Source: Prorocentrum cordatum
Taxonomy: Eukaryota > Sar > Dinophyceae > Prorocentrales > Prorocentraceae
Reading direction: 5' to 3'
NCBI GenBank assembly: GCA_963575745.1
Contig: CAUYUJ010012803.1
Coordinates: 62,001 to 126,000, forward strand
DNA length: 64,000 bases
A program made the position numbers and the translations under genes. The notes under the pieces are model-generated. The model was given only the letters and a program-made list of their open reading frames with translations. It made no database searches and was not told where the DNA came from. Positions within the stretch are counted from its first letter, which is position 1; every line of letters starts with the position of its first letter. Of this stretch, positions 1 to 64,000 are shown in pieces.

Positions 1-83
1 GGAGCACTATAGGGGATATGGGGAATCCTGGGCATCTTAGAACGCATCCTGCTCATGACCTCTTGCCCCTCTGAAAGCCTGGT

Positions 84-217
84 ATCCCTGACCTTCCAGG
101 AGGGCTAAACACTAACACCACAACCTTGATACCAACATTCTAGTCGAGGATTCAAAAAATCTAGATAGGTCTATACGTATGGAGTGCTATGTTTTAGCAC
201 TCTTGAAAGTCAGGGAT
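84..217. repeat. fold-back repeat, family F10 copy A
   Basis: Both ends carry the same inverted motif: ATCCCTGACCTTCCAG at the left and, on the other strand at the right, ATCCCTGACTTTCAAG. The interior matches a second copy at 53031-53271 (shared AGTCGAGG and GTCAGGGAT blocks). No coding content. It is probably a non-autonomous element; no target duplication is evident. Confidence 0.5.
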
Positions 218-457
218 GTCTTGGAAATCTTGGAGCGAATCATTCTCATGACCTCTCTCCCCTCTGAAAGCCTGGTCTCTGTGGCTTCGCCGACCAGATG
301 CTCGCCCGCTCTGGTCCCCAGGCCGTGAAGGGCGACCAGCAGAGGAGACGCACAGCTGAGACGAAGCCAGGACGAGGATAACACCGAGAGTGAGGATATA
401 TCGGGAATCTCTGAGATCCGGCGGCCCTGGAGGATGCCTCGGGCGCCGCGGCCTCCT

Positions 458-500
458 CAGAGCGTTCCGGAACGCTCTGAGAGCGTTCTGGAACGCTCTG
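458..500. repeat. two adjacent palindromes
   Basis: Positions 458-479 are a perfect 22-bp palindrome with half-site CAGAGCGTTCC. Positions 480-499 repeat the same arm (AGAGCGTTC and GAACGCTCT around a TG centre). Function is unknown. Confidence 0.7.
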
Positions 501-528
501 GAACGGCCTCGTCCTCGTCCTGGCCGAA

Positions 529-663
529 GGATTGCACAAAACGAAGGATTGCACAAAGGATTGCACAAAGGGTTTTTTTGTGCAATCCTGGGTTTTTTTG
601 TGCAATCCTTGGGTTTTTTGGGTTTTTTTGTGCAATCCTAGGTTTTTTTGTGCAATCCTTCGA
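529..663. repeat. inverted cluster of GGATTGCACAAA motifs
   Basis: Three direct copies of GGATTGCACAAA (529, 546, 558) are followed by four copies of its complement TTTGTGCAATCC (577, 597, 627, 647), separated by T-rich spacers. The cluster can fold into alternative hairpins. A related cluster with GGATTGCAAA lies at 44345-44490. No gene was recognised in 1-800. Confidence 0.8.
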
Positions 664-800
664 ACAGCTCCCGCACGAGCAGGGGCCGAAACTTGCTGAT
701 CACCCCGCCTCGGACCTCGGCAGCCAGGGGGGGGAGCGCGGCAGCAACGGGCAAGCGCAGGCCCGAACCCCCAGGTGGAGGAGGGCGCGGCGCCCTCCCC

Positions 801-1045
801 TCGGGGATCTTCTGACCCGGGTCAATCCAGACCCGGGTCAGCAGGAAACCAAAAACTGCAATGCAGGAAAAAAAAACTGCAACGCAGATCTTCGCAAACC
901 CGGGTCAGTCAACATGTGCGGCCGCCTCGCGGCCACGAGCGGCTCCCTAACCCGGGTCAGCCAGAGGGGGTCTTCGCAGGATCCTGCAGGATCTGGCGCC
1001 TTGGCTGACCCCCGTCTGTATTGACCCCCGTCTCAAGGCTCCCGA
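801..1045. mobile_element. MITE-like element, family F2 copy A
   Basis: A 245-bp element. The left end reads TCGGGGATCTTCTGACCCGG and the complement of the right end reads TCGGGAGCCTTGAGACGGGG; similarity continues for about 32 bp. It is flanked by TCCCC at 796-800 and again at 1046-1050, a 5-bp target duplication. It has no ORF of its own. A second copy is at 26420-26646. Confidence 0.75.
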
Positions 1046-1050
1046 TCCCC

Positions 1051-2635
1051 AGGATCGGAGGCGAGCCCGGGGGGGAGGGGAGAAGGGGCGGGCCTCTCGG
1101 CAGGCGCGCAGGTCCCCTGGCCTTCTGACAAAAGGGCCCCCCCAGCCATCTGGGCGTAGGCGGTTCAGCGAGTTCTGTCTTTTCTCTGTGAAGATCCCTC
1201 CGTCCCCTGCGCGGGGGACGGGCTTATCACTGTTCCCTAATGATATACACCCCCTCCCCCATGCGACCGGCAGCCAACCAAGAACAATGAGGACCCCATG
1301 AGGGCCGGCCCCCCCATCATCCCTGTCAACAGGAATTAAATTACACTTCGGGGAAAAGTCTGGAGTCATGTTCGTGAGGCCCGCGAGCACTTCGTATTGG
1401 TTTTTTTTGACAGGGACGGCGGGGGTGTCAGCATATTGCCTGCTGCCCGCAGGGCTAACTATCATCCCTGACAACAAACAATACACGATGCACCACGCGG
1501 CTAAATCTGGATCATGCGCGGTCACCCCGCGATGATGGTCAAGTGGTGGCGTATGGCCTGCTGTGCGCAGAGGCCCACCAAACACAATGATGGGCATTGG
1601 TTTTCGACATGGATGGCGGGGGCCAACATGTTTCCCGATGTTGTCACGTGCGCAGGCGCACCTGATTCACTCTGCACGTGCCCCGAACGTGGCGCATCTG
1701 GCGCACCAGGCGTGCCTGGCACGCTCGAGCCCCAGGGGTGACTGGCGCGCGTGGCGCGCCTGGCACGCGTGGCGCACCTCGCCTTAGCGTCGCGCACATG
1801 GGCTCGGATTTGGTTTCCAGTGGCTGTCCATCCAAAGACGACCGCTGAACGTGCTGAGGCTCAGGTGTTACTGATGTGTTGGGAGGCCGGGTGGGAGTGA
1901 GCGAAACGGCTTGCTATCTAGGAGAGTGTCTTGACCCCTCCACCCTACCCGCTCCCCTGGGCCTGGGAGGGGGCGGTGCGAGGCGCTAGAGTCCCGAAGA
2001 TGGCCCCAGATGGTTCCAAGAGGGCCTCGTAAGGCCCAAGATGGTCTCCCAAATGGTCCAATATGCTCCATCATGGCTCAAGATAGCCTCCGACATACCT
2101 CCAAGACGCCCCAAGACGGCTCCAAGACGGTTTCAAGTGCCCTCTGAGCCCCCCGAGGACTCCCCCAGGCGTGCATGATGCCCCCTACCCCCCCCAGACC
2201 TCCGACGCTGTGATTGTCTCCGTCCGCGCCGCTCGGCAATTTTGCGTCCAGATCCAATCCACTTTTCATGGCCCAGGGCCCTGGAAAAAAAGGCCATAGA
2301 CGCCCTGCGCGATTGAAGCTACTTCGTGTGTTTATCGCGGTCGCAGCGGCAAGAACACCATATGTTGCTCCTCCTTGCGAACGTTTTCTTGTTCGGCGTT
2401 TCGACATTGGGCGGAAGGGGATGGGGGAGCGGGGGGGAGGGGTCTGGCTCGGGACCTCTGCTTAATGTGACTGTTTGCGGCATTGCGTCCTAGGGGGGAG
2501 ACTCCACCTGCTGGAAGCAGGAGTCACCAAAAACAGCCAACAAAATCCACCCCATCGGGAAGAAGGAGGGGAGGGGGGGGTCGCGAGGGCCCGCGCCGAT
2601 CGGCCAAACAGGGAATAAGAGAACAATAACCTTTT
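1051..2635. other. non-coding stretch with low-complexity patches
   Basis: No gene could be supported. 1690-1800 holds imperfect repeats of GGCGCACC and TGGCACGC type. 2030-2160 is a short patch of the CCCAAGACGG minisatellite that forms long blocks further right. The open frames here lack domain-like sequence. Confidence 0.5.
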
Positions 2636-2805
2636 TGAAGGGGCCCCAGGACACACAAATAAATACACATACATAAAACTATTCCCCATATGTCCTCATA
2701 TTTTCTGGGTTTTTGTCTTCCCCCCACTTCGCATATTTTTGCATATTTTGCTGGGAGTCGACGATTAATTGTGTCTGTGTGTTTCTTTCCCTCCTGACTT
2801 TTTCC
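2636..2805. repeat. AT-rich dispersed repeat, family F6 copy 1
   Basis: It runs from GGGGCCCCAGGACACACAAA through a TTTTCTGGGTTTTTGTCTTC block to a GATTAATTGTGTCTGTGTG block. The same ordered blocks recur at 40697-40965 and 56977-57145 in the same orientation. Confidence 0.7.
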
Positions 2806-2911
2806 TGGTCGAGCCGCGGGAGCGAGGAGCGCTCGAGGCCGCGGTGAGCGGCACGGCGGCAGGCCCGCTCGCCTCCCCCGACGGGCGCACTGCTCGGGAG
2901 AGAGCTGGCAC

Positions 2912-3023
2912 TGGCCATCGCTCGGACGTCCATTTCCTGTGTTTTGTCGGTTTCGTGCGTGTTTTTTGTTGCCAAATGATCGGGGATGCTCCTCGATGGT
3001 CCCCACCGGTCCGAGCGATGCCA
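2912..3023. mobile_element. short fold-back element, family F5 copy 1
   Basis: The ends are inverted: TGGCCATCGCTCGGACGT at the left and GTCCGAGCGATGCCA at the right. The core ATGATCGGGGATGCTCC also occurs in copies at 39076-39207 and 56741-56866. The element is about 110-130 bp with no ORF and no clear target duplication. Confidence 0.65.
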
Positions 3024-3105
3024 AGGGCACGCATGCCAGCACACAAACAAAAACACCTCCAGCTCACGGCCAGGGCAGGTCGGGGCTGCTCCCCTGCCTC
3101 CTCAC

Positions 3106-3313
3106 CAAGGGCTTCTTCGGGTCGGGCGAGAGGGGGGGGTAGCAAAGGGGGGGTTTGAGAATCGGCTCGCGCAGCTGATTGTCCCGGCGCCGCCCGGCGC
3201 CGGAGGCGGCCATGTATCGAGGAATGGGCTCCTCGGCGAGGCCGAAACCAGCTGCACGCAGCAAATTTCGTGACCCCCCCTTTCCCAATCCCCCCCTTTC
3301 GTCCGGCCCGGAG
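3106..3313. mobile_element. G-rich fold-back element, family F3 copy 1
   Basis: The left arm (GGGTCGGGCGAGAGGGGGG) is inverted at the right end (CCCCCCTTTCGTCCGGCCC). The interior, including ATCGAGGAATGGGC and GGCCGAAACCAG, matches 40035-40240. The exact termini are uncertain. Confidence 0.6.
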
Positions 3314-3317
3314 GAGG

Positions 3318-3510
3318 TCGGGAGCGGCCAAGAGGGGGGTGTCCAAGAGGGGGGGGTGCAAATCATGACCGGCGGCATGTGCGCGGCCCAGCGGGAGGGC
3401 CAGGGACGTAATGAAATAAGAAGAGGCGCCATGAGATCTGGGGAAATATCATGGCCCACGCCATGATATCCACCCCCCCTAGTCATCACCCCCCTCTTTT
3501 CCGCCCCCGA
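3318..3510. mobile_element. MITE-like element, family F4 copy 1
   Basis: A 193-bp element with inverted ends of about 40 bp: TCGGGAGCGGCCAAGAGGGG at the left, TCGGGGGCGGAAAAGAGGGG as the complement of the right. It is flanked on both sides by GGAGG (3313-3317, 3511-3515), a 5-bp duplication that is weak evidence because the flank is itself GGA-rich. The second copy is 26683-26876. Confidence 0.7.
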
Positions 3511-3700
3511 GGAGGAGGAGAGGAGGAGGAGGAGGAGGAGGAGGAGGAGGAGGAGGAGGATGAGGATGAGGAGGAGGAGGTGGAGACGGAGGAGGACGAG
3601 GACGGGGAGGAGGAGGAGGAAGAGGAGGAGGAGGAGGAGGAGTACGAGGAGGAGGGAGGAGGGAGGAGGGAGGGAGGAGGGAGGAGGGGAGGAAAACTGT
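3511..3700. repeat. GGA-rich purine tract
   Basis: Almost pure polypurine made of GGA with occasional GAT, GAC and GAA interruptions. It translates to Glu-, Arg/Gly- or Pro/Ser-rich frames, which are composition artefacts. Confidence 0.9.
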
Positions 3701-4066
3701 GCACACGCACCGGTTCTGGCCAGGCCCATCCTGAGCCCAGGAGCGGCGCATGCGCCTCCGTGGCCTGGCCGGGGAGGCCCACGCGCCGATCCCGGGCCCC
3801 AGGACGGGCCTGGCCGGGACCGGCGTCTGTGCATTAGGCCTGCGCGCCCGATTGCTGCTCCTCCTGCTGATCCTCCCGCCTACAGGCCCTTAGTGGGCCC
3901 TGGAAACGATAAGGCAGTTTTTGTACCGATTCCGTTTTGCCGTTTTTTACCGGTTCCGACGCCGTTTTTTCACCGGTTCCGTCGCCGTCTTTTGACCGGT
4001 TCTGGCTCCGGTTCCTGCTGATCCTCCAGCTCCTCCCGGTCGTCCGCGTCCTTCGTGTCGCCATGC

Positions 4067-4299
4067 TTGAGCAGGGACCGACCGTCCAGGCATTCCTAGA
4101 AACCTGCCACGACATGCTCTCAGAACCCGCAGTGGTTCTAAGAACAAAAACAAGGTTCTTAGAACACACATCCGATATGTTAACACGAGACAGCCCCAGC
4201 CATACATGTTCGAAGCGCATCTCGCGCAGACCACAAAAGGTCCTTAAAACATTGTTTGGTAGGCCTATAGGCGAGCCAGGGCGCTTCGCCACTGCTTGA
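4067..4299. mobile_element. MITE-like element, family F1 copy 1
   Basis: A 233-bp element. The ends are TTGAGCAG and CTGCTTGA, and the subterminal block CCTATAGGCCTACCA of the family is inverted as TGGTAGGCCTATAGG; the arms total about 43 bp. It is flanked by CATGC at 4062-4066 and 4300-4304. The interior has several copies of the palindrome GTTCTTAGAAC. Other copies: 39791-40022, 45630-45862 and a fragment at 43711-43809. Confidence 0.8.
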
Positions 4300-4929
4300 C
4301 ATGCCCCTCGTGCTCCCCACTCCAGACCTGGGACTGCAGCTGCGCTGCCGTCGACACTTCCGGTACTGCGCTCGGTCGCTACCGTTCCAGGCGGCGGAGA
4401 GGGTTAGGCTGGGGGGCCAGGGGAAAAGATCAGCGCCACATGTTCCGATGGCGACACTGCGGCTTCAACGCCGATGCGTCCCCGACGCGACTTCGATACC
4501 CAGTGCAAAGCAACTAACGCCGAGCCACACCAGGCCGGTTCAGTCTGGAAGCTCCACCGAGACGACCATGGCCCGAACCCTCTGAACTCGAGAACAACAG
4601 CAGCGAGAAGAGGAGAAGGAGGAGGAGGAGGAGGAGGAGGAGGAGCCGCCACCAGAGGCCTCGATTGAGCCCTCTCCCCCCCCTCTCCTCCTCCTTCCCC
4701 TCTCCCTCCCCTCTCCCCGCCTCCCCTCCCCCCCTCCCCCCCTCTCCCTCCACATTTACTCAATATGCATACTACTCTCCCTCTTCCCCTGATGACGTCT
4801 TGGGAGTGTTTTCTCTCCCCCTCCGCGTACCGTTTTTTTACACACAGGTTTCCCCGGAGTTCTGTTTTCGCCTGCATTTGTTTCCAAAATGCTGCTCTCG
4901 CTGTGGCGCTGGCCTCATTTTCGGGCCCC
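4300..4929. other. non-coding stretch with GGA and CTC patches
   Basis: Holds a GGA run near 4614-4645 and a CTC-rich run at 4670-4750. No gene could be supported. Confidence 0.5.
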
Positions 4930-5190
4930 GCTCGTTCCGAATCGTGCTCCCGCTCCAGCGCTGGCATCATTTTTCCGCCGGCGCCCGGGCTGCACGCCCG
5001 AGCCGGCGCCCAGGCCGGTGCTCGGGCCGGGTCCGGAGCCGGTTCCGGCCGCAGCCTGAAACCGAGGCGGCGCCGAAAAAGGCCATTCTAATACACATTT
5101 TCCTCATGACAATGCTGAGTTTCTGCTTCCGGCGCCCGGGAGGCCTCCCGGGCCGACTCCGACGGCCGGGCCGGCGCCGGAGCCGGCGCC
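4930..5190. repeat. GC-rich flanking repeat, left of the 14 kb unit
   Basis: Contains GGCGCCCGGG-type palindromes, a block TAATACACATTTTCCTC and a block GAATCGTGCTCCCGCT. The same blocks occur just right of the unit (19411-19680) in the same orientation but a different order, so the unit sits between two copies of a related repeat. Confidence 0.6.
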
Positions 5191-5641
5191 CGCTTTGATC
5201 GTCGGGTGGGTGTAAGTGCGGTAAGAGCGTTGTATATCCGATGAAATCGTTTCAACGAAGATGTATGTAGGTTCATGCTAGTTGACCTCACATATTCAAC
5301 ATATATAAAATATCGAACTTCGCATTCATCTACTTAACGTTTTGTTAGATAAGTATATTCAACAACATACCATACATACTACTCACAGAACCATCCATCT
5401 TATCAACTGAGCTATCGGGTACCACTGCCAAGATATATCGATACATACACCTCAACATACCCAACTTAGTAGCTAAGTCAGCTAAGTCGATGTGGGCTGT
5501 CCGATTCGGTTAACCCGAAATTTGCATAACTTTCTATGTTTTGCATGTTTGTTCTTGATATTGCTATGTTTCGGGAAAAAACCACAAAAAACGTTTTAAC
5601 AACTACAACACAACAGTTTTTCAGGACAGGGCGCCGCAGGT
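5191..5641 (+). repeat. left terminal inverted repeat of the 14 kb unit
   Basis: The outer end is CGCTTTGATCGTCGGGTGG followed by TGTAAGTGCGGTAAGAGCG. The inner end is TTCAGGACAGGGCGCCGCAG at 5620-5639. The middle is AT-rich, unlike its surroundings, and only partly matches the right arm. Confidence 0.7.
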
Positions 5642-5843
5642 CGACGCGCCGAGCCGCCCTCAGGACGCCTGCGGGGCGCGGAGGGGAAGGGGGGAGAGGG
5701 AGAGGGGGGGGGATCAACTATTCTTCAAACTGCCTCCCCTCGGCGGCCATCACCGCCTCCCCTCTCCTCTCCTCGTTGTCGGCGGCCAGCCCGCCCCCGC
5801 TCCCTCCTGCCGCCTTCCCTCCCCGAGCCCGCCTTCCTTCTTC

Positions 5844-5915
5844 GGCGGCATATCCGCCCCTCCCTCCTGCACCTCTCTATCGAAGGGCGGCGCATCCGCC
5901 AGCGGCATATCCGCT
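5844..5915. repeat. GGCGG-N5-CCGCC palindromes next to the transposase gene
   Basis: Three 15-bp palindromes: GGCGGCATATCCGCC (5844-5858), GGCGGCGCATCCGCC (5886-5900) and, directly abutting, AGCGGCATATCCGCT (5901-5915). They lie just downstream of the stop codon of the minus-strand gene that ends at 5942. 5642-5843 is CTC-rich and holds nothing else. Confidence 0.85.
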
Positions 5916-5941
5916 CTCGCATGCGCTCGTTTTTTCCTTTT

Positions 5942-8356
5942 TCACGTGATGGCGAGCACATAGCCATCGTCCTGTAGTCGCCGATAAGCCGCCCAGGCTG
6001 GCGGGATCAGCTCGGCGGGCATCACGGCGACGTCGCCGCGCGGCCGCCACAGGGACGCGCCTGGGCATGGCGCGCGCACCCATTCCAGGGTCTCCACCAG
6101 CAGGTAGCTGGCGGCGCCAGCCTGCGCGCAGCAATGCACGATGTACGCCTCGCCGTCGCCCAGGAGAAAATCCTGAGGGCAGCAGCGCCTCGATTTTTGG
6201 GGGGGCACACGCATGTGCACCCCTAAATACCAAGGTTGGTTGCGCCGTCTGTCCTGGCTGCCGTACATCTGGCCGTCGATGGGCGCCTCTCTGCTGGTCC
6301 ACGTTTCAGCCCTGCGGAGGGGTCCTCCTCCTCCTCCTCCTCCTCCTCCTCCTCCTCCTCCTCCTCCTCCTGGCGGCGAGCCGCCTCGGCGGCAAACCGC
6401 CTTCCCCTCTCCCAGCCCATCTTCCTCCACAAAGGGCATGCAAGGTTGCGCCCCGAGTGCCCGAACGTACTGTCCAGCTCTGGCGTGCGCCACGCTTTGG
6501 CGCGGGAGCGCGGCGCCTCCTTCGCTTCCTCCAGGAAGCAGGCGAGCATCGCCGTCAAGGCCGACCGCTCGAAATTCTCAGGGTTGTCGATCTCCTGCGA
6601 CCTGGACCGAAGCAGGTTGTGCTTCCGCTCGAGTACGAAGGCGTCCAACCAGATGCCGTCCTCCGCAGGCTGGTCGGGGACGTGCCACAAATAATGATGC
6701 TTCGGCTTGATCAGGGCTGGCCCGTGCGCGGCTTTGTGCAGCGCCAAGGAAATCGAAACGGCCTTGGTCCAGACAGCTATCAAATTCGGCACGGCGCCGA
6801 TCCTCAGGACGTAGCCGAACCGCCTGCCACCTAAGCGCTCGAGGATGCGCGCGGGCCGACGCGGTGCATCCTCGAACGCGCAGGCCAGCGTTTGCGTTTC
6901 AGCTGCGGCCGCATGTCCTTTTGCCCTGCATGTACAATTCGAGCATCTTCGCCATCGCCTCGAACGACCGCGCCGCAGCGTTCGCCATGCCGCTGGGACG
7001 CAGCTCTGTGTGCACCCAATGACGAATCAAAGGGAACACGGCCAAGCAATCCGACGCCTTGCCCACGAAGTGCGACGCCTTGCAGGTCGCTTTCTTCCGA
7101 GCCACGCTGAACAGAAACGCTGGCGGTTTCCTGCCGCGTCTGCCAGTCCGCCACGCCGAGCAGCGATCCCGCCACGTTCCCCACGCGTCGGGGATGACAT
7201 CCCTCACCGCCTTGAGGAGCGCAAAGATTTCGACCTGCAAGGTCCCGCCGCTGGCCAGCATGGTATGCATGGGGTCCCTCACGTATGTGCTCGGCGGCGC
7301 CACCGTCCGCAACGCCTGGCACGCCACCAGAGAACGGTCATCCAGAGTGATGCCCATTGCCGTCTCCTTCGGGGGCCGGAACATCAGAAGGGAAGGAAGG
7401 GGGGGACATCAGAAGGGGATCGATGGAAATGTTTTCCTCCCTGGCTCCAGTCTCTCGATGTTCGCTCTGGTTGTCGTGTCCCGCAGCGACGCCAAATCAT
7501 CATATTGCTGCAAAAACTCGTCTGACGACAGCGGGTCAAAGCGCGACGAGTCAGCGCACCAGAGAGGCACGAGGTAATCATCGTCGTCGTAGTCTGCAAG
7601 ACATTCCGCCTGATCCAGCACAACGTTCTTGCATTGCAAGCACGGTCTCAGACCTGCAGCGCCCTTGGTGCAGAATGTCTCTTTTCCAGCCGCCTCGTCT
7701 GCAATCAAGCGGTGGAACTTGGCGAAAAAGTGCACGCCGCCGATTGGCGCACCGTGCTCCGACAGACTCTCTGGGCCCAGGAACAGCGCGCGAAGCAATG
7801 CCCGCGCCACGGCCGAGCCGCCGATGCTCTTCTTCACGACGACGCGCAAGGTGCCGATCGGCAGCCACGCAACCTCCTTCTGCAAGAAGGATCCGAACTC
7901 GAGGAAACTCGCATACACCGCGAGCTGATTCCGACGATTATCTATCTTCAAGGCGTTGCCCACGCCAATGTCGTCGTAGTACAGCAAAAGCCTCCACGGC
8001 CGATCGCGCGACACAGGGAAACGGCGCATCGCTTCCCAAAACATTGAACTCCAGAGAGGGCAGTCCGACAGGAGCCTCGGCATCAGCCGATGCGGCAGCG
8101 CCACGCTCCATCGGAAAGGCGTGCCGATCTTGGGCTGCAGCCGCACTGCGCTGATGAGATCGGCCACGGATGCCGTCTGCGATCGCTGCATGGCCCGAGC
8201 GCTCACGTCTATAGCATCGCCCGCGTCGTCGCCATGGCCAAGCGCAGTCACGATTCGCTCGAGCAAAGCCGCGGACACGCCGCGCAGGGCCAGACACTGT
8301 TGCAGTCGAGCCCGCTGCTCCACCTGCTTGTCCACCTGCAGGGCGCGTTTCCCCAT
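5942..8356 (-). CDS. putative KDZ-like transposase (spliced)
   Basis: Start ATG at 8356 (MGKRALQVDK). Exon 1 (8356-7445) encodes 304 residues, with LLYYDDIG at 124-131 and a Cys cluster at C229, C239, C242. Exon 2 (7363-6925) carries VRDPMHTMLASGG. Exon 3 from 6830 carries IKPKHHYLWHVPD and DAFVLERKHNLLRS. A last exon ends VLAIT before the TGA at 5942-5944. Intron 7364-7444 has GAG repeated at both boundaries; intron 6831-6924 fits GC-AG; the third contains the CTC tract at 6326-6372 and two palindromes, and its ends are not fixed. The ordered YYDD, MHT and KPKHH/ERKH signatures recall KDZ-type transposases; this is motif recall, not an alignment. The catalytic set was not proven. It could instead be a domesticated or decaying copy. 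Confidence 0.6.
6326..6401. repeat. intronic CTC microsatellite and two palindromes
   Basis: About 15 CTC units, then GGCGGCGAGCCGCC (6372-6385) and GGCGGCAAACCGCC (6388-6401), inside the probable third intron of the transposase-like gene. Confidence 0.8.
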
Positions 8357-8473
8357 TGCGCCGACGCCCGCGCGCGGGAGGGGCGGGGGCGGGGGGCAGC
8401 GCGAGGCCCAGCGCGGTTGAGAAAAACGAATTGCAGCCAGAGAGACGGAAGTGGAGGCGGGAATGGATCGCGG

Positions 8474-8542
8474 GGCGGAGTAGCCGCCGAAGGGCATGGC
8501 GGTGTAGCCGCCTGAAGGGTCGGGAGGGGCGGCGTAGCCGCC
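8474..8542. repeat. three palindromes upstream of the transposase-like gene
   Basis: GGCGGAGTAGCCGCC (8474-8488), GGCGGTGTAGCCGCC (8498-8512) and GGCGGCGTAGCCGCC (8528-8542). They lie 118-186 bp upstream of the ATG at 8356. The loops differ while the arms are identical. Confidence 0.85.
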
Positions 8543-8903
8543 GAAGAGCGTGGGGGCGAGGGGGCATGGGGGGAGGGGGGAGGGGGGAAGGGGGTGGGTG
8601 GGGGAGATTGCGGAGGCGCGAAGTGAGCGTAGCAACGGAACTTGCAAGGGAGATTTCTTTTTCTCGCACGCAATTTCGAGCTTGAGTTTCAAGCTCGGGT
8701 TCCAAGCCGCCAGCGCTCGGAGACGGGCGCGGCTGGCGGCTCGAGCTCGGGGCGGGCGCAGCGCGGGACGGGCGCGGCGGCGGCTGGCGGCTCTTAGTGC
8801 GGGTGCGCGTGCTGCCTCCAACTCCTCATCCACCTCCTCCTCCTCTCCTCATCCTGCCTCCTCTTCCTCCTTATCCTCCTCTATCGGCCCAGCCGATCGC
8901 CGC

Positions 8904-9200
8904 TCAGCTCTCCTGGTGCGGCTGGCGGCAGAAGAACCGAATGCCGCCTGGGATGTCCTGCACCATCTGCTTCGACATCTGGCACAGCATCTTGCCGCGC
9001 TCCTCGGTGCGGCGCGCCTCCTCCATCATGCGCCGCGCCTTGTCGATGAGCATCTGGCCCTTGATGCCAACGGCGCGTGCATGGCGGCAACGATTGCGCC
9101 ACTCGATGAAGCGCACCACGATGGTCGCCCAGCTCCACGCACTGCCACCCGTGATGAGCTCGAAGTCATCGACGTCGTACTTGTCCGCGATGCTCGCCAT
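8904..9200 (-). CDS. 98-residue protein of unknown function
   Basis: An intact frame from ATG at 9200 (MASIADKYDVDDFEL) to a stop at 8904. The composition is protein-like and unlike the Arg/Pro-rich noise frames around it. Residues 45-80 (GIKGQMLIDKARRMMEEARRTEERGKMLCQMSK) are strongly amphipathic and could be helical or coiled coil. I do not recognise a family. It lies between the GNPIDWRSET-motif locus and the transposase-like gene, on the same strand. It may be the last exon of the locus upstream rather than a gene of its own. Confidence 0.5.
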   Translation of the reverse strand: MASIADKYDVDDFELITGGSAWSWATIVVRFIEWRNRCRHARAVGIKGQMLIDKARRMMEEARRTEERGKMLCQMSKQMVQDIPGGIRFFCRQPHQES

Positions 9201-9319
9201 GGCGGCGCAAGACCGCGAAGGGGCACGACCTCGAGCGGCTCCACTTGAGCCACAAAGACTACGGATGAGGGGTGGGACGGTGGCAGATCATGTCATTGGG
9301 AAACGCGAGAGAACGGTGC

Positions 9320-9550
9320 GAGCGCGGTGGGCAGCAAAGGCGGCATCTCCGCCAAATGAAGGCAAGGCGGCATGTCCGCCAAGGGCTTGCGAGAGTGGAA
9401 AGGCGGCATCCCCGCCAAACGAAGGGCTGCGGTGGTAACGAGTGGGGTGGCGATGGCAACGAAGAAATGTTTTTTTTTTTTTCAACAACAATAACAATTG
9501 TACGAAATCACACACCTCGTCATGAGCGGCCCAACTGCCGCCCCTGCCAA
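9320..9550. repeat. duplicated unit, copy 1 (introner-like)
   Basis: Nearly identical to 9714-9930. Both copies contain GGCGGCATCTCCGCC, GGCGGCATGTCCGCC and GGCGGCATCCCCGCC in that order, then ACAATAACAATTGTACGAAA. On the minus strand both begin GGGCGGCAGTTGGGCCGCTC straight after CAG. The main difference is a T homopolymer near 9469. The two copies bracket the small exon at 9551-9690. Confidence 0.85.
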
Positions 9551-10010
9551 GGAGCTGCTTCGCCTCTGCTTCGTCTCCGACCGCCAATCGATGGGATTCC
9601 CAACGGTGTCGCTGGCCTTCGCGAGCCACAGCTCGCGCGGTAGGGTCTCGGGCAGGACGCGCTCGAGCAGGAGGGAGTTAGGCAAGCGCTTCGCCTCGCC
9701 AAGTGAGGCATCGGAGCGCGATGAGCAGCAAAGGCGGCATCTCCGCCAAATGAAGGCAAGGCGGCATGTCCGCCAAGGGCTTGCGAGAGTGGAAAGGCGG
9801 CATCCCCGCCAAACGAAGGGCTGCGGTGGTAACGAGTGGGGTGGCGGTGGAAATGTTGTTTCACCAACAATAACAATTGTACGAAATCACACACCTCGTC
9901 AGGAGCGGCCCAACTGCCGCCCCTGCTCACGAGCGGCCCAGCGGCCGCGGCTTATTCGGGTCCTTCTCCACCTTTTTCAGGCCGTACTTCATGATGTACT
10001 GGGCCACCAT
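9551..10010 (-). CDS. split GNPIDWRSET-motif protein fragment (two putative exons)
   Basis: A first piece starts at ATG 10010 (MVAQYIMKYGLKKVEKDPNK). A second, about 9690-9551, reads LPNSLLLERVLPETLPREL then ASDTVGNPIDWRSET. The protein encoded at 14322-15366 has DPVGNPIDWRSET followed by EYQMKYDYKKF, so both pieces have counterparts there, but in the opposite order. The two pieces are separated by the repeated unit at 9714-9930, which is probably an intron. The first frame meets a TGA just before that unit, so the donor must be earlier or the locus is broken. Function unknown. Confidence 0.4.
9714..9930. repeat. duplicated unit, copy 2 (introner-like)
   Basis: Second copy of the unit at 9320-9550, with the same three palindromes at about 9733, 9760 and 9796. 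It ends just before the first exon of the split locus. Confidence 0.85.
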
Positions 10011-10017
10011 GGGGCGC

Positions 10018-11956
10018 TCAGGTGCTGTGCTTCTGCGCCTCCTTGAGCATCCCCGCGATGGCCCTCGCCGCCGAGCTCGCATCCTTCTGGATGCTGATGG
10101 CCTCGTCCTGCGTGATCGTCAACGCCACGCCGCTGTGCACGCGCTTCTGCGCCACCGCCTTCATGACTGCCACAGACTTCCTCGCCGCCTTCGCGTTCTT
10201 CACAGCCCATGACGGCACCTTGTCCGCCTTCTCATGCTCGAGGTACCCGTCCAGCTCTGTCTCGAGCCTCGTTGCGGTGCCGATCCACTTCAGCGCCAGG
10301 TTTTTCTCCTGCGTCTCCTTCTTGGCCTGCTCGGCCTTCTCCCTCGCTTCCTGTCGCCTCCGCTCCTTCTCAGCGTCCTTATCCCTGCGGAGCCTTCGGG
10401 GTTGTCCGAAAATGACAACACTTCGAGCCGAGCGAAATCAATAACCCGATCCGAACCTGAAGAGTTGAACGGAAACCGAAAACGAATGCGAAGCCCAGGC
10501 GACACCCCTGCGTTGAACCCCCAAACGGCCTGCTCTTGCTCCTGTCCTTGCTCTTGCCGCGGCTCTTGCTCCTGCCCTTGCGGCGGCTCTTGCTCCTGTC
10601 GCGGTCGCCGCGCGAGCGGCTCCTGCTGCGGTTGGTGTCGCGACGTCTGTCGCGGCGTCTGCTCCTGCTGTCGCGCCTGCCCCTGCTGTCGCGCCTGCTC
10701 ATGCTGCGCCTCCTCCTCCTGCGGCTGTCAGACCTGCGCCTGCGGCGCCGCCTGGATCTGGACATGTCGCTCTCGTCGCTTCTGTCGCCCTTGTCGCCGC
10801 CGTGCTCTGCGACGCCCGTCGAGGCCGCTGCCCGCGGGCCGCTCTGCTTCGCCTGCGTCCTCTTATCGGTGTACAGCTCGTTGCGCACTGCGGCCTCCAC
10901 TGTCTCGCTCCAGGCCGCCTCCAATTGCGGCCTGTACGTCCACTCCCCGAGATCAGGGTTCCACCTCTTATCCTGCACATTATCTTCAATCTTTTTCGCG
11001 TCGAAGCCGTCGTGCGCCCACTTCCTCAGCGGAAGGTACTTGCCACCCTTGCGGACGCGCTCCTCCTCCATCCGTTGGACAGTGATTGAGCTGACCACGA
11101 AGGCTTCAATGCGATCGAGGTTCGACAGCCCAGGATCTTCTGCCAGATCCTTGTAGAACTGCTGCTTGAACTCACTCTTCATTTTGGCGAAACACTTTGG
11201 CGGCCACTGTCCGAACCTCCGAGAAAGGCGCACCCCGTTCGTGTTGCACGCGTCGCACTGGTAAGTCGACTGGCCCTTCGCCCTGATCCTGTAGTTGCAC
11301 TCCTTTGCCGTGCGACAGCAGCGGTTGCAACGCACGATGCTATGCCCGATGCCATGCACATCCACGAACTCCCCTACCTGGGGAGCGCCTGCTGGCGGAT
11401 CGTCCTGAGCTGCCTCCTCCTCCTCCGCCTGCGGCGCTGCCGCCTCGGGCGAGCGCTCCTCATTCTCAACCTTGGCTACCGCGCCCTGCGGTGGAGCCTC
11501 TTCCTCCTCAAGCTCACGCTTGGCACTCTCAAGCTCATCCTGTTTGACGCCGAGCTCGGAACCAATCTCGTCGCCGCGCTCCTCGGAGCCCGATGCCGCC
11601 TCTGACGCTGCGTCGTCCGGCTCTGGTGGCAAAGCCGCTGCGCCCTGAGGAGGCAGTTCTTCGGCGGGAGCTGCGGCTGACGCAGCTTTGCGAGCCGTCC
11701 TCAACGCTGCGGGGTGCTTACCTTTGCCCTTGCCTTTGCTTTTCCCGCGTGCCTTCGGCGGCCCTGCGTCGGTCAATGCGAGCGGCGGCACAAGCTGTCC
11801 AGTCAGTGTCATCTGCGTCCCCGATAGCTTAGCTTTCCCACGGGGCTTCGCTGCGGGCGCCTTGGTCATCACTCCCTTGTTTTTCGGCCTGGCTGCTCCG
11901 AACATCACTGCCAGAGAATGCTGCTGGTGATCTTCAGCGGGCGGCGTCCCCGCCAT
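10018..11956 (-). CDS. Cys-cluster and SR-rich protein, 597 residues in two exons
   Basis: Start ATG at 11956 (MAGTPPAEDHQQHS). Exon 1 is 11956-10530 and exon 2 is 10384-10018. The 145-bp intron begins GC and ends AG, and joining restores the frame exactly (KSR then DKDAEKE). Residues 100-195 are acidic. A Cys cluster (C210, C213, C214, C220, C234, C237) may bind metal. It is followed by a conserved-looking block ending RKWAHDGFDAKKIEDN. Residues 399-476 are an Arg/Ser-rich stretch like SR splicing proteins. Exon 2 is charged and helix-forming (EKERRRQEAREKAEQAKK). This suggests nucleic-acid binding in the nucleus, but the family is not recognised. A longer upstream open frame is low-complexity and was not used. 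Confidence 0.6.
10385..10529 (-). other. GC-AG intron
   Basis: On the minus strand the exon ends AAGAGCAG, the intron starts GCCGTTTGGG and ends GGCTCCGCAG before GGATAAGG. Phase is preserved. It holds a small hairpin, GTTGTC and GACAAC. Confidence 0.65.
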
Positions 11957-12062
11957 GGCGGCGTGACCGCCTTGGCACGCGAGAAGCCGCGCGTCGCGCG
12001 CGGCCCTGATGCCAAGATGAGCTGGACGCGAAGCGATGACGAAGAAAACGCGCGGTAAGTGA

Positions 12063-12218
12063 GGCGGGATAGCCGCCAGCGGAATAGCCGCTTCAAAGGT
12101 GGAGGGAGGGGTGGAGTGAGGTATGAAGGGGGCGGCATATCCGCCAGCGGACTCGCCGCTTGAGAGGGCGCAGGGGCGCGGCGAGGGAGGCGGATTGGCC
12201 GCCAGCGGACTAGCCGCT
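12063..12218. repeat. three tandem palindrome doublets
   Basis: Each doublet is GGCGG-N5-CCGCC directly followed by AGCGG-N5-CCGCT: 12063-12092, 12131-12160 and 12189-12218. The doublet also occurs at 5886-5915. They lie upstream of the 597-residue gene. Confidence 0.9.
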
Positions 12219-12300
12219 CGAAGCGTGGCGGACGCACGAGGTGATACGGATACTGAAATGAATTGCGCGCAACATGACAACCACACAAAATTGACATCAT

Positions 12301-12443
12301 GTTATCATATGTTATCATATGTTATCAGGCGTGTGATAACACCATGCTAACACATGATAACACCTGATAACATGTTATCAGGTGTTATCAGGTGTTATCA
12401 GGTGTTATCAGGCGCGTGATAACATATGCTAACATATGATAAC
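12301..12443. repeat. inverted array of GTTATCA / TGATAAC heptamers
   Basis: Seven GTTATCA sites (12301, 12311, 12321, 12374, 12384, 12394, 12404) and five TGATAAC sites (12334, 12355, 12365, 12417, 12437) in 143 bp, plus two GCTAACA variants. Strikingly AT-rich in a GC-rich neighbourhood. It can fold into a large stem or act as clustered binding sites. Confidence 0.9.
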
Positions 12444-12572
12444 AGCCAACGTTTTTTTGCCAGTGCATGGCGGCGGCGTAGCGGCACGTCCGCCGAGTTA
12501 GTTAAGCGGAGCAGCAGGGGCGGAGCGGCGCCCTGCGCTACCGACCGCGGACGGCGCCGCGTGCTTCAAACC

Positions 12573-12690
12573 GCTGCCTGAGCGGCAGCGAAAAGACGGG
12601 CGAGCGCGGAAGCGAGGCGCGCTGCCTGAGCGGCAGCGAAGAGACGGGCGAGCGCGCGCAATCGGGGCGCGCTGCCTGAGCGTCATCATA
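12573..12690. repeat. 48-50-bp tandem repeat, about 2.3 copies
   Basis: Units start with GCTGCCTGAGCGGCAGCGAA at 12573 and 12621, and a truncated one at 12671. No coding sequence is supported in 12444-13129. Confidence 0.8.
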
Positions 12691-13129
12691 TGCAAGGCGA
12701 TGGGGGGGTGGGCGGACATGGCGATGCAGCACATCCAGAAAATAGCCGCACTCATTCTTATGCGGATGCAGTTTTCTCCACCCAGCCCTTTTGCCAAATC
12801 CCATCCAACCGCCCACCTGTCTTATCCGCCGAAGTTCCCTCACCTTCCTCCCGCTCCGCTCGTCCACTCGCCCCCATATCGCCTTGCATTGGGGGACGGC
12901 TACTCGGCCGCCTGCGTGGCCAAAATTCACCTCGGCGTGGCGGCCTTCACGAATTGAGTGCGGATGGAGTGTGTGGGGGTGTCCTAATTTGTTCTGACAC
13001 AGGGGTGTGGATTGAAATTGCGTTGGAGGAGTGGGAGGGGGGCGTGTAGGGCCGACGCGTCGCGCCGCCTGCGCGAATGAGGCTACTGATGCTGAGGCGA
13101 CATCAGTGCTGCCAGCCGTGCACCTGCAC

Positions 13130-13768
13130 CTACGAGGTCGCGTTGCGCACCAGCCAGCTCGCGAGCACGTCCTCGCACTCGGCGATGCATTGCTCCTCTT
13201 GGCGGAAAGCGTTCACCGCGCGCTCCGCTATCTGGGCGCACATCTGCGTCGCAGTACGCGCGCGGCGCAACGAGTCGAGCACAGCCTGGCACTGGGTGCC
13301 GTTGAGCACCACGATGCTATCGGGCGACATCTGGCTGGCCAACGCCGTGGACATCCTCATGCCCGCCGTGGCTGACGAAGCTGCGCCTGACGATCCGCTG
13401 CCCTCCGAGAACGCGTCCTTCAGCTGGTGCGAGCGCTCCACGCGGGATTGTGGAGGGATTGGCGCCAGCTCGACCTTCGGCGCCCCCTTGCGCCTTTTGG
13501 CGGAGCCCCAGTTGGCCTTCTCCTCCTCCCATTGGCGCCACTCCGCGAGGTCGACTTCCCACGAGTCGGCCTCGAGTGCGATAGCAGCTACCTCCGCTTC
13601 GTCCTCGCTCAAGCTGTGGTACGGCGACACGTGAAGGTGGTTCACCAGCTTGTTCCTGGCCTCCTCCACTGTCTCTCCCTGGAACCACTTGCCGCCCCTT
13701 TTGCAGCTGCTGCTCTGTGGGCACTTGAAGCCGAACATGACTGTCTTCTCGCCCTGCTGGCCTGCCAT
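13130..13768 (-). CDS. 212-residue protein with C2H2-like motif
   Basis: An uninterrupted frame from ATG at 13768 (MAGQQGEKTVMFGFKC) to the stop at 13130. The N-terminal part has C15 and C21 (FKCPQSSSCKRGGKW), then NHLHVSPYH at about 43-51, a Cys/His spacing that could bind zinc, followed by acidic SEDEAEVAAIALEAD. Residues 140-212 look helical (RTATQMCAQIAERAVNAFRQ). The frame is free of repeat sequence, so it is likely a real gene. The family is not securely recognised; the zinc role is inferred from spacing only. Confidence 0.6.
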   Translation of the reverse strand: MAGQQGEKTVMFGFKCPQSSSCKRGGKWFQGETVEEARNKLVNHLHVSPYHSLSEDEAEVAAIALEADSWEVDLAEWRQWEEEKANWGSAKRRKGAPKVELAPIPPQSRVERSHQLKDAFSEGSGSSGAASSATAGMRMSTALASQMSPDSIVVLNGTQCQAVLDSLRRARTATQMCAQIAERAVNAFRQEEQCIAECEDVLASWLVRNATS

Positions 13769-13927
13769 GGCGGCAAGGCGAGAAGTGCACGGCTAGCGCA
13801 GGGGCGGCGTGGGGCGCGAGCCTGTGCGCGCCTAGATTCGAGCCGATACAGCGTCCCAACAACAAAAACATACATGCGTAAGAGGCGCGGTGGCATCGCA
13901 CATTTCGGGATGCCAGCAGGCGGCGGC

Positions 13928-14161
13928 GGCGGTTTAGCCGCCAATGGAGGGCTCAGGGCGGCGTGGCCGCCAATGGGCGGTTTAGCCGCCAATGGGCGGC
14001 GTGGCCGCCAATGGAGGCTTCAGGGCGGTTTAGCCGCCAATGGGTGGCTCAGGGAAGGACTGGTGTTTTTTTTCCAACCGCATAGAACAAACCCGATGCG
14101 CCGATGCTCGTATCTGAACGGCGGTTGTCCGCCAGGCGGGGGGAGGCGGCGCGTCCGCCAA
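13928..14161. repeat. palindrome cluster between two genes
   Basis: GGCGGTTTAGCCGCC at 13928, 13976 and 14024; GGCGGCGTGGCCGCC at 13957 and 13995; then GGCGGTTGTCCGCC and GGCGGCGCGTCCGCC near 14120-14160. They are separated by AATGG- and CAGG-type spacers. Confidence 0.9.
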
Positions 14162-14321
14162 TGAGATAGATCGGCAACGAAGAGAGGGGAGGAGAGATGA
14201 GATGAGACGAGGCGGGGAGAGGCGGCGCGTCATGACGCGTCAGCGCGGATAGCTGCAACTATCCGCGCTCGAATTACGGAAGCTATGCACCCCAGCCCGC
14301 TTGCAGGTCCACGCGATCACC

Positions 14322-15366
14322 CTACAAGAAGACATCTCCGCGGGCGGGCGGGCGCGGCTTCGCTGGCGGTGGTGCCATCTTGCTTGTCGGCTGCAGCCGA
14401 CGCCCTGCCCTCGGCTGCACCATGCTGGGCTTCCCTGCTGGCGGCTGCCTGGTCTTCGGCGGCGGCGGCCCCATGGTCTTCGGCGGCGGAGGCGGAGCTG
14501 GAGGGTTCATATTGCCAGTCCTCCACGGCGCCTGCTGAGGCATCGTCTTGGGCAAGTTCGGCGCCATGGGCTCCCGATGCATCAGCTGAGGCTTGGGGAC
14601 GTGCGCCTCGCGCACCCGCGGCGCTGCCTTGTTGCCGTGCAGCTTCGCGTACATCTCGCGCTTTGCGCCACCTCGGTTCCCCCAGCGCTTCGCATTGGCG
14701 CGCCACGCCTGGCCCTGCCACGTCTGCGGCCCGCCCATGGCGGGGCCAGGCGGGCCGCGGTCGCGGAACTTCTTGTAGTCGTACTTCATCTGGTACTCCT
14801 TGAGCACGGCGAGCACGGTCTCCGACCGCCAGTCGATGGGATTCCCAACGGGGTCGCTCAGCCAGGCTCGCAGCTGCGCCCTGAACGCCTCCACCGCGCT
14901 GGGATGCGCCTCCACCGCCTCGGGGGGCTCTTCCACCACAGGCGTCGCGCCCCGCATGTGCGACGCGAGCTCCTTCACGAGAGCCGAGGGCGGGAAAGGC
15001 CGCTGCCGCGGGTCCCGCGGCGGTGACGTCGGCCCCCGCCTGCGCGGCGGCGTCGACGGTGCCCGCGGGTGGCGCGGGCTGCGCGATCGCGCTGGCTGCG
15101 CCGCCAACGTGGGCGCGCTGGCTGGCCGACTGCCGCTGGCGGAGGAAGACCGATCCCCTGCGTTGTTGTCCACGCCCGCAAGGTCGGAGAGCAACTGCAT
15201 CGCTGGCCCGAACATCTCCTGCGCCGAATCGCCAAAACAGTTCGACCGAGAGCGGCCAGCCAGTTTCGCGCGCGATGCGCGCGTCCCTGGCTACCGCACG
15301 CGGGGCCACTTGTTTTGGCGATGCAGCTGCCTCCAACGCGTCGAACGCGCTGCCGCTGTCTGCCAT
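14322..15366 (-). CDS. 317-residue proline-rich protein with GNPIDWRSET motif
   Basis: Exon 1 (15366-15310) encodes MADSGSAFDALEAAASPKQ. Exon 2 (15218-14322) continues EMFGPAMQLLSDLAGVDNN. The 91-bp intron has GT-AG ends and keeps frame. The N-terminal half has an RS/P-rich stretch (RSRSPRHPRAPSTPPRRR). The middle has LSDPVGNPIDWRSETVLAVL then EYQMKYDYKKFRD, shared in part with the split locus at 9551-10010. The C-terminal third is proline-rich, ending PPARGDVFL. Function unknown; basic and disordered segments suggest a nuclear or nucleic-acid-binding role, which is inference. The start at 15366 was chosen for its ATGGC context; the open frame extends further upstream through low-complexity sequence. 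Confidence 0.55.
15219..15309 (-). other. GT-AG intron bracketed by an inverted repeat
   Basis: The last 12 bases of exon 1 but one (ATCGCCAAAACA, minus strand, 15322-15311) are perfectly inverted inside the intron near its 3' end (15239-15228). Pairing would bring donor and acceptor close together. Confidence 0.6.
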
Positions 15367-15936
15367 GGCCGCGGCCGCAGTGCGAGGCGCCGAGCGCGAC
15401 GCGGTGGCTGCGGCGCAGCCTCGGCGCGCGGGCCCCAGCCCACGCGTCGGCGCGAAAGGGGGGGGCCGACCCCGCGCGGGCTCGCGGGCACCCGCGGGCC
15501 GCGGGCTTGAACCGAAATGGAATCGGACGCGGAAGCGAGACTTCGGGAGGAGGGGGAGGGGGTTGCCCATGGACCCATTGAAGTCTTGGAGCTCCTCGAG
15601 CCCTCGGGGGCCTCTCAGAAGGGCCCCGCTGGTTCTTGCGACGGGGTCTCGGGGGAGGGGGCAGAGTGAGGGTGGCATTGGGAACCAGAAATATAAGTGA
15701 ACTGGTGTCCCTTTGAATGTGCAGGTCTTGGTTCACTTGTTTTCGTCGTTGAACGGGCGGTGGCAACGTCGGTGCCTTCGCGCGCGCCCATGCCATTCTG
15801 GGTGAACGCCTTCGCCGTTCGAGCAGTGGGCGTCTCCCCGACGTTAGTTGGCGTGGGATCCAGTGCCTGACAGCGGAGAGGGGGGCGCAGGGACGTGGCG
15901 CGGGGGCGCGGAGTGGGCCGAGTAGGGGAGGGGGGC

Positions 15937-16066
15937 GGCGGCATGTCCGCCTGAAGGGCGGAGGAGCGCAAAGGGGTGGGGCGGGGGCGGCATGTCCGCC
16001 ACGAGTTGGAAGGCGAGAAGGCTGCGCTACAAGGCGGCATATCCGCCACGAGGCGGCATATCCGCC
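15937..16066. repeat. four palindromes downstream of a gene
   Basis: GGCGGCATGTCCGCC at 15937 and 15986; GGCGGCATATCCGCC at 16033 and 16052. They follow the stop codon of the gene ending at 16131. Confidence 0.9.
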
Positions 16067-16130
16067 ACGACCTTTTTGTTATCCCGAGGCCGCCCCGTTG
16101 GCCTGGAGAGTTGAAGAGTCGTAGCGCGAA

Positions 16131-17083
16131 TTACTCGCCGCGCGCCCTGGCGGCGAGCTCCTTCTTGACCAGCTCCTCCGCCTCCGCGATGGCCCTGGCC
16201 TCGGAGCGATCGGGCGCAACGAGGCAGCAGGGGGCGGAGGGGGCGTCGAGGCAGGGGCGAAAATGAAGAGAGCGCGGAGGAGGGCGTCGAGAAGGGCGTC
16301 GGTGAGAATCTGGCCTTGTCGGCCTCATCGCCCGCGATGTACTTCAGGCTGACGTTGCTGCCAGGGACGCCGACCCTGCCGCTGCGGAACTGCACCTGGG
16401 GGGCGGAGCAACGATGAACAGTCGCCTGAAAGGCGGCGGGCGCGCAAACTGCGACCCCAGCGGGGCTGCTGGGAATCGCCGCGCGCGCCCGACGCCTCAT
16501 CGGTGGGAGGTTCAACCCCGCTCGCCAAGTTGCGTGTGGTCTGCATCTCCCACCTCGGCTTCGCCCACTTGCGCTGCTTGTCCTTCCCAGCCGCGCCGTC
16601 CGTCTTCTTGCCCGTGGGGGGCGGCGTCTTCTTAGCCACGTTGCCCGTGGCAGGCGGCGTCGTCTTCTTTGCCGCGTTGTCATTGCCAGGCGGCGTCGTC
16701 TTCTTAGCAGCATTGCCCGTGGCAAGCGTGGGGGCCTTCACCGCCTCGGCGTTCTTTTTCGTCTTGACCGCCTTCGTCCTCTTATCCATGGCCGCGACCA
16801 TGGCCAGAGCCGCCTCCGTCGGGGTCTTCTTCAGAGAGCCTGCGGCGATGCCGACCTTCTCAGCCTTGGGCGGCGGCGTCACGGCGACGATGCCGAAGTC
16901 GGAGTCGGAGTCGAGCTCGATCGGCAGCTCATGCTTCTTCTGCTTCTTCGCCGCGCGGCTCTTGCTGATCGAGGCCGTTTGGGCGGCGGCGGTGCTCGAT
17001 AACGGCTGACAGTCGGCGGGTTTGCCGCCATCGTGTGCCGCCAGTTGCTGCGTCGACGGCGCATCCGAACTCCCCGCCGCCAT
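16131..17083 (-). CDS. Lys/Ala/Pro-rich protein with three putative exons
   Basis: Start taken at ATG 17083 (MAAGSSDAPSTQQL); a longer open frame starts at 17206. Exon 1 has KSRAAKKQKKHELPIELD, a possible nuclear signal, and repeated AAKKTTPP segments, ending near KWAKPRWEMQTTR. Exon 2 (16395-16315) encodes 27 residues, VQFRSGRVGVPGSNVSLKYI then AGDEADK. Exon 3 (16199-16131) encodes ARAIAEAEELVKKELAARAR and GE. Intron 16200-16314 fits GC-AG, and GCCAG follows both boundaries. The first intron has a clear acceptor (CCCCAG before GTGCAG) but an ambiguous donor. The family is unknown. Confidence 0.5.
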
Positions 17084-17233
17084 CGAAAGCTGGTGGTTCG
17101 AACCTGCTCGTTCTTGCAACGGCTCCTGCGGCTGCTGCGTCTGCGAGCGGTCGATCAGCTGGATGGCTGGGTTGGGCCAGCGGCCGCCGCTGCGCGAAAG
17201 CCCCACCTGAAATCAGGCGGATCACCGCCGAAC

Positions 17234-17289
17234 GAAAATATCCCCCCCCCCCCCCATCCCCCTAGGGGGATGGGGGGGGGGAATATTTC
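17234..17289. terminator. large perfect hairpin just after a stop codon
   Basis: The arms pair from the centre CCTAGG (17261-17266): CCCCCTAGGGGG, then AT, then long C and G runs, then ATAT/AATATT ends. It abuts the TGA of the 313-residue gene and lies before the next gene. A role in 3'-end formation or RNA stability is inference. Confidence 0.6.
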
Positions 17290-18229
17290 ACAACACGCCC
17301 TCCATCCAGGCATCCAGAAACGTACCCCGCGCCGATCCAGGAACCCACCCCTCGACCCAATACCAGGTGTCCCGCGGGGGAATGCGTTCTGTTATTCCCC
17401 GTGGAGCCGTCGGCCAGCGCCCAGAGAACGAATCGGCCGCCGCGATGGGGAGGTGCTGCTGAGGAGAGCCGCCGCCTGGGCCGTGGGATGGCTGCAGCCC
17501 GCCGCGGGCGGGCGCAGGCGCGGGCAGCGCGAGGTGGCCGCTCTTCTTCCCTGCACGGAGATTAATCAGCTTCGCAATCGTCACCATCTCGACGGGATTT
17601 ATCTGCGGCGCCGTCGCTCCAACACCTGGCGGGAAGGCGTCGACGTACGTGATGGGGTACTGAGACTGGAGCCTCCCAGGCGTGATGGGGAGAGCCTGGA
17701 TGCCATCCCTGGGCGGCGGCATCGTCGCCACGAGATTCTTGAACGAGGATTTCACTGTGGCCAGATATGACTGCAACAGCTCCCTCGTGATCTCGCCCGT
17801 CTCCACGCCTGTCTGCTTGCACACCAGCAACAAGAATGCTGCCATATTGGCGGCCGTCGGGCAGCTCGGATGCCTCAGGCCAAGCGCCCCGAGGTGCTCT
17901 GAGAACGCCGCCATCTTGGCAGTGAAGCCCGAATGCGGCGAGAGCACGAACTCCCACAACTGAGGCGTCAGAAATTCAATGAACCCCTCGTAGTTCTGGA
18001 GCTTCCTCCCCTGCAGGCTGCCCGACGACAGAGCCTGCAAGAAGTCTCCCAGCTCGGACTGCGCCCACCCCACGCCGCCGCCCAAAGCAGCAAACTGCGC
18101 ACTCTGGAGCTGCGACCAGCGCTGGGACGTCGCCGCCTGGATGCAGGCAGGAAGGTGCTCCGTCGCACTGCCGCGCGCTACGAACGCCGCCCGCGCCTCC
18201 TCCAGGCGGCCTCGAAGGATGCCCTCCAT
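17288..18229 (-). CDS. 313-residue protein of unknown function
   Basis: A single open frame from ATG at 18229 (MEGILRGRLEEARAAF) to TGA at 17288. It is protein-like throughout: YEGFIEFLTPQLWEFVLSPH and ATVKSSFKNLVATMPPP suggest folded helical segments, while 230-290 is Pro/Gly-rich. No known domain recognised. It is the first gene of the minus-strand series inside the 14 kb unit, with a hairpin immediately after its stop. Confidence 0.6.
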   Translation of the reverse strand: MEGILRGRLEEARAAFVARGSATEHLPACIQAATSQRWSQLQSAQFAALGGGVGWAQSELGDFLQALSSGSLQGRKLQNYEGFIEFLTPQLWEFVLSPHSGFTAKMAAFSEHLGALGLRHPSCPTAANMAAFLLLVCKQTGVETGEITRELLQSYLATVKSSFKNLVATMPPPRDGIQALPITPGRLQSQYPITYVDAFPPGVGATAPQINPVEMVTIAKLINLRAGKKSGHLALPAPAPARGGLQPSHGPGGGSPQQHLPIAAADSFSGRWPTAPRGITERIPPRDTWYWVEGWVPGSARGTFLDAWMEGVL

Positions 18230-18360
18230 GGCAGCGATGCGGCGCGACCGCGCGCCGAGCGGAGTGCGCGACTCCCCGCGCGCGCACGCCGCCCGAAGCC
18301 CTCGGAGGAGGGCTCGCCAAAAACGGATCGAGCCAACGCGCGTGCGACGGACATATCCTA

Positions 18361-18500
18361 CTCCTGCTCTTCCTGCTCCTCCTCCTCCTCCCCCTCCTCC
18401 TCCTCCTCCTCCTCCTCCCCCTCCTCCCCCTCCTCCCCCTCCTCCTCCTCCTCCTTCTCCTCTTCCTCCTCTCCCTCCTCCTCCTCCTCCTCCTGGGTGA
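18361..18500. repeat. CTC tract
   Basis: A polypyrimidine run of CTC units with CCC and TTC interruptions, upstream of the 313-residue gene. Confidence 0.9.
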
Positions 18501-18636
18501 GGGGGGGCGCAGGGGGGAGAGGGTGTCGAAGGGGGGGCGGGGGAGGGGGTGCCGAAGGGTGCGCGGGGGGGAAGAAGAGAGCTATGGGGGAGGGTGGGTC
18601 AAGGAGAGGCCAGGGAGGGGAGGGGGGAAAGGGGTG

Positions 18637-18990
18637 GGCGGCTTGCCGCCGAGGGGGTGGAAGGAGGCGGCAAAGCAAGCCGCCGATAGGGCGGTTGGGA
18701 AGAAGCGGTTTCCCGCCACGAGGAGGAGAAGGCGGTTTGCCGCCAGAGGAGGAGTAGGCGGTTTGCCCCCAGAAGGGGTAGGCGGTTTGCCGCCAGAGGA
18801 GGAGAAGGCGGTTTGCCGCCAGAAGGGGTAGGCGGTTTGCCGCCAAAGGAGGAGAAAGCGGTTTGCCGCCAGAAGGGCGGTTTGCCGCCACGGAGGGGGA
18901 GAAGGCGGATTGCCGCCATGGGGGGGGGAGAAGGCGGATTACCGCCGACGGAGGACGAGGCGACGGAGGAGAAGGCGGTGCGCCGCCTAA
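18637..18990. repeat. dense array of GGCGGTTTGCCGCC palindromes
   Basis: About twelve copies at roughly 25-35-bp intervals, mostly GGCGGTTTGCCGCC with spacers like AGGAGGAGAA. Variants include GGCGGATTGCCGCC and GGCGGATTACCGCC. One has a decayed arm (GGCGGTTTGCCCCC). Confidence 0.9.
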
Positions 18991-19108
18991 GGAAAGGGGG
19001 GATAAGGGAGGGCCGAAGACACATGGATAAACATTTTCCTCCTTCCCTCCCCCCTCCCCGCGGGCATGCGCGCAGCCCGCAGCGCCGCGGCCGCGAGGTA
19101 CAGCAAGT

Positions 19109-19410
19109 ACCTGCGGCGCCTCGGTCCTGAACAACTGAACAACAACAACAACGGAAATTCAATGGATTTCAAAAAAGTTAAGAATAAAAAATACGCAAAT
19201 GATTAGCAAAAACACGAATATGTTCAGCCCCATCGACTTAGCAGAGATATCTAACTTAGTATATTACTTACATCTACACTTACAAACACCATAAGTATTG
19301 CATATGCACACATGAGATGCGCGATCAACAAGTGTACGTTCTATGGCTTAACTAAGAGTATGTAAGATGAACGCTCTTACCGCACTTACAGCCACCCGAC
19401 GATCAAAGCG
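19109..19410 (-). repeat. right terminal inverted repeat of the 14 kb unit
   Basis: The outer end is the complement of CGCTTTGATCGTCGGGTGG (19392-19410). The inner end, read on the minus strand, is TTCAGGACCGAGGCGCCGCA. About 150 bp shorter than the left arm. Confidence 0.7.
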
Positions 19411-19680
19411 GGCCGGACGCTCGAGCCGGCGCCCGGGCCGGCGCCCGGGCCGGGTCCGGAGCCGGTTCGGCGCCGGAAAATCAAGGCTATTCCAATACAC
19501 ATTTTTCTTTTTAAAAATGCTCAATTTCTGCTTCTGGCGCCCGGGAAGCCTCCCGGGCCGATTCCGGCGTGCTTCCGCTCGTTCCGAATCGTGCTCCCGC
19601 TGCAGCGCTGGCCTCATTTCCTCGCTTCTGCTCGTTTCGACTCGTGCTCCCGCTGCAGCGCTGGCGTCATTGCCCGTGCC
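19411..19680. repeat. GC-rich flanking repeat, right of the 14 kb unit
   Basis: Contains GGGTCCGGAGCCGGTTC, CCAATACACATTTTTC, GGCGCCCGGGAAGCCTCCC and GAATCGTGCTCCCGCTGCAG blocks, matching 4930-5190 in the same orientation but in shuffled order. Confidence 0.6.
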
Positions 19681-20870
19681 ATGCCACGGCATGCAATGCA
19701 ATGCTAGGTTGATACTACGCTTCGCGGTGCTCTTCTACGCCATGCCATGCCGCGCTCTCCAATTCATCGCGTACCCTTTCGGGATCATTGCCCTGGTCGA
19801 CATCCGACTGTGCGAGTAGAGAGGGGATCAGCGCCATGGTAAGGGATGGGAGGGAGGGGTAGGATGTCAGATATGACGCGAGCGCACCTAGCTTGCCTCT
19901 CCCCCCTCTCTCCCCTCTCCCTCCCCTCTCCTCCCTCCCCCTCCCTCCCCTCTTCTATCACCCCCCACCTTCTCCCGCGTTTCCCTCCCCCCTGCCTCCT
20001 CTCTCCCTCCCTCCTTCTTGCCCGAGCTCGCTCGTGGCTACCACGAGGAGCACCGGACAGGAGACGGCGAGGCGCTTCTGGCCACGGTAGGCCTCGCCCA
20101 CGAATAGGCCTCCTGGCATGGCCATGAAGAGGAGGCGCCCGACCACGAGGAAGCTTCCACAAGAAAACCCCAATGGTGCGACAAGCTGGGGGGCACCCTG
20201 GGCCAGGGGCACTTCGAGCAACGCTCGACCTCTACCCCCGCCCTCTTCTGCTCCCCACCCTCCTCCAGCCCCCCCCCACCCTCCCCGGACGCACGGCAGG
20301 AGCAGATTACCATGAAGGAGCCCAGACGGAGACGGGCCCTCTGAGCATCAGGGAAACATGTCCTGGACCCCTGGCGCCTACAGTAGGGGCTCGACAACAA
20401 GAAACCTTCCACAAGAAACCCAACCCTCAGACCCCAGGGCGTCCATTGATTTTTGGCGTGGGTCTCCACTGCAATGAACGGCCCAAGCGGTCTCCTCCCA
20501 GCGTCTTGGCTGTAGAGAGAGGGCAACTCCTGCGAGGTTTTCGTGGGAACGCTGGAACGATAAAAAAAAAGGCGTTTTGGCCAGATTAGAAGGGCCACGA
20601 CGCTGGATGAAGCAAGATCAACCGACAACGACCACGTTATTTCAGCGCTTCCACTGTAACCAGTCGATGTCTCTGGTCCGCCCCCCCTCCCGCCCGCCCA
20701 GCGCGAGATCTCCTCCAGTCCAGGAGGGCCGAGACGTACTCCTCCTTGTTTTCCTGTGCGCCCGGGGGGGGCCCAAGGAGGAGATGGGGATGTGACGTGT
20801 GGGGGGAGGGAGGGGGCAAACGGAACTGCGGGGCCCCAGTGTGGTGAAGGATCGCATGTTGACCTCGAAA
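19681..20870. other. non-coding stretch with dispersed repeats
   Basis: 19890-20030 is pyrimidine-rich (CTCCC). 20376-20480 (AACCTTCCACAAGAAACCC block) recurs at 42275-42365. No gene could be supported. Confidence 0.5.
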
Positions 20871-20875
20871 TCCCC

Positions 20876-21131
20876 AAGGAGGAGGAGGAGCAGGAGCAGG
20901 AGGAGGAGGAGGAGGAGGAGGAGGAGGAGGAGGAGGAGGAGGAGGACGAGGAGGCGAGGAGGAGGAGGAGGAGGAAGAGGATGGAGGAGGAAGAGGAGGA
21001 GGAGGAGGAGGAGGAGGAGGAGGAGGAGGAAGAAAAGGAGGACGGGGAGAAGAAAAGGAGGAGAGTGGAGGAGGAGGAGGAGGAAGGGAGGAAGAGGAGA
21101 GGAGGAGGAGGCGGAGGAGGAGGAGGAGGAG

Positions 21132-21163
<32 letters not shown>

Positions 21164-21190
21164 GGAGGAGGAGGAGGGCGAAGAGGAGGA
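20876..21190. repeat. long GGA purine tract
   Basis: About 310 bp of nearly pure GGA with GAA and GAC interruptions. The long Glu-rich and Pro/Ser-rich frames across it are artefacts. Confidence 0.95.
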
Positions 21191-21444
21191 GTGGGGCGGA
21201 ACTGGAGCTGAACGCAGCGTGAGACAACAGCAGCGAATGGGGGCGGAGACGGCATCGAACGGGAGGTGTGAATGTGTGTGTGTGTGCGTGTGTGCGCGAA
21301 AACGAAAACTCGGCCGGGGGGGGGGGCAACGGAGGCCGCCCAGGTTTTAGGTCGGGCATGGCCTCCTACACACGGACTGTGGAGGAAAATGATCAAATAG
21401 TGAAACGCACCCAAAGAAAACCCAAACAAAGTTGACAAATTATC

Positions 21445-21680
21445 CCCAGACTATTTGTTTGACTCTCGTCGAACACTCCTGCTGTCAAAGGACATGTCCG
21501 ATTTAACCCAGGTGGGGTCCGAGCTGACGGGGCCGGAAATCGAGCCGCATCGCCGATGTGTCGGTGATGCGGGGGTCAGGGCCCGCCCCTGGCGGCCAGT
21601 GGCGCGGCGAAAGCCTCAAAGCAGCGGCAGCGATGTCGATTGGCCATCGGCGGTTCACATTTTGAACAAGGGACAGGGGG
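21445..21680. repeat. dispersed repeat, family F11 copy 1
   Basis: Shares CCCCAGACTATTT, the CTCCTG..GGACATG block and a GCCGATG..GGCCCGC block with 24845-25040. A shorter related copy is at 52773-52845. Confidence 0.6.
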
Positions 21681-22030
21681 AGGGCACATGATGCGCTAGA
21701 AAGGCGCGTTAAACGACCGCTCCCAATTCGATGAAGTCTCGGTCGGGCGTGTCCCCCATACCCCATACGGGCGGATTTGGGACGAAAATTGGCCTTGCGA
21801 AGGACCCAACCATATGCAATTGTGAGTACCGCAAGTGCGAATGTTTTCGGAGGTGGCGTCCCCTATGGGGCAACGAACCGTATGAGGGGTGCGCCGAATT
21901 GCGTGGCGGGGCACGCAACGCGATCGAATACGATAGGTCTAAGAAGACTGGGCGCGGGTGAATCCGAGTGTGGATGAGTGCGCGTACGAGTGAATTATCT
22001 GTGTGAATGGAAGCGCGGCCGCGCCTGGTG

Positions 22031-22063
22031 TATATTTATAATTATATATATATATATATATTA

Positions 22064-22096
<33 letters not shown>

Positions 22097-22100
22097 CTAA
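22031..22100. repeat. TA microsatellite
   Basis: Alternating TA with a few TTA interruptions. Confidence 0.95.
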
Positions 22101-22560
22101 ATACATGTATATATGTACGAGTGTGAATGGTTCACGTACGCCTGACCCGGAATACGTGTGGCACGGGGCGCGGCCGCCGCAGGAAGCTTCCTTCGGGGCC
22201 CCGACAGCAGCGCCGCGCGCCGCGACGCCCATGCCGGCGCGCTCCTCACGAAGAGCGTGCCCGCGCCCTTCCCGTTCATTTTTCCCTCTCTGCCCGCGCG
22301 CGCCCGCGTCCGCGGCTGCGGGCGCGGCGCCGCGCGGAGCCTCCGCGACGCGCGTTGGTCGCCGCGGATGGGCCCCGGCGACGCGCGTGGGTCGTCCGGC
22401 GCGCGGAGCAGAGAAAGCTAGCTGGCTGGCCGATAGCGGGCAAGGTCGTGGCCGCTGGGCAGAGCGACGACGGCGGCGACGCGCGCGGGTCGCCCGCGGC
22501 GCGAGGCCAAACAGTCAGACCGTCGAGAGACGGCGAGGCTCGGGCGGGCCGCTCCTCGGG

Positions 22561-22884
22561 TCAAGCCTCGCGGATAAATTCGGTGAAGCTCAGCTCCCTG
22601 GCAAGGGCCGCCGCCTCCCTCCTGCGCCGCGTCGCGCGCGTGGCAAACTGCTCCAGCTGCTTCCGCAAACCCTCCGGCGGCGCTGCCAGGAAAAACTCGA
22701 TGCGCGGCGCCCGCATGAGCAGGAGGTCCTCGTGGCGCGTGGCGCGCGAGAGCAGCGCGCAGAGCTCCAGCCACCAGCCGTCGTCCTCCTTCTTGCTGTT
22801 CCCCACCTCGTGGCGGCCGCAGTCCAGGATCACGCCTGGGCAATGTCGGCCGAGGGAGTAGCGCGAGTGGAGCTCCCTCTGGGG
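22561..22884 (-). pseudogene. isolated coding exon, 3' end of an unknown gene
   Basis: Reads RYSLGRHCPGVILDCGRHEV then DDGWWLELCALLSRATRHED then PPEGLRKQLEQFATRATRRR and ends LSFTEFIREA at the stop near 22561. The composition is clearly protein-like, unlike the satellite frames around it. A possible acceptor is the AG before CTCCACTCGCGC near 22884, which lies inside a satellite unit, so satellite may fill the upstream intron. No other exon was found in the window. It may be a real terminal exon or a stranded fragment. Family unknown. Confidence 0.45.
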
Positions 22885-22889
22885 CCGCG

Positions 22890-24640
22890 AAGAGTTTGAG
22901 GGGTGTGCCAAAATGAAGCGACGGCGCCATGCGAACTGCGCCACTGGGACCTTAGGTGGAGTTCCCTGTGGGGCCACGAAAGGTGTGAGGGGTGTGCCAA
23001 AAGGGGCGGCGGCGCCATGCGAACTGCGCCACTGGGACCTTAGGTGGAGCTCCCTCTGGGGTCACGAAACGTGCAAACTGGGGCGACGGCGCCATGCGAA
23101 CTGCGCCACTGGTATCTGAAGTGGAATCCCTATGGGGCCACGAAACGTGTGAGGGGTGTGCCAAAATGGGGCGGCGCCATGCGAACCGCGCCACTGGGAT
23201 CGTAGGTGGAGCTCCCATATGGGGCCGCGCAGCGTGTGAGCGGTGTGCCAAGATGGGGCGGCGGCGCCATGCGAACTGCGCCACTGGGACCTGAGGTGGG
23301 GCCCTCTATGGGGCCACGAGACGTGCGAGGGGTGTGCCAAAATGGGGCGGCGCCATGCGAACTGCGCCAGTTCGACCTTAGGTGGGGCTCCCTATGGGGC
23401 CACGAAGCGTTGGAGGGGTGTGCCAAAATGGGGCGGCGGCGCCATGCAAAATGCGGCACTGGGACCTGTGGCGGAGCTTTCTATGGGGCGGTATGCCAAA
23501 ATGAAGCGACGGCGCCATGCGAACTGCGCCACTGGGACCTGAGGTGGAGCTCCCTATGGGGCCACGAGACGTGTGAGGGGTGTGCCAAAAGGGGCGGCGG
23601 CGCCATGCGAACTGCGCCACTGGGACCTTAGGTGGAGCCCCCTGTGGGGCGGCCACGAAGCGTTTGAGGGGTGTGCCAAAATGGGGCGGCGGCGCCATGC
23701 GAACTGCGCCACTGGGACCTGAGGTGGAGCCCTCTATGGGGCCACGAGACGTGTGAGGGGTGTGCCAAAATGGGGCGGCGCCGTGCGAACTGCGCCAGTT
23801 CGACCTTAGGTGGAGCTCCCTATGGGGCCGCGAAGCGTGTGAGCGGTGTGCCAAAATGGGGCGGCGGCGCCATGCGAACTGCGCCACTGGGACCTTAGGT
23901 GGAGCTCCCTGTGGGGCCACGAGACGTGTGAGGGGTGTGCCAAAATGGGGCGGCGGCGCCATGCGAACTGCGCCACTGGGACCTTAGGCGGAGCTCCATG
24001 TGGGGCCGCGAAGCGTGTGGGGCGGCGGCGCCATGTGAACTGCGCCACTGGGACCTTAGGTGGAGCCCCCTGTGGGGCGGCCAAGAAGCGTTTGAGGGGT
24101 GTGCCAAAATGGGGCAGCGGCGCCATGCGAACTGCGCCACTGGGACCTTAGGTGGAGCTCCCTATGGGGCCACGAAGCGTGAGAGGGATGTCTCAAAATG
24201 GGGCGGCGGCGCCATGCAAACTGCGGCGCTGGGACCTGTGGTGGAGCTCCCTATGGGGCCACGGAACGTTTGAGCGGTGTGCCAAAATGAGGCGACGGCG
24301 CCATGCGAACTGCGCAACTGGGACCTGAGGTGGAGCTCCTTATGGGGCCACGAGACGTGTGAGGGGTGTGCCAAGATGGGGCGGCGGCGCCATGTGAACT
24401 GCGCCACTGGGACCTTAGGTGGAGCCCCCTGTGGGGCGGCCACGAAGCGTTTGAGGGGTGTGCCAAAATGGGGCGGCGGCGCCATGCGAACTGCGCCACT
24501 GGGATCTTAGGTGGAGCTCCCTATGGGGCCACGAAGCGTGTGAGGGGTGTGCCAAAATGAAACGGCGGGCCATGCGAACTGCGCCGCTGCGACCTTTGGA
24601 GGGACTCCCTTATGGGGCCGCGAAGCGTGTGAGGGGTGTA
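22890..24640 (+). repeat. ~89-bp satellite array 1, about 20 units
   Basis: Units carry GCGCCATGCGAACTGCGCCA, GGTGGAGCTCCCTATGGGGC and ACGTGTGAGGGGTGTGCC in order. Lengths vary from about 75 to 92 bp. The repeating protein frames are artefacts. Confidence 0.95.
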
Positions 24641-24844
24641 CTGCAACAGAGACATTATTAAGGCAGGGGCAGGGACTGGGAGATGGGAGGAGGGGGAGGA
24701 GGAGGGAGGAGGAGGAGGAGGAGGCGGGAGGGAGGGACGCGGGGCGCTGTCTCTTCAAAACGAGGACCCAACACCACATGATGGTTGGGAAATAAAACGT
24801 GCTCCAAATATACCCTCAAAATAATCAAAAGTGTAAGGAAAAAT

Positions 24845-25040
24845 CTCCCCCAGACTATTTAGTTACTATGTTTGAACATTCCTCCTGCAGAGGGACATGC
24901 CGACTTAAGATGAGGTGCGCATTGAGACCATTGACTCGGAGGGCCTTGCGGAGGGAAGGGGGCCGCCGCACAGCCGATGCATTGGCGACGCGGGTCGCGG
25001 GGCCCGCGGGCGGGCCGGCTCTGCAGGATGACTGAGGCTG
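24845..25040. repeat. dispersed repeat, family F11 copy 2
   Basis: Blocks CCCCCAGACTATTTAG, TTGAACATTCCTCCTG and GAGGGACATG match copy 1 and 52773-52845. Confidence 0.6.
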
Positions 25041-25325
25041 GAGAACCCCACGCGAAGCAGATGCGACTGCGGCGAACATTGCGATGACTACCCATGCGGA
25101 TGAGGAGAGCTAACCATGCACGGCGGTCGGAAGAAGTGGGTGGAAACATGAAGCAGGATGGCCGCCCAAATGATAATAGACAACAGAGAAGCATATCGAT
25201 TCTTATAGCAGGAAGGCGCTCGAAGTATATTGGGATCCGGATGCCCAAGAATACCCACTTTCAACGACAAGCGCGTCGTCAGCCTTGCGATGGGCACCGT
25301 GTGGCGCACAGGGCGACACATCCTC

Positions 25326-25552
25326 CAGGGCCCGACCCAAACGGTGTTTTTGTCCGTTATCGGTTTGGCTTCGTGCTCCATGGTTTTGTTCTCGCCCCGC
25401 CTTTGCTGCAAAACGATATCGAAGCAGCAACTATCCTCGAACACCATCGAAACGAAAACGAGTCGAAACGACATCGGAACAACATCGACATCGAAACGAA
25501 AACGAATCGGAACGACATCGCATCGCACAAACACCGTGGAGGTCGAGCCCGG
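25326..25552. mobile_element. fold-back element with GACC..CGGTGTTT ends, copy 1
   Basis: The left end GGGCCCGACCCAAACGGTGT is inverted at the right as ACACCGTGGAGGTCGAGCCC. The interior has an ATCGAAACGAAAACGA minisatellite (25435-25530). A related element is 38254-38397. Confidence 0.5.
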
Positions 25553-25677
25553 GCAGCCTCCCCACGCTGCGCGCCGCGGCGCACTGCGGATGGACGGGCA
25601 GGCGCGCCGGGGCGCTGCTCTTTTTTGGGGACGCCACCCGCGGAGGAGCCGCCCGCGGAGGGGCCGCGAGGACCATC

Positions 25678-25910
25678 GACCTCCTCCTCCTGCTTCTCCT
25701 CCTCCTCCTCCTCCTCCTCCTCCTCTCCCTCCTCCTCCTCCTCCTTTCCTCCTCCTCCTCCTCCTCCTCCTCCTCCTCCTCCTGCTCCTGCTCCTGCTCG
25801 TCCTCCTGCTCGTCCTCCTCCTCCTCCTCCTTTCCTCCTCCTCCTCCTCCCCCCTCTCCCTCCTCCTCCTCCTCCTCCTCCTCCTCCCCCTCCTCCTCGG
25901 GCGCCGTGGC
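25678..25910. repeat. CTC tract
   Basis: CTC polypyrimidine run with CTG and TCG interruptions. 26000-26410 beyond it holds no recognised gene. Confidence 0.9.
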
Positions 25911-26419
25911 GACGAGCCCCCCCTCCCGGCAAACACAAAAAAAAACAGGCTCTGCGAGGATCTAGGCGAGCCCTTCGCACTGCTGCAGGTAACGCATTTT
26001 TGCAAGTACCTTGACATCCTCAATGGCCCGAAAGCGTGCATCCCGGAAGGGGCCGCGAGGACCATCGACCTCCTGCGATGCGAGCCCCTTCCTCGGGGAT
26101 GGACAGGCCCCCTTTGGCAAAACGTGGCTTAGTGAAAACGACCTGAGGCCCAAACCTGGCGGGCGCAAGCCTGGAGAATGACGGCCACGGCGCCCTCTCG
26201 AGAACCGGAAACGGACAATTCACTAATCGACGTGGCACTGTTGGGGGTTCTGTCCAGCCCCGACTTTCTGGCGGCGTGCAGAAATCGAGTAGGGAATCGA
26301 CTCCAGCATGATTTGCCCCAGAATTGGCTTTCTCGTAGAAGCCATGACCCGGCATGGCCAACCTCAGGCGGCTGTTCGGGACGACTCCGGCATCCCCAGA
26401 ACGCAGGTGACAAGACGCA

Positions 26420-26646
26420 TCGGGGATCTTCTGACCCGGGTCAATCCAGACGGGGGTCAATCAGGCCTTTGCAAAATCCTGCAAGATCCTGCGCCCAAAC
26501 CCGGGTCAATGCGAAAGATCCTGCAAGATCCTGCAGGATCCTGCACCCAAACCCGGGTCGATGCGGCCCTGGCCCTGCAGGATCCTGCAAGATCGGGCGC
26601 TCCAATTGACCCCCGTTTGCATTGACCTTCGTCTCAAGGCTCCCGA
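26420..26646. mobile_element. MITE-like element, family F2 copy B
   Basis: Same ends as 801-1045. Flanks are ACGCA (26415-26419) and GCGCA (26647-26651), a 5-bp duplication with one change. The interior is built of AAGATCCTGC and CCCGGGTCAATG repeats. Confidence 0.7.
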
Positions 26647-26682
26647 GCGCAGCTGATGGGAACCGCCCCGGCCCCCAAAAAG

Positions 26683-26876
26683 CCGGGAGCGGCCAAGAGG
26701 GGGGTGTCCAAGAGGGGGGGGTGCAAATCATCACCGGCGGCATGTGCGCGGCCCAGAGGGGGGGCCAGGGACGTAATGAAACAAGAAGAGGCGCCATGAA
26801 ATCCCGGGAAATATCATGGCCCCCGCCATGATATCCACCCCCCACTAGTCATCACCCCCCTCTCTTCCGCCCCCGA
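26683..26876. mobile_element. MITE-like element, family F4 copy 2
   Basis: Over 90% like 3318-3510 by eye. Flanks AAAAG (26678-26682) and GAAAG (26877-26881) fit a 5-bp duplication with one change. Confidence 0.7.
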
Positions 26877-28180
26877 GAAAGCGTGCGGAAGCCTTCCGGA
26901 GCCGCGAGGAGACCTCCCGGAGCAGCTCCACGGCCCCTCTTGGGCGTCGCGCACGGGGGGGCGGTGCGATACACGGGGGGGGCAGCGAAGGCTGCAGGAG
27001 AGGCGCCCCCCTCCAGGGCCCAGAAGGGGGCCCCCAAAGGGCCCCCGAAACGTGCGTCCGAGGAGGGCTAAAACATAGCACGCGACTGAAAAACATATCC
27101 CAGAGCTATTCTGTGTCTTGGTTTTAGGCTGTTTCGTTTCGTTGTTTAGGTTTTAGGCCTCCCGTGGAAAAAAAAAAAGCTCTCTGGAAGGTCAGGGTTA
27201 ATCGCCCCCCCCCCCTCTTTTAAGCGACGCCCGGCCCTCCTCCGAAACCTTCGTTCTGGTCCCCCTCCGCTCCAGAGCTTGCGGGGGGGGCGGTGCCTCG
27301 GTCACCACGCGGTTTGCGCCGCCAGGCACCAGCTCGACCTCGGGATGCACGGCGAGGAAGGAGCAGCACGTGCGCGGTGAGAGGAGGGGGCACTGCGGAG
27401 GCGCTCTGGCAGGCAGAGGGGGACGAGACACGTTTGCTTGCTCGCATCGAAGAAAAACGATAACGGGATTTGTCTTGCCGCTTTCGGCATGGGAGGGCCA
27501 TTGCCGTGCCCGGGGATCCTCAAAAAACAGTGCAGGAGGAAAAGCCTGTCCTGGGAAGTGGTCGGGGGTCCTGGGAAGCCCGTAAGTACTGACAAACATC
27601 TGGACATCGCATGTTTGGGTCTGGAGCTGGTGTCTGTGTCAAGGCTGCTGAAGTGCTCTAGGGCCAAGCTGTACTCGAAGATCGAGGGCCATTGCCCCCT
27701 GCGCGGCCTGCGTGGCTTCGAAACTGCAGGCCTCCCCAACATGGGCGGGCAACACTATGGGCGAGTGACCAGGGGAAGCAAAGGGACGAGGGGTAGGAAT
27801 GGGAGGGAAGGAAGAGGGGCGGGGAGGAAAGGAAGCGGGTGGAGTGAGGGGGGCAGGACCGGGAGTGTGTGTGGGGGGTACAATCGAAGCAAGGCCACAA
27901 GAACGCGGGTCAAGAACATGAGCCCCTCCACAGGAGGACCAACTTCAACTTGGGATGCCCCAGACGAAGAACATTCCTAAGTGGAGCGTCCATACACGGA
28001 GAACCTGCGGGTACCCTCCCGAAGCTAGGGTCATTACTACCCTTCGTGACAGCGGTATGCTGGGGAAGCGGAGGCAGAGAAGGAGGGCGGCGGGTGGGGG
28101 GAAGGGATGGCGGAGGAAGGATCAGTGTCTGGGACTGGATGGATGAGGGAGGGGGAGGCGAGGGAAACTCCTGGCGAGGT
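26877..28180. other. no gene recognised
   Basis: Mixed sequence. An isolated GGAAGGTCAGGG terminus of family F10 lies near 27186. No domain-like frame was found. Confidence 0.4.
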
Positions 28181-28189
28181 GAGCACGAA

Positions 28190-28500
28190 TTATTGTGTAT
28201 GTGTATGTATAAGTATTTGTGTGTGAATGATTGTATACATATATGTATATGTAGATGTGTATATGTTGATGCATCAGCAGACGCATATGTGTATGCTGAT
28301 AGTTATGTGTATCTTCATATATACGTATATGTATACGTATGCGTATGCGAATATGTATACACATGTGTATTCTGTCTACCCTCGTGAATTCAGATGCATA
28401 CGTATATGTATATGTAAATGTAAATGTATGTGTATATGTATATGTGTATGTGCATTTCAATGCGAATGTGTGTGTGTGTGTGTGTGCGTGCGTGAGAAAA
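28190..28500. repeat. TGTA-rich microsatellite region
   Basis: Degenerate GTATATGTATATG and GTGTGTGT repeats. 28600-29040 next to it is a block of the CCCAAGA minisatellite. Confidence 0.85.
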
Positions 28501-29292
28501 TATACAGATTCCCTTGTCGATATTTTTGGAATCGGGGGGGGGGAGAGCCCCTCTCTTCCCCCTCGACCAAAAAAAATACCCCCCGATACGTGGCCCTGAG
28601 GGCGCCCTGGACACCCCTGCAGAAGTCCCCCAAACTTGCTGGGACTTCCGGAAGGGCCTGCTGGGCCTAAGCAACGGATACAAATCAGACAGGAGGGCGG
28701 CCGAACGGCCCCGCGAGAGCCCCAAGATGCCCAAGACACACACACCAGACGCCCGAAGACGACCCAAAGACGAGCCCCAAGAGGCTTTTGAAACACAGAA
28801 CAACATTGAATTTCAAATGTTTTTGCATGAATTGGGGAATGCTGAGCTCTTCGGTTTTCTGGGCGTCCGACACCGCCCAAGCGGCCAGAACATCTCCCCA
28901 CAACTATCCAAAACGGCTTCCGGGCAGTTCAAGAAAGCTCGGAAAAAGGCCCAACAAGGCCCCAAGATAACCCGGAGAGAACCCCATGACAGCCCAAGAT
29001 GGCCCCAGGACGCACCGCCGAACCACTCCAACTCGTGACCTGGTCGTTCAGGGAGACTGTGGTTAGAAGCAGGATGGTCCAGGGAAGCGCCCAAGAAGAC
29101 ATCAAAAACTTTCGTGAGGCCCCCAAGAGTCTTTCCAAGGAAGAGCCTCCGCAAAGAGAGCTGAGGACGGAGACGAATTCGCAGGGGAGGGCGAACATGA
29201 GGAAGAGGAACCATGAAGGATTGATCATCGATACCATTCGTTTTACGGTGATGTAGGAACAAAAAGGCATTCTTTCAAAATCCCGATGTACT

Positions 29293-29383
29293 GTCCTGCC
29301 CTTCTGCCTGCATGCCAAACATCAAGGGCCAAGCTGCATGGCGTGAAGCGCCAGTGCAATCTGCATGTCTGCATGTGTGTATG

Positions 29384-29414
<31 letters not shown>

Positions 29415-29420
29415 CATATA
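29293..29420. repeat. short inverted-family repeat plus TA microsatellite
   Basis: 29293-29345 (CTGCCTGCATGCCAAACATC) is the complement of 36545-36590. It is followed by a TA run at 29388-29416. Confidence 0.6.
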
Positions 29421-29687
29421 CCGGGGTACCCGGGGCCAAGGCCCCGGGCCGGGACACCCTTCAGAATTCCCCCCCCCCGGGGCGTCCGGAGGCTCTTTTT
29501 GCGCCCCCGGAGGCGTCCACCACGGCTTCCGGGGACGGCAAGAAGCCGCCAAGACGGCCCAAGAGCGCTCCAAGACTCTCAAGATAGCCCCATCAAGGCC
29601 CAAGGGGCCCCCAAGAAGCCCCAGGGGCGCTCCGAGAGGCTTTCCAAGAGAGCCCCAAGAGGCTAAAATCATAAATTTTCATTGTTC

Positions 29688-31985
29688 CCAACCATCCTGT
29701 GGTGTTGGGTCCTCGTTTTGAAGAGACGGTGCCCCGCGTCTCCTTCCTTCCTCCTTCCTCCTCCTCCGCCTCCCTCCTCCCCCTCTTCCTTGCGTTTCAC
29801 CCGCCCAGTACAGCGTTTCGTAGCCCCATAGGAGCTCCGCCGAAGGCCCCAGTGCTGCCGCCCGCATGCGTCCCGCACACCCAATTCGGCACACCCCTCA
29901 CACGTTTCGTGGCCCCATAAGGAGCCCCACCGAAGGCCCCAGTGCTGCCGCCCGCATGCGTCCCGCACACCCAATTCGGCACACCCCTCACACGTTTCGT
30001 GGCCCCATAGGGAGCCCACCGAAGGCCCCAGTGCTGCCGCCCGCATGCGTCCCGCACACCCAATTCGGCACACCCCTCACACGTTTCGTGGCCCCATAGG
30101 GAGCCCCACAGAAGGCCCCAGTGCTGCCGCCCGCATGCGTCCCGCACACCCAATTCGGCACACCCCTCACACGTTTCGTGGCCCCATAGGGAGCCCACCG
30201 AAGGCCCAGTGCTGCCGCCCGCATGCGTCCCGCACACCCAATTCGGCACACCCTCACACGTTTCGTGGCCCCATAGGGAGCTCCACCGAAGGCCCCAGTG
30301 CTGCCGCCCGCATGCGTCCCGCACACCCAATTTCGGCACACCCCTCACACGTTTCGTGGCCCCATAGGGAGCTCCACCGAAGGCCCCAGTGGCTGCCGCC
30401 CGCATGCGTCCCCACACCCATTTCGGCACACCCCTCACACGTTTCGTGGCCCCATAGGGAGCTCCACCGAAGGCCCCAGTGCTGCCGCCCGCATGCGTCC
30501 CCACACCCATTTCGGCACACCCCTCACCCGTTTCGTGGCCCCATAGGGAGCTCCACCGAAGGCCCCAGTGCTGCCGCCCGCATGCGTCCCGCACACCCAT
30601 TCCGGCACACCCCTCACACGTTTCGTGGCCCCATAGGGAGCCCCCTGAAGGCCCAGTGCTGCCGCCGCATGCGTCCCGCAGCCCAATTCGGCACACCCCT
30701 CACACGTTTCGTGGCCCCATAGGGAACCCCACCGAAGGCCCCAGTGCTGCCGCCTGCATGCGTCCAGCACACCAATTCGGCACACCCCTCACACGTTTCG
30801 TGGCCCCATAGGGAGCCCCACCGAAGGCCCCAGTGCTGCCGCCCGCATGCGTCCCGCACGCCCAATTCGGCACACCCCTCACACGTTTCGTGGCCCCATA
30901 GGAGCCCCACAGAAGGCCCCAGTGCTGCCGCCCGCATGCGTCCCGCACACCCAATTCGGCACATCCCTCACACGTTTCGTGGCCCCATAGGGAGCTCCAC
31001 CGAAGGCCCCAGTGCTGCCGCCCGCATGCGTCCCGCACACCCAATTCGGCACACCCCTCACACGTTTCGTGGCCCCATAGGGAGCTCCACCGAAGGCCCC
31101 AGTGCTGCCGCCCGCATGCGTCCCGCACACCCAATTCGGCACACCCCTCACACGTTTCGTGGCCCCATAGGGAGCTCCACCGAAGGCCCCAGTGGCGGCG
31201 CTCACATGCGCATGCGTCCCGCACACCCATTTCGGCACATCCCTGACAGGTTTCGTGGCCCCATCATCCACCGGAGGCCCCAGTGGCGGCGCTCACATGC
31301 GTCACCCACACCCACCCAATTCGGCACACCCCTCACACGTTTCGTGGCCCCATAGGGAGCTCCACCGAAGGCCCCAGCGGCCGCGCTCACATGCGTCCCC
31401 GCCACCCATCCCGGCACGCCCCTCACAACAACAGGTTTCGTGGCCCCATAGGGAGCTCCACCGAAGGCCCCAGTGGCACCGCCCGCATGCGTCACCACCC
31501 GCACCCAATTCGGCACACCCCTCACACGTTTCGTGGCCCCATAGAGAGCTGCACCGAAGGCCCCAGTGGCGGCGCTCACATGCGTCCCCGCCACACATCC
31601 CAGTACACCCCTCACGCGCTTCGTGGCCCCATAGGGAGCTCCACCGAAGGCCCCAGTAGCGGCGCTTACATGCGTCTCCGCCACCCATCCCGGCCCCCCC
31701 CCCGCAGCAGCATCATGTTTCGGGGACCCATAGGGAGCTCCACTGGAGGCCCCAGTGGCGGCCCGCACATGCGTTTCCGCCACCCATGTCGGCACGCCCC
31801 GCGCGTGTTTCATGTCCCCATAGGGAGCTTCGCCGAATGCCCCAGTGGCACCCATCTCGGCACACCCCTCACACGTTCCGTAGTCCTATGGGGAGTTCCA
31901 TTGAAGATGAAACCCGCAGCTGCGGTACTGACAACTGCATATGGTTGGGTTCTTCGCCAGGCTAATTTGTTTTCAATGTTTTTTG
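29688..31985 (-). repeat. satellite-bearing composite element, copy 2 (inverted)
   Basis: Inverted relative to 21755-24795: begins TTCCCAACCATCCTGTGGTG and ends near TATGGTTGGGTTCTTCGCCA. It contains only satellite between, with no inserted exon. Confidence 0.65.
29820..31890 (-). repeat. ~89-bp satellite array 2, about 23 units
   Basis: Units carry CACACGTTTCGTGGCCCCAT, AGGGAGCTCCACCGAAGGCC and GCCCGCATGCGTCCCGCACA. The left two-thirds are very homogeneous; the right end (31190-31890) is more diverged. Confidence 0.95.
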
Positions 31986-32029
31986 CTTGCCCGCGTTTCA
32001 CTTTCCAAGGTTGCCGAGGAAGCCTCGAA

Positions 32030-32400
32030 CATCGCCCCAAGACGGCCCAAAAGGCCCCCGAGAGGCCCCCAAGACAGCCCAAGAGGGCACCCAAACGGTC
32101 CAAGAGGCGCCCAAGACGGCCCAAGAGGGCTTCAAGACGGCCCCAAGAGGTGCCAAAGAGGGGAAACACGAACCGACAATGGAGATTTCCGCCCCAATAG
32201 GCCCCCAAGAGGCCCCCAAGAGGCCCCAAGAGGCTTAAAAATGCCCCCATCTGAATCAGAGACCCCAAAGAGGCCCCAAGATGCCCCCAAACGACCCCCC
32301 GGAGGCTTCGAAACATTTCAAAATTGCCTCCCCCCAAGAAGCACTCCAGAGGCCCCACGAAGCCCACTGAAGGCCCCAAAGAAGGCCCCAAAGAGGCCAG
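32030..32400. repeat. CCCAAGAGGCC minisatellite block
   Basis: Degenerate 12-18-bp units of CCCAAGACGGCC and CCCAAGAGGCC. Further blocks in either orientation: 28600-29040, 29480-29670, 33340-34090, 35210-36490, 36745-37390, 47150-48640 and 50490-51050. Frames such as PKTAQEAPKTAQ are artefacts. Confidence 0.85.
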
Positions 32401-32718
32401 TCGGTTCCATTCTTTATCTTCCCTCCTCTCTCTCGCCCCCCTCCCCTCAGTCCCTCCGTGCCCGCTCCCCCATACATATGGCATCGCTTGATCGCGTAAT
32501 CATCTTGTACAGCGTGAGCTCCACAGTGAGATGGGCCACAAACACCCAACGAGACCCTGGACTAACCCCCAGCGGCACCCAAGAGTCCCTTCTCTGCTGG
32601 GGCCAGGCTCATGTTGATTTTTCAAACCATGCTGAAGCCATTCGTCGGTACGTGCATTCGTGCAGCCGTGACTTTGTCAATGCGCGCAGCCGTGGTATTT
32701 TCAAGCGCCTGCGCTTGC

Positions 32719-32778
32719 TAGAACCTAAGCGCGCGCGAAGCGCGCGTGGTTCTAGTATATATATATATATATATATAT
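32719..32778. repeat. TAGAACC hairpin with adjacent TA run, copy 1
   Basis: TAGAACC and GGTTCTA (32719-32754) enclose GCGCGCGAAGCGCGCG; a TA run follows directly. Similar hairpins lie at 34747-34780 and 47059-47094. Confidence 0.75.
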
Positions 32779-33339
32779 GTACACACTAATACCACGCACA
32801 CGCGCATCGCGCGCAATAGGTTCCAACGTCATCCAAACACACCTCACAAAACCAAATGTGGATGGACATGATCCCGCAAGGATCACCATACGGGAACGTA
32901 CTTTCTGACAGAAGCTTCCAGAGTCAATGAATGCTGAACAAGAAGGTCCCAGGAGATCCCGCTGCACTGAGCAGATACAGCGAGCACCTGCCCGAAAGAA
33001 ACTTTTGGGAGGCTTCGGGCGACTCGTGACCTGTAGACCGTCTTCAACGGTCTTGAAGATCTCCTGGGTGTCTCGAGAGCCCCTTGGACTATCTGGGAGT
33101 GTCTTCGGATGATCCTTCGTAACCCTGGGGCACATGTTGGGTAATTCAGGTCATTTAGTAGCTTTCAGCGTGAGTCGAAGCCGTCTCGGGCGCGGCCTTG
33201 GGGTCCACTAGGTTAATATGATGCTCTTCGCACGGTACCAGACAGATGACGCGGCTCACTCATCTCATAGAGGCGACGTCCAACACGACTTCGTGCCAGA
33301 GGCATGCGTGCAGGGCGGATCCCGCAGCTGTTTCTGTCT

Positions 33340-34090
33340 ACAAGCGCCCAGGAAGGCCCCAGGACGGTGCGCAAGGCAGCCACGAGGAGGACCCAGGGCA
33401 GCCTAAGGGAGGATGCCCGAGCGCCCATGAGGGAGCCTGGCAAAACCATGCTGACATTCTCTCTGGATGCCATTCTGGGCGCGCTCTTGGAGGGCTCCTG
33501 GGGGTTTCTGGGGAGGGGGGGGAGGGCTCTTGGGCGCCACTTGGGGCTCCTTGGGGGTCTCCTGGTGACCTCTCGCAACTTTTTTGGGGGGCGCCTCCAG
33601 GGCCTCCCTGGGGCGCTTGGCGTCTTTCGGGGCGGAGGGCTCCACATGCCGGGTCGGATCCCCGCTCTTGCCCCATGCTGTTGGGCCGTCTTGAAGGCCT
33701 CTTGGGCCGTCTTGGGGGCCTCTTGGGCCAGCTGGGCGCTCTCTTGGGTCGTATTGGCGGTGTCAAGCGGGCCCCTTGGGCGGTCTTGGTGCTGTCTCTG
33801 GGGACCTCTTGGGCCGTCTTGGGGCATTGTAGGGCAGACGCGCGGTAATGCTAACATCTGTCAAAACCCATGGAACGTGGATACTATTGCCTCCTAGGGC
33901 CCTCTTGGTGACCTTTTGCTGCATTTTGGAACTCTTTTGGGCCTGCTCGACGCTATCTCGGGCTTTCTTTTCCGGCGTTCTTGGGCCATCTCGGGGCTCT
34001 CTTGGCGCGTCTCGAGGGCATCGTGGGCATCTCGAAACCGTCTTGAAACCCTCTCTGGGCGCTCTCGGACCCCCCCACGACGGAGAACCC
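33340..34090. repeat. CTTGGG minisatellite block
   Basis: Degenerate CTTGGGCCGTCTTGG-type units. Nothing else was recognised between 32780 and 34170. Confidence 0.8.
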
Positions 34091-34169
34091 GGAAATGTAC
34101 CATGGGGGCACCTCGGTGAACCCCTGGCCCCAAGATCTCCCCTCGTGCAGGTACACATACAAAAACCAA

Positions 34170-34735
34170 TCGTACGTGCGTGCGTATGGATGTATATATG
34201 TATGTATGCATGTGTGTGTACATGTATGTATGTATACGTATATATGCTTGTATGAATGCATGTTTGTGTGTATGCGTGTATGTATGTATGCATGCATGCA
34301 TGTATGTATGTATGTTTGCATGTATGTATGTGTTTATGTATGTGTGTATGAAGGTTTGTGTGTATATATGTGTACATATACATGCATGTATGTATGGATG
34401 GATGTATTGATGGATGAGTGTATGTGTGTATGCGTGTATGTATGCATGCATGTATGTATGTATGTATGAATGAATGTATGTATGTATGTATGTATGCATG
34501 TATGTGTGTATGTATGTATGTATGTATGTATGTATGTATGTATGTATGTATGTATGTGTGCATGTGTATGTAGTCATGCATTTATGTATGTATGCATGTA
34601 TGTATAGAGGTATATGTATTGTTGTGCGTGCATGCATGTATGCATGTATGTAGGTGTGTTTGCATGGTTGGTTGGTTGTATATATGTATGTATGTATGCA
34701 TGCATGTGCGCATGCATGCATGTATGTACGTACAT
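34170..34735. repeat. TGTA/TGCA microsatellite
   Basis: Over 550 bp of TGTATG and GCATG tetranucleotide-type repeats. The His/Ile/Tyr-rich frames are artefacts. Confidence 0.95.
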
Positions 34736-34746
34736 CTTTACGCGCG

Positions 34747-34780
34747 CTAGAACTATTGCGCGCGCTTCGCGCGCGCTCCA
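34747..34780. repeat. GCGCGC hairpin, copy 2
   Basis: A perfect GCGCGCGC-TTC-GCGCGCGC stem (34758-34776) with a decayed TAGAAC outer arm, at the end of the TGTA microsatellite. Confidence 0.7.
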
Positions 34781-35079
34781 ATACAAGTTAGGCTGGATGG
34801 TGACGCTCTCGGTGAACTCTATGTCATGATAGTTCTTCCCCAGGGCTTCCACGAACCGCGAAGACGGCACACGTGGCTTCCAAGACTTCCTACAGTCCAC
34901 CCACGGCGGCCTAAGGCAGGGCCAAGAAACACTTCGGGGGCCCTTCTCTTCGCCGCGGCTGGATGTAGCCAGAGGGAGAGGGAGGAACAGGGGAGGTGAA
35001 GAGTTTTCCTGGGGGAGAAGGGGGATGAGGAGGAGGAAGAAGAGAAGGCCGCAGAAGAGGAGGACGAGGAGGCAATGTG

Positions 35080-35150
35080 ATATATATATATATACACACA
35101 TATATATATGTATGTATGTATACATATATATATATATATATATATATTGT
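35080..35150. repeat. TA microsatellite
   Basis: TATATA runs with CACACA and TGTATG interruptions. 34800-35080 holds nothing recognised. Confidence 0.9.
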
Positions 35151-35209
35151 TTTGCAATCGTAGCCAAGCTGCCGGGCGAACTTGAAAAACAGGGTTGAAA
35201 CTCTCCTTT

Positions 35210-37400
35210 TTTCAAGTGCCCTCGGGGCCTCCTTTGGGGCTCTTTTGGGTCTCTGTGGGGCTGCTTTCTTGGGGACCTCGTGAGGCCTCCCGCGGCTCAC
35301 CTGGGGCGCAGATCTCGGCTTCACTGTTCACGTTCCCGATCCTGGGTCGCGGTTGTGGCTCCCTCGAGCAGTCTTGGACGTTTTGGCGGTTTCTTGGAAG
35401 CCTCTTTGGGCGTCTTGGAGGCCTCTTGGGGCAACCTGGGGGGCTCTTGGAGCGAAGATCTGGGATTCTACTTTCACGCTCCCCTTCTCGGGCCGCTGTC
35501 GATGCGCGTCTAGGGCTCCTCGTGGGGCCGTGCGGGGTGTCTGGGGGCCATCCACAGGCCTCCGAAGCCCATCGGCAACGAACAGGCGAGTTATTAAATC
35601 ATGTACGATGTTCCACCAATGTTTGAAGCATTTGATGCTCTCGGGGTCATTTGGGAAGCCTCTGGGGGCCTCTTCTGGACCTCCAGGAGCCGCTTGGGGG
35701 CGTCGTGGAAGCGTCTTGGGAACTCTTGGGCCCATCTTCGGGCCAATTTTGACCATCTTGGCGGCCTCTTGGGCCGTCTTCAGGCCATCATGGGTCGGTT
35801 TGGAAACGTCTTGGGAGGCTCTGCTCTTGAAGCTGTCCTGGAGGCTTCTGGGGCTCCTCGTGGAAACATCTGGACAGTTCGTTCGGATCTCGTGGCATGT
35901 CTCTCGGGGGCTTCCTGGAAGCAATTCCGAAGCCTCTTGAGGCGCGTTTCAGTGCCTGTCGGGGGCCGTTTGGGGGCCTCTTGGGGGCCTCTCGGGGGCC
36001 TCTCGGAGCCCTCTTGGGAGCCTCCTGGGGTCATTTGGGGGCCTCTTGGTGGCCTCTGGGAGCCTCCTGAGATCCCCTGTCTGGGCAAATTCTTGGAGCC
36101 GTCTTGAAGCCCACTTGGGCCGACTTGGAGGCCTCCTGGGCCGTCTTGGGGCGCCTTGGGGGCTTCCTTGGGGCCTCTTCGGCCGTCTTGGGGCGATCTT
36201 GGGGGCCTATTGGGCCGTGTTGGAGCGTCGGGAAGCCAAAAAAGCGAAAACCCAAAACGCGTTCAACAAGTTTTGATACACCAACAATTGGTGCGTCTTG
36301 GGGTCCTCTTGGGAAGCCTCTTGGAGGCCGCCCTCTTTGGGGGTCTTGGAGGCCTCTTGGGCCGCCTTTGGACCAGTTTGGGCGTCTTGGAGCGATCTTT
36401 GGCCCTCTCGGGGCCCTCTTCGACCATCTTGGGACCCTCCTGGGGCCGTCTTGGAGGCCTCTGGGGCCGTCTTGAAGCCCCTTGGAGGCCCCAGGGAAAG
36501 GTTGCGGAGTGGCCGACACCGGGCCAGGGGCGGGGGTGGCGCTTGGCGCCATGCACCTTGGTCCTTGAAGTTTGGTATGCAGGCGGAATAGCAGGAAAGT
36601 CAAGCCGACAATTTAGCGATAACTCGTTGTTGCCTTTTCCAGCATCGCCGCTATAACGATATGTTTCGTTATCCTTCCTCCATGCTTCTTTTCTTCATTT
36701 TCGCCATACCCTGCGCATTCTCCCCATCCTCCTCAGCTCTCTTTTGCGGAGGCTCCTCCTTGGAGAGCCTCTGGGGGCCTCACAAAAGTAGTTTCAGGCT
36801 TTCTTAAGGCCGTCTGGAGGCCTCCTGGGCGTATTCTGGGGGCCTCTGGGGGCTTCCTCGGGCCACCCTGCCTCCAACCGCGGTCTGCCTGAACGACCGG
36901 GTCACGATTTGGAATGCTTCGGAGGGTGTCTTGGGGCCATCTTGGGCCGCCATGGGGCTCTCTGAGGGCCATCTTGGACCCGTGTTATGCTGTTTTGGGG
37001 CTCTCTTGGACTGCCTGGAAGCCCTTTCGCACGGTTGTGGGGCGATTTTTGGAGCCTCCCAGGAGGCTTCGGACGCGCAGAAGACCGCCGTCTTGGAGCG
37101 TCGGGAAGCCGAAAAGAGGAGAACCCCAAAATTCACCACACCAAAATAGAAAATCAATGATTTTTGCCTCTGGGGGCCTTCTTGGGAGTGCTCCTGGAGG
37201 CCTGTTTGGGGCCGTCGTGGAGGCCTCTTGGGCCATCTTGAGGTCACGTCGGTCACGCTTGGAGTGCTCTTGTGCTGTCTTGGGGGTCTCTGGGACGTCT
37301 CCGATGACCCCCCTGATCGCCCTAGGTGTGCTGGAAAGGCTTGGCAAAACGCCCTGCGAGGCCCGGGGGGCCGCTTCGAGGCCCGTCCGGAGGGTCCCAA
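35210..37400. repeat. CTTGGGGGCCTC minisatellite, long block
   Basis: About 2 kb of degenerate units, interrupted at 36520-36740 by a non-repetitive segment that includes the repeat related to 29293-29345. Confidence 0.8.
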
Positions 37401-37479
37401 AGCCCCAGATCCCGGGAGTCAGTTTTTTTTGGGGGGGGAGGGGTTTCCCCCCCGCCCGGGCTTGAAAATATATAGGAAG

Positions 37480-37523
37480 GGGAATGACTATATATATATA
37501 TAGATAGATAGATATGTAAATGC

Positions 37524-37555
<32 letters not shown>

Positions 37556-37764
37556 ATCTATATACATATATACGTATATACATATATATATATGTATACA
37601 CAGTCTTCGTGCTATCATGAGGAACGCTGACTAAGGAACGAAGATCTCGCCACGGCGAGCTTCGGCCACGAATGGGTTCCCGAATCGTGGGCCCGACCCT
37701 AAGGCTGTGTTTCCTTCACATTATTGACTGTATATGTATATGCATATGTATGTGTATAGGTGTA

Positions 37765-37807
<43 letters not shown>

Positions 37808-37870
37808 CTATGCAAATGTACATGTGTGCATGGACATGCAGATAGGCGTGTGTATATAAACATGCGTGCA
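37480..37870. repeat. TA and TGTA microsatellites
   Basis: 37488-37605 is TA-rich; 37730-37860 is TATGTGTATG-type. Confidence 0.9.
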
Positions 37871-38253
37871 TACACGAATCCCAACTATCCTAACCTGGCC
37901 TGGGGCAACTGAGACATAGCAGACGGAGGGCTGGGCAGGGCCGGCCAGCCGCCCGGCACCGGGCGGGCAAGCAAGCGAAGGCGACGGCGACACCCCCAGG
38001 GGGCCACAACCGCGACCCAGACACCCCGCACGGCCCCACGAGGAGCCCTAGACGCGCATCGACAGCGGCCCGAGAGGGGGAGCGTGAAAGTAGAATCCCA
38101 GATCTTCGCTCCAAGAGCCCCCCAGGTTGCCCCAAGAGGCCTCCAAGACGCATTACATCCGACGAGGTGACTTCTGTTCACGCCGTGGCTCCCGAGAAAT
38201 CTGGACCCCTTTCCGTGGGGACCGACTTCTCATCCTGAACAGTCTGTTGGCAA

Positions 38254-38397
38254 CAAGGCTCGACCTAGACAAGGTTTTCCGTTCTCGCATTGATTTTATG
38301 CTCCCTAGTTCTATCTTCGTTCCGCCTGTTCTCCAAAACGGAATCCAAACGAAGACGGGCCTCGAGATCGCCAAAACACCGCTTAGGTCGAGCCCTG
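38254..38397. mobile_element. fold-back element with GGCTCGACCTA ends, copy 2
   Basis: The left end CAAGGCTCGACCTAGAC is inverted at the right as TTAGGTCGAGCCCTG. The interior (TTTATGCTCCCTAGTTCTAT) resembles that of 25326-25552. Confidence 0.5.
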
Positions 38398-38495
38398 GTT
38401 GACGGTGGCGGGTCATGGCAAGGGCCCCTGGAGGCAGAAAGCTGCCAGACACCATCTGCCGTGGTCGTTCTGCGGCGCGAAGATGTCAGGGGTCT

Positions 38496-38565
38496 GCGAC
38501 CACGACGTTGATGGCGACGACGACGGCCGACACCGACGACGACGACTACGACGACGACGACTCGT
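38496..38565. repeat. GAC trinucleotide-rich patch
   Basis: GACGAC-type repeats. No gene was supported between 38400 and 39075. Confidence 0.75.
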
Positions 38566-39075
38566 GGGCCACCTTTGGAGGGGGAGAAAACGATGAAGAT
38601 CTCCCTCGCGAGTCGGCGACGGCCAGCATGGGCCAAGCACGACCAGGATCCGTGTATCGACAAGACATCGCGACCTCCTGGTCACGGCCGCCCTGCTCCT
38701 TCCTGGAGTCAACCTTGAGCCGATTCTTCGGCCCCGCACCCCTCTCTCGAGGACGGGTGCCCCGATCAGATGCTGGTGTGGGGTGATGTTCCAGGGATGC
38801 CTTCCGGTGTGAACTGCCGGGGCTCGAGTGGACGAAGAGGATGTCAGAGAGTATTGGAACGGCCCTGAGCCTTCGGGGACCCCTGAGATTTTTGTTGGAG
38901 GCTCCCGAAGCGCAGAGGACAGGAGGGCGGGGCCAAGATGTGCGCTGGCGCCGTCTGGGAATGGGCCACCCGGAGGCACTCCTGACCGGCACTGGCGCGC
39001 ATCGCGGCGCGACCGGCTCCCTCTCTCCTCCTCCCCGCCCCCCCCCAATCACGCCCACTCGAGCGGGCTCCTCCC

Positions 39076-39207
39076 TCGCCATCGCTCGGACGTCCATTCC
39101 CTGTGCTTTCTTCGGTGTCGTGCGTGGCTTTTTCGCCGAATGATCAGGGATGCTCCTCGATGGTCCTCGCCGAAAGAAAAAAAAATTCACACGTCCGAGC
39201 GATGCCA
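39076..39207. mobile_element. fold-back element, family F5 copy 2
   Basis: Inverted ends TCGCCATCGCTCGGACGT and ACGTCCGAGCGATGCCA. Confidence 0.65.
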
Positions 39208-39790
39208 AATTCCTGGGAGAACCAAGAAACACCGATGCCGCTACCCGCTACCCCCTAGACCTCTCCCGGGGTGCCTCCTGACCGGAACTTCGACGCGAAT
39301 CCAGCGGCGGCGACAGGGGCCTCCCAGGAGGCCCGCGAACATGGGCCGAGGGTAGCGGTATGCCCAGACATCCGGCTGATCTGATTGTTTGGATGCATGG
39401 GCCGCGGAGGTCTGGACCACTTCCCCGAGGCCTGGTTTTTGCTCGGAACCTTTTGTTGACGGTCCCGAGGCCCGGCGAGAGCCCTCGGAGGCCGAAATCA
39501 ACCAAAGCCCGCAAGCCCCCCAGGCATGCGTTCCGGCGTCCTGGCAAGGGTCTCTCAGCTGCCTTTGCAAGCGTCTCCACAAGCCTTTTACGCGATTCGG
39601 ACTGCGTCGCAGTCTGGGGCTTGGACGCCACCAAAGTTCCGAGAAACATCTCATTTTCGTTCCCAATACGCGTGCCCGAATACCCCCCGGCAGCTCCCTC
39701 GCAGCTCCTTCGAAACTCCTTGGAATCTTGCTTTCGAAGCTTGCGTTGCCTTGGAGCGTCGGACCTCTGGGTGGCTGCCCTCTCCTCCTC

Positions 39791-40022
39791 TTGAGCAGGG
39801 ACCGACCGTCCCGGCATTCCTATAGGCCTACCACGACATGTTCTTAGAGCCCAGAAATGTTCGAGGAACAAAACAATGTCCTTCGAACATAAGCCCGCTG
39901 TGCTAAACAAAAACGAGATAGTCCCAGCCAGGCATGCTCTCAGAACACTTCGTGCAGACCACAAAAAAGGTTCTCACACCAGCAGGCCTATCGGCGAGCC
40001 AGGACGCTTCGCCACTGCTCGA
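39791..40022. mobile_element. MITE-like element, family F1 copy 2
   Basis: A 232-bp element starting TTGAGCAG and ending CTGCTCGA, flanked by TCCTC on both sides (39786-39790, 40023-40027). Confidence 0.8.
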
Positions 40023-40034
40023 TCCTCAGGGCCT

Positions 40035-40240
40035 CCCCTCGTCGGGCCGGGCGAAAGGGGGGGATAGCAAAGGGGGGGGGGAGAATCAGCTCACGTATAC
40101 CTGATTTTCCCGGCGCTTCCCGGCGCCGGGAGGCACCCATGCATCGAGGAATGGGCCCCTCGGTGGGGCCGAAACCAGATGCATGCAGCAGATCTCGCAA
40201 CCCCCCCTTTCTTAATCCCCCCCTGTCGTCCGGCCCGGAG
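40035..40240. mobile_element. G-rich fold-back element, family F3 copy 2
   Basis: The left arm CGGGCCGGGCGAAAGGGGGG is inverted at the right (CCCCCCTGTCGTCCGGCCCG). Matches 3106-3313. Confidence 0.65.
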
Positions 40241-40575
40241 GAGGAGGAGAGGAGGAGGAGGAGGAGGAGGAGGAGGAGGCGGAGGAGAAGGGAAGGAGTA
40301 GGAAGGAGGGAGGAGGAGGAGGAGGAGGAGAGGGAGGCAGGCTGCAGGATTGGAGGCAGGAAGAAAGAGGTAAGGAGAGGAGGAGAGCGGCGGAGGATGA
40401 GGAGGAGGAGGAGGAGGAGTGAGGAGGGAGGCGTGAGGAGGAGGTGAGGAGGAGAGGAGGAGAGGAGGAGGAGGAAGGAGGAGGAGGAGGAGGAAGGAGG
40501 TGGAGAGGAGGAGGAGGGTGAGTGCAGGAGGGAGGAGGGAGATGAGGAGGAGGAGGAGGAGGAGGAGGAGGAGGC
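40237..40575. repeat. GGA purine tract
   Basis: Nearly pure GGA for about 330 bp. Confidence 0.95.
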
Positions 40576-40696
40576 CCGACCTCGGCCCCTCCCCGCGGCG
40601 GGGGCGCCTGCGTGTGGCCGAACCGCCGCAGGCGCACAGGGCCCGCCGCCTGGCTCCGCGCCGCGGCGCGCGGGGCCGCCGCGGCCCCAGCGCGCT

Positions 40697-40965
40697 CGAA
40701 GGGGCCCTGAGACACCCAAATAAATACACACAAATATAAAGATTCCCCACATTTTCCAATGTTTTCTGGGTTTTTGTTTTCCCCCCCACTGCCAGCCATG
40801 TTTTTCAAATTTTCTTCGTGTGTCTCTTCCCCCACACACTTGTTATTTTCTTCCCTTCTTCTCTTTATTGTTTTTGTTTTGTCCCAAAATCCTTCCCATC
40901 TTTCTGGGGACAGAAAGTCGCGATTAATTGTGTTCTGTGTGTTCTTTCCCCTCCTGAGCTCGGCT
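40697..40965. repeat. AT-rich dispersed repeat, family F6 copy 2
   Basis: Same ordered blocks as 2636-2805, with extra T-rich sequence inserted near 40800-40900. Confidence 0.7.
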
Positions 40966-41164
40966 TCGCTTCCCTCCGCGCGACGGGCGGCCGGGCCCCG
41001 CCAGTGGGGCGGGTCCGGCAGGGGCCGGAGGGGGCCGGGGGGGGGGGTGCTGAGATCTTCTCCTCACGGGCGCTTTTGGGTGCCCCGTCGTCGGGCGGTG
41101 CGGTGGGGCCAACCACCCAGCAGCAACAAAGTGGCGCGGATACTGGGGCATGGCAGACGCCTAT

Positions 41165-41600
41165 TCCTACCTACTATCATCCTACTCCCTCTCCCCTCTT
41201 TCCTCCTCCTCCTTCCCCTCACCTCCTCCTCCATCCTCCTCCTCATTCCTCATCAGCCTCCTCCTCTTCCTCCTCCTCACTCCTCCTCATCCCCTCCTCA
41301 TCCTCATCCTCCTTCATCCTCCGTCCTCCTCTCCTCCTCCTCTCCTCCTCCTACCTCCTCCCCCTCCTCCTCTCCCTCCTCCTCCTCTACCCTCGCCTTC
41401 CTCCTCTCCTACTCCTCCTCCTCCTCCGCCTCCTCCCTCCTCCTTCCTCCTCCACATCCTCCTCCCTCCCACACCTCCTACTTCTCCTCCTCATCCTCCT
41501 CCGCCTCGTCCTGCCTTCTCTTCCTGCCTCCTCCTCCTCCTCCTCCTCCTGCCTCCTCCTCCTCCTCCTCCTCCTCCTCCTCCTCCTCCTCCTGCCTGCG
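41165..41600. repeat. long CTC tract
   Basis: About 430 bp of CTC with CAT, CCC and TTC interruptions. Open frames through it on both strands are artefacts. Confidence 0.95.
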
Positions 41601-42011
41601 CCAAGTCAGCAAATCTGGCGCGCAGGCGCGTGGGCGCCAGATGCAACGATCCGTGGGCCTGGCGCGTAGGGGCGCCAGAGCCACGGGCCGTGGCAGAGGC
41701 ACCCCCGAAAGAGGAGGCCAATGCGCGAGACGGGGCTCGTCAGTCCTCCCATCGTGTTCGCGACAGGGAAACCTTTTTCGTCGGCGGCGAGGAAGAGGCA
41801 GTCCGCACCAGCGTGAGGCGAAGGCAACCGAGAGGCGCATCGTCCGGCGCGCAGGAGGAAAGAAGACGGAGGGGGGCGGCCGCGCGAGGGGAGGGGGGGG
41901 AGGCGCTCAGACGTGGAAGAGTTCCGCGACGAGCAGCCCAGAACGGCCAGCCGGGGCATCGGGGACCGCGGCAGCAGCCCGGGCCGAGGCGGGCAAAAGC
42001 GTCTGGGAAGC

Positions 42012-42196
42012 ACGATATCCATATCCACGGCCTCGCAGGCTGGGCCCCTCTGTCGCGGCCCCATGGGTACGGAGCCTGTGTTTGCGGATGCCCTGCGCTG
42101 AACGCATCCACGCGACCGCGCATCCGCGCATCCGCGGGATCGCGCCCCAGAATCCAGACCGAGAGGGCGTGCATATGGATACGTTCTCCGCTCGTG
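42012..42196. mobile_element. fold-back element with ATATCCATATCCACG ends
   Basis: The left end ATATCCATATCCACGGCCTC is inverted at the right (GGGCGTGCATATGGATAC). Its right half, complemented, matches 45918-46052 (GTATCCATATCCGTGCCCTC). Confidence 0.5.
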
Positions 42197-42269
42197 ATAG
42201 GCTCACTGTGTACACCCCCGGTCAATATTAAGAATACCATGAGATAAGAAACTTTCTTATTGAGCGCCG

Positions 42270-43170
42270 TGGGTGTACAGTAGGCGCTCGACCACAAGAA
42301 ACCTTCTACAAGAAACCCAACCCTGAGACCCCAGGTAGTCCATGGATCTTTGGTGTGGGAGCGCCACACTTTTCACATCAAAACCATCGAAACCCAAGAA
42401 ATCCAGGGCAGCCTGGAGGCAAGCAGGGTGTTTCTTGGCATGGGACTCCACTGTATGGCCGCAAACGTATCTGTCCAGTCGAGAACCCCACAGGGCCGGG
42501 GACAATAAGCAGCGGCACAGACATGAACCTCTCGGAGGTCCGCGCAAGCTCCTGGCCAGGGCGGTCCTCGGAGGAATGCCCAGAGAGGCTTCCGAGGCGG
42601 CCCAGCAGCCCAGCACGTCCTGGAGAGAGGGCTCCGAGATGACGCCACCGGAGCCCCAACACGGCTCATGGGAAGCCAAAGCGACTGAGAGGGAACGATC
42701 GGGGGGGGGGACACTGAATAGGGGAAGCGTGGACCTGGAATCGGCGACGCATCGCCGAGAGGTCGGCGATAGGGCCCCCATGGCGGAAACCTTTCATTTT
42801 TGGGCTATCTGGCCCCTGGCTGAGACGAAATCGGCGATTGCGGGTCACTACGTTCCCCCCTGAGCCCATTTCCTCCCAACGTTGCCCTTGGCACTGCCCA
42901 GGACGACCTCCCAGTTTCGGGGGCGCGCACACATGGATTAGCGATCTATGGATTTGGCGCGTGGTCGCCGAATCCATGGATCGGGGGAGGCCCCCCTCCC
43001 CAAGATGCGGTCGGTGCCGCCTCGCTCGGCGGCGGAACTCCGCGAGGAAACGGGACCTGTCGCTAATCCACGCCCCCTTGACCCATGTCAGGAGGCAACT
43101 ACTGGGAGGTTGTCGTCGGAAAGATCAAGGCGGATTGAGCCCCCTTTGGGAACTGTCACGCCGGAAAGGG
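42270..43170. other. dispersed repeat then unassigned sequence
   Basis: 42275-42365 shares the ACAAGAAACCCAACCCT block with 20376-20480. The remainder has no supported gene. Confidence 0.45.
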
Positions 43171-43179
43171 CCTCGGACT

Positions 43180-43252
43180 AAGCCGGATCAAGCCGGATTC
43201 AGCGGGATTCAGCCGGATCAAGCGGGATCAGGCCGGATCAAGCCGGATTTCG
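43180..43252. repeat. 10-bp tandem repeat
   Basis: Units of CCGGATCAAG, CCGGATTCAG and CGGGATCAAG type, about seven copies. Confidence 0.85.
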
Positions 43253-43315
43253 GACCAGGGCGAAACCAGAACTCTACCTCCCAGGAGTGGCATCCGCATC
43301 AAGACCATCATCCCC

Positions 43316-43370
43316 GTCCTCCTCCTCCTCCTCCTCCTCCTCCTCCTCCTCCTCCTCCTCCTCCTCCCGC
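43316..43370. repeat. CTC tract
   Basis: About 18 CTC units. Confidence 0.95.
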
Positions 43371-43552
43371 TCACAAGACGGCCCACAGGAGAGCTGCCCG
43401 CCCCCCGGCGGCGCGAGGGGGGCGGCCCCGCATGGGGCCCCGCACGCTCTCGGCGGCCGGCGCCGCCTTGGGCGCGCGGCCTGTGCTCCGCGGCGTGGGG
43501 TGTGGTTCGTACTGGGTGAGACAGACTCCGCCAGACTTGGCGGCGCGCAAAA

Positions 43553-43692
43553 GGGGGTAGGGGGAGGGGGGAAGGCTTCTTAGAAGCACCCTGCTTCATA
43601 GAAGGCCTCGGCCTTGCGTCTATAGAGAAGGCCCGCGCCTTCTAAGAAGCAGGGGTGCTTCTAAGAAGCCTTCCCCCCTCCCCCTACCCCCC
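43553..43692. mobile_element. near-perfect fold-back element
   Basis: Arms of about 54 bp (43553-43606 and 43637-43692) pair with one mismatch and one indel. Key blocks are AAGGCTTCTTAGAAGCACCC and TAGAAGGC. Only about 30 bp separate them. Confidence 0.85.
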
Positions 43693-43710
43693 GCTGCGCG
43701 TTGCCAACAG

Positions 43711-43809
43711 ACATGTGCTACGAACCTGTCGTGGAAGCCGCAGAAAAGGTTCTCAGAACACTGTCTGGCAGGGCTCATAGGCGAGCCAGGACGCTTCGCC
43801 GCTGCTCGA
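43711..43809. mobile_element. MITE family F1, 3' fragment
   Basis: Retains GGTTCTCAGAACA, TAGGCGAGCCAGGACGCTTC and the CTGCTCGA end. The 5' half is missing or diverged. Confidence 0.65.
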
Positions 43810-44098
43810 CCCGAGTTAGCCCTGACCCGAGTTACCCCTGACGATTGTGGGGCTCTGGGCGCCCGAGCTATCCGGGGGTAACTCGGGGTCCGGGGTAACT
43901 CGGGTTCGGACCCCGAAAAAGGAGCCCGAGTCAGCCCTGACCCGAGTCACCCCTGACGATTGTGGGGCTCTGGGCGCCCGAGCTATCCGGGGTAACTCGG
44001 GTCCGAGGTAAACTCGGGTTCGGACTCCCGAAGAAAGGAGCCCGAGTCAGCCCCGACCCGAGTCACCCCTGACGATTGTGGGGCTCTGAGACATGTGC
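43810..44098. repeat. 118-bp tandem repeat, cluster 1
   Basis: Two full units and one partial. Each carries TGACCCGAGTTACCCCTGAC, GATTGTGGGGCTCTGGGCGC and the inverted GGGGTAACTCGGG blocks. Confidence 0.85.
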
Positions 44099-44106
44099 TA
44101 CGAACC

Positions 44107-44200
44107 CATGGGCGGAGGAGGAGGAGGAGGAGGAGAGGAGGAGGAGGAGAGGAGGAGGAGGAGGAGGAAGAGGAGGAGGAGGAGGAGGAGGAGATGGAGG
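44107..44200. repeat. GGA tract
   Basis: GGA repeats with a GAA and a GAT interruption. Confidence 0.95.
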
Positions 44201-44344
44201 ACGAGGAGGGCGCCCCGCCGCTGCTCGATCGCGGGCCGCCTCGGGCGCCCCGCGCTCGCCGCCGACGGAGCTGCAGAGGCACGGCCGCAGCCCTCCACGG
44301 CGGCCGCGCCCCGAGCAGCACGCACCGGGCTACCAGCCTGGAGC

Positions 44345-44490
44345 GAAGGACTGCAAAGGATTGCAAAGGATTACAAAAAAAAACGTCTTTTTGCAATCCT
44401 TCGTTTTTTGCAATCCTTCGTTTTTGTTTGCAAAGGATTGCAAAGGATTGCAAAGGGTTTTGTTTGCAATCCTTCGTTTTTGTTGCAATC
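44345..44490. repeat. inverted cluster of GGATTGCAAA motifs
   Basis: GGATTGCAAA in direct orientation (twice near 44357-44380, repeated near 44440-44460) alternates with TTTGCAATCC and TTGCAATCC. Related to 529-663 but without the CA dinucleotide. Confidence 0.8.
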
Positions 44491-44520
44491 CCTGTCCCTA
44501 TGCTGGGCATCTCCTCATCA

Positions 44521-44757
44521 CGATGCCAATCTGAGGGATTCCCTTACTCCAGATTTCGTGATGAAGGGAGGGGGGTCTCATTTCGGGGGCGGGTCTCTTC
44601 CAGGCTATCTTGGAGGGCCTGGGGGGTCTGGGGACGATGTTTTGGAGGGTTCTCCCACGGGGGAGGTCTGAAATGGCTTGTCTTGGAGGGTCCAGACCCC
44701 CTCTTTTTTTACGAAATCTGGAGTATTCTTCGAGGGCGAATCCCTAAGGTTGTCATC
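44521..44757. mobile_element. fold-back element with ACTCCAGATTTCGT arms
   Basis: Left-arm blocks GAGGGATTCCC, ACTCCAGATTTCGT and GGGAGGGGGGTCT are all inverted in the right arm (CCCCCTCTTTTTTTACG, ACGAAATCTGGAGTATTC, GAATCCCTAAGG). The outer ends are CGATGCCAATC and GGTTGTCATCG. Confidence 0.65.
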
Positions 44758-44877
44758 GCCTTTTGGCGTGTCGATCTCAGGGATGGGGATACGCTCGAGG
44801 CCGGCAAGAAGCAGTGCGAGCGACGCGGATCGGACTCGGGATCGATCGAAATCGAGTCGGGCCGAATTCGGAGGAGC

Positions 44878-44975
44878 CCTCCTCTTCTTCCTCCTCCTCG
44901 TCCTCCTCCTCCTCCTCCTCCTCCGCATTATCCTCCTCCTCCTCCTCCTCCTCGCTCTCCTCCTCCTCCCCGGAG
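44878..44975. repeat. CTC tract
   Basis: CTC repeats with TTC, GTC and GCAT interruptions. Confidence 0.9.
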
Positions 44976-45164
44976 GGATCTTGCGCGACATGGCACATCG
45001 ACCCTACGCCGCGGCTTCACGCGGGCCGCGGGCCGCGGGCGTGGCGCGCTGCACCGGACGCGAGGGCGCCTAACAAGCGACCTCCAGCGGGCAGCTCGCG
45101 CGCGGACGTCGGCGCAGACCTCAGTGGGACCTGGAAACGACAGGGCCGTTTTTTTTAACCGAAT

Positions 45165-45395
45165 CTTGGACGCCCGAGTTATCCGGGGTAACTCGGGTCC
45201 GGGGTAACTCGGGTTTGGGTTCCCGAAAAACGAACCCGAATTAACCCTGACCCGAGTTACCCCTGATGATTCGGGGCTCTGGACGCCCGAAATATCCGGG
45301 GTAACTCGGGTCCAGGATAACTCGGGTTCGGACTCCCGAAAAACGAACCCGAGTTAGCCCTGACCCGAATTACCCCTGATGATTCGGGGCTCTGA
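45165..45395. repeat. 118-bp tandem repeat, cluster 2
   Basis: Two units of the repeat at 43810-44098, with TGATGATTCGGGGCTCTG in place of TGACGATTGTGGGGCTCTG. Confidence 0.85.
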
Positions 45396-45629
45396 AAATC
45401 CGTTTTGCTGTTTTTGTTGCCGGTTCCGACGCCGTATTTTTTTACCAATGCCGTCGCCGTTGTTGGACCGGTTCCGGCCCCGGTTCCCCTCCTGGCACCG
45501 TTTTTTGTTGTTGCCGTTTCCGGTCGCCGTTTTTTTGCCGTTTCCATTTTCAAGGGACACTTTTTCGAAAACGGTGAAAAAGCGGCCCTGCCGTTTCCGG
45601 GGCCCACTAAGGCGCAGACGACACCTACA

Positions 45630-45862
45630 TTGAGCAGGGGCCGCCCGTCCCGGCATTCCTATAGGCCTACCACGAAATATCTTTAGAACCCAAAGATGCT
45701 CCCATAACAAAAGCCATGGTCTTAGAACATAGCGCCGATGCTTGGAAACAGAGCAGCCCCAGACACAAATGTTCTAAGAACATGTCGTGCGAACCACAAG
45801 AGGTTCTTAGAACATTCTTTGGTGGACCTATAGGTGAGCCAGGACGCTTCGCCACTGCTCGA
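45630..45862. mobile_element. MITE-like element, family F1 copy 3
   Basis: A 233-bp element with the same ends as copies 1 and 2 and internal TTCTAAGAAC and GGTTCTTAGAAC. No target duplication is evident (CTACA left, GGATG right). Confidence 0.75.
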
Positions 45863-47040
45863 GGATGGGGACGTAGCTCGGGAGTCCACGAAAACCAGCG
45901 GGTCTTTACGAGAGGTGCACGTATCCATATCCGTGCCCTCGCTGCCTGGATTCTGGGGCGCGACTCGGTGGATGCACTGTCGCGTGGACACGCTCCGCGC
46001 GGTGCATCCGCGAACAAACACCCCGTGCCCATTGGGTCGCGGCCTTTCCGCTCTTCCCCGCATCTTCAAGGCCGTGCTCACGGCGATGTTGCTTAACGGA
46101 GATGTTGGGGACCAAATTGTAGGAAATCGCGAACCATAGAACATTGCAGGAAAACGCGAGCCACGCGTTCCCACACTAACGAAACCTGCATCGCCATTAC
46201 CTACATCGCCGTTCGCCCGTCTACGGCATCAACTTTCGCCCAACCGCAGTTGATGTAAGTCGATGTAACTACATAGTCGGTTGGCGTGCCGCTGCTCCCG
46301 CACAGCGGAGAGTACAAGCCCGCATCGTTACTTTCCCGCACACGCGCTCTGTCGCATGTTTCGACCGACTGACTGCCTGCCTGGCTGGCCCAAGGGCCCA
46401 GCCCGCAAGGCCGTGGGCATGCAGATGCTTCCGGTCCACGGATCGCTCGGGAATCCATCAGCGCCAGCGGGTCTGGAGGCTGCATCGGGCGCCGCCGCCT
46501 TTCCAGCTCCGAGAGCGAGTTATCCTCGGCCTAAGCCTGCCTAGCGTGGGGAAAGGTGTCCTTGCCGACCAGGGAAGGCCCGCGCGGACCTCTCGAAGCT
46601 GATGGTCTTGCAACGTTTGGCCTTCTGCCCCTGCCCCCACGTCCTGGCGTTGGCCGAGAATGACGCTGGGCACTCTTGCTCCGTTTTGGGCCCTGCGACC
46701 CGCACAGTTCGCTCCGACCCGAAGAGTGCCGCATGAGAGCTTCTCTATGGATCTCTTCGCGGCACTGTGTTTCTTTCCACGGCGACGGCTCCTGGAGCCT
46801 GCCCCCATGCCTTCAACATTTGTTTCGGAGACCATCGACCACAACCTTTACCACATGGCGATTCTAGCACCAGCTTGCCTTCAACGTGGGACGACGGGTG
46901 TGCAGGATGCAAACAATGCTGGTGCGAGACAATTCATAATGCGTATCTGCGCCCGTGCATTGTTGCCCCTTTGGCCCGCCTTGTTGGAGCCATGTCTAGG
47001 AGGCGAGAATGCAAGGGTGGCCTTGATAAAGTGCTGCGTC
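45863..47040. other. no gene recognised
   Basis: 45918-46052 is a relative of the element at 42012-42196. Open frames near 46281-46544 and 46660-47049 show no domain and are not called. Confidence 0.4.
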
Positions 47041-47058
47041 CATACATAAATATATACT

Positions 47059-47094
47059 AGAACCACGCGCGCGCTTCGCGCGCGCTTAGGTTCT
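47059..47094. repeat. AGAACC hairpin, copy 3
   Basis: AGAACC and GGTTCT enclose CGCGCGCGC-TTC-GCGCGCGC; preceded by TATATA. Confidence 0.75.
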
Positions 47095-47129
47095 GTCGAG
47101 TCACAGACCCAGGAACCGTTGTGAGAAGA

Positions 47130-48520
47130 AATTGGTGACGCGAAGCGTCGTGGGGGCGTCCTTGGACGTCTGGGGTCTCCTGGGGCCTCTTGAGGGGCCT
47201 CCTGGGGGCCTCCTGGCGGCCTCTTGGGGCGGAAGGCTCGAGCTTGCGGTTCGTGGTCCCCCTCTGGGCCCCCTCTTGGGCCCGTCTTGGGGCCCTCTTG
47301 GGCCATCTTGGGCGCCTCTTGGGCCGTCTTGGGGCCCTCTTGGGCTGTCCTTGGGCCTCCTTTGGGCCTCTTGGGGGTCTCCTGGGGCCTCTTGAGGGGC
47401 CTCCTGGGGGCCTCCTGGCGGCCTCTTGGGGCGGAAGGCTCGAGCTTGCGGTTCGTGGTCCCCCTCTGGGCCCCCTCTTGGGCCCGTCTTGGGGCCCTCT
47501 TGGGCCATCTTGGGCGCCTCTTGGGCCGTCTTGGGGCCCTCTTGGGCTGTCCTGGGGCCCTCTTGGAAGCTTCTTGGGCCGTCTTGGGGCGGTCTTGGGC
47601 GCCTCTTGGGCCGTCCTGTAACGTCGGAAAGCCCAAAAGACAACTTTGTTGAAAATGTACGTTTTACGAAGGGAATGGGCCAATTTTTGCGTCTAGGGGC
47701 CCTCTTGGGACGCATGTTGGAGGCTTCTTGGGGCCTCTTGGGGGCGTCCTTGGACGTCTGGGGTCTCCTGGGGCCTCTTGAGGGGCCTCCTGGGGGCCTC
47801 CTGGCGGCCTCTTGGGGCGGAAGGCTCGAGCTTGCGGTTCGTGGTCCCCCTCTGGGCCCCCTCTTGGGCCCGTCTTGGGGCCCTCTTGGGCCATCTTGGG
47901 CGCCTCTTGGGCCGTCTTGGGGCCCTCTTGGGCTGTCCTGGGGCCCTCTTGGAAGCTTCTTGGGCCGTCTTGGGGCGGTCTTGGGCGCCTCTTGGGCCGT
48001 CCTGTAACGTCGGAAAGCCCAAAAGGCGACTTTGTTAAAAATGTACGTTTTACGAAGGGAATGGGCCAATTCTTGCGTCTAGGGGCCCTCTTGGGACGCA
48101 TGTTGGAGGCTTCTTGGAGCCTCTTGGGGGCGTCCTTGGACGTCTGGGGTCTCCTGGGGCCTCTTGAGGGGCCTCCTGGGGGCCTCCTGGCGGCCTCTTG
48201 GGGCGGAAGGCTCGAGCTTGCGGTTCGTGGTCCCCCTCTGGGCCCCCTCTTGGGCCCGTCTTGGGGCCCTCTTGGGCCATCTTGGGCGCCTCTTGGGCCG
48301 TCTTGGGGCCCTCTTGGGCTGTCCTGGGGCCCTCTGGGAAGCTTCTTGGGCCGTCTTGGGGCGGTCTTGGGCGCCTCTTGGGCCGTCCTGTAACGTCGGA
48401 AAGCCCAAAAGACAACTTTGTTGAAAATGTACGTTTTACGAAGGGAATGGGCCAATTTTTGCGTCTAGGGGCCCTCTTGGGACGCATGTTGGAGGCTTCT
48501 TGGGGCCTCTTGGGGGCCTC
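47130..48520. repeat. 386-bp tandem repeat, about 3.5 units
   Basis: The landmark GAAAATGTACGTTTTACGAA lies near 47650, 48037 and 48422; the spacing is 386 bp. Units are almost identical and are themselves built of the CTTGGG minisatellite. The first unit lacks the landmark part. Confidence 0.95.
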
Positions 48521-48743
48521 CTTGGACGTCTGGAGGCCATCTTCAGCATCTCGGAGCCCTCTTGGAGGCCTCTTGGAAGTTTCTTGGGCCGTCTTGGGCG
48601 CTTCTTGGGCCGTCTTGTCTGACTGGGGAGGCCTCCGGCAAGCCCCGACGAGCCTCCGGGCCCCCCGGGGTGCACATTTGCGGTCGGGGTCCCGGCCCCG
48701 GGCCCCCGGACCCGGTGCGCCGTTATATGTATACATACATATA

Positions 48744-48830
48744 TCCTCCTCCTCCTCCTCCTCCTCCTCCTCCTCCTCCTCCTCCTCCTCCTCCCTCTTC
48801 TTCTTCTTCCTCCTCCTCCTCCTCCTCGGC
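48744..48830. repeat. CTC tract
   Basis: CTC and TTC repeats. Confidence 0.95.
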
Positions 48831-48984
48831 CCTTCTATCCTCTTCCTCCTCCACTCCGCTTTCTTGTAACTAACTCCTCCCTGTCGCACCCGAGACGTGT
48901 CTGTAGGGCGTGTCGGGCGTTCTACCTGAGACCTCCTCACCATTATTGTTGCTGATGCTTGAACTTTGTAACAGGTTAATGGCT

Positions 48985-49230
48985 GGAGGGCGGGACGTTT
49001 TCAAAATGTGGCTCCCGCCCCAGCTTCGTGCAAATTCGTCTTAACAATCTGCAGCAATTTGAAGTCTGGAAGGCGGTTGATGTTCAAACTGTGGCTCTCG
49101 CCTCAGCGCCGGGAACATTCGCTCTAAAAGTGTGCAGCGGTTTCAAAGTTGGAGAGCGGCTCCCTCTCAAAATGCAGCTCTCGCAACACTCGCCTTATAA
49201 GTTCGTGACTGCTTCAAGAAATCGTATGTT
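48985..49230. repeat. degenerate ~83-bp tandem repeat
   Basis: Three diverged units share TTCAAAATGTGGCTCCCGCC, GTTCAAACTGTGGCTCTCGC and CTCAAAATGCAGCTCTCGC blocks. Confidence 0.65.
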
Positions 49231-49565
49231 TGAAGCTCCAGGAGTAGTTTCCCGCACGATTTTGAGGATTATCAAGACGCAACTGTCACGACAATTCGCA
49301 GTGTTGAAATCCCCGGAATGGCGGCACGATTGAAGATTCTCAAACGTTTGTCACGGGCCTCTTCCCGCAATGAACCTGCATTCTTGTAGGGACCTGAAGG
49401 GCGAACTTGGAGGTAGGGTTGCTGGTCAAATCGTTGACGCGTGTTGGGCTTGCACTGGTTCTCCTCCTCCTCCCCCCTTTCCCCCTCCTCATCCTCCTCC
49501 TCCCTCCTGCCGCCCTCCGCCATTCGTCCCTCCCTCCCGCCTCCTCACTGCCTCGTCCCGGCCTC

Positions 49566-49645
49566 CCTCCTCCTCCTCCTCCTCCTCCTCCTCCTCCTCC
49601 TCCTCCTCCTCCTCCTCCTCCTCCTCCTCCTCCTCCCCTCCGCCC
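49566..49645. repeat. CTC tract
   Basis: About 24 CTC units. 49650-50480 beyond it holds no supported gene. Confidence 0.95.
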
Positions 49646-50489
49646 GCCGTTCTCTCTAAACTCGGGAAAACCCGCAGCTCCGTCGAACTCGAGTCCTACG
49701 GCTCCCGATGTACCATCCTGCACCTCATTCGGCCCGACCCTGTTCGAACACCTCTTCGCACCCCTGAAGCGCACCGAAGGCAGCCGAAAACCTGCAGAAA
49801 TCACCGACACGCGCTGCGAGCCTCCTCTCGCACACCTTTCATACACCAGCTCTTTCGGCGGCGGGCAGGAGGGGCCAGAGTGAGGGTGGGAGCCGTCCGA
49901 AGCGTGGGAGGAGCTCTCGCATGGGTGGCCCCGCAGGCACCGTGCGCCCCGCGCCTTCGAACGCGTTTGCGAGCAGAGGAACAGGAACGAAGGGCGCCCG
50001 TGCTGCGACGGGCTAGTGTTCCAGCTGGAAAAGGCTTACCTTCCTGAGCAGGGCATACAGAGAGGCCGCGGCACAGAACAAGCGCCGACCGCCATGGGAA
50101 AGGGGGCCATCCGAGGCGCAGAATGTGCCCGCCAGTGCGCATCACGGGCATGGGCGTGTGCATGCACGTGCGCATCACACAGGCATGACCGGCGCACGCC
50201 GCAAGGCACGCGTGCACAGCAGGGCCCGCGTGCACCAAGCAGCCCTGCCAGGCAGCCAGAACGACTGAGCAGTGGGACGCTGATGGGGCAGAGGCCACCA
50301 CCCCCACACAGCACGATGCCCGCCCAGATTGGCTCGAGGATGTGGACAAACATCCGCCGACCTCTTGGGGTATCCTCGCCATATGAAACTATTGCCCCTC
50401 CCCAAACCCCTCCCCAAGGAACCCGGTCCGGCCGGTTTGCAAAGGGGGGCGGTCGACCCGGCCAGGCTGGGGCCTCGTCCCTCCCGAAA

Positions 50490-51060
50490 ATACTTCTGGA
50501 CGCCCCCAAAAGGCCTCGAGATGGGAGCCGGAGGTTCCAAGACGCCCCGACATGGTTTCCAGACGATCCAAGACAGCCCCAGAAGCTTCCAAGGCGCTCC
50601 AAGAGGGCTCCAAGAAGACCCCCCAAAGGGCCTCAACAAACAGAACTCGTCCCATCCCTCCGGGAAACGGACACTTTCACATCTTCGCCTTTGGGTTCTC
50701 CACCACGTCCAAGACGGCTTCCCAGGCCTCCTAGATCTGCCCCAAGACGGCCTAAAAGGCCCCCGAGAGGGCCCCAAGACGGCTCCACACGGCCCCAGGA
50801 CGGCCTGCGAGGTCTCCACACGGCCCCAGTACGGCCTACGAGACGAGGCCTCCCAAGCAGCCCTGGAGGACCCCATGAACGGCCCAAGACAACCCAAAAT
50901 GGCTCCAAGACGGGCCCCAGAGGGGCCCAAGACAGCCCACGACTGCCCCAAATGCGCCTCGGACGACCCAAGAGGGCGCCGGGAGACCCCAAGGCAGCCC
51001 CAAAGAGCGCCCGGAAAGCCCCCAAACATCTCCCAGGAAACTTCCAACGGCCCTCGATGT
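50490..51060. repeat. CCCAAGACGGC minisatellite block
   Basis: Degenerate units in the orientation opposite to 47130-48640. A short CTC run at 51198-51235 follows. 51240-51660 has no recognised gene. Confidence 0.8.
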
Positions 51061-51675
51061 CTGCTCTCTGGGCGGCGTCGACGTCGGACCGACGATGGCG
51101 CGCCTCAACAACTCCGCCACTGCGCCCCCCTGGCAAACTGAACGTGGTAGAACGCCGCGTGCTATCTGGAATACTTCCTGCCAGTCGCCCCCTTTCCTCC
51201 TCCTCCTCCTCCTCCTCCTCCTCCTTCTTCCCCTCCTTCCCCCAACCTTTCTGAAGCCTCTAAAACTCGTCGACACCACAAGATGAGGAAGGAATAACAC
51301 GTCCCGCAATCCACCACCCCCTGGGAATCTTCGGCGTGTCGGAGACCCACAACGAGCCCCAAGAAACAAAAATGCAGAGTTTCCAAGAATCCGTGCGGTT
51401 TCAATATGTTCCACCCTCTGGTGTTATTCGCGTGCACGGTGGTCCGAGCTGTCCCAGATCGCTCCAAGAGAGCGGCGGATGTGGCATACACCTATAGAAT
51501 AACCACCGCCTGGGGGATCGATCTTTAGGGGCCTCAGCCTTAATTGATGTTAAAGCGCTGGGGACGTCTTGTTGTTCGGTCAGTCGAATCGAAAGAAAAC
51601 GGCAACCCAAAACAACACAAACCATTACACCAGAGAGACACCCCAATCAGTGGATGATTCGGAAATAGGTGATAT

Positions 51676-52040
51676 GGATATTGAGGTCGATTGAGATATC
51701 GATAGTGTGATCGATAGTGAGGACGATAGAAAGGTCGATCGTAAGACCGATAGTGAAATCGATTCAGTGAGTTCCACGATGAGACCGATCATGACATCGC
51801 TCGTGCGATCGATACTGTGATCGATAATGAGATCGATCGTGAGACTGATAATGAAACCGATAGAGAGGTGGGTAGTGAGATCGATGGTGATACCGAACGA
51901 TCATGAGATCGACCAGGAACCCAAGAATGCGGAAACCCGGGAATTCCGCCGCCCACTGAAATCGGCCAGGAACCAACAACCTGGAACCGGGGAATCCAGA
52001 ACCGGGAACCCGGGAACCCGGCCGCCTACCGAAATCGGCC
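51676..52040. repeat. GATCGAT-type degenerate array and CCGGGAA repeats
   Basis: 51676-51910 consists of 12-18-bp units around GATCGATAGTGA with many GATC and ATCGAT sites. 51940-52040 continues with CCGGGAA and ACCGAAATCGGCC repeats. Confidence 0.75.
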
Positions 52041-52772
52041 GCCAACTTTCGCCAAATCCTCGAAGATCCGCTGGGACCCCTTCAATGCAAACGCACTGTT
52101 TGGGGAACTGCAACGCTGAACTGGACCGAACATGGCGCGAACGAGAATCCCAAAACGGAACAACAAAACTAGCACCACAGGTGAAAACAACGTGCAGCTT
52201 GAAAACGAAAAGAAAAAACAGCACTCACCATTTCATCGTCATCTCGGGCATCGGCAAGCGGCGGATGTGGATCATATATTCCCCCACACAAACAAGGCCC
52301 GACTAGATCCAAATTGCCTCGCATCGTAAGATCTCACACGCCCGAAAAAACTGCAACCAAGGTGGTACGGAACGGACAACTCATTCGAATAATTACCCCG
52401 GCCAATCCTCTGGCCGACCCTCTCATCCAAGCCCTCCCGCAATCCCAGGTTTGGGTAGGCTCCCAGACGTCCGACGATGAGTGCTGTCCAATGCGCGGTC
52501 CCAACGAGGTCCCGACCCCTTCCTTCGGACCATATTTCGCCCCAGGTCCGGTTTTTAACGGTCCCAGGACCCGAAAACGCCCACCATAAACCGAGACGAA
52601 ATATACCCGCCCTGATCGAGCACTGGCCTTTATAGAGAACTACCAATTGGGTCCCATCTACTCTGACCCAATCTGGGAGGCCTAGAATTAGGTCCGGCAT
52701 GTCCCCCATACAGGCGGACTGCGGAAGATAGCCGAACCATAATCGACGACAGTCCAAAAGACAACGACACAT
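52041..52772. other. no gene recognised
   Basis: A 166-codon minus-strand frame (52272-52772) is open but has no recognisable domain and is not called. Confidence 0.4.
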
Positions 52773-52845
52773 CGCCCCCAGGCTATGTTTTTTCTACTAT
52801 TCTTGAACATCCCCCTTCTGTAGAGGGACATGCCCGAGAGAAGCC
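52773..52845. repeat. dispersed repeat, family F11 copy 3
   Basis: CCCCCAGGCTATGTTTTTTC, TTGAACATCCCCCTTC and AGAGGGACATG blocks as in copies 1 and 2. Confidence 0.6.
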
Positions 52846-53030
52846 CAGAACATCGCAGCTTCGCTTCAGGCTGCACCCAGCGTGGCCCTGACTTGCAGAA
52901 CCCCTGGGCCTTCGCGGGCCCGACGCCTGCGCTCCCTCGCCCCCGCTCCCGCCAGGGCGGCCAGCGCCCCAGAAATCGCGCGCCGCCCCGGGGGGAAACT
53001 CCCACCGAGATCCCTGGCCTTCCCTGACTT

Positions 53031-53271
53031 TCCACAGTGCTAAAAGACAGTGTCCAGACCTTTAGACCTATCTGGACTGCTTAAACCTCGCCTGGACTTT
53101 GGGTATCTAGGTGAAGGGGCTACCTTTTAGTCCTCCTGGAAGGTTAGGGTTCCAGGAGGGAAGAAAAAACACTTGGACCCAAATAGCCAAAGTACAGTCG
53201 AGGGTTCGAGCAGTCCAGATCGGTTTCTAGATCTGGAGCGCTTGTTTTAACACTCTGGACGGTCAGGGATC
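53031..53271. repeat. fold-back repeat, family F10 copy B
   Basis: The left end CCCTGACTTTCCACAGTGCT is inverted at the right as AACACTCTGGACGGTCAGGG. A perfect internal hairpin CCTCCTGGAA/TTCCAGGAGG lies at 53133-53158. Confidence 0.6.
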
Positions 53272-53518
53272 TTGGGGTCGCAGTGGTTCACACCGGGCGC
53301 TTTCGCTCGGACTGGGGCCCAGGGACCCTGATGGATCAAGACGGTTCGGGCAGTGCCGCGGAAAAACATCGGGCTGGAGACTCCGGTCGTGACTTCGCAC
53401 GACGCCGCACTGCTTTGGCGACGTCGGCTCTCACGGAAGAGCCAGTGGTGTTGGCACAAGGCCGAGGGGAATTGCGACGAACCACTGAAATAAGAAACAT
53501 CGTGAGTGCCACGATTGG

Positions 53519-53700
53519 ACGCCGGGAATGGGTACAGAAAAATGGCTACGATGGCCAGGAAAAAAACACAGGCTGCCCCAAACAGACAGCGGCCGCTGTC
53601 GGGCAAGCGGCCGTCCATCTCTCGAATGGACAACGTCCGCGGCGACGCCGACAGCGAATCCCGACCAAGATGAACCGGAAAAGCTGTCAGGGGGACCGAT
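53519..53700. mobile_element. family F8 element, copy 1
   Basis: Shares CAGCGGCCGCTGTCGGGCAA, AATGGACAACGTCCGCGGCG and GACAGCGAATCC blocks with copies 2 and 3. The ends are diverged. Confidence 0.6.
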
Positions 53701-54184
53701 TGCGAGACGCGCGCGGAGCGGAGCGATGCGCCAGCCGCCCGCGGGGCATACTGCGCCAACGTGTTTGCGACCGTACGGCTACTTGGCGGCTGCAGGCCTG
53801 CCTTTGCATTCTGGGCATCCAGTGCTGTCAGCACTCGCATCCATTCTCTCGGGCGTTGGCCGAACTGGGCTTAGTGGAACCTGGTTCAGTGATCTGTACC
53901 AGGGGCGCCCCCCCGTCCCTTTTCCACTAACCAGAACTGCCGTCACCCGAAAAAACACCAGCTATGGCAAACCTGTTTTAAAGATTCTGGCCAGTTCAAA
54001 AGCTCCTGGGCCCTACCACTAACAGGGTCCCCTTACCTGGGGTCCTGACCATACCCGATTCTTGCCGTGCCGATGCCGGCCGTCCCGAGCATTGACGCCT
54101 TGCGCTGCGCTGCGGGCGTGGGGCCGGCGCAGCCTGCTGGAGGCCGGGCAGGGCGTCTCCGACGCCGACGACCTCTGGGGGAGC

Positions 54185-54430
54185 GGGAGGAGGAGGAGGA
54201 GGAGGGGGAGGAGTAGCAGGGGGAGGAGGGGGAGGAGGAGCAGGGGGAGGAGGAGGAGGAGGAGGAGGAGGAGGAGGAGGAGGAGGAGGAGGAGGAGGAG
54301 GAGGAGGAGGAGGAGGAGGAGGAGGAAGAGGAGGAGGGGGAGGGGGAGGGGGAGGAGGGGGGAGGGGAGGAGGAGGAGGAGGAGGAGGAGAGGAGGAGGA
54401 GGAGGAGGAGGAGGAGGGGAAGGAGGAGCA

Positions 54431-54461
<31 letters not shown>

Positions 54462-54540
54462 AGGAGGAGGAGGAGGAGGAGGAGGAGGAGGAGGAGGAGG
54501 AGGAGGAGGAGGAGGAGGAGGAGGAGGAGGGGGGGAAGGG
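54185..54540. repeat. GGA tract
   Basis: About 350 bp of nearly pure GGA with GGGG interruptions. Confidence 0.95.
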
Positions 54541-54992
54541 GGAGGAGGGCGGGGCCCGAGGAGGGTCGAGGATCGCGGTTGCCCCCGGGCACTCCCGGCC
54601 CTCCCCCTGGGCCTCCGGAGGCCCCCTGGCCCTGCAGGGGGGGGGGAGCCCGCCAGAGGCCTCTGCGGACGTCGGGGGGGCCGTCGGAGGCCCCTTGCGG
54701 AGCGGGGAGGCAGGAGAACCCAGGATCGAATCGACCCGTCGAATCTCACCAGCGCGCTATCGTTGACTTCGCGCACTCGCGAGAGCCATAGGCAGCGCCT
54801 CAAATGCACGGCGGTCATGCGCGTGGTTGCGAGGATGAAGCAGTCAGCAAGGCCGGTGTCGTCCACAAGATCGGCGTTGGCGATCGTACGCTGCTCATCG
54901 GCGGTGACGGCGGCAGTCAGGCTTCATTCGCCTTCGCTGAGTCGTCGTCTTCATGCGCGCCTGTCCGCATCGAAAATTTGGACGCCCGAACT

Positions 54993-55173
54993 GGGTACGG
55001 AAAGAATGGGTACAATGCCCAACAACAAGTGTTGTCCCAAACCAACAGCGGCCGCTGTTGGGCATGCGGCCTTCTGTCTCAAATGGACACAGGCCGCGGC
55101 GGCGTGGACAGCAAATCCTGTTCAAAATGAACAGGAACTGCTGTTGGGCATCGTACCCATTCTTTCCGTACCC
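54993..55173. mobile_element. family F8 element, copy 2, with intact inverted ends
   Basis: The left end GGGTACGGAAAGAATGGGTA is perfectly inverted at the right; arms run about 32 bp with two mismatches. The interior has the CAGCGGCCGCTG palindrome. Confidence 0.8.
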
Positions 55174-55446
55174 GTTTCGTTCGTGCAGGGAAGGGAAACG
55201 GATCGGCGGAAATGGGCAGCTGAGCCGGAAGAAAGCCGAATCGGCGGACATCGGCAGGCTGAGGGGCCTCCGATGAAAAGTCGGAACCCAAATCGGAACC
55301 CCAAATCGAATCGAATCGGAATCGGAATCCATCGAAATCGAAGCGAATCGAACTGGAGGAATCGAAACGAGCCCTGGGGAGGAGGCCGGAGCTGGGCCAA
55401 GGGCGGGGGAGAATGGAGACCACCCCCATGCCTCCACAATAGACAG

Positions 55447-55587
55447 GCGCGTTCCACTACTCGCAAATTATCTGCTCGCATATGGCCTTGATCCGCCACG
55501 GGGAATCCACGATACTCTGCATCGATGCAGGCATGTGTTTTTTCTCGGGCGTTTGCGAGTAGGCACTTTGCGAGTGGTGGAACGCGC
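55447..55587. mobile_element. fold-back element with GCGCGTTCCAC ends
   Basis: Arms of about 34 bp: left GCGCGTTCCACTACTCGCAA, right complement GCGCGTTCCACCACTCGCAA, with about five mismatches overall. No target duplication seen. Confidence 0.75.
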
Positions 55588-55621
55588 TCGGTGACACAGG
55601 CCCATGGTTCGCCTCATCGCG

Positions 55622-55790
55622 CCCGAAATGGGTACGGGCAACAAGTATACGATGCCCAGCAGCAGCTTGTGTCCAAAACCTGCAGCGCGGCCGCCCTTGG
55701 GCAAGCAACTTTTGTGCCTCGAGTGGACGAGGTCCGTGGCGAATCCAGCTCGAAACCTTTCTTGACATGAACGGGAAGCGCGTGAAAGGG
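55622..55790. mobile_element. family F8 element, copy 3
   Basis: ATGGGTACGGGCAACAAGTA start, GCGGCCGCCCTTGGGCAAGC core; the right end is diverged. Confidence 0.55.
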
Positions 55791-55899
55791 AAGAGTTGCG
55801 CAAGAACCTGCAGCACCATCGCGACCAAATGTAATATAGGTAAGCTCTTCGAACGCTCACACAGACCTGTTACAAACCAATGCTTTTTCAATCAATTCG

Positions 55900-56160
55900 C
55901 TTCTTGGGCCATCTTGGAGGTCATCCGAGATCGCTCCGAAAAGATGCTTTACAAACGCTCTTTCGGCATCGAGGATATCTCAGGCGGAACGCCCATTTTC
56001 GAGGATCCGAAAATTAGGCGAGCGAGTTCAAGATCTTCATGTTTGGAGGATGTCTCAGGCGACATCGTCATTTTTGACATACGAAGTCTTAAACGAGAAC
56101 CCTCAAGATCCCTATTTGGGGAGGAATTCTCGAGCGAAACGCTCCTTTCTCAAACCCTCA
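55900..56160. repeat. degenerate ~75-bp tandem repeat
   Basis: Repeated blocks of TTTCGGCATCGAGGATATCT, TTTGGAGGATGTCTCAGGCG and TTTGGGGAGGAATTCTCGAG. The 156-codon frame across it repeats in step and is not called as a gene. Confidence 0.55.
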
Positions 56161-56249
56161 CTCCCACGCACGAGGAAGATGACAAGACGACGGCGTGTCG
56201 CCCCATTTGGGGGATGCCAGCCCGTGGATTTTACTAGGGCTGATTCGAC

Positions 56250-56375
56250 CACACTCGCAATACAACATCCCCTCCTCTCCATCCTCCCCTCCATCCTCCC
56301 CTCTCTCCATCCATCCTCCCTCCATCCTCCCCTCTCTCGTCCTCTTCCTTTTCCTCCCTCCCTCCTTCCCCGACT
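56250..56375. repeat. CCTCCATCC minisatellite
   Basis: Pyrimidine-rich CCATCCTCCCCTC units. Confidence 0.85.
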
Positions 56376-56740
56376 CGGTAGTTTCGATGCTGCTGGATGC
56401 ACGGGCACAGCGCGGTGGTTCTGGCGTCCGCTGCAGGCCGACCCCAGGCTGCGCTCTCAGCCACGGTTCGCTCTGGCCAGCCACTGCTGGCCAGCGTTTC
56501 GTTTGCCGTGCACCCAGTGCCCGCTTTCATATATGCTACAGGGTAATTTTTAATACATCGGATTTTTAAGCATATGGGATTTTCAATACATGATTAATGT
56601 ATGAGTAAATCTATGCATGCACTCACCGTTGCTTTCAATACGAACCCCCTTCTATTTTGATAATGATCCGCACGCGGAGCATGTATCAAAAACGGCACTG
56701 GACATTCTCAGCTGATGAGCGTGCACACCCAACAACTGAC

Positions 56741-56866
56741 TGGCCATCGCCCGGACATCCATTCCCCGTGTTTTTTTTCGGTTTCGTGTGTTTTTTCGCC
56801 AAATGATCGAGGATGCTCCTCGATGGCCCTCGCCAAGAAACAAATGCACACGTCCGAGCGATGCCG
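56741..56866. mobile_element. fold-back element, family F5 copy 3
   Basis: Inverted ends TGGCCATCGCCCGGAC and GTCCGAGCGATGCC. It lies just left of family F6 copy 3. Confidence 0.65.
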
Positions 56867-56976
56867 AGCTGATGTCCCTCGAGGGCCGTCCCTGCATCTC
56901 GCCCCTCCACGGCGCGTGCCAGCTGATCTCGGCCACCGCGCCGCCCAGTCCTCCCTCCTCTCCACCTCTTCCATGT

Positions 56977-57145
56977 TCAAGGGGCCCTGGGACACACAAA
57001 TAGATAGACACACATAAAAGGATTCCCTATATTTTCCCATATTCTCTGGGTGTCTGTCTTCCCCACCACTGCAAATATTTTCTTATATTTTCCGGGGAAT
57101 CGGCGATGAATTGTGTCTGTGTGTTTTTTCTCCCCCTGACATGTA
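56977..57145. repeat. AT-rich dispersed repeat, family F6 copy 3
   Basis: GGGGCCCTGGGACACACAAA start and GATGAATTGTGTCTGTGTG end, as in copies 1 and 2. The copia element inserted 57 bp to its right. Confidence 0.7.
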
Positions 57146-57202
57146 ACTGCCATCGAGTGGCGCTGGGTCGCCGTGCAAATCCCGAGGAGGAGGAGGCAGG
57201 AG

Positions 57203-57257
57203 TGTTGATGGTTTTTACTTGGACCAAGGGGCTACAGATTAGCATGTACAGTCAACA
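57203..57257 (-). repeat. 3' LTR, 55 bp
   Basis: Identical to 63425-63479. Begins TGTTGATGG and ends CAGTCAACA; the terminal 6 bp are inverted repeats. Confidence 0.95.
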
Positions 57258-57474
57258 CGCCTCCAAGATGCAGGCGAGCGCATCGCCTTGCATCTTCTCT
57301 GTACTGCAGCTCGAGCCTCCATCTGAAGGCTCAAGCTCAAGCCAAAGCGGGCGTCCCCGCCGTGGCTCCCGCGCGCCCGCGCCCGACGCGCGCCCTCGGC
57401 TCAAAGGAGCGGCCTCTGGCCGCGCCCTCACCCGTCTTGGGTGGCCCTCAAAGGGTCTTGCATTCGGCTCGGAC

Positions 57475-60400
57475 CTACCCCGTGCTGCTGAGAAGCGCGC
57501 CTAGGTGCGAGCCTAGACTCGCATCCGAGCGAAACGCTCGGATAGGCACCCTGCCTGGAACCAGCCGCGCGGCCCACGCCGCTGCAGCCAGCCCCTCACT
57601 GCTGGCCATGTGCTGGCCGCCGTCCCTCGACAGACGGACGATGAGGTCCGCCTTCAAGCCGCTCACTGGCAGCTTCCGCCACCTGAGCTCCTCCTTGAGC
57701 TCTGCCACGGTGGCCTCAGCCAGCATCTTCCCGAAGTACTCCGAACCGAGGTCTCGCCCTTCGGCGACCCGCTCAGGCGCAGCTATCGCCGCTGCCCGAG
57801 AAACGACATGCCCCTCAGGCGCGTCCTTCGACGCCGCCTCGGGCCTCGCCGTGCCGTCGGCCTGCGGGGCAGCCCTCGCCGCTCCCGCTGGTGGGGCAGC
57901 ACTCGCCGCCCTAGATGAGAAGAGCTGCACCGCCCCTCTCGTGCACACAACTGCGCCCTTGACCGCGAGCACCAGCACGATGATGAACACGATCATGGCG
58001 AGAACGATCGAGCCGATGTTCGACTCGACCTCGTCGTCAGCGGCCGTGGAGCACTGCTTGTCTCCGTGCTCGGCCGCCTCCGTGAAAGTGACGCCCACGC
58101 CCGCGGCGAGCCCCTTGGTCAGAAGCCGCAGGTTGGACATCTCCAGCAACTTGAGCACCCGCTTGCCGTCCAAATGCTTGGTCCCCAAGTCGCTCCTGTT
58201 GCTCTCCGTGTCGACTCGCCCGAGCTGTAGCTCGCCGAGCATGACTCGTTCCTGCACCCACAGGTCTCGTATCTGTAGATGCCGTACTTTGCCACTGCCG
58301 ATCCGCGTCGCGATCGCCCTGCCTGCATTCGAGTCGCTGTGAACCTTCGACGCGACCTCGATGCCACACTGCTGGTAGAACTGCCGCATCATGATCGCAC
58401 TCGCCGCGCCTCGGCCGATGGCGTAGAACTCGGCCTCTCCGCTGCTGAGCGCGACGACGGGCTGCGATGCCACCTGGGTCTCCAGGAGGTGGCTGCCAAA
58501 GAAGCCGTACACGGAGCTGGTCGATTTCCTCGTGATCTCATCCTCTGCCCAGTCCGAGTCCGTCTCGTAGAGAACCGCCTTGGGCATCTCCTGCTTCTCG
58601 TAGAACCACCCGAGCTCGCGCCGACCGTGGAGATACCGCACGCACCGCCTCAGCCTAAGCATGCTGATGACTGTGGGCTTCCCCATGTCCGTGAGGATCA
58701 CCTTCACCGCGAACTGGATGTCCGGCCTGTCTACCGCCACGTAGTTGACGAGCCCCGCGACCTGCTGGTAGAGCTTCGCCTCGTCGTGCGGAAGTGGATC
58801 CAGCGCCTCCCGGACGCTCTTGCCCGTGGCCTTGCTCCCAGGCGTGTCCGCCGGCTTGCACTCCGTAAGGCCCAGCAGCTCCACGCACCTCGTCACGTGC
58901 TTCGTGTCGCCGATCCAGACGAACCCCTTGCCCGTCCACCTGATCTTGCGCTTGAGGTATGGGAGCTCGCGAACGCCATCCGGCCCGACACGACCGATGC
59001 ACTTGACGTCCATGCTCGCCATCAGCTGCTGGTCCAGGACATCCAGGGACTCCTCCTCGCCCTCGGTCAAGATGTCGTCACCGTGGATCGCCGAGGTCAT
59101 GTCCAAGAGAGGCTCGTGGTACACGCCCGCCGCCACCGCGATGCGCGTCCAGTTGTTCTTCTTGAACACCCCGGCCACGTACTCCTGCCAGGCCTGGGCC
59201 GCCTTGCGCGTGCCGTACATGGCCTTCCGGAGCTGCCACACGTACCCGTCTCTCCTAAGTCCTGGAGGCGGGATGACGACGATCCACTCGTCGAGGTCGG
59301 CGTGGAAGAACGCCACGTGGACGTCATGCACCGAGAGATGCCTCCGACCCTTCTTCGTCGCCGCCAAGGAGACGATCGCCCTGACGATGGCGATCGGCGG
59401 CGTGCCCGCGTTGCAGTCCTCTCGGCCGTACGTGTTGATCTCCATGGCGACGCCTCGGGACCGGACGAAGGGGTTGCCGTCCTTGGTGCGCAGGTCCTCG
59501 ACCCACTTGAAACGCACCACCTTGCCCCGGCTCTCGGCCACGCGGACCTCCTCGAAGACGCCGTGTCGCCGCATCTCCTCGATCTCGGCCTCGCGCCCGC
59601 GCCTGACCAGGTCCCTGGGGAGCTCCTTCCCGCTCCTCGCGTCGTACACGTGCTTCTCCGTGTCTGGCAGGACCGTGATCGCCGCCGGCTCGACGGGGCT
59701 GACCTCGAACATCCCGATCTCCAGCGGCTCGCAGCTCTCGATCTCCGTGACCGTCTCGAGCTCCTCGTGGGACTGCTGGTCCAGGCCTTCGTACGTGCAG
59801 GGATTGATCTCCACGAAGGCCCCGACTGCGAGCGACCCGACTGTGATCGCCGCTGTCTGGCGCGGCCTCTTCGCCGACGCCTCGCCCTGGTCGTCGCGAG
59901 GCGCCATGCTGGCATCCCCGGACGATCCTGGCCTGCCGTCTCCAGCCCCAGCCGCTGGCCCCGGCGCGGCTCCCGCCGCCGCCGGCGTCGGCGCAGCCCC
60001 CGCCGCTGCCGACGAGGGCGCGGCCTCCGCCGCTGCCCTGGCCATCTCTTCCTTGCGCAGCTCGTTCTCGATCCTCTTCCGGCACTCCTCGCTGTGCGAT
60101 CCCATGCCTGTGACGCACCTCGGGCACATGGGGGTCCAGCCGTACTTGTCGATCAACGCCCTCGTGATGTACGTCGACCTCAGCCCTGCGCCTCCTGGCC
60201 CCGCGGGCGGCGCCGGCCCGACCATCGCTGGTGGCACCAGCGCCTCCGGGCCCGCAGCCGGTAAGACCACTGGCGGTGGCGGAGGTGGCGGCATCAGCCG
60301 CTGCTGATTCGGCTCCACCTGGGGCGCTCCCGCCGGCACGATGCCGATCTGTGGAGCCCGGCGCATGTCCCACGGCACCCCAGCGAACTTGTCCAGCTCC

Positions 60401-63174
60401 TCCAGCACGAACCGCTCGCCCTCCGGTCGCCGTCTCACCGTGCGCACCCTCGTCGTGCGCGTTGGACCCGCCACCAGGTGCTCGTCCGAAACCTCTGTCT
60501 TGCCCAGCCACACCGCCGCGTGCCACCGAGGCTGCAGCTTGGAGGTCGGCGTGGGGCCCCTCGCCCAGACGCACTCCGCGAAGTTGACGAGCTCGCCCCG
60601 ATATGGCCTCCCCTTGAGCACCTCGTAGGTCGTCTTGCCGTTGCCGTGCACCGTGAAGCGGTTGAGCTGCCAGCCAGCGCGCCGAATGAGCCAAGGTAGA
60701 AGCCCATGATCGGCTGGGAGTTCCCGCTTGTAGTTGTCGCCCACCGAGAACAGCAGCGCCCTGATCTGCTTGCCGAGCTCCTCGTTGGCGCGCTCCACTC
60801 CACCGACTCCCTGATGGTTAGCCCGCTGAGCTGACTCGACCATCGTGGGCGCCTTCCGCTGAGCCTTGATCTCCCTCGCCAGGGCCGTGATCGACGCCTC
60901 CTGGTCGTGCTTCAGCACGATGCGATCCAGCCCCCAGTTCTCGATGGTGGCGACCGCTGTCTTGACCATGTAGGCGTCGGTACCCTTCGGCCCCATGATG
61001 CCATGAATAGCTTGGGAGTTCATGTGCACCATGTTGAGGATGCTCAGCTGGCCCAGGAAGTAATAGTCGATCTGGACCTCGTCGCCCGTGCGCTCGTGCC
61101 CGGCCTTGTAGTGCGGGTCGTCCGTGAACTTGGATCTGACGCACACCCAGCACCAGGACCTCGCCGGAATGTGCACCAGCTCGTGCGTCCTCTGCTCGGC
61201 CAGGCTTGGCCTCACCGGATCCTTCTTGACTCGAACCGGCACGGACTCCTCGAGCACTGCCTGCGCTGCCGGCTCGCTCGCCTCGGCCTGAGCGTGAGTC
61301 GCGGCAGCTCCTCCGCCGCCGCCCTGGAGCGCGGCTCTCGCCGCTGCCCTGGACGCAGCTGATGCGCCGCCGGGCTCGCCTCCTGGCTCCTCGCCCCGCA
61401 CCGGCATGACGAGCGAGTTCTTGACGCCTTCACCGTACCTGTCCATCTTGAGGTAGAACAAGTCGTTGCGCCTGACCAGCGGCACGGCGTCTGGGTCCGA
61501 GAACTCGATCGGCTTCGGGATCATGTAGCTCCCGCTCGGCGTGAACACCCACGACGTGCCCTTGTCGACCGCCTGCGACACGCCCAGCGGCCTCTTGACG
61601 TCGGCGACCTTGTAGTCCACCCCGATCTTGTGCCCGTCCTTCGCGTACGTGACGAAGCGCTCGCCGTGGCACGGGATGTCGTCGCCGCTCGCTCCGACCA
61701 GCCTGATGCGCTCGCTCAGGTCTCTGAGTGTCTCGTGGGCCCCGTGACTCGGCGGGCACACCGATCGCGCAGCACCCGAATCCACCATGACCCAGTGCTC
61801 ATTGATACCGATGATCTCCTTGTTCTCGAACGTCTCGTGCTCGTTTGCTGCCCCTGGCTGGCTCAGCTGCTCGATCGGGCTGGCCCCGACCAAGAATGGC
61901 TGCCTCGGCTGCTCGTGCTCGTTTGACGGCCCGCTCGAACGAAGGTGGATCGCTGTCGTCGCTGGTGCTGAGGGCGTCGCTGCTGCTCCACTCGATAACG
62001 ACTCTTGCCCTTCTTCCAGCTCGATCGCGAGGCACCACAGTGGCTCTGCCCCGCTTTCGGTCGCGATCGCCATCACCGGCGCCGCGCTCCCCGCGGCGCT
62101 CGCCGCTGGTGGAGCTCCCGTCGGCCTCGACTCCTGCTCGACCGCGTTGGTGCCCTTCTTCTTCTTCTGCTCTGCGAGGAACTTCCTGCACTCGCTCTTG
62201 ACGTGACCGGTCTTGTGGCAGTGGAAGCACCGTTTCTCGGCCCTGTCCTTGGCCGCCTGGCTCCTCTGGTCCGTGGAGTTGTCGCCGCCCTTGCCCTTCC
62301 TGCCTTTGCCTTCCTTGCCCTTCTTTCCTTTGCCCTTGTCGCGCTCGCGCCTCGCCTTCTCCACCGCGCTCGTGTCCATCGGAACTGGTGGCGGCACTGC
62401 TGAGATGGCGCTCCTCGTCGAGATCACCATGTGCACCTCGTTGCGCATGAGCTCCCACGTGACTAGCCTCGACGCGTTGTGGACCAGGTGCGCTCGAAGA
62501 GCTTCGTCCTGAATCCCCCGCTGAAGGATCGCTATCTTGATCCTGTCCCCAATCCTCTCGTGGCTCTGGCTCTCGTACTTCGTGACCTTGAAGTCGAAGT
62601 CCGCCAGCATCCCCACGATGTTGTCCTCTGGGAACTGGAACGCGATCAGCTCTTGCAGCAGTCCTGCATGGCGACCGGGTCTGTCGGGCTCGTACATGTC
62701 TTGCAGTGTCCTCCACGCCCGATACCCTTCTCCGACGCCGACCGGCTTGATGAGCTGCAGTGCGGCTCCTTCCAGCAGCAGGACGAGGATGAAGTACAGC
62801 TGGCGACTGCGCTGACTCGCTCCCTCCTCCAGGAGCCTCGCGTTCCTCACCTCTTCCAGCGGGAACGTCATGGCTGCTGTCAGCTCGTTGGCCATCTGCT
62901 CGTCGAGGGCCCCGAGGTACGCGAGCATCTTGAAGCTCCACCCTGGCCACTCGTCCTCGCTGCCTCCGAACGCCTTCGGCTTCGCTAGAAGCCGAGTGTC
63001 CACCAGATCCTGTGGCGCGGCCCTCGCCGCTGCCACGGGCCTGCTCGCGGCGGCGCCTGCGCTCGCTGCTGCTGACTCCGCCGCCAGGGCGCGCTCCTCT
63101 GCAGCCTGCACCCGTTGTTCGGCAGCCTGCAACGCTCCCTCGAGCGCCTGGAAGCGTCGCTCGATCTCTTCCAT
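57475..63174 (-). CDS. copia Gag-Pol polyprotein, 1,899 residues
   Basis: One frame from ATG 63174 (MEEIERRFQALEGALQ) to a stop at 57475. In order: N-terminal coiled coil (1-35); Gag core about 55-255; zinc knuckle C316, C319, H324, C329; aspartic protease VMVDSGA (D465); integrase zinc motif H664, H668, C675, C678; integrase catalytic D703, D757, E794; a second CCHC-like motif C1017, C1020, H1027, C1031; reverse transcriptase about 1195-1440 with D1284 and HGDD at 1364-1367 in place of the usual YVDD; RNase H with D1541, E1580, D1614. After RNase H comes a tail with a hydrophobic segment (1720-1744) and a SAP-like domain (1817-1852). It is longer than typical copia polyproteins, and every catalytic residue checked is present. 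The product would be cleaved by its own protease. Confidence 0.95.
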   Translation of the reverse strand: MEEIERRFQALEGALQAAEQRVQAAEERALAAESAAASAGAAASRPVAAARAAPQDLVDTRLLAKPKAFGGSEDEWPGWSFKMLAYLGALDEQMANELTAAMTFPLEEVRNARLLEEGASQRSRQLYFILVLLLEGAALQLIKPVGVGEGYRAWRTLQDMYEPDRPGRHAGLLQELIAFQFPEDNIVGMLADFDFKVTKYESQSHERIGDRIKIAILQRGIQDEALRAHLVHNASRLVTWELMRNEVHMVISTRSAISAVPPPVPMDTSAVEKARRERDKGKGKKGKEGKGRKGKGGDNSTDQRSQAAKDRAEKRCFHCHKTGHVKSECRKFLAEQKKKKGTNAVEQESRPTGAPPAASAAGSAAPVMAIATESGAEPLWCLAIELEEGQESLSSGAAATPSAPATTAIHLRSSGPSNEHEQPRQPFLVGASPIEQLSQPGAANEHETFENKEIIGINEHWVMVDSGAARSVCPPSHGAHETLRDLSERIRLVGASGDDIPCHGERFVTYAKDGHKIGVDYKVADVKRPLGVSQAVDKGTSWVFTPSGSYMIPKPIEFSDPDAVPLVRRNDLFYLKMDRYGEGVKNSLVMPVRGEEPGGEPGGASAASRAAARAALQGGGGGAAATHAQAEASEPAAQAVLEESVPVRVKKDPVRPSLAEQRTHELVHIPARSWCWVCVRSKFTDDPHYKAGHERTGDEVQIDYYFLGQLSILNMVHMNSQAIHGIMGPKGTDAYMVKTAVATIENWGLDRIVLKHDQEASITALAREIKAQRKAPTMVESAQRANHQGVGGVERANEELGKQIRALLFSVGDNYKRELPADHGLLPWLIRRAGWQLNRFTVHGNGKTTYEVLKGRPYRGELVNFAECVWARGPTPTSKLQPRWHAAVWLGKTEVSDEHLVAGPTRTTRVRTVRRRPEGERFVLEELDKFAGVPWDMRRAPQIGIVPAGAPQVEPNQQRLMPPPPPPPVVLPAAGPEALVPPAMVGPAPPAGPGGAGLRSTYITRALIDKYGWTPMCPRCVTGMGSHSEECRKRIENELRKEEMARAAAEAAPSSAAAGAAPTPAAAGAAPGPAAGAGDGRPGSSGDASMAPRDDQGEASAKRPRQTAAITVGSLAVGAFVEINPCTYEGLDQQSHEELETVTEIESCEPLEIGMFEVSPVEPAAITVLPDTEKHVYDARSGKELPRDLVRRGREAEIEEMRRHGVFEEVRVAESRGKVVRFKWVEDLRTKDGNPFVRSRGVAMEINTYGREDCNAGTPPIAIVRAIVSLAATKKGRRHLSVHDVHVAFFHADLDEWIVVIPPPGLRRDGYVWQLRKAMYGTRKAAQAWQEYVAGVFKKNNWTRIAVAAGVYHEPLLDMTSAIHGDDILTEGEEESLDVLDQQLMASMDVKCIGRVGPDGVRELPYLKRKIRWTGKGFVWIGDTKHVTRCVELLGLTECKPADTPGSKATGKSVREALDPLPHDEAKLYQQVAGLVNYVAVDRPDIQFAVKVILTDMGKPTVISMLRLRRCVRYLHGRRELGWFYEKQEMPKAVLYETDSDWAEDEITRKSTSSVYGFFGSHLLETQVASQPVVALSSGEAEFYAIGRGAASAIMMRQFYQQCGIEVASKVHSDSNAGRAIATRIGSGKVRHLQIRDLWVQERVMLGELQLGRVDTESNRSDLGTKHLDGKRVLKLLEMSNLRLLTKGLAAGVGVTFTEAAEHGDKQCSTAADDEVESNIGSIVLAMIVFIIVLVLAVKGAVVCTRGAVQLFSSRAASAAPPAGAARAAPQADGTARPEAASKDAPEGHVVSRAAAIAAPERVAEGRDLGSEYFGKMLAEATVAELKEELRWRKLPVSGLKADLIVRLSRDGGQHMASSEGLAAAAWAARLVPGRVPIRAFRSDASLGSHLGALLSSTG
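57619..58017 (-). other. unusual C-terminal tail of the copia polyprotein
   Basis: Residues 1720-1744 (IGSIVLAMIVFIIVLVLAVK core) form one membrane-like helix. Residues 1817-1852 contain TVAELKEELRWRKLPVSGLK followed by ADLIVRL, the pattern of SAP DNA-binding domains. Ala-rich linkers separate them. This tail follows RNase H, where most copia elements stop. Confidence 0.75.
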
Positions 63175-63409
63175 ACTTCAGATCGAGCTTCTCGTCGAAC
63201 CTCCTGCTCCTCAGGATGTCTGCCTTGTTCGACCTTGAGCCTCGTTTCGTCTTCTTCTTCTTCGGCGGCGTGCTGGGCTGAGAAGGGCCGGCTGGCGCGG
63301 CCCCCGCCGCTGCCAGCCGCCAGGGCGCGGCCCTCGCCGCTGCCCTATTGCTGGCGCGCGCGCGCGCCGCGGGTGGCTGGAAGGGAAGCGGCGGCGGGAA
63401 CGAACCCAC
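63175..63409 (-). other. copia leader region
   Basis: About 235 bp between the primer site and the polyprotein ATG. A different frame is open through it and encodes a Lys-rich stretch (PPKKKKTKRGSRSNKADI) then RSRRFDEKLDLKYGRDR, but it lacks an ATG at its start. It is either untranslated leader or a shifted N-terminal Gag extension. Confidence 0.4.
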
Positions 63410-63424
63410 GCCGCTCCGCTACCA
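63410..63424 (-). promoter_or_regulatory. primer binding site
   Basis: On the minus strand TGGTAGCGGAGCGG starts immediately after the 5' LTR with no spacer. TGG pairs with the CCA end of a tRNA, and the first bases resemble sites for initiator tRNA-Met. Confidence 0.7.
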
Positions 63425-63479
63425 TGTTGATGGTTTTTACTTGGACCAAGGGGCTACAGATTAGCATGTACAGTCAACA
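63425..63479 (-). repeat. 5' LTR, 55 bp
   Basis: Identical to the 3' LTR at 57203-57257. Confidence 0.95.
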
Positions 63480-63955
63480 AGGAGGCAGGAGGGGCAGGGG
63501 GAACGGGGGGGAGGAAACACAACGAGGGAGGGGGGGAGGAGGTGGAGGAGGCAAGACGAGGAGGAAGAGGCAGGGGTTGCGGCAGGAGGAGGAGCAGGCA
63601 GGAGGAGGAGGAGGCAAGAGTGGTTGGGAGAAGGGAAGGGGCAGGAGGATACCCCCCAGGCAAGCTAAAGAGATTCTCATGCGGGGTCCTTCCGTCGGAG
63701 CATTTTTTCTGCGCTGGTCCAATGCGGCGCGCCCTGCGACGCACGGCGGCAACATGTATCACTATCGCGAGTGCTCAAAAGGCTGCCGCGCGTCGGCCAC
63801 TGCAAGAGAGGCCGCGCCTGCCTCCAGGAGAGCCACCCGCCAGAAACGAAGCCGCTCCTGCAGCAGGCCGTCGCCACCGACACGCTTCTGCCTCCGAGCG
63901 AGATCGCCATGCTGAGGCGCCTAAAACGACCGCACTCGTGAGAGTGCGCAGGCGC
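63480..63955. other. GGA-rich sequence, no gene called
   Basis: 63480-63660 is GGA/GCAGGA-rich and was the insertion target of the copia element. 63660-63955 has short open frames without recognisable domains. Confidence 0.5.
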
Positions 63956-63956
63956 A

Positions 63957-64000
<44 letters not shown>
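63956..64000. repeat. GTC trinucleotide repeat, runs off the window
   Basis: About 15 CGT/GTC units up to the last base. Confidence 0.95.

Follow-up and report, generated by a model that had tools for sequence, protein, structure and literature searches.

The window, i.e., the whole 64,000-nucleotide stretch of DNA analysed from the bloom-forming alga Prorocentrum cordatum, contains an element of 14,216 bp (positions 5193–19408), the boundaries of which are common to copies at different sites. It is bordered by terminal inverted repeats (TIRs) of 39 bp. The left TIR (5193–5231, plus strand) begins CTTTGATCG and the right TIR (19370–19408, minus strand) ends CGATCAAAG; both start inwards with CTTTG, and the termini of the element are CT..AG. 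The original prediction described two inverted segments located 14 kb apart, nearly identical over their outer 40 bp or so, and this description is borne out: the inverted arms (5188–5231 and 19370–19413) are 44 nt long, 98% complementary and separated by 14,138 nt, comparison across copies reducing the TIR proper to 39 nt. The bases previously taken as outermost (5191–5192 and 19409–19410) are a CG target-site duplication lying outside the TIR, and its 2-bp length is derived from related empty sites of other copies. The subterminal stretches are AT-rich (5232–5620, 36% GC; 19140–19369, 34% GC measured over 19140–19370), while the element has 64% GC.

About seven genes are predicted in the element, the transposase gene and six others, all of them on the minus strand. 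The earlier statement that everything recognisable lies on one strand is borne out by the strong codon-usage windows, which are on this strand; a few weaker windows occur on the plus strand (8190, 13230, 14970–15000, 16260 and 16860). The accessory genes are predicted from codon usage, and one of them also from public gene models. This gene (10021–11956, with an intron at about 10387–10528) could encode a protein that carries a Cys-rich motif and has an SR-rich tail, and seven NCBI P. cordatum gene models match both of its exons. The other predicted products are a small protein of about 98 aa (8906–9199, recognised by translation as well), a 212-aa protein (13133–13768), a protein of about 297 aa (14325–15215), a Lys-rich protein of about 252 aa (16328–17083) and a protein of about 313 aa (17291–18229) with one variable site among nine copies. 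The 212-aa protein has no match in Pfam; its start, as read from the sequence, is zinc-finger-like (C-x5-C ... H-x4-H). No recognisable host-gene domain was detected in the element ORFs scanned against Pfam. Of the proposed large cargo-carrying transposon, the large multigene character is supported, and the cargo is putative. Seven public P. cordatum gene models (P0012–P0018), one of them with a host-gene label, match parts of the transposon, which means that some predicted host genes are transposon pieces.

Palindromes of the GGCGG-N4-7-CCGCC type occur 42 times in the element versus twice in the other 49.8 kb of the window, and in 200 dinucleotide shuffles of the element they averaged 0.72 and never exceeded 3. 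The suggestion of a private palindrome class thus holds within the window. The looser form, GCGG-N4-7-CCGC, is found 57 times in the element versus 27 times elsewhere in the window. Each of the seven predicted genes has GGCGG-N4-7-CCGCC palindromes upstream: 35 of the 42 are located no more than 900 bp upstream of one of the seven predicted starts, and two lie mostly within coding sequence. Nine palindromes cluster at 18637–18987, close to the right end and upstream of where the first gene starts; seven cluster upstream of the 212-aa gene (13928–14159) and four near the left end (5742–5900). An array of 12 TGTTATCA/TGATAACA motifs (12300–12444) is located upstream of the 10–12 kb gene. The palindromes could serve as sites for an element-encoded regulator.

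The transposase gene (6440–8356, minus strand) is supported by homologues (P0001–P0010 and P0019–P0024). Its main exons extend over approximately 8356–7427, 7321–6920 and 6804–6440, and a further 3' exon is possible. The family carries a D-D-CxxC-HxxxH-E signature with RAG1/CACTA ("CMCT") spacing, the residues of which are encoded here at 7975–7973 (D), 7699–7697 (D), 7642–7640 (C), 7633–7631 (C), 6696–6694 (H), 6684–6682 (H) and 6630–6628 (E), all on the minus strand. CMCT (CACTA-Mirage-Chapaev-Transib/RAG1) transposases carry, by definition, C(2)C and H(3-4)H in the interval from the second D to the last E. In the family, C-x2-C together with D-D-E is present in 17 of 17 alignment rows, as is the second H, and the first H, and with it the complete H-x3-H, in 16 of 17. 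The distances from D to C (19 residues) and from C to C (3) are the same in all 17 rows and coincide with those of RAG1 (D711/C730/C733).

Searches of Pfam with the window exons and 16 homologues gave no convincing match (best E 0.024, unrelated families), including none to the KDZ transposase domain, to Transposase_21, the name of an EnSpm-type domain family, or to any other EnSpm-type family. Sequence comparison of the family with PDB returned chance-level matches only (best E 0.47). Scanning with the family alignment yielded 19 pattern matches in viral contigs and 24 in genome contigs searched for prokaryotic relatives, with no relative in either set. The most fitting reading of the family is a divergent lineage of the CMCT type.

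Other copies with the same termini, a search for which the prediction proposed as a check, were found in the host genome (Prorocentrum cordatum, 4.13 Gb). The left 251 bp used as a query gave 414 first-look candidates, and all 40 that were scored (the window itself included) match at 93–100%; hence the inverted arms are not a chance occurrence. Within this query the TIR begins at position 44; of the 40 scored matches, 36 do not start before position 9, and 14 of these start at 34–41. Eight of the ten copies fetched whole are full length. Of the variants in the predicted exons taken together, 27 change an amino acid and 5 are silent, against an expectation of 7.8 silent ones; overall, therefore, purifying selection leaves no signal. 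The transposase exons contain a single variable site, a silent one, across nine copies (9.6 expected). Hypermutation of the 212-aa gene was considered and rejected, as its clustered changes represent haplotypes common to several copies. The similarity of the copies may be exaggerated by the assembly.

Both ends were read in 25 insertions, and 23 of these have the same dinucleotide on the two flanks (CG in 10, TG in 9, CA in 4); in the other two, the flanking dinucleotides are unlike. The 13 pairs other than CG are direct in every case and never inverted, which identifies them as a duplication and not as the tips of the TIRs. The empty-site test consisted of removing 0–4 bp and aligning the result to related empty sites, which belong to repeat families and are not single-copy loci. 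At all four sites the highest score and the fewest gaps were obtained with 2 bp removed, and two of the sites aligned without gaps (457 columns at 99.8% and 437 at 97.7%). Both target duplications and empty sites thus support insertion, and the target duplication is confirmed as a 2-bp YR within CC-YR-GG. A link to introners was also considered; those were sought through direct repeats of 3–5 nt (PMC10666404), in comparison with the 2 bp found here. The element is a genuine DNA transposon and apparently a recently mobile one.

The proposed KDZ (Kyakuja-Dileera-Zisupton) identity is now very improbable. KDZ elements, too, are DNA transposons of eukaryotes and large, and additional genes occur in some of them, which fits a large multigene element; some fungal ones carry a TET/JBP partner gene. 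However, no KDZ profile was matched in the Pfam searches, the element ORFs scanned gave no TET/JBP domain, and the CxxC/HxxxH spacing is that of the CACTA-Transib-RAG1 group. Polintons/Mavericks and Starships are large and multigene as well, but Pfam domains for a polymerase, capsid, integrase or tyrosine recombinase are absent from the ORFs scanned, and the duplication here is 2 bp. KDZ elements make 7–8 bp duplications (PMC12730594), versus the 2 bp seen in 23 of the 25 insertions and in every empty-site test; duplication length and absent profile matches are the grounds for rejecting KDZ. The broader interpretation, a large multigene DNA transposon, stands on the full-length copies at different sites, the duplications and the related empty sites. 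Segmental duplication or an assembly artefact could be suspected, since some loci have a common left flank (C4302/C10646, C14322/C5446 and the C2592 pair) and the assembler used copes poorly with repeats; nevertheless, the other flanks differ and end at the TIR, and both duplications and related empty sites are present, which leaves this explanation scarcely credible.

A conventional CACTA/EnSpm element, belonging to the known superfamily and having drifted ends, is a rather unlikely reading, although the signature residues, the short duplication and the extra genes fit it. CACTA/EnSpm and the wider CMCT group (Mirage, Chapaev, Transib, Plavaka, ESTA, Lanisha, RAG1) resemble the element in the D-D-C(2)C-H(3)H-E signature, in duplications of 2–5 bp, a range that includes the 2 bp found here, and possibly in TIRs with repeat-rich subterminal regions and in extra ORFs. 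CACTA elements are described as having direct and inverted subterminal repeats together with a second ORF (PMC8978399), and the palindrome clusters near both ends and the extra predicted genes may be counterparts of these. On the other hand, Transposase_21 and other EnSpm-type matches are lacking in the Pfam searches described above, and plant CACTA elements have CACTA/TAGTG ends and a 3-bp duplication (PMC4158355), not CT..AG and 2 bp. The element also differs from CMCT elements, most of which end in 5'-CA..TG-3', in its CT..AG ends, the absence of a convincing Pfam match, the YR duplication in CC-YR-GG, the seven predicted genes and the palindromes before each of them. Movement by the transposase of another family, with the encoded DDE protein and other genes as passengers, is improbable. 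The encoded enzyme is a putative one for these ends, and variants in some accessory genes are mostly amino-acid-changing; against this, the transposase exons align in all ten fetched copies, contain no indel and are near-invariant in nine.

The element is, with good probability, an autonomous cut-and-paste dinoflagellate transposon of 14.2 kb with a CMCT-type DDE transposase, CTTTG 39-bp TIRs and a 2-bp stagger at CC-YR-GG. An enzyme with the putative fold and activity of the CACTA/Transib/RAG1 (CMCT) type would act at the TIRs and join them to the target with this stagger, producing the YR duplication; movement would be cut-and-paste rather than replicative. The palindromes before the genes and near both ends could be operator and subterminal sites for an element-encoded protein, by analogy with the subterminal repeats used by CACTA elements, the zinc-finger-like 212-aa protein being the candidate for binding them. 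The remaining genes would encode accessory transposition or regulation proteins and not host cargo. The element could also, at slightly less than even chances, be the first to be described from a distinct superfamily of RAG1/CACTA-like DDE transposons of dinoflagellate type. It would then be multigene, leave YR duplications at CC-YR-GG and carry a self-encoded regulon, one private palindrome controlling all its genes and serving as the subterminal recognition repeat as well.

Little literature on individual DNA transposons in dinoflagellate genomes was found, and the element bears on the question of what builds these huge genomes. It is concrete and apparently recently mobile, with exact ends, a target duplication and a candidate enzyme, which opens its activity to assay. 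The group of enzymes that gave rise to RAG1 would gain a divergent branch with it.

The two inverted segments 14 kb apart, claimed in the original prediction, are real: positions 5188-5231 and 19370-19413 of the window are complementary over 44 nt at 98%. The window (G000:C12797:62001-126000) belongs to a searched assembly of 4,128,499,153 bases in 21,875 contigs; the published Prorocentrum cordatum assembly is described as haploid, with 4.15 Gb, 22,724 scaffolds and 59.7% GC (PMC10666404). Further copies with the same termini were recovered. The 251 bp of the left end gave 414 first-look candidates, a lower bound in which a candidate is not equivalent to a proven copy. All 40 candidates scored, the window among them, match at 93-100% identity. 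Ten were fetched with about 18 kb inward from the left end, and the entire element (5193-19408) is present in eight of these at 98.9-99.7% identity (the lower values include flanks). The copy on contig C16315 stops after position 8588, and that on C5446 is rearranged beyond position 14613. Intact copies are over-represented among the ten, because these belong to the best-scoring matches. On contig C2592, two left ends of the same orientation (216097 and 236696; loci L063 and L065) lie 20.6 kb apart, share an identical 14-nt left flank and are perhaps a tandem duplication containing the element.

Assemblers of the MaSuRCA-CABOG type may homogenise repeats. Since the published assembly was produced by MaSuRCA-CABOG (PMC10666404), the 12-42 pairwise substitutions found over about 14.2 kb among nine full copies (window counted) are possibly too few, and the true divergence may be higher. 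These nine copies (L009-L028 and window 5193-19408) have 130 minority base calls; A>G or T>C accounts for 68 of them and CpG transitions for just 3, the direction being set by the majority and not polarised. Dinoflagellate DNA contains 5-hydroxymethyluracil, to which this pattern is possibly linked, unless it is an assembly artefact.

Left flanks were read in 31 copies including the window, and the right end fell within the fetched stretch in 25 (all except C5446, C16315, C1869, C21843, C14621 and C2592a). A target duplication was found as well: the same dinucleotide stands beside both terminal inverted repeats (TIRs) in 23 of the 25 copies (CG in 10, TG in 9, CA in 4). Unlike dinucleotides (CG/CA) occur in C14344 and C10646; the left flank of C10646 is common to C4302, and recombination or a false join in the assembly may have produced this copy. 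The dinucleotide could alternatively be the tip of the TIR; as the non-CG pairs are direct in 13/13 cases and inverted in 0/13, it represents a duplication. The target context across the 23 copies is C-C-Y-R-G-G (C before in 15 and 19, G after in 16 and 16).

Empty sites are in agreement with a 2-bp duplication. Seventeen joined flanks were compared against the window and 48 fetched loci, and ten gave cross-junction matches, within satellite-like or simple repeats; the sites found are related, not allelic. Four were re-compared after deletion of 0-4 bp, and removal of 2 bp gave the top score and the fewest gaps at all four. At two (C14322 and C13278), the comparison repeat unit has a one-base mismatch within the dinucleotide itself. 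The matches of C19977 (457 columns, 99.8%) and C13278 (437 columns, 97.7%) are gapless. The flanks of the copy in the window are likewise a repeat of this kind, hence the similarity of its two outsides.

A search with the draft transposase protein, built from minus-strand exons (gene at 6440-8356), yielded ten relatives of 463-665 aa at 30-49% identity, and six more came from a profile search; both scored only the 8000 candidates with most words in common. With a cutoff of E up to 10, the Pfam matches of the 16 relatives were all weak and unrelated (best E 0.024), and a PDB sequence search with the family gave only chance-level ones (best E 0.47). D132, D226, C245, C248, H500 and E518 are kept in 17/17 alignment rows (draft protein counted), and H496 in 16/17, with N in the homologue P0019. 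The spacings from D132 through E518 are 92-100, 19, 3, 239-256, 4 and 15-18 residues. Pig RAG1 has D711, C730, C733, H940, H945 and E965 (PMC13056857), the four zinc ligands being also given in PMC10579426; its spacings (D-C 19, C-C 3, H-H 5, H-E 20) are exactly equal for 19 and 3 and close for the others. Kyakuja-Dileera-Zisupton elements make 7-8 bp target duplications, according to Kojima's account (PMC12730594), in contrast to the 2 bp found here. Because of both the RAG1-like spacings and this difference, the transposase would appear to work like an enzyme of the CACTA-Mirage-Chapaev-Transib/RAG1 group, while its membership is not proven, the CT..AG ends of the element counting against it.

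A codon-usage scan, trained on a copia-like ORF within the window, placed strong coding signal in about seven minus-strand blocks (17291-18229, 16328-17083, 14325-15215, 13133-13768, 10021-11956, 8906-9199 and the transposase), while the plus-strand windows are weaker. Both exons of the 10021-11956 gene are matched by seven public P. cordatum gene models (P0012-P0018), and its intron lies near 10387-10528 (from alignment ends, varying among the models). The single frame of the ENA protein P0011 runs through this intron, and P0012 matches two additional parts of the element. Of the 32 variable sites in the predicted exons of the nine copies, 27 change an amino acid and 5 are silent (7.8 silent expected), hence no purifying signal overall. 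The three transposase segments have one variable site (silent) versus 9.6 expected (P about 7e-4, uncorrected for several genes; one segment counted ran past its exon into a stop), and the exons are free of indels. On sequence grounds, this pattern supports recent function of the predicted transposase. The 313-aa gene (17291-18229) likewise has only one variable site. The 212-aa gene (13133-13768) has 8 amino-acid-changing sites versus 1 silent; partly linked, mostly amino-acid-changing haplotypes at 13570-13632 suggest subfamilies or recombination.

The element has 42 copies of the palindrome GGCGG-N4-7-CCGCC, versus 2 in the remaining 49.8 kb of the window and an average of 0.72 in dinucleotide shuffles of the element; for a looser form the counts are 57 versus 27. 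Only 2/42 lie mostly within predicted coding sequence, which makes up 49% of the element. No more than 900 bp separate 35/42 from a predicted start downstream of them, and at least one precedes each of the seven predicted starts (just one for the 252-aa gene, 16328-17083); because the genes follow one another in the same orientation, a site that precedes one gene also lies behind the gene before it. The palindrome clusters towards the two ends (5742-5900 and 18637-18987) recall CACTA subterminal repeats as described in PMC8978399, and we infer that an element-encoded protein may bind the palindromes. Positions 9320-9558 and 9714-9937 are two copies of one block of about 230 bp (89.5% identity), each with three palindromes. 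Just upstream of the 10021-11956 gene, at 12300-12444, long inverted repeats are formed by alternating blocks of TGTTATCA/TGATAACA motifs, twelve in all.

Elsewhere in the window, one 1900-aa open frame (57475-63177, minus strand) encodes a polyprotein of the Ty1/copia type (RVT_2, E 1.9e-16); its C-terminus carries a SAP domain (E 4.1e-7), an arrangement that seemed unusual to us. At 22867-24639 and 29814-31906, units of about 89-90 bp are repeated in tandem, and the two arrays are related to each other in inverted orientation at about 72% identity.

No account of such an element was found in the open-access literature, a scope outside which most subscription journals and Repbase fall. The available part of a dinoflagellate genomics review treats transposons in general and introners, and the word 'transposase' is absent from it (PMC11453091). 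The element possibly represents a new superfamily-level lineage.
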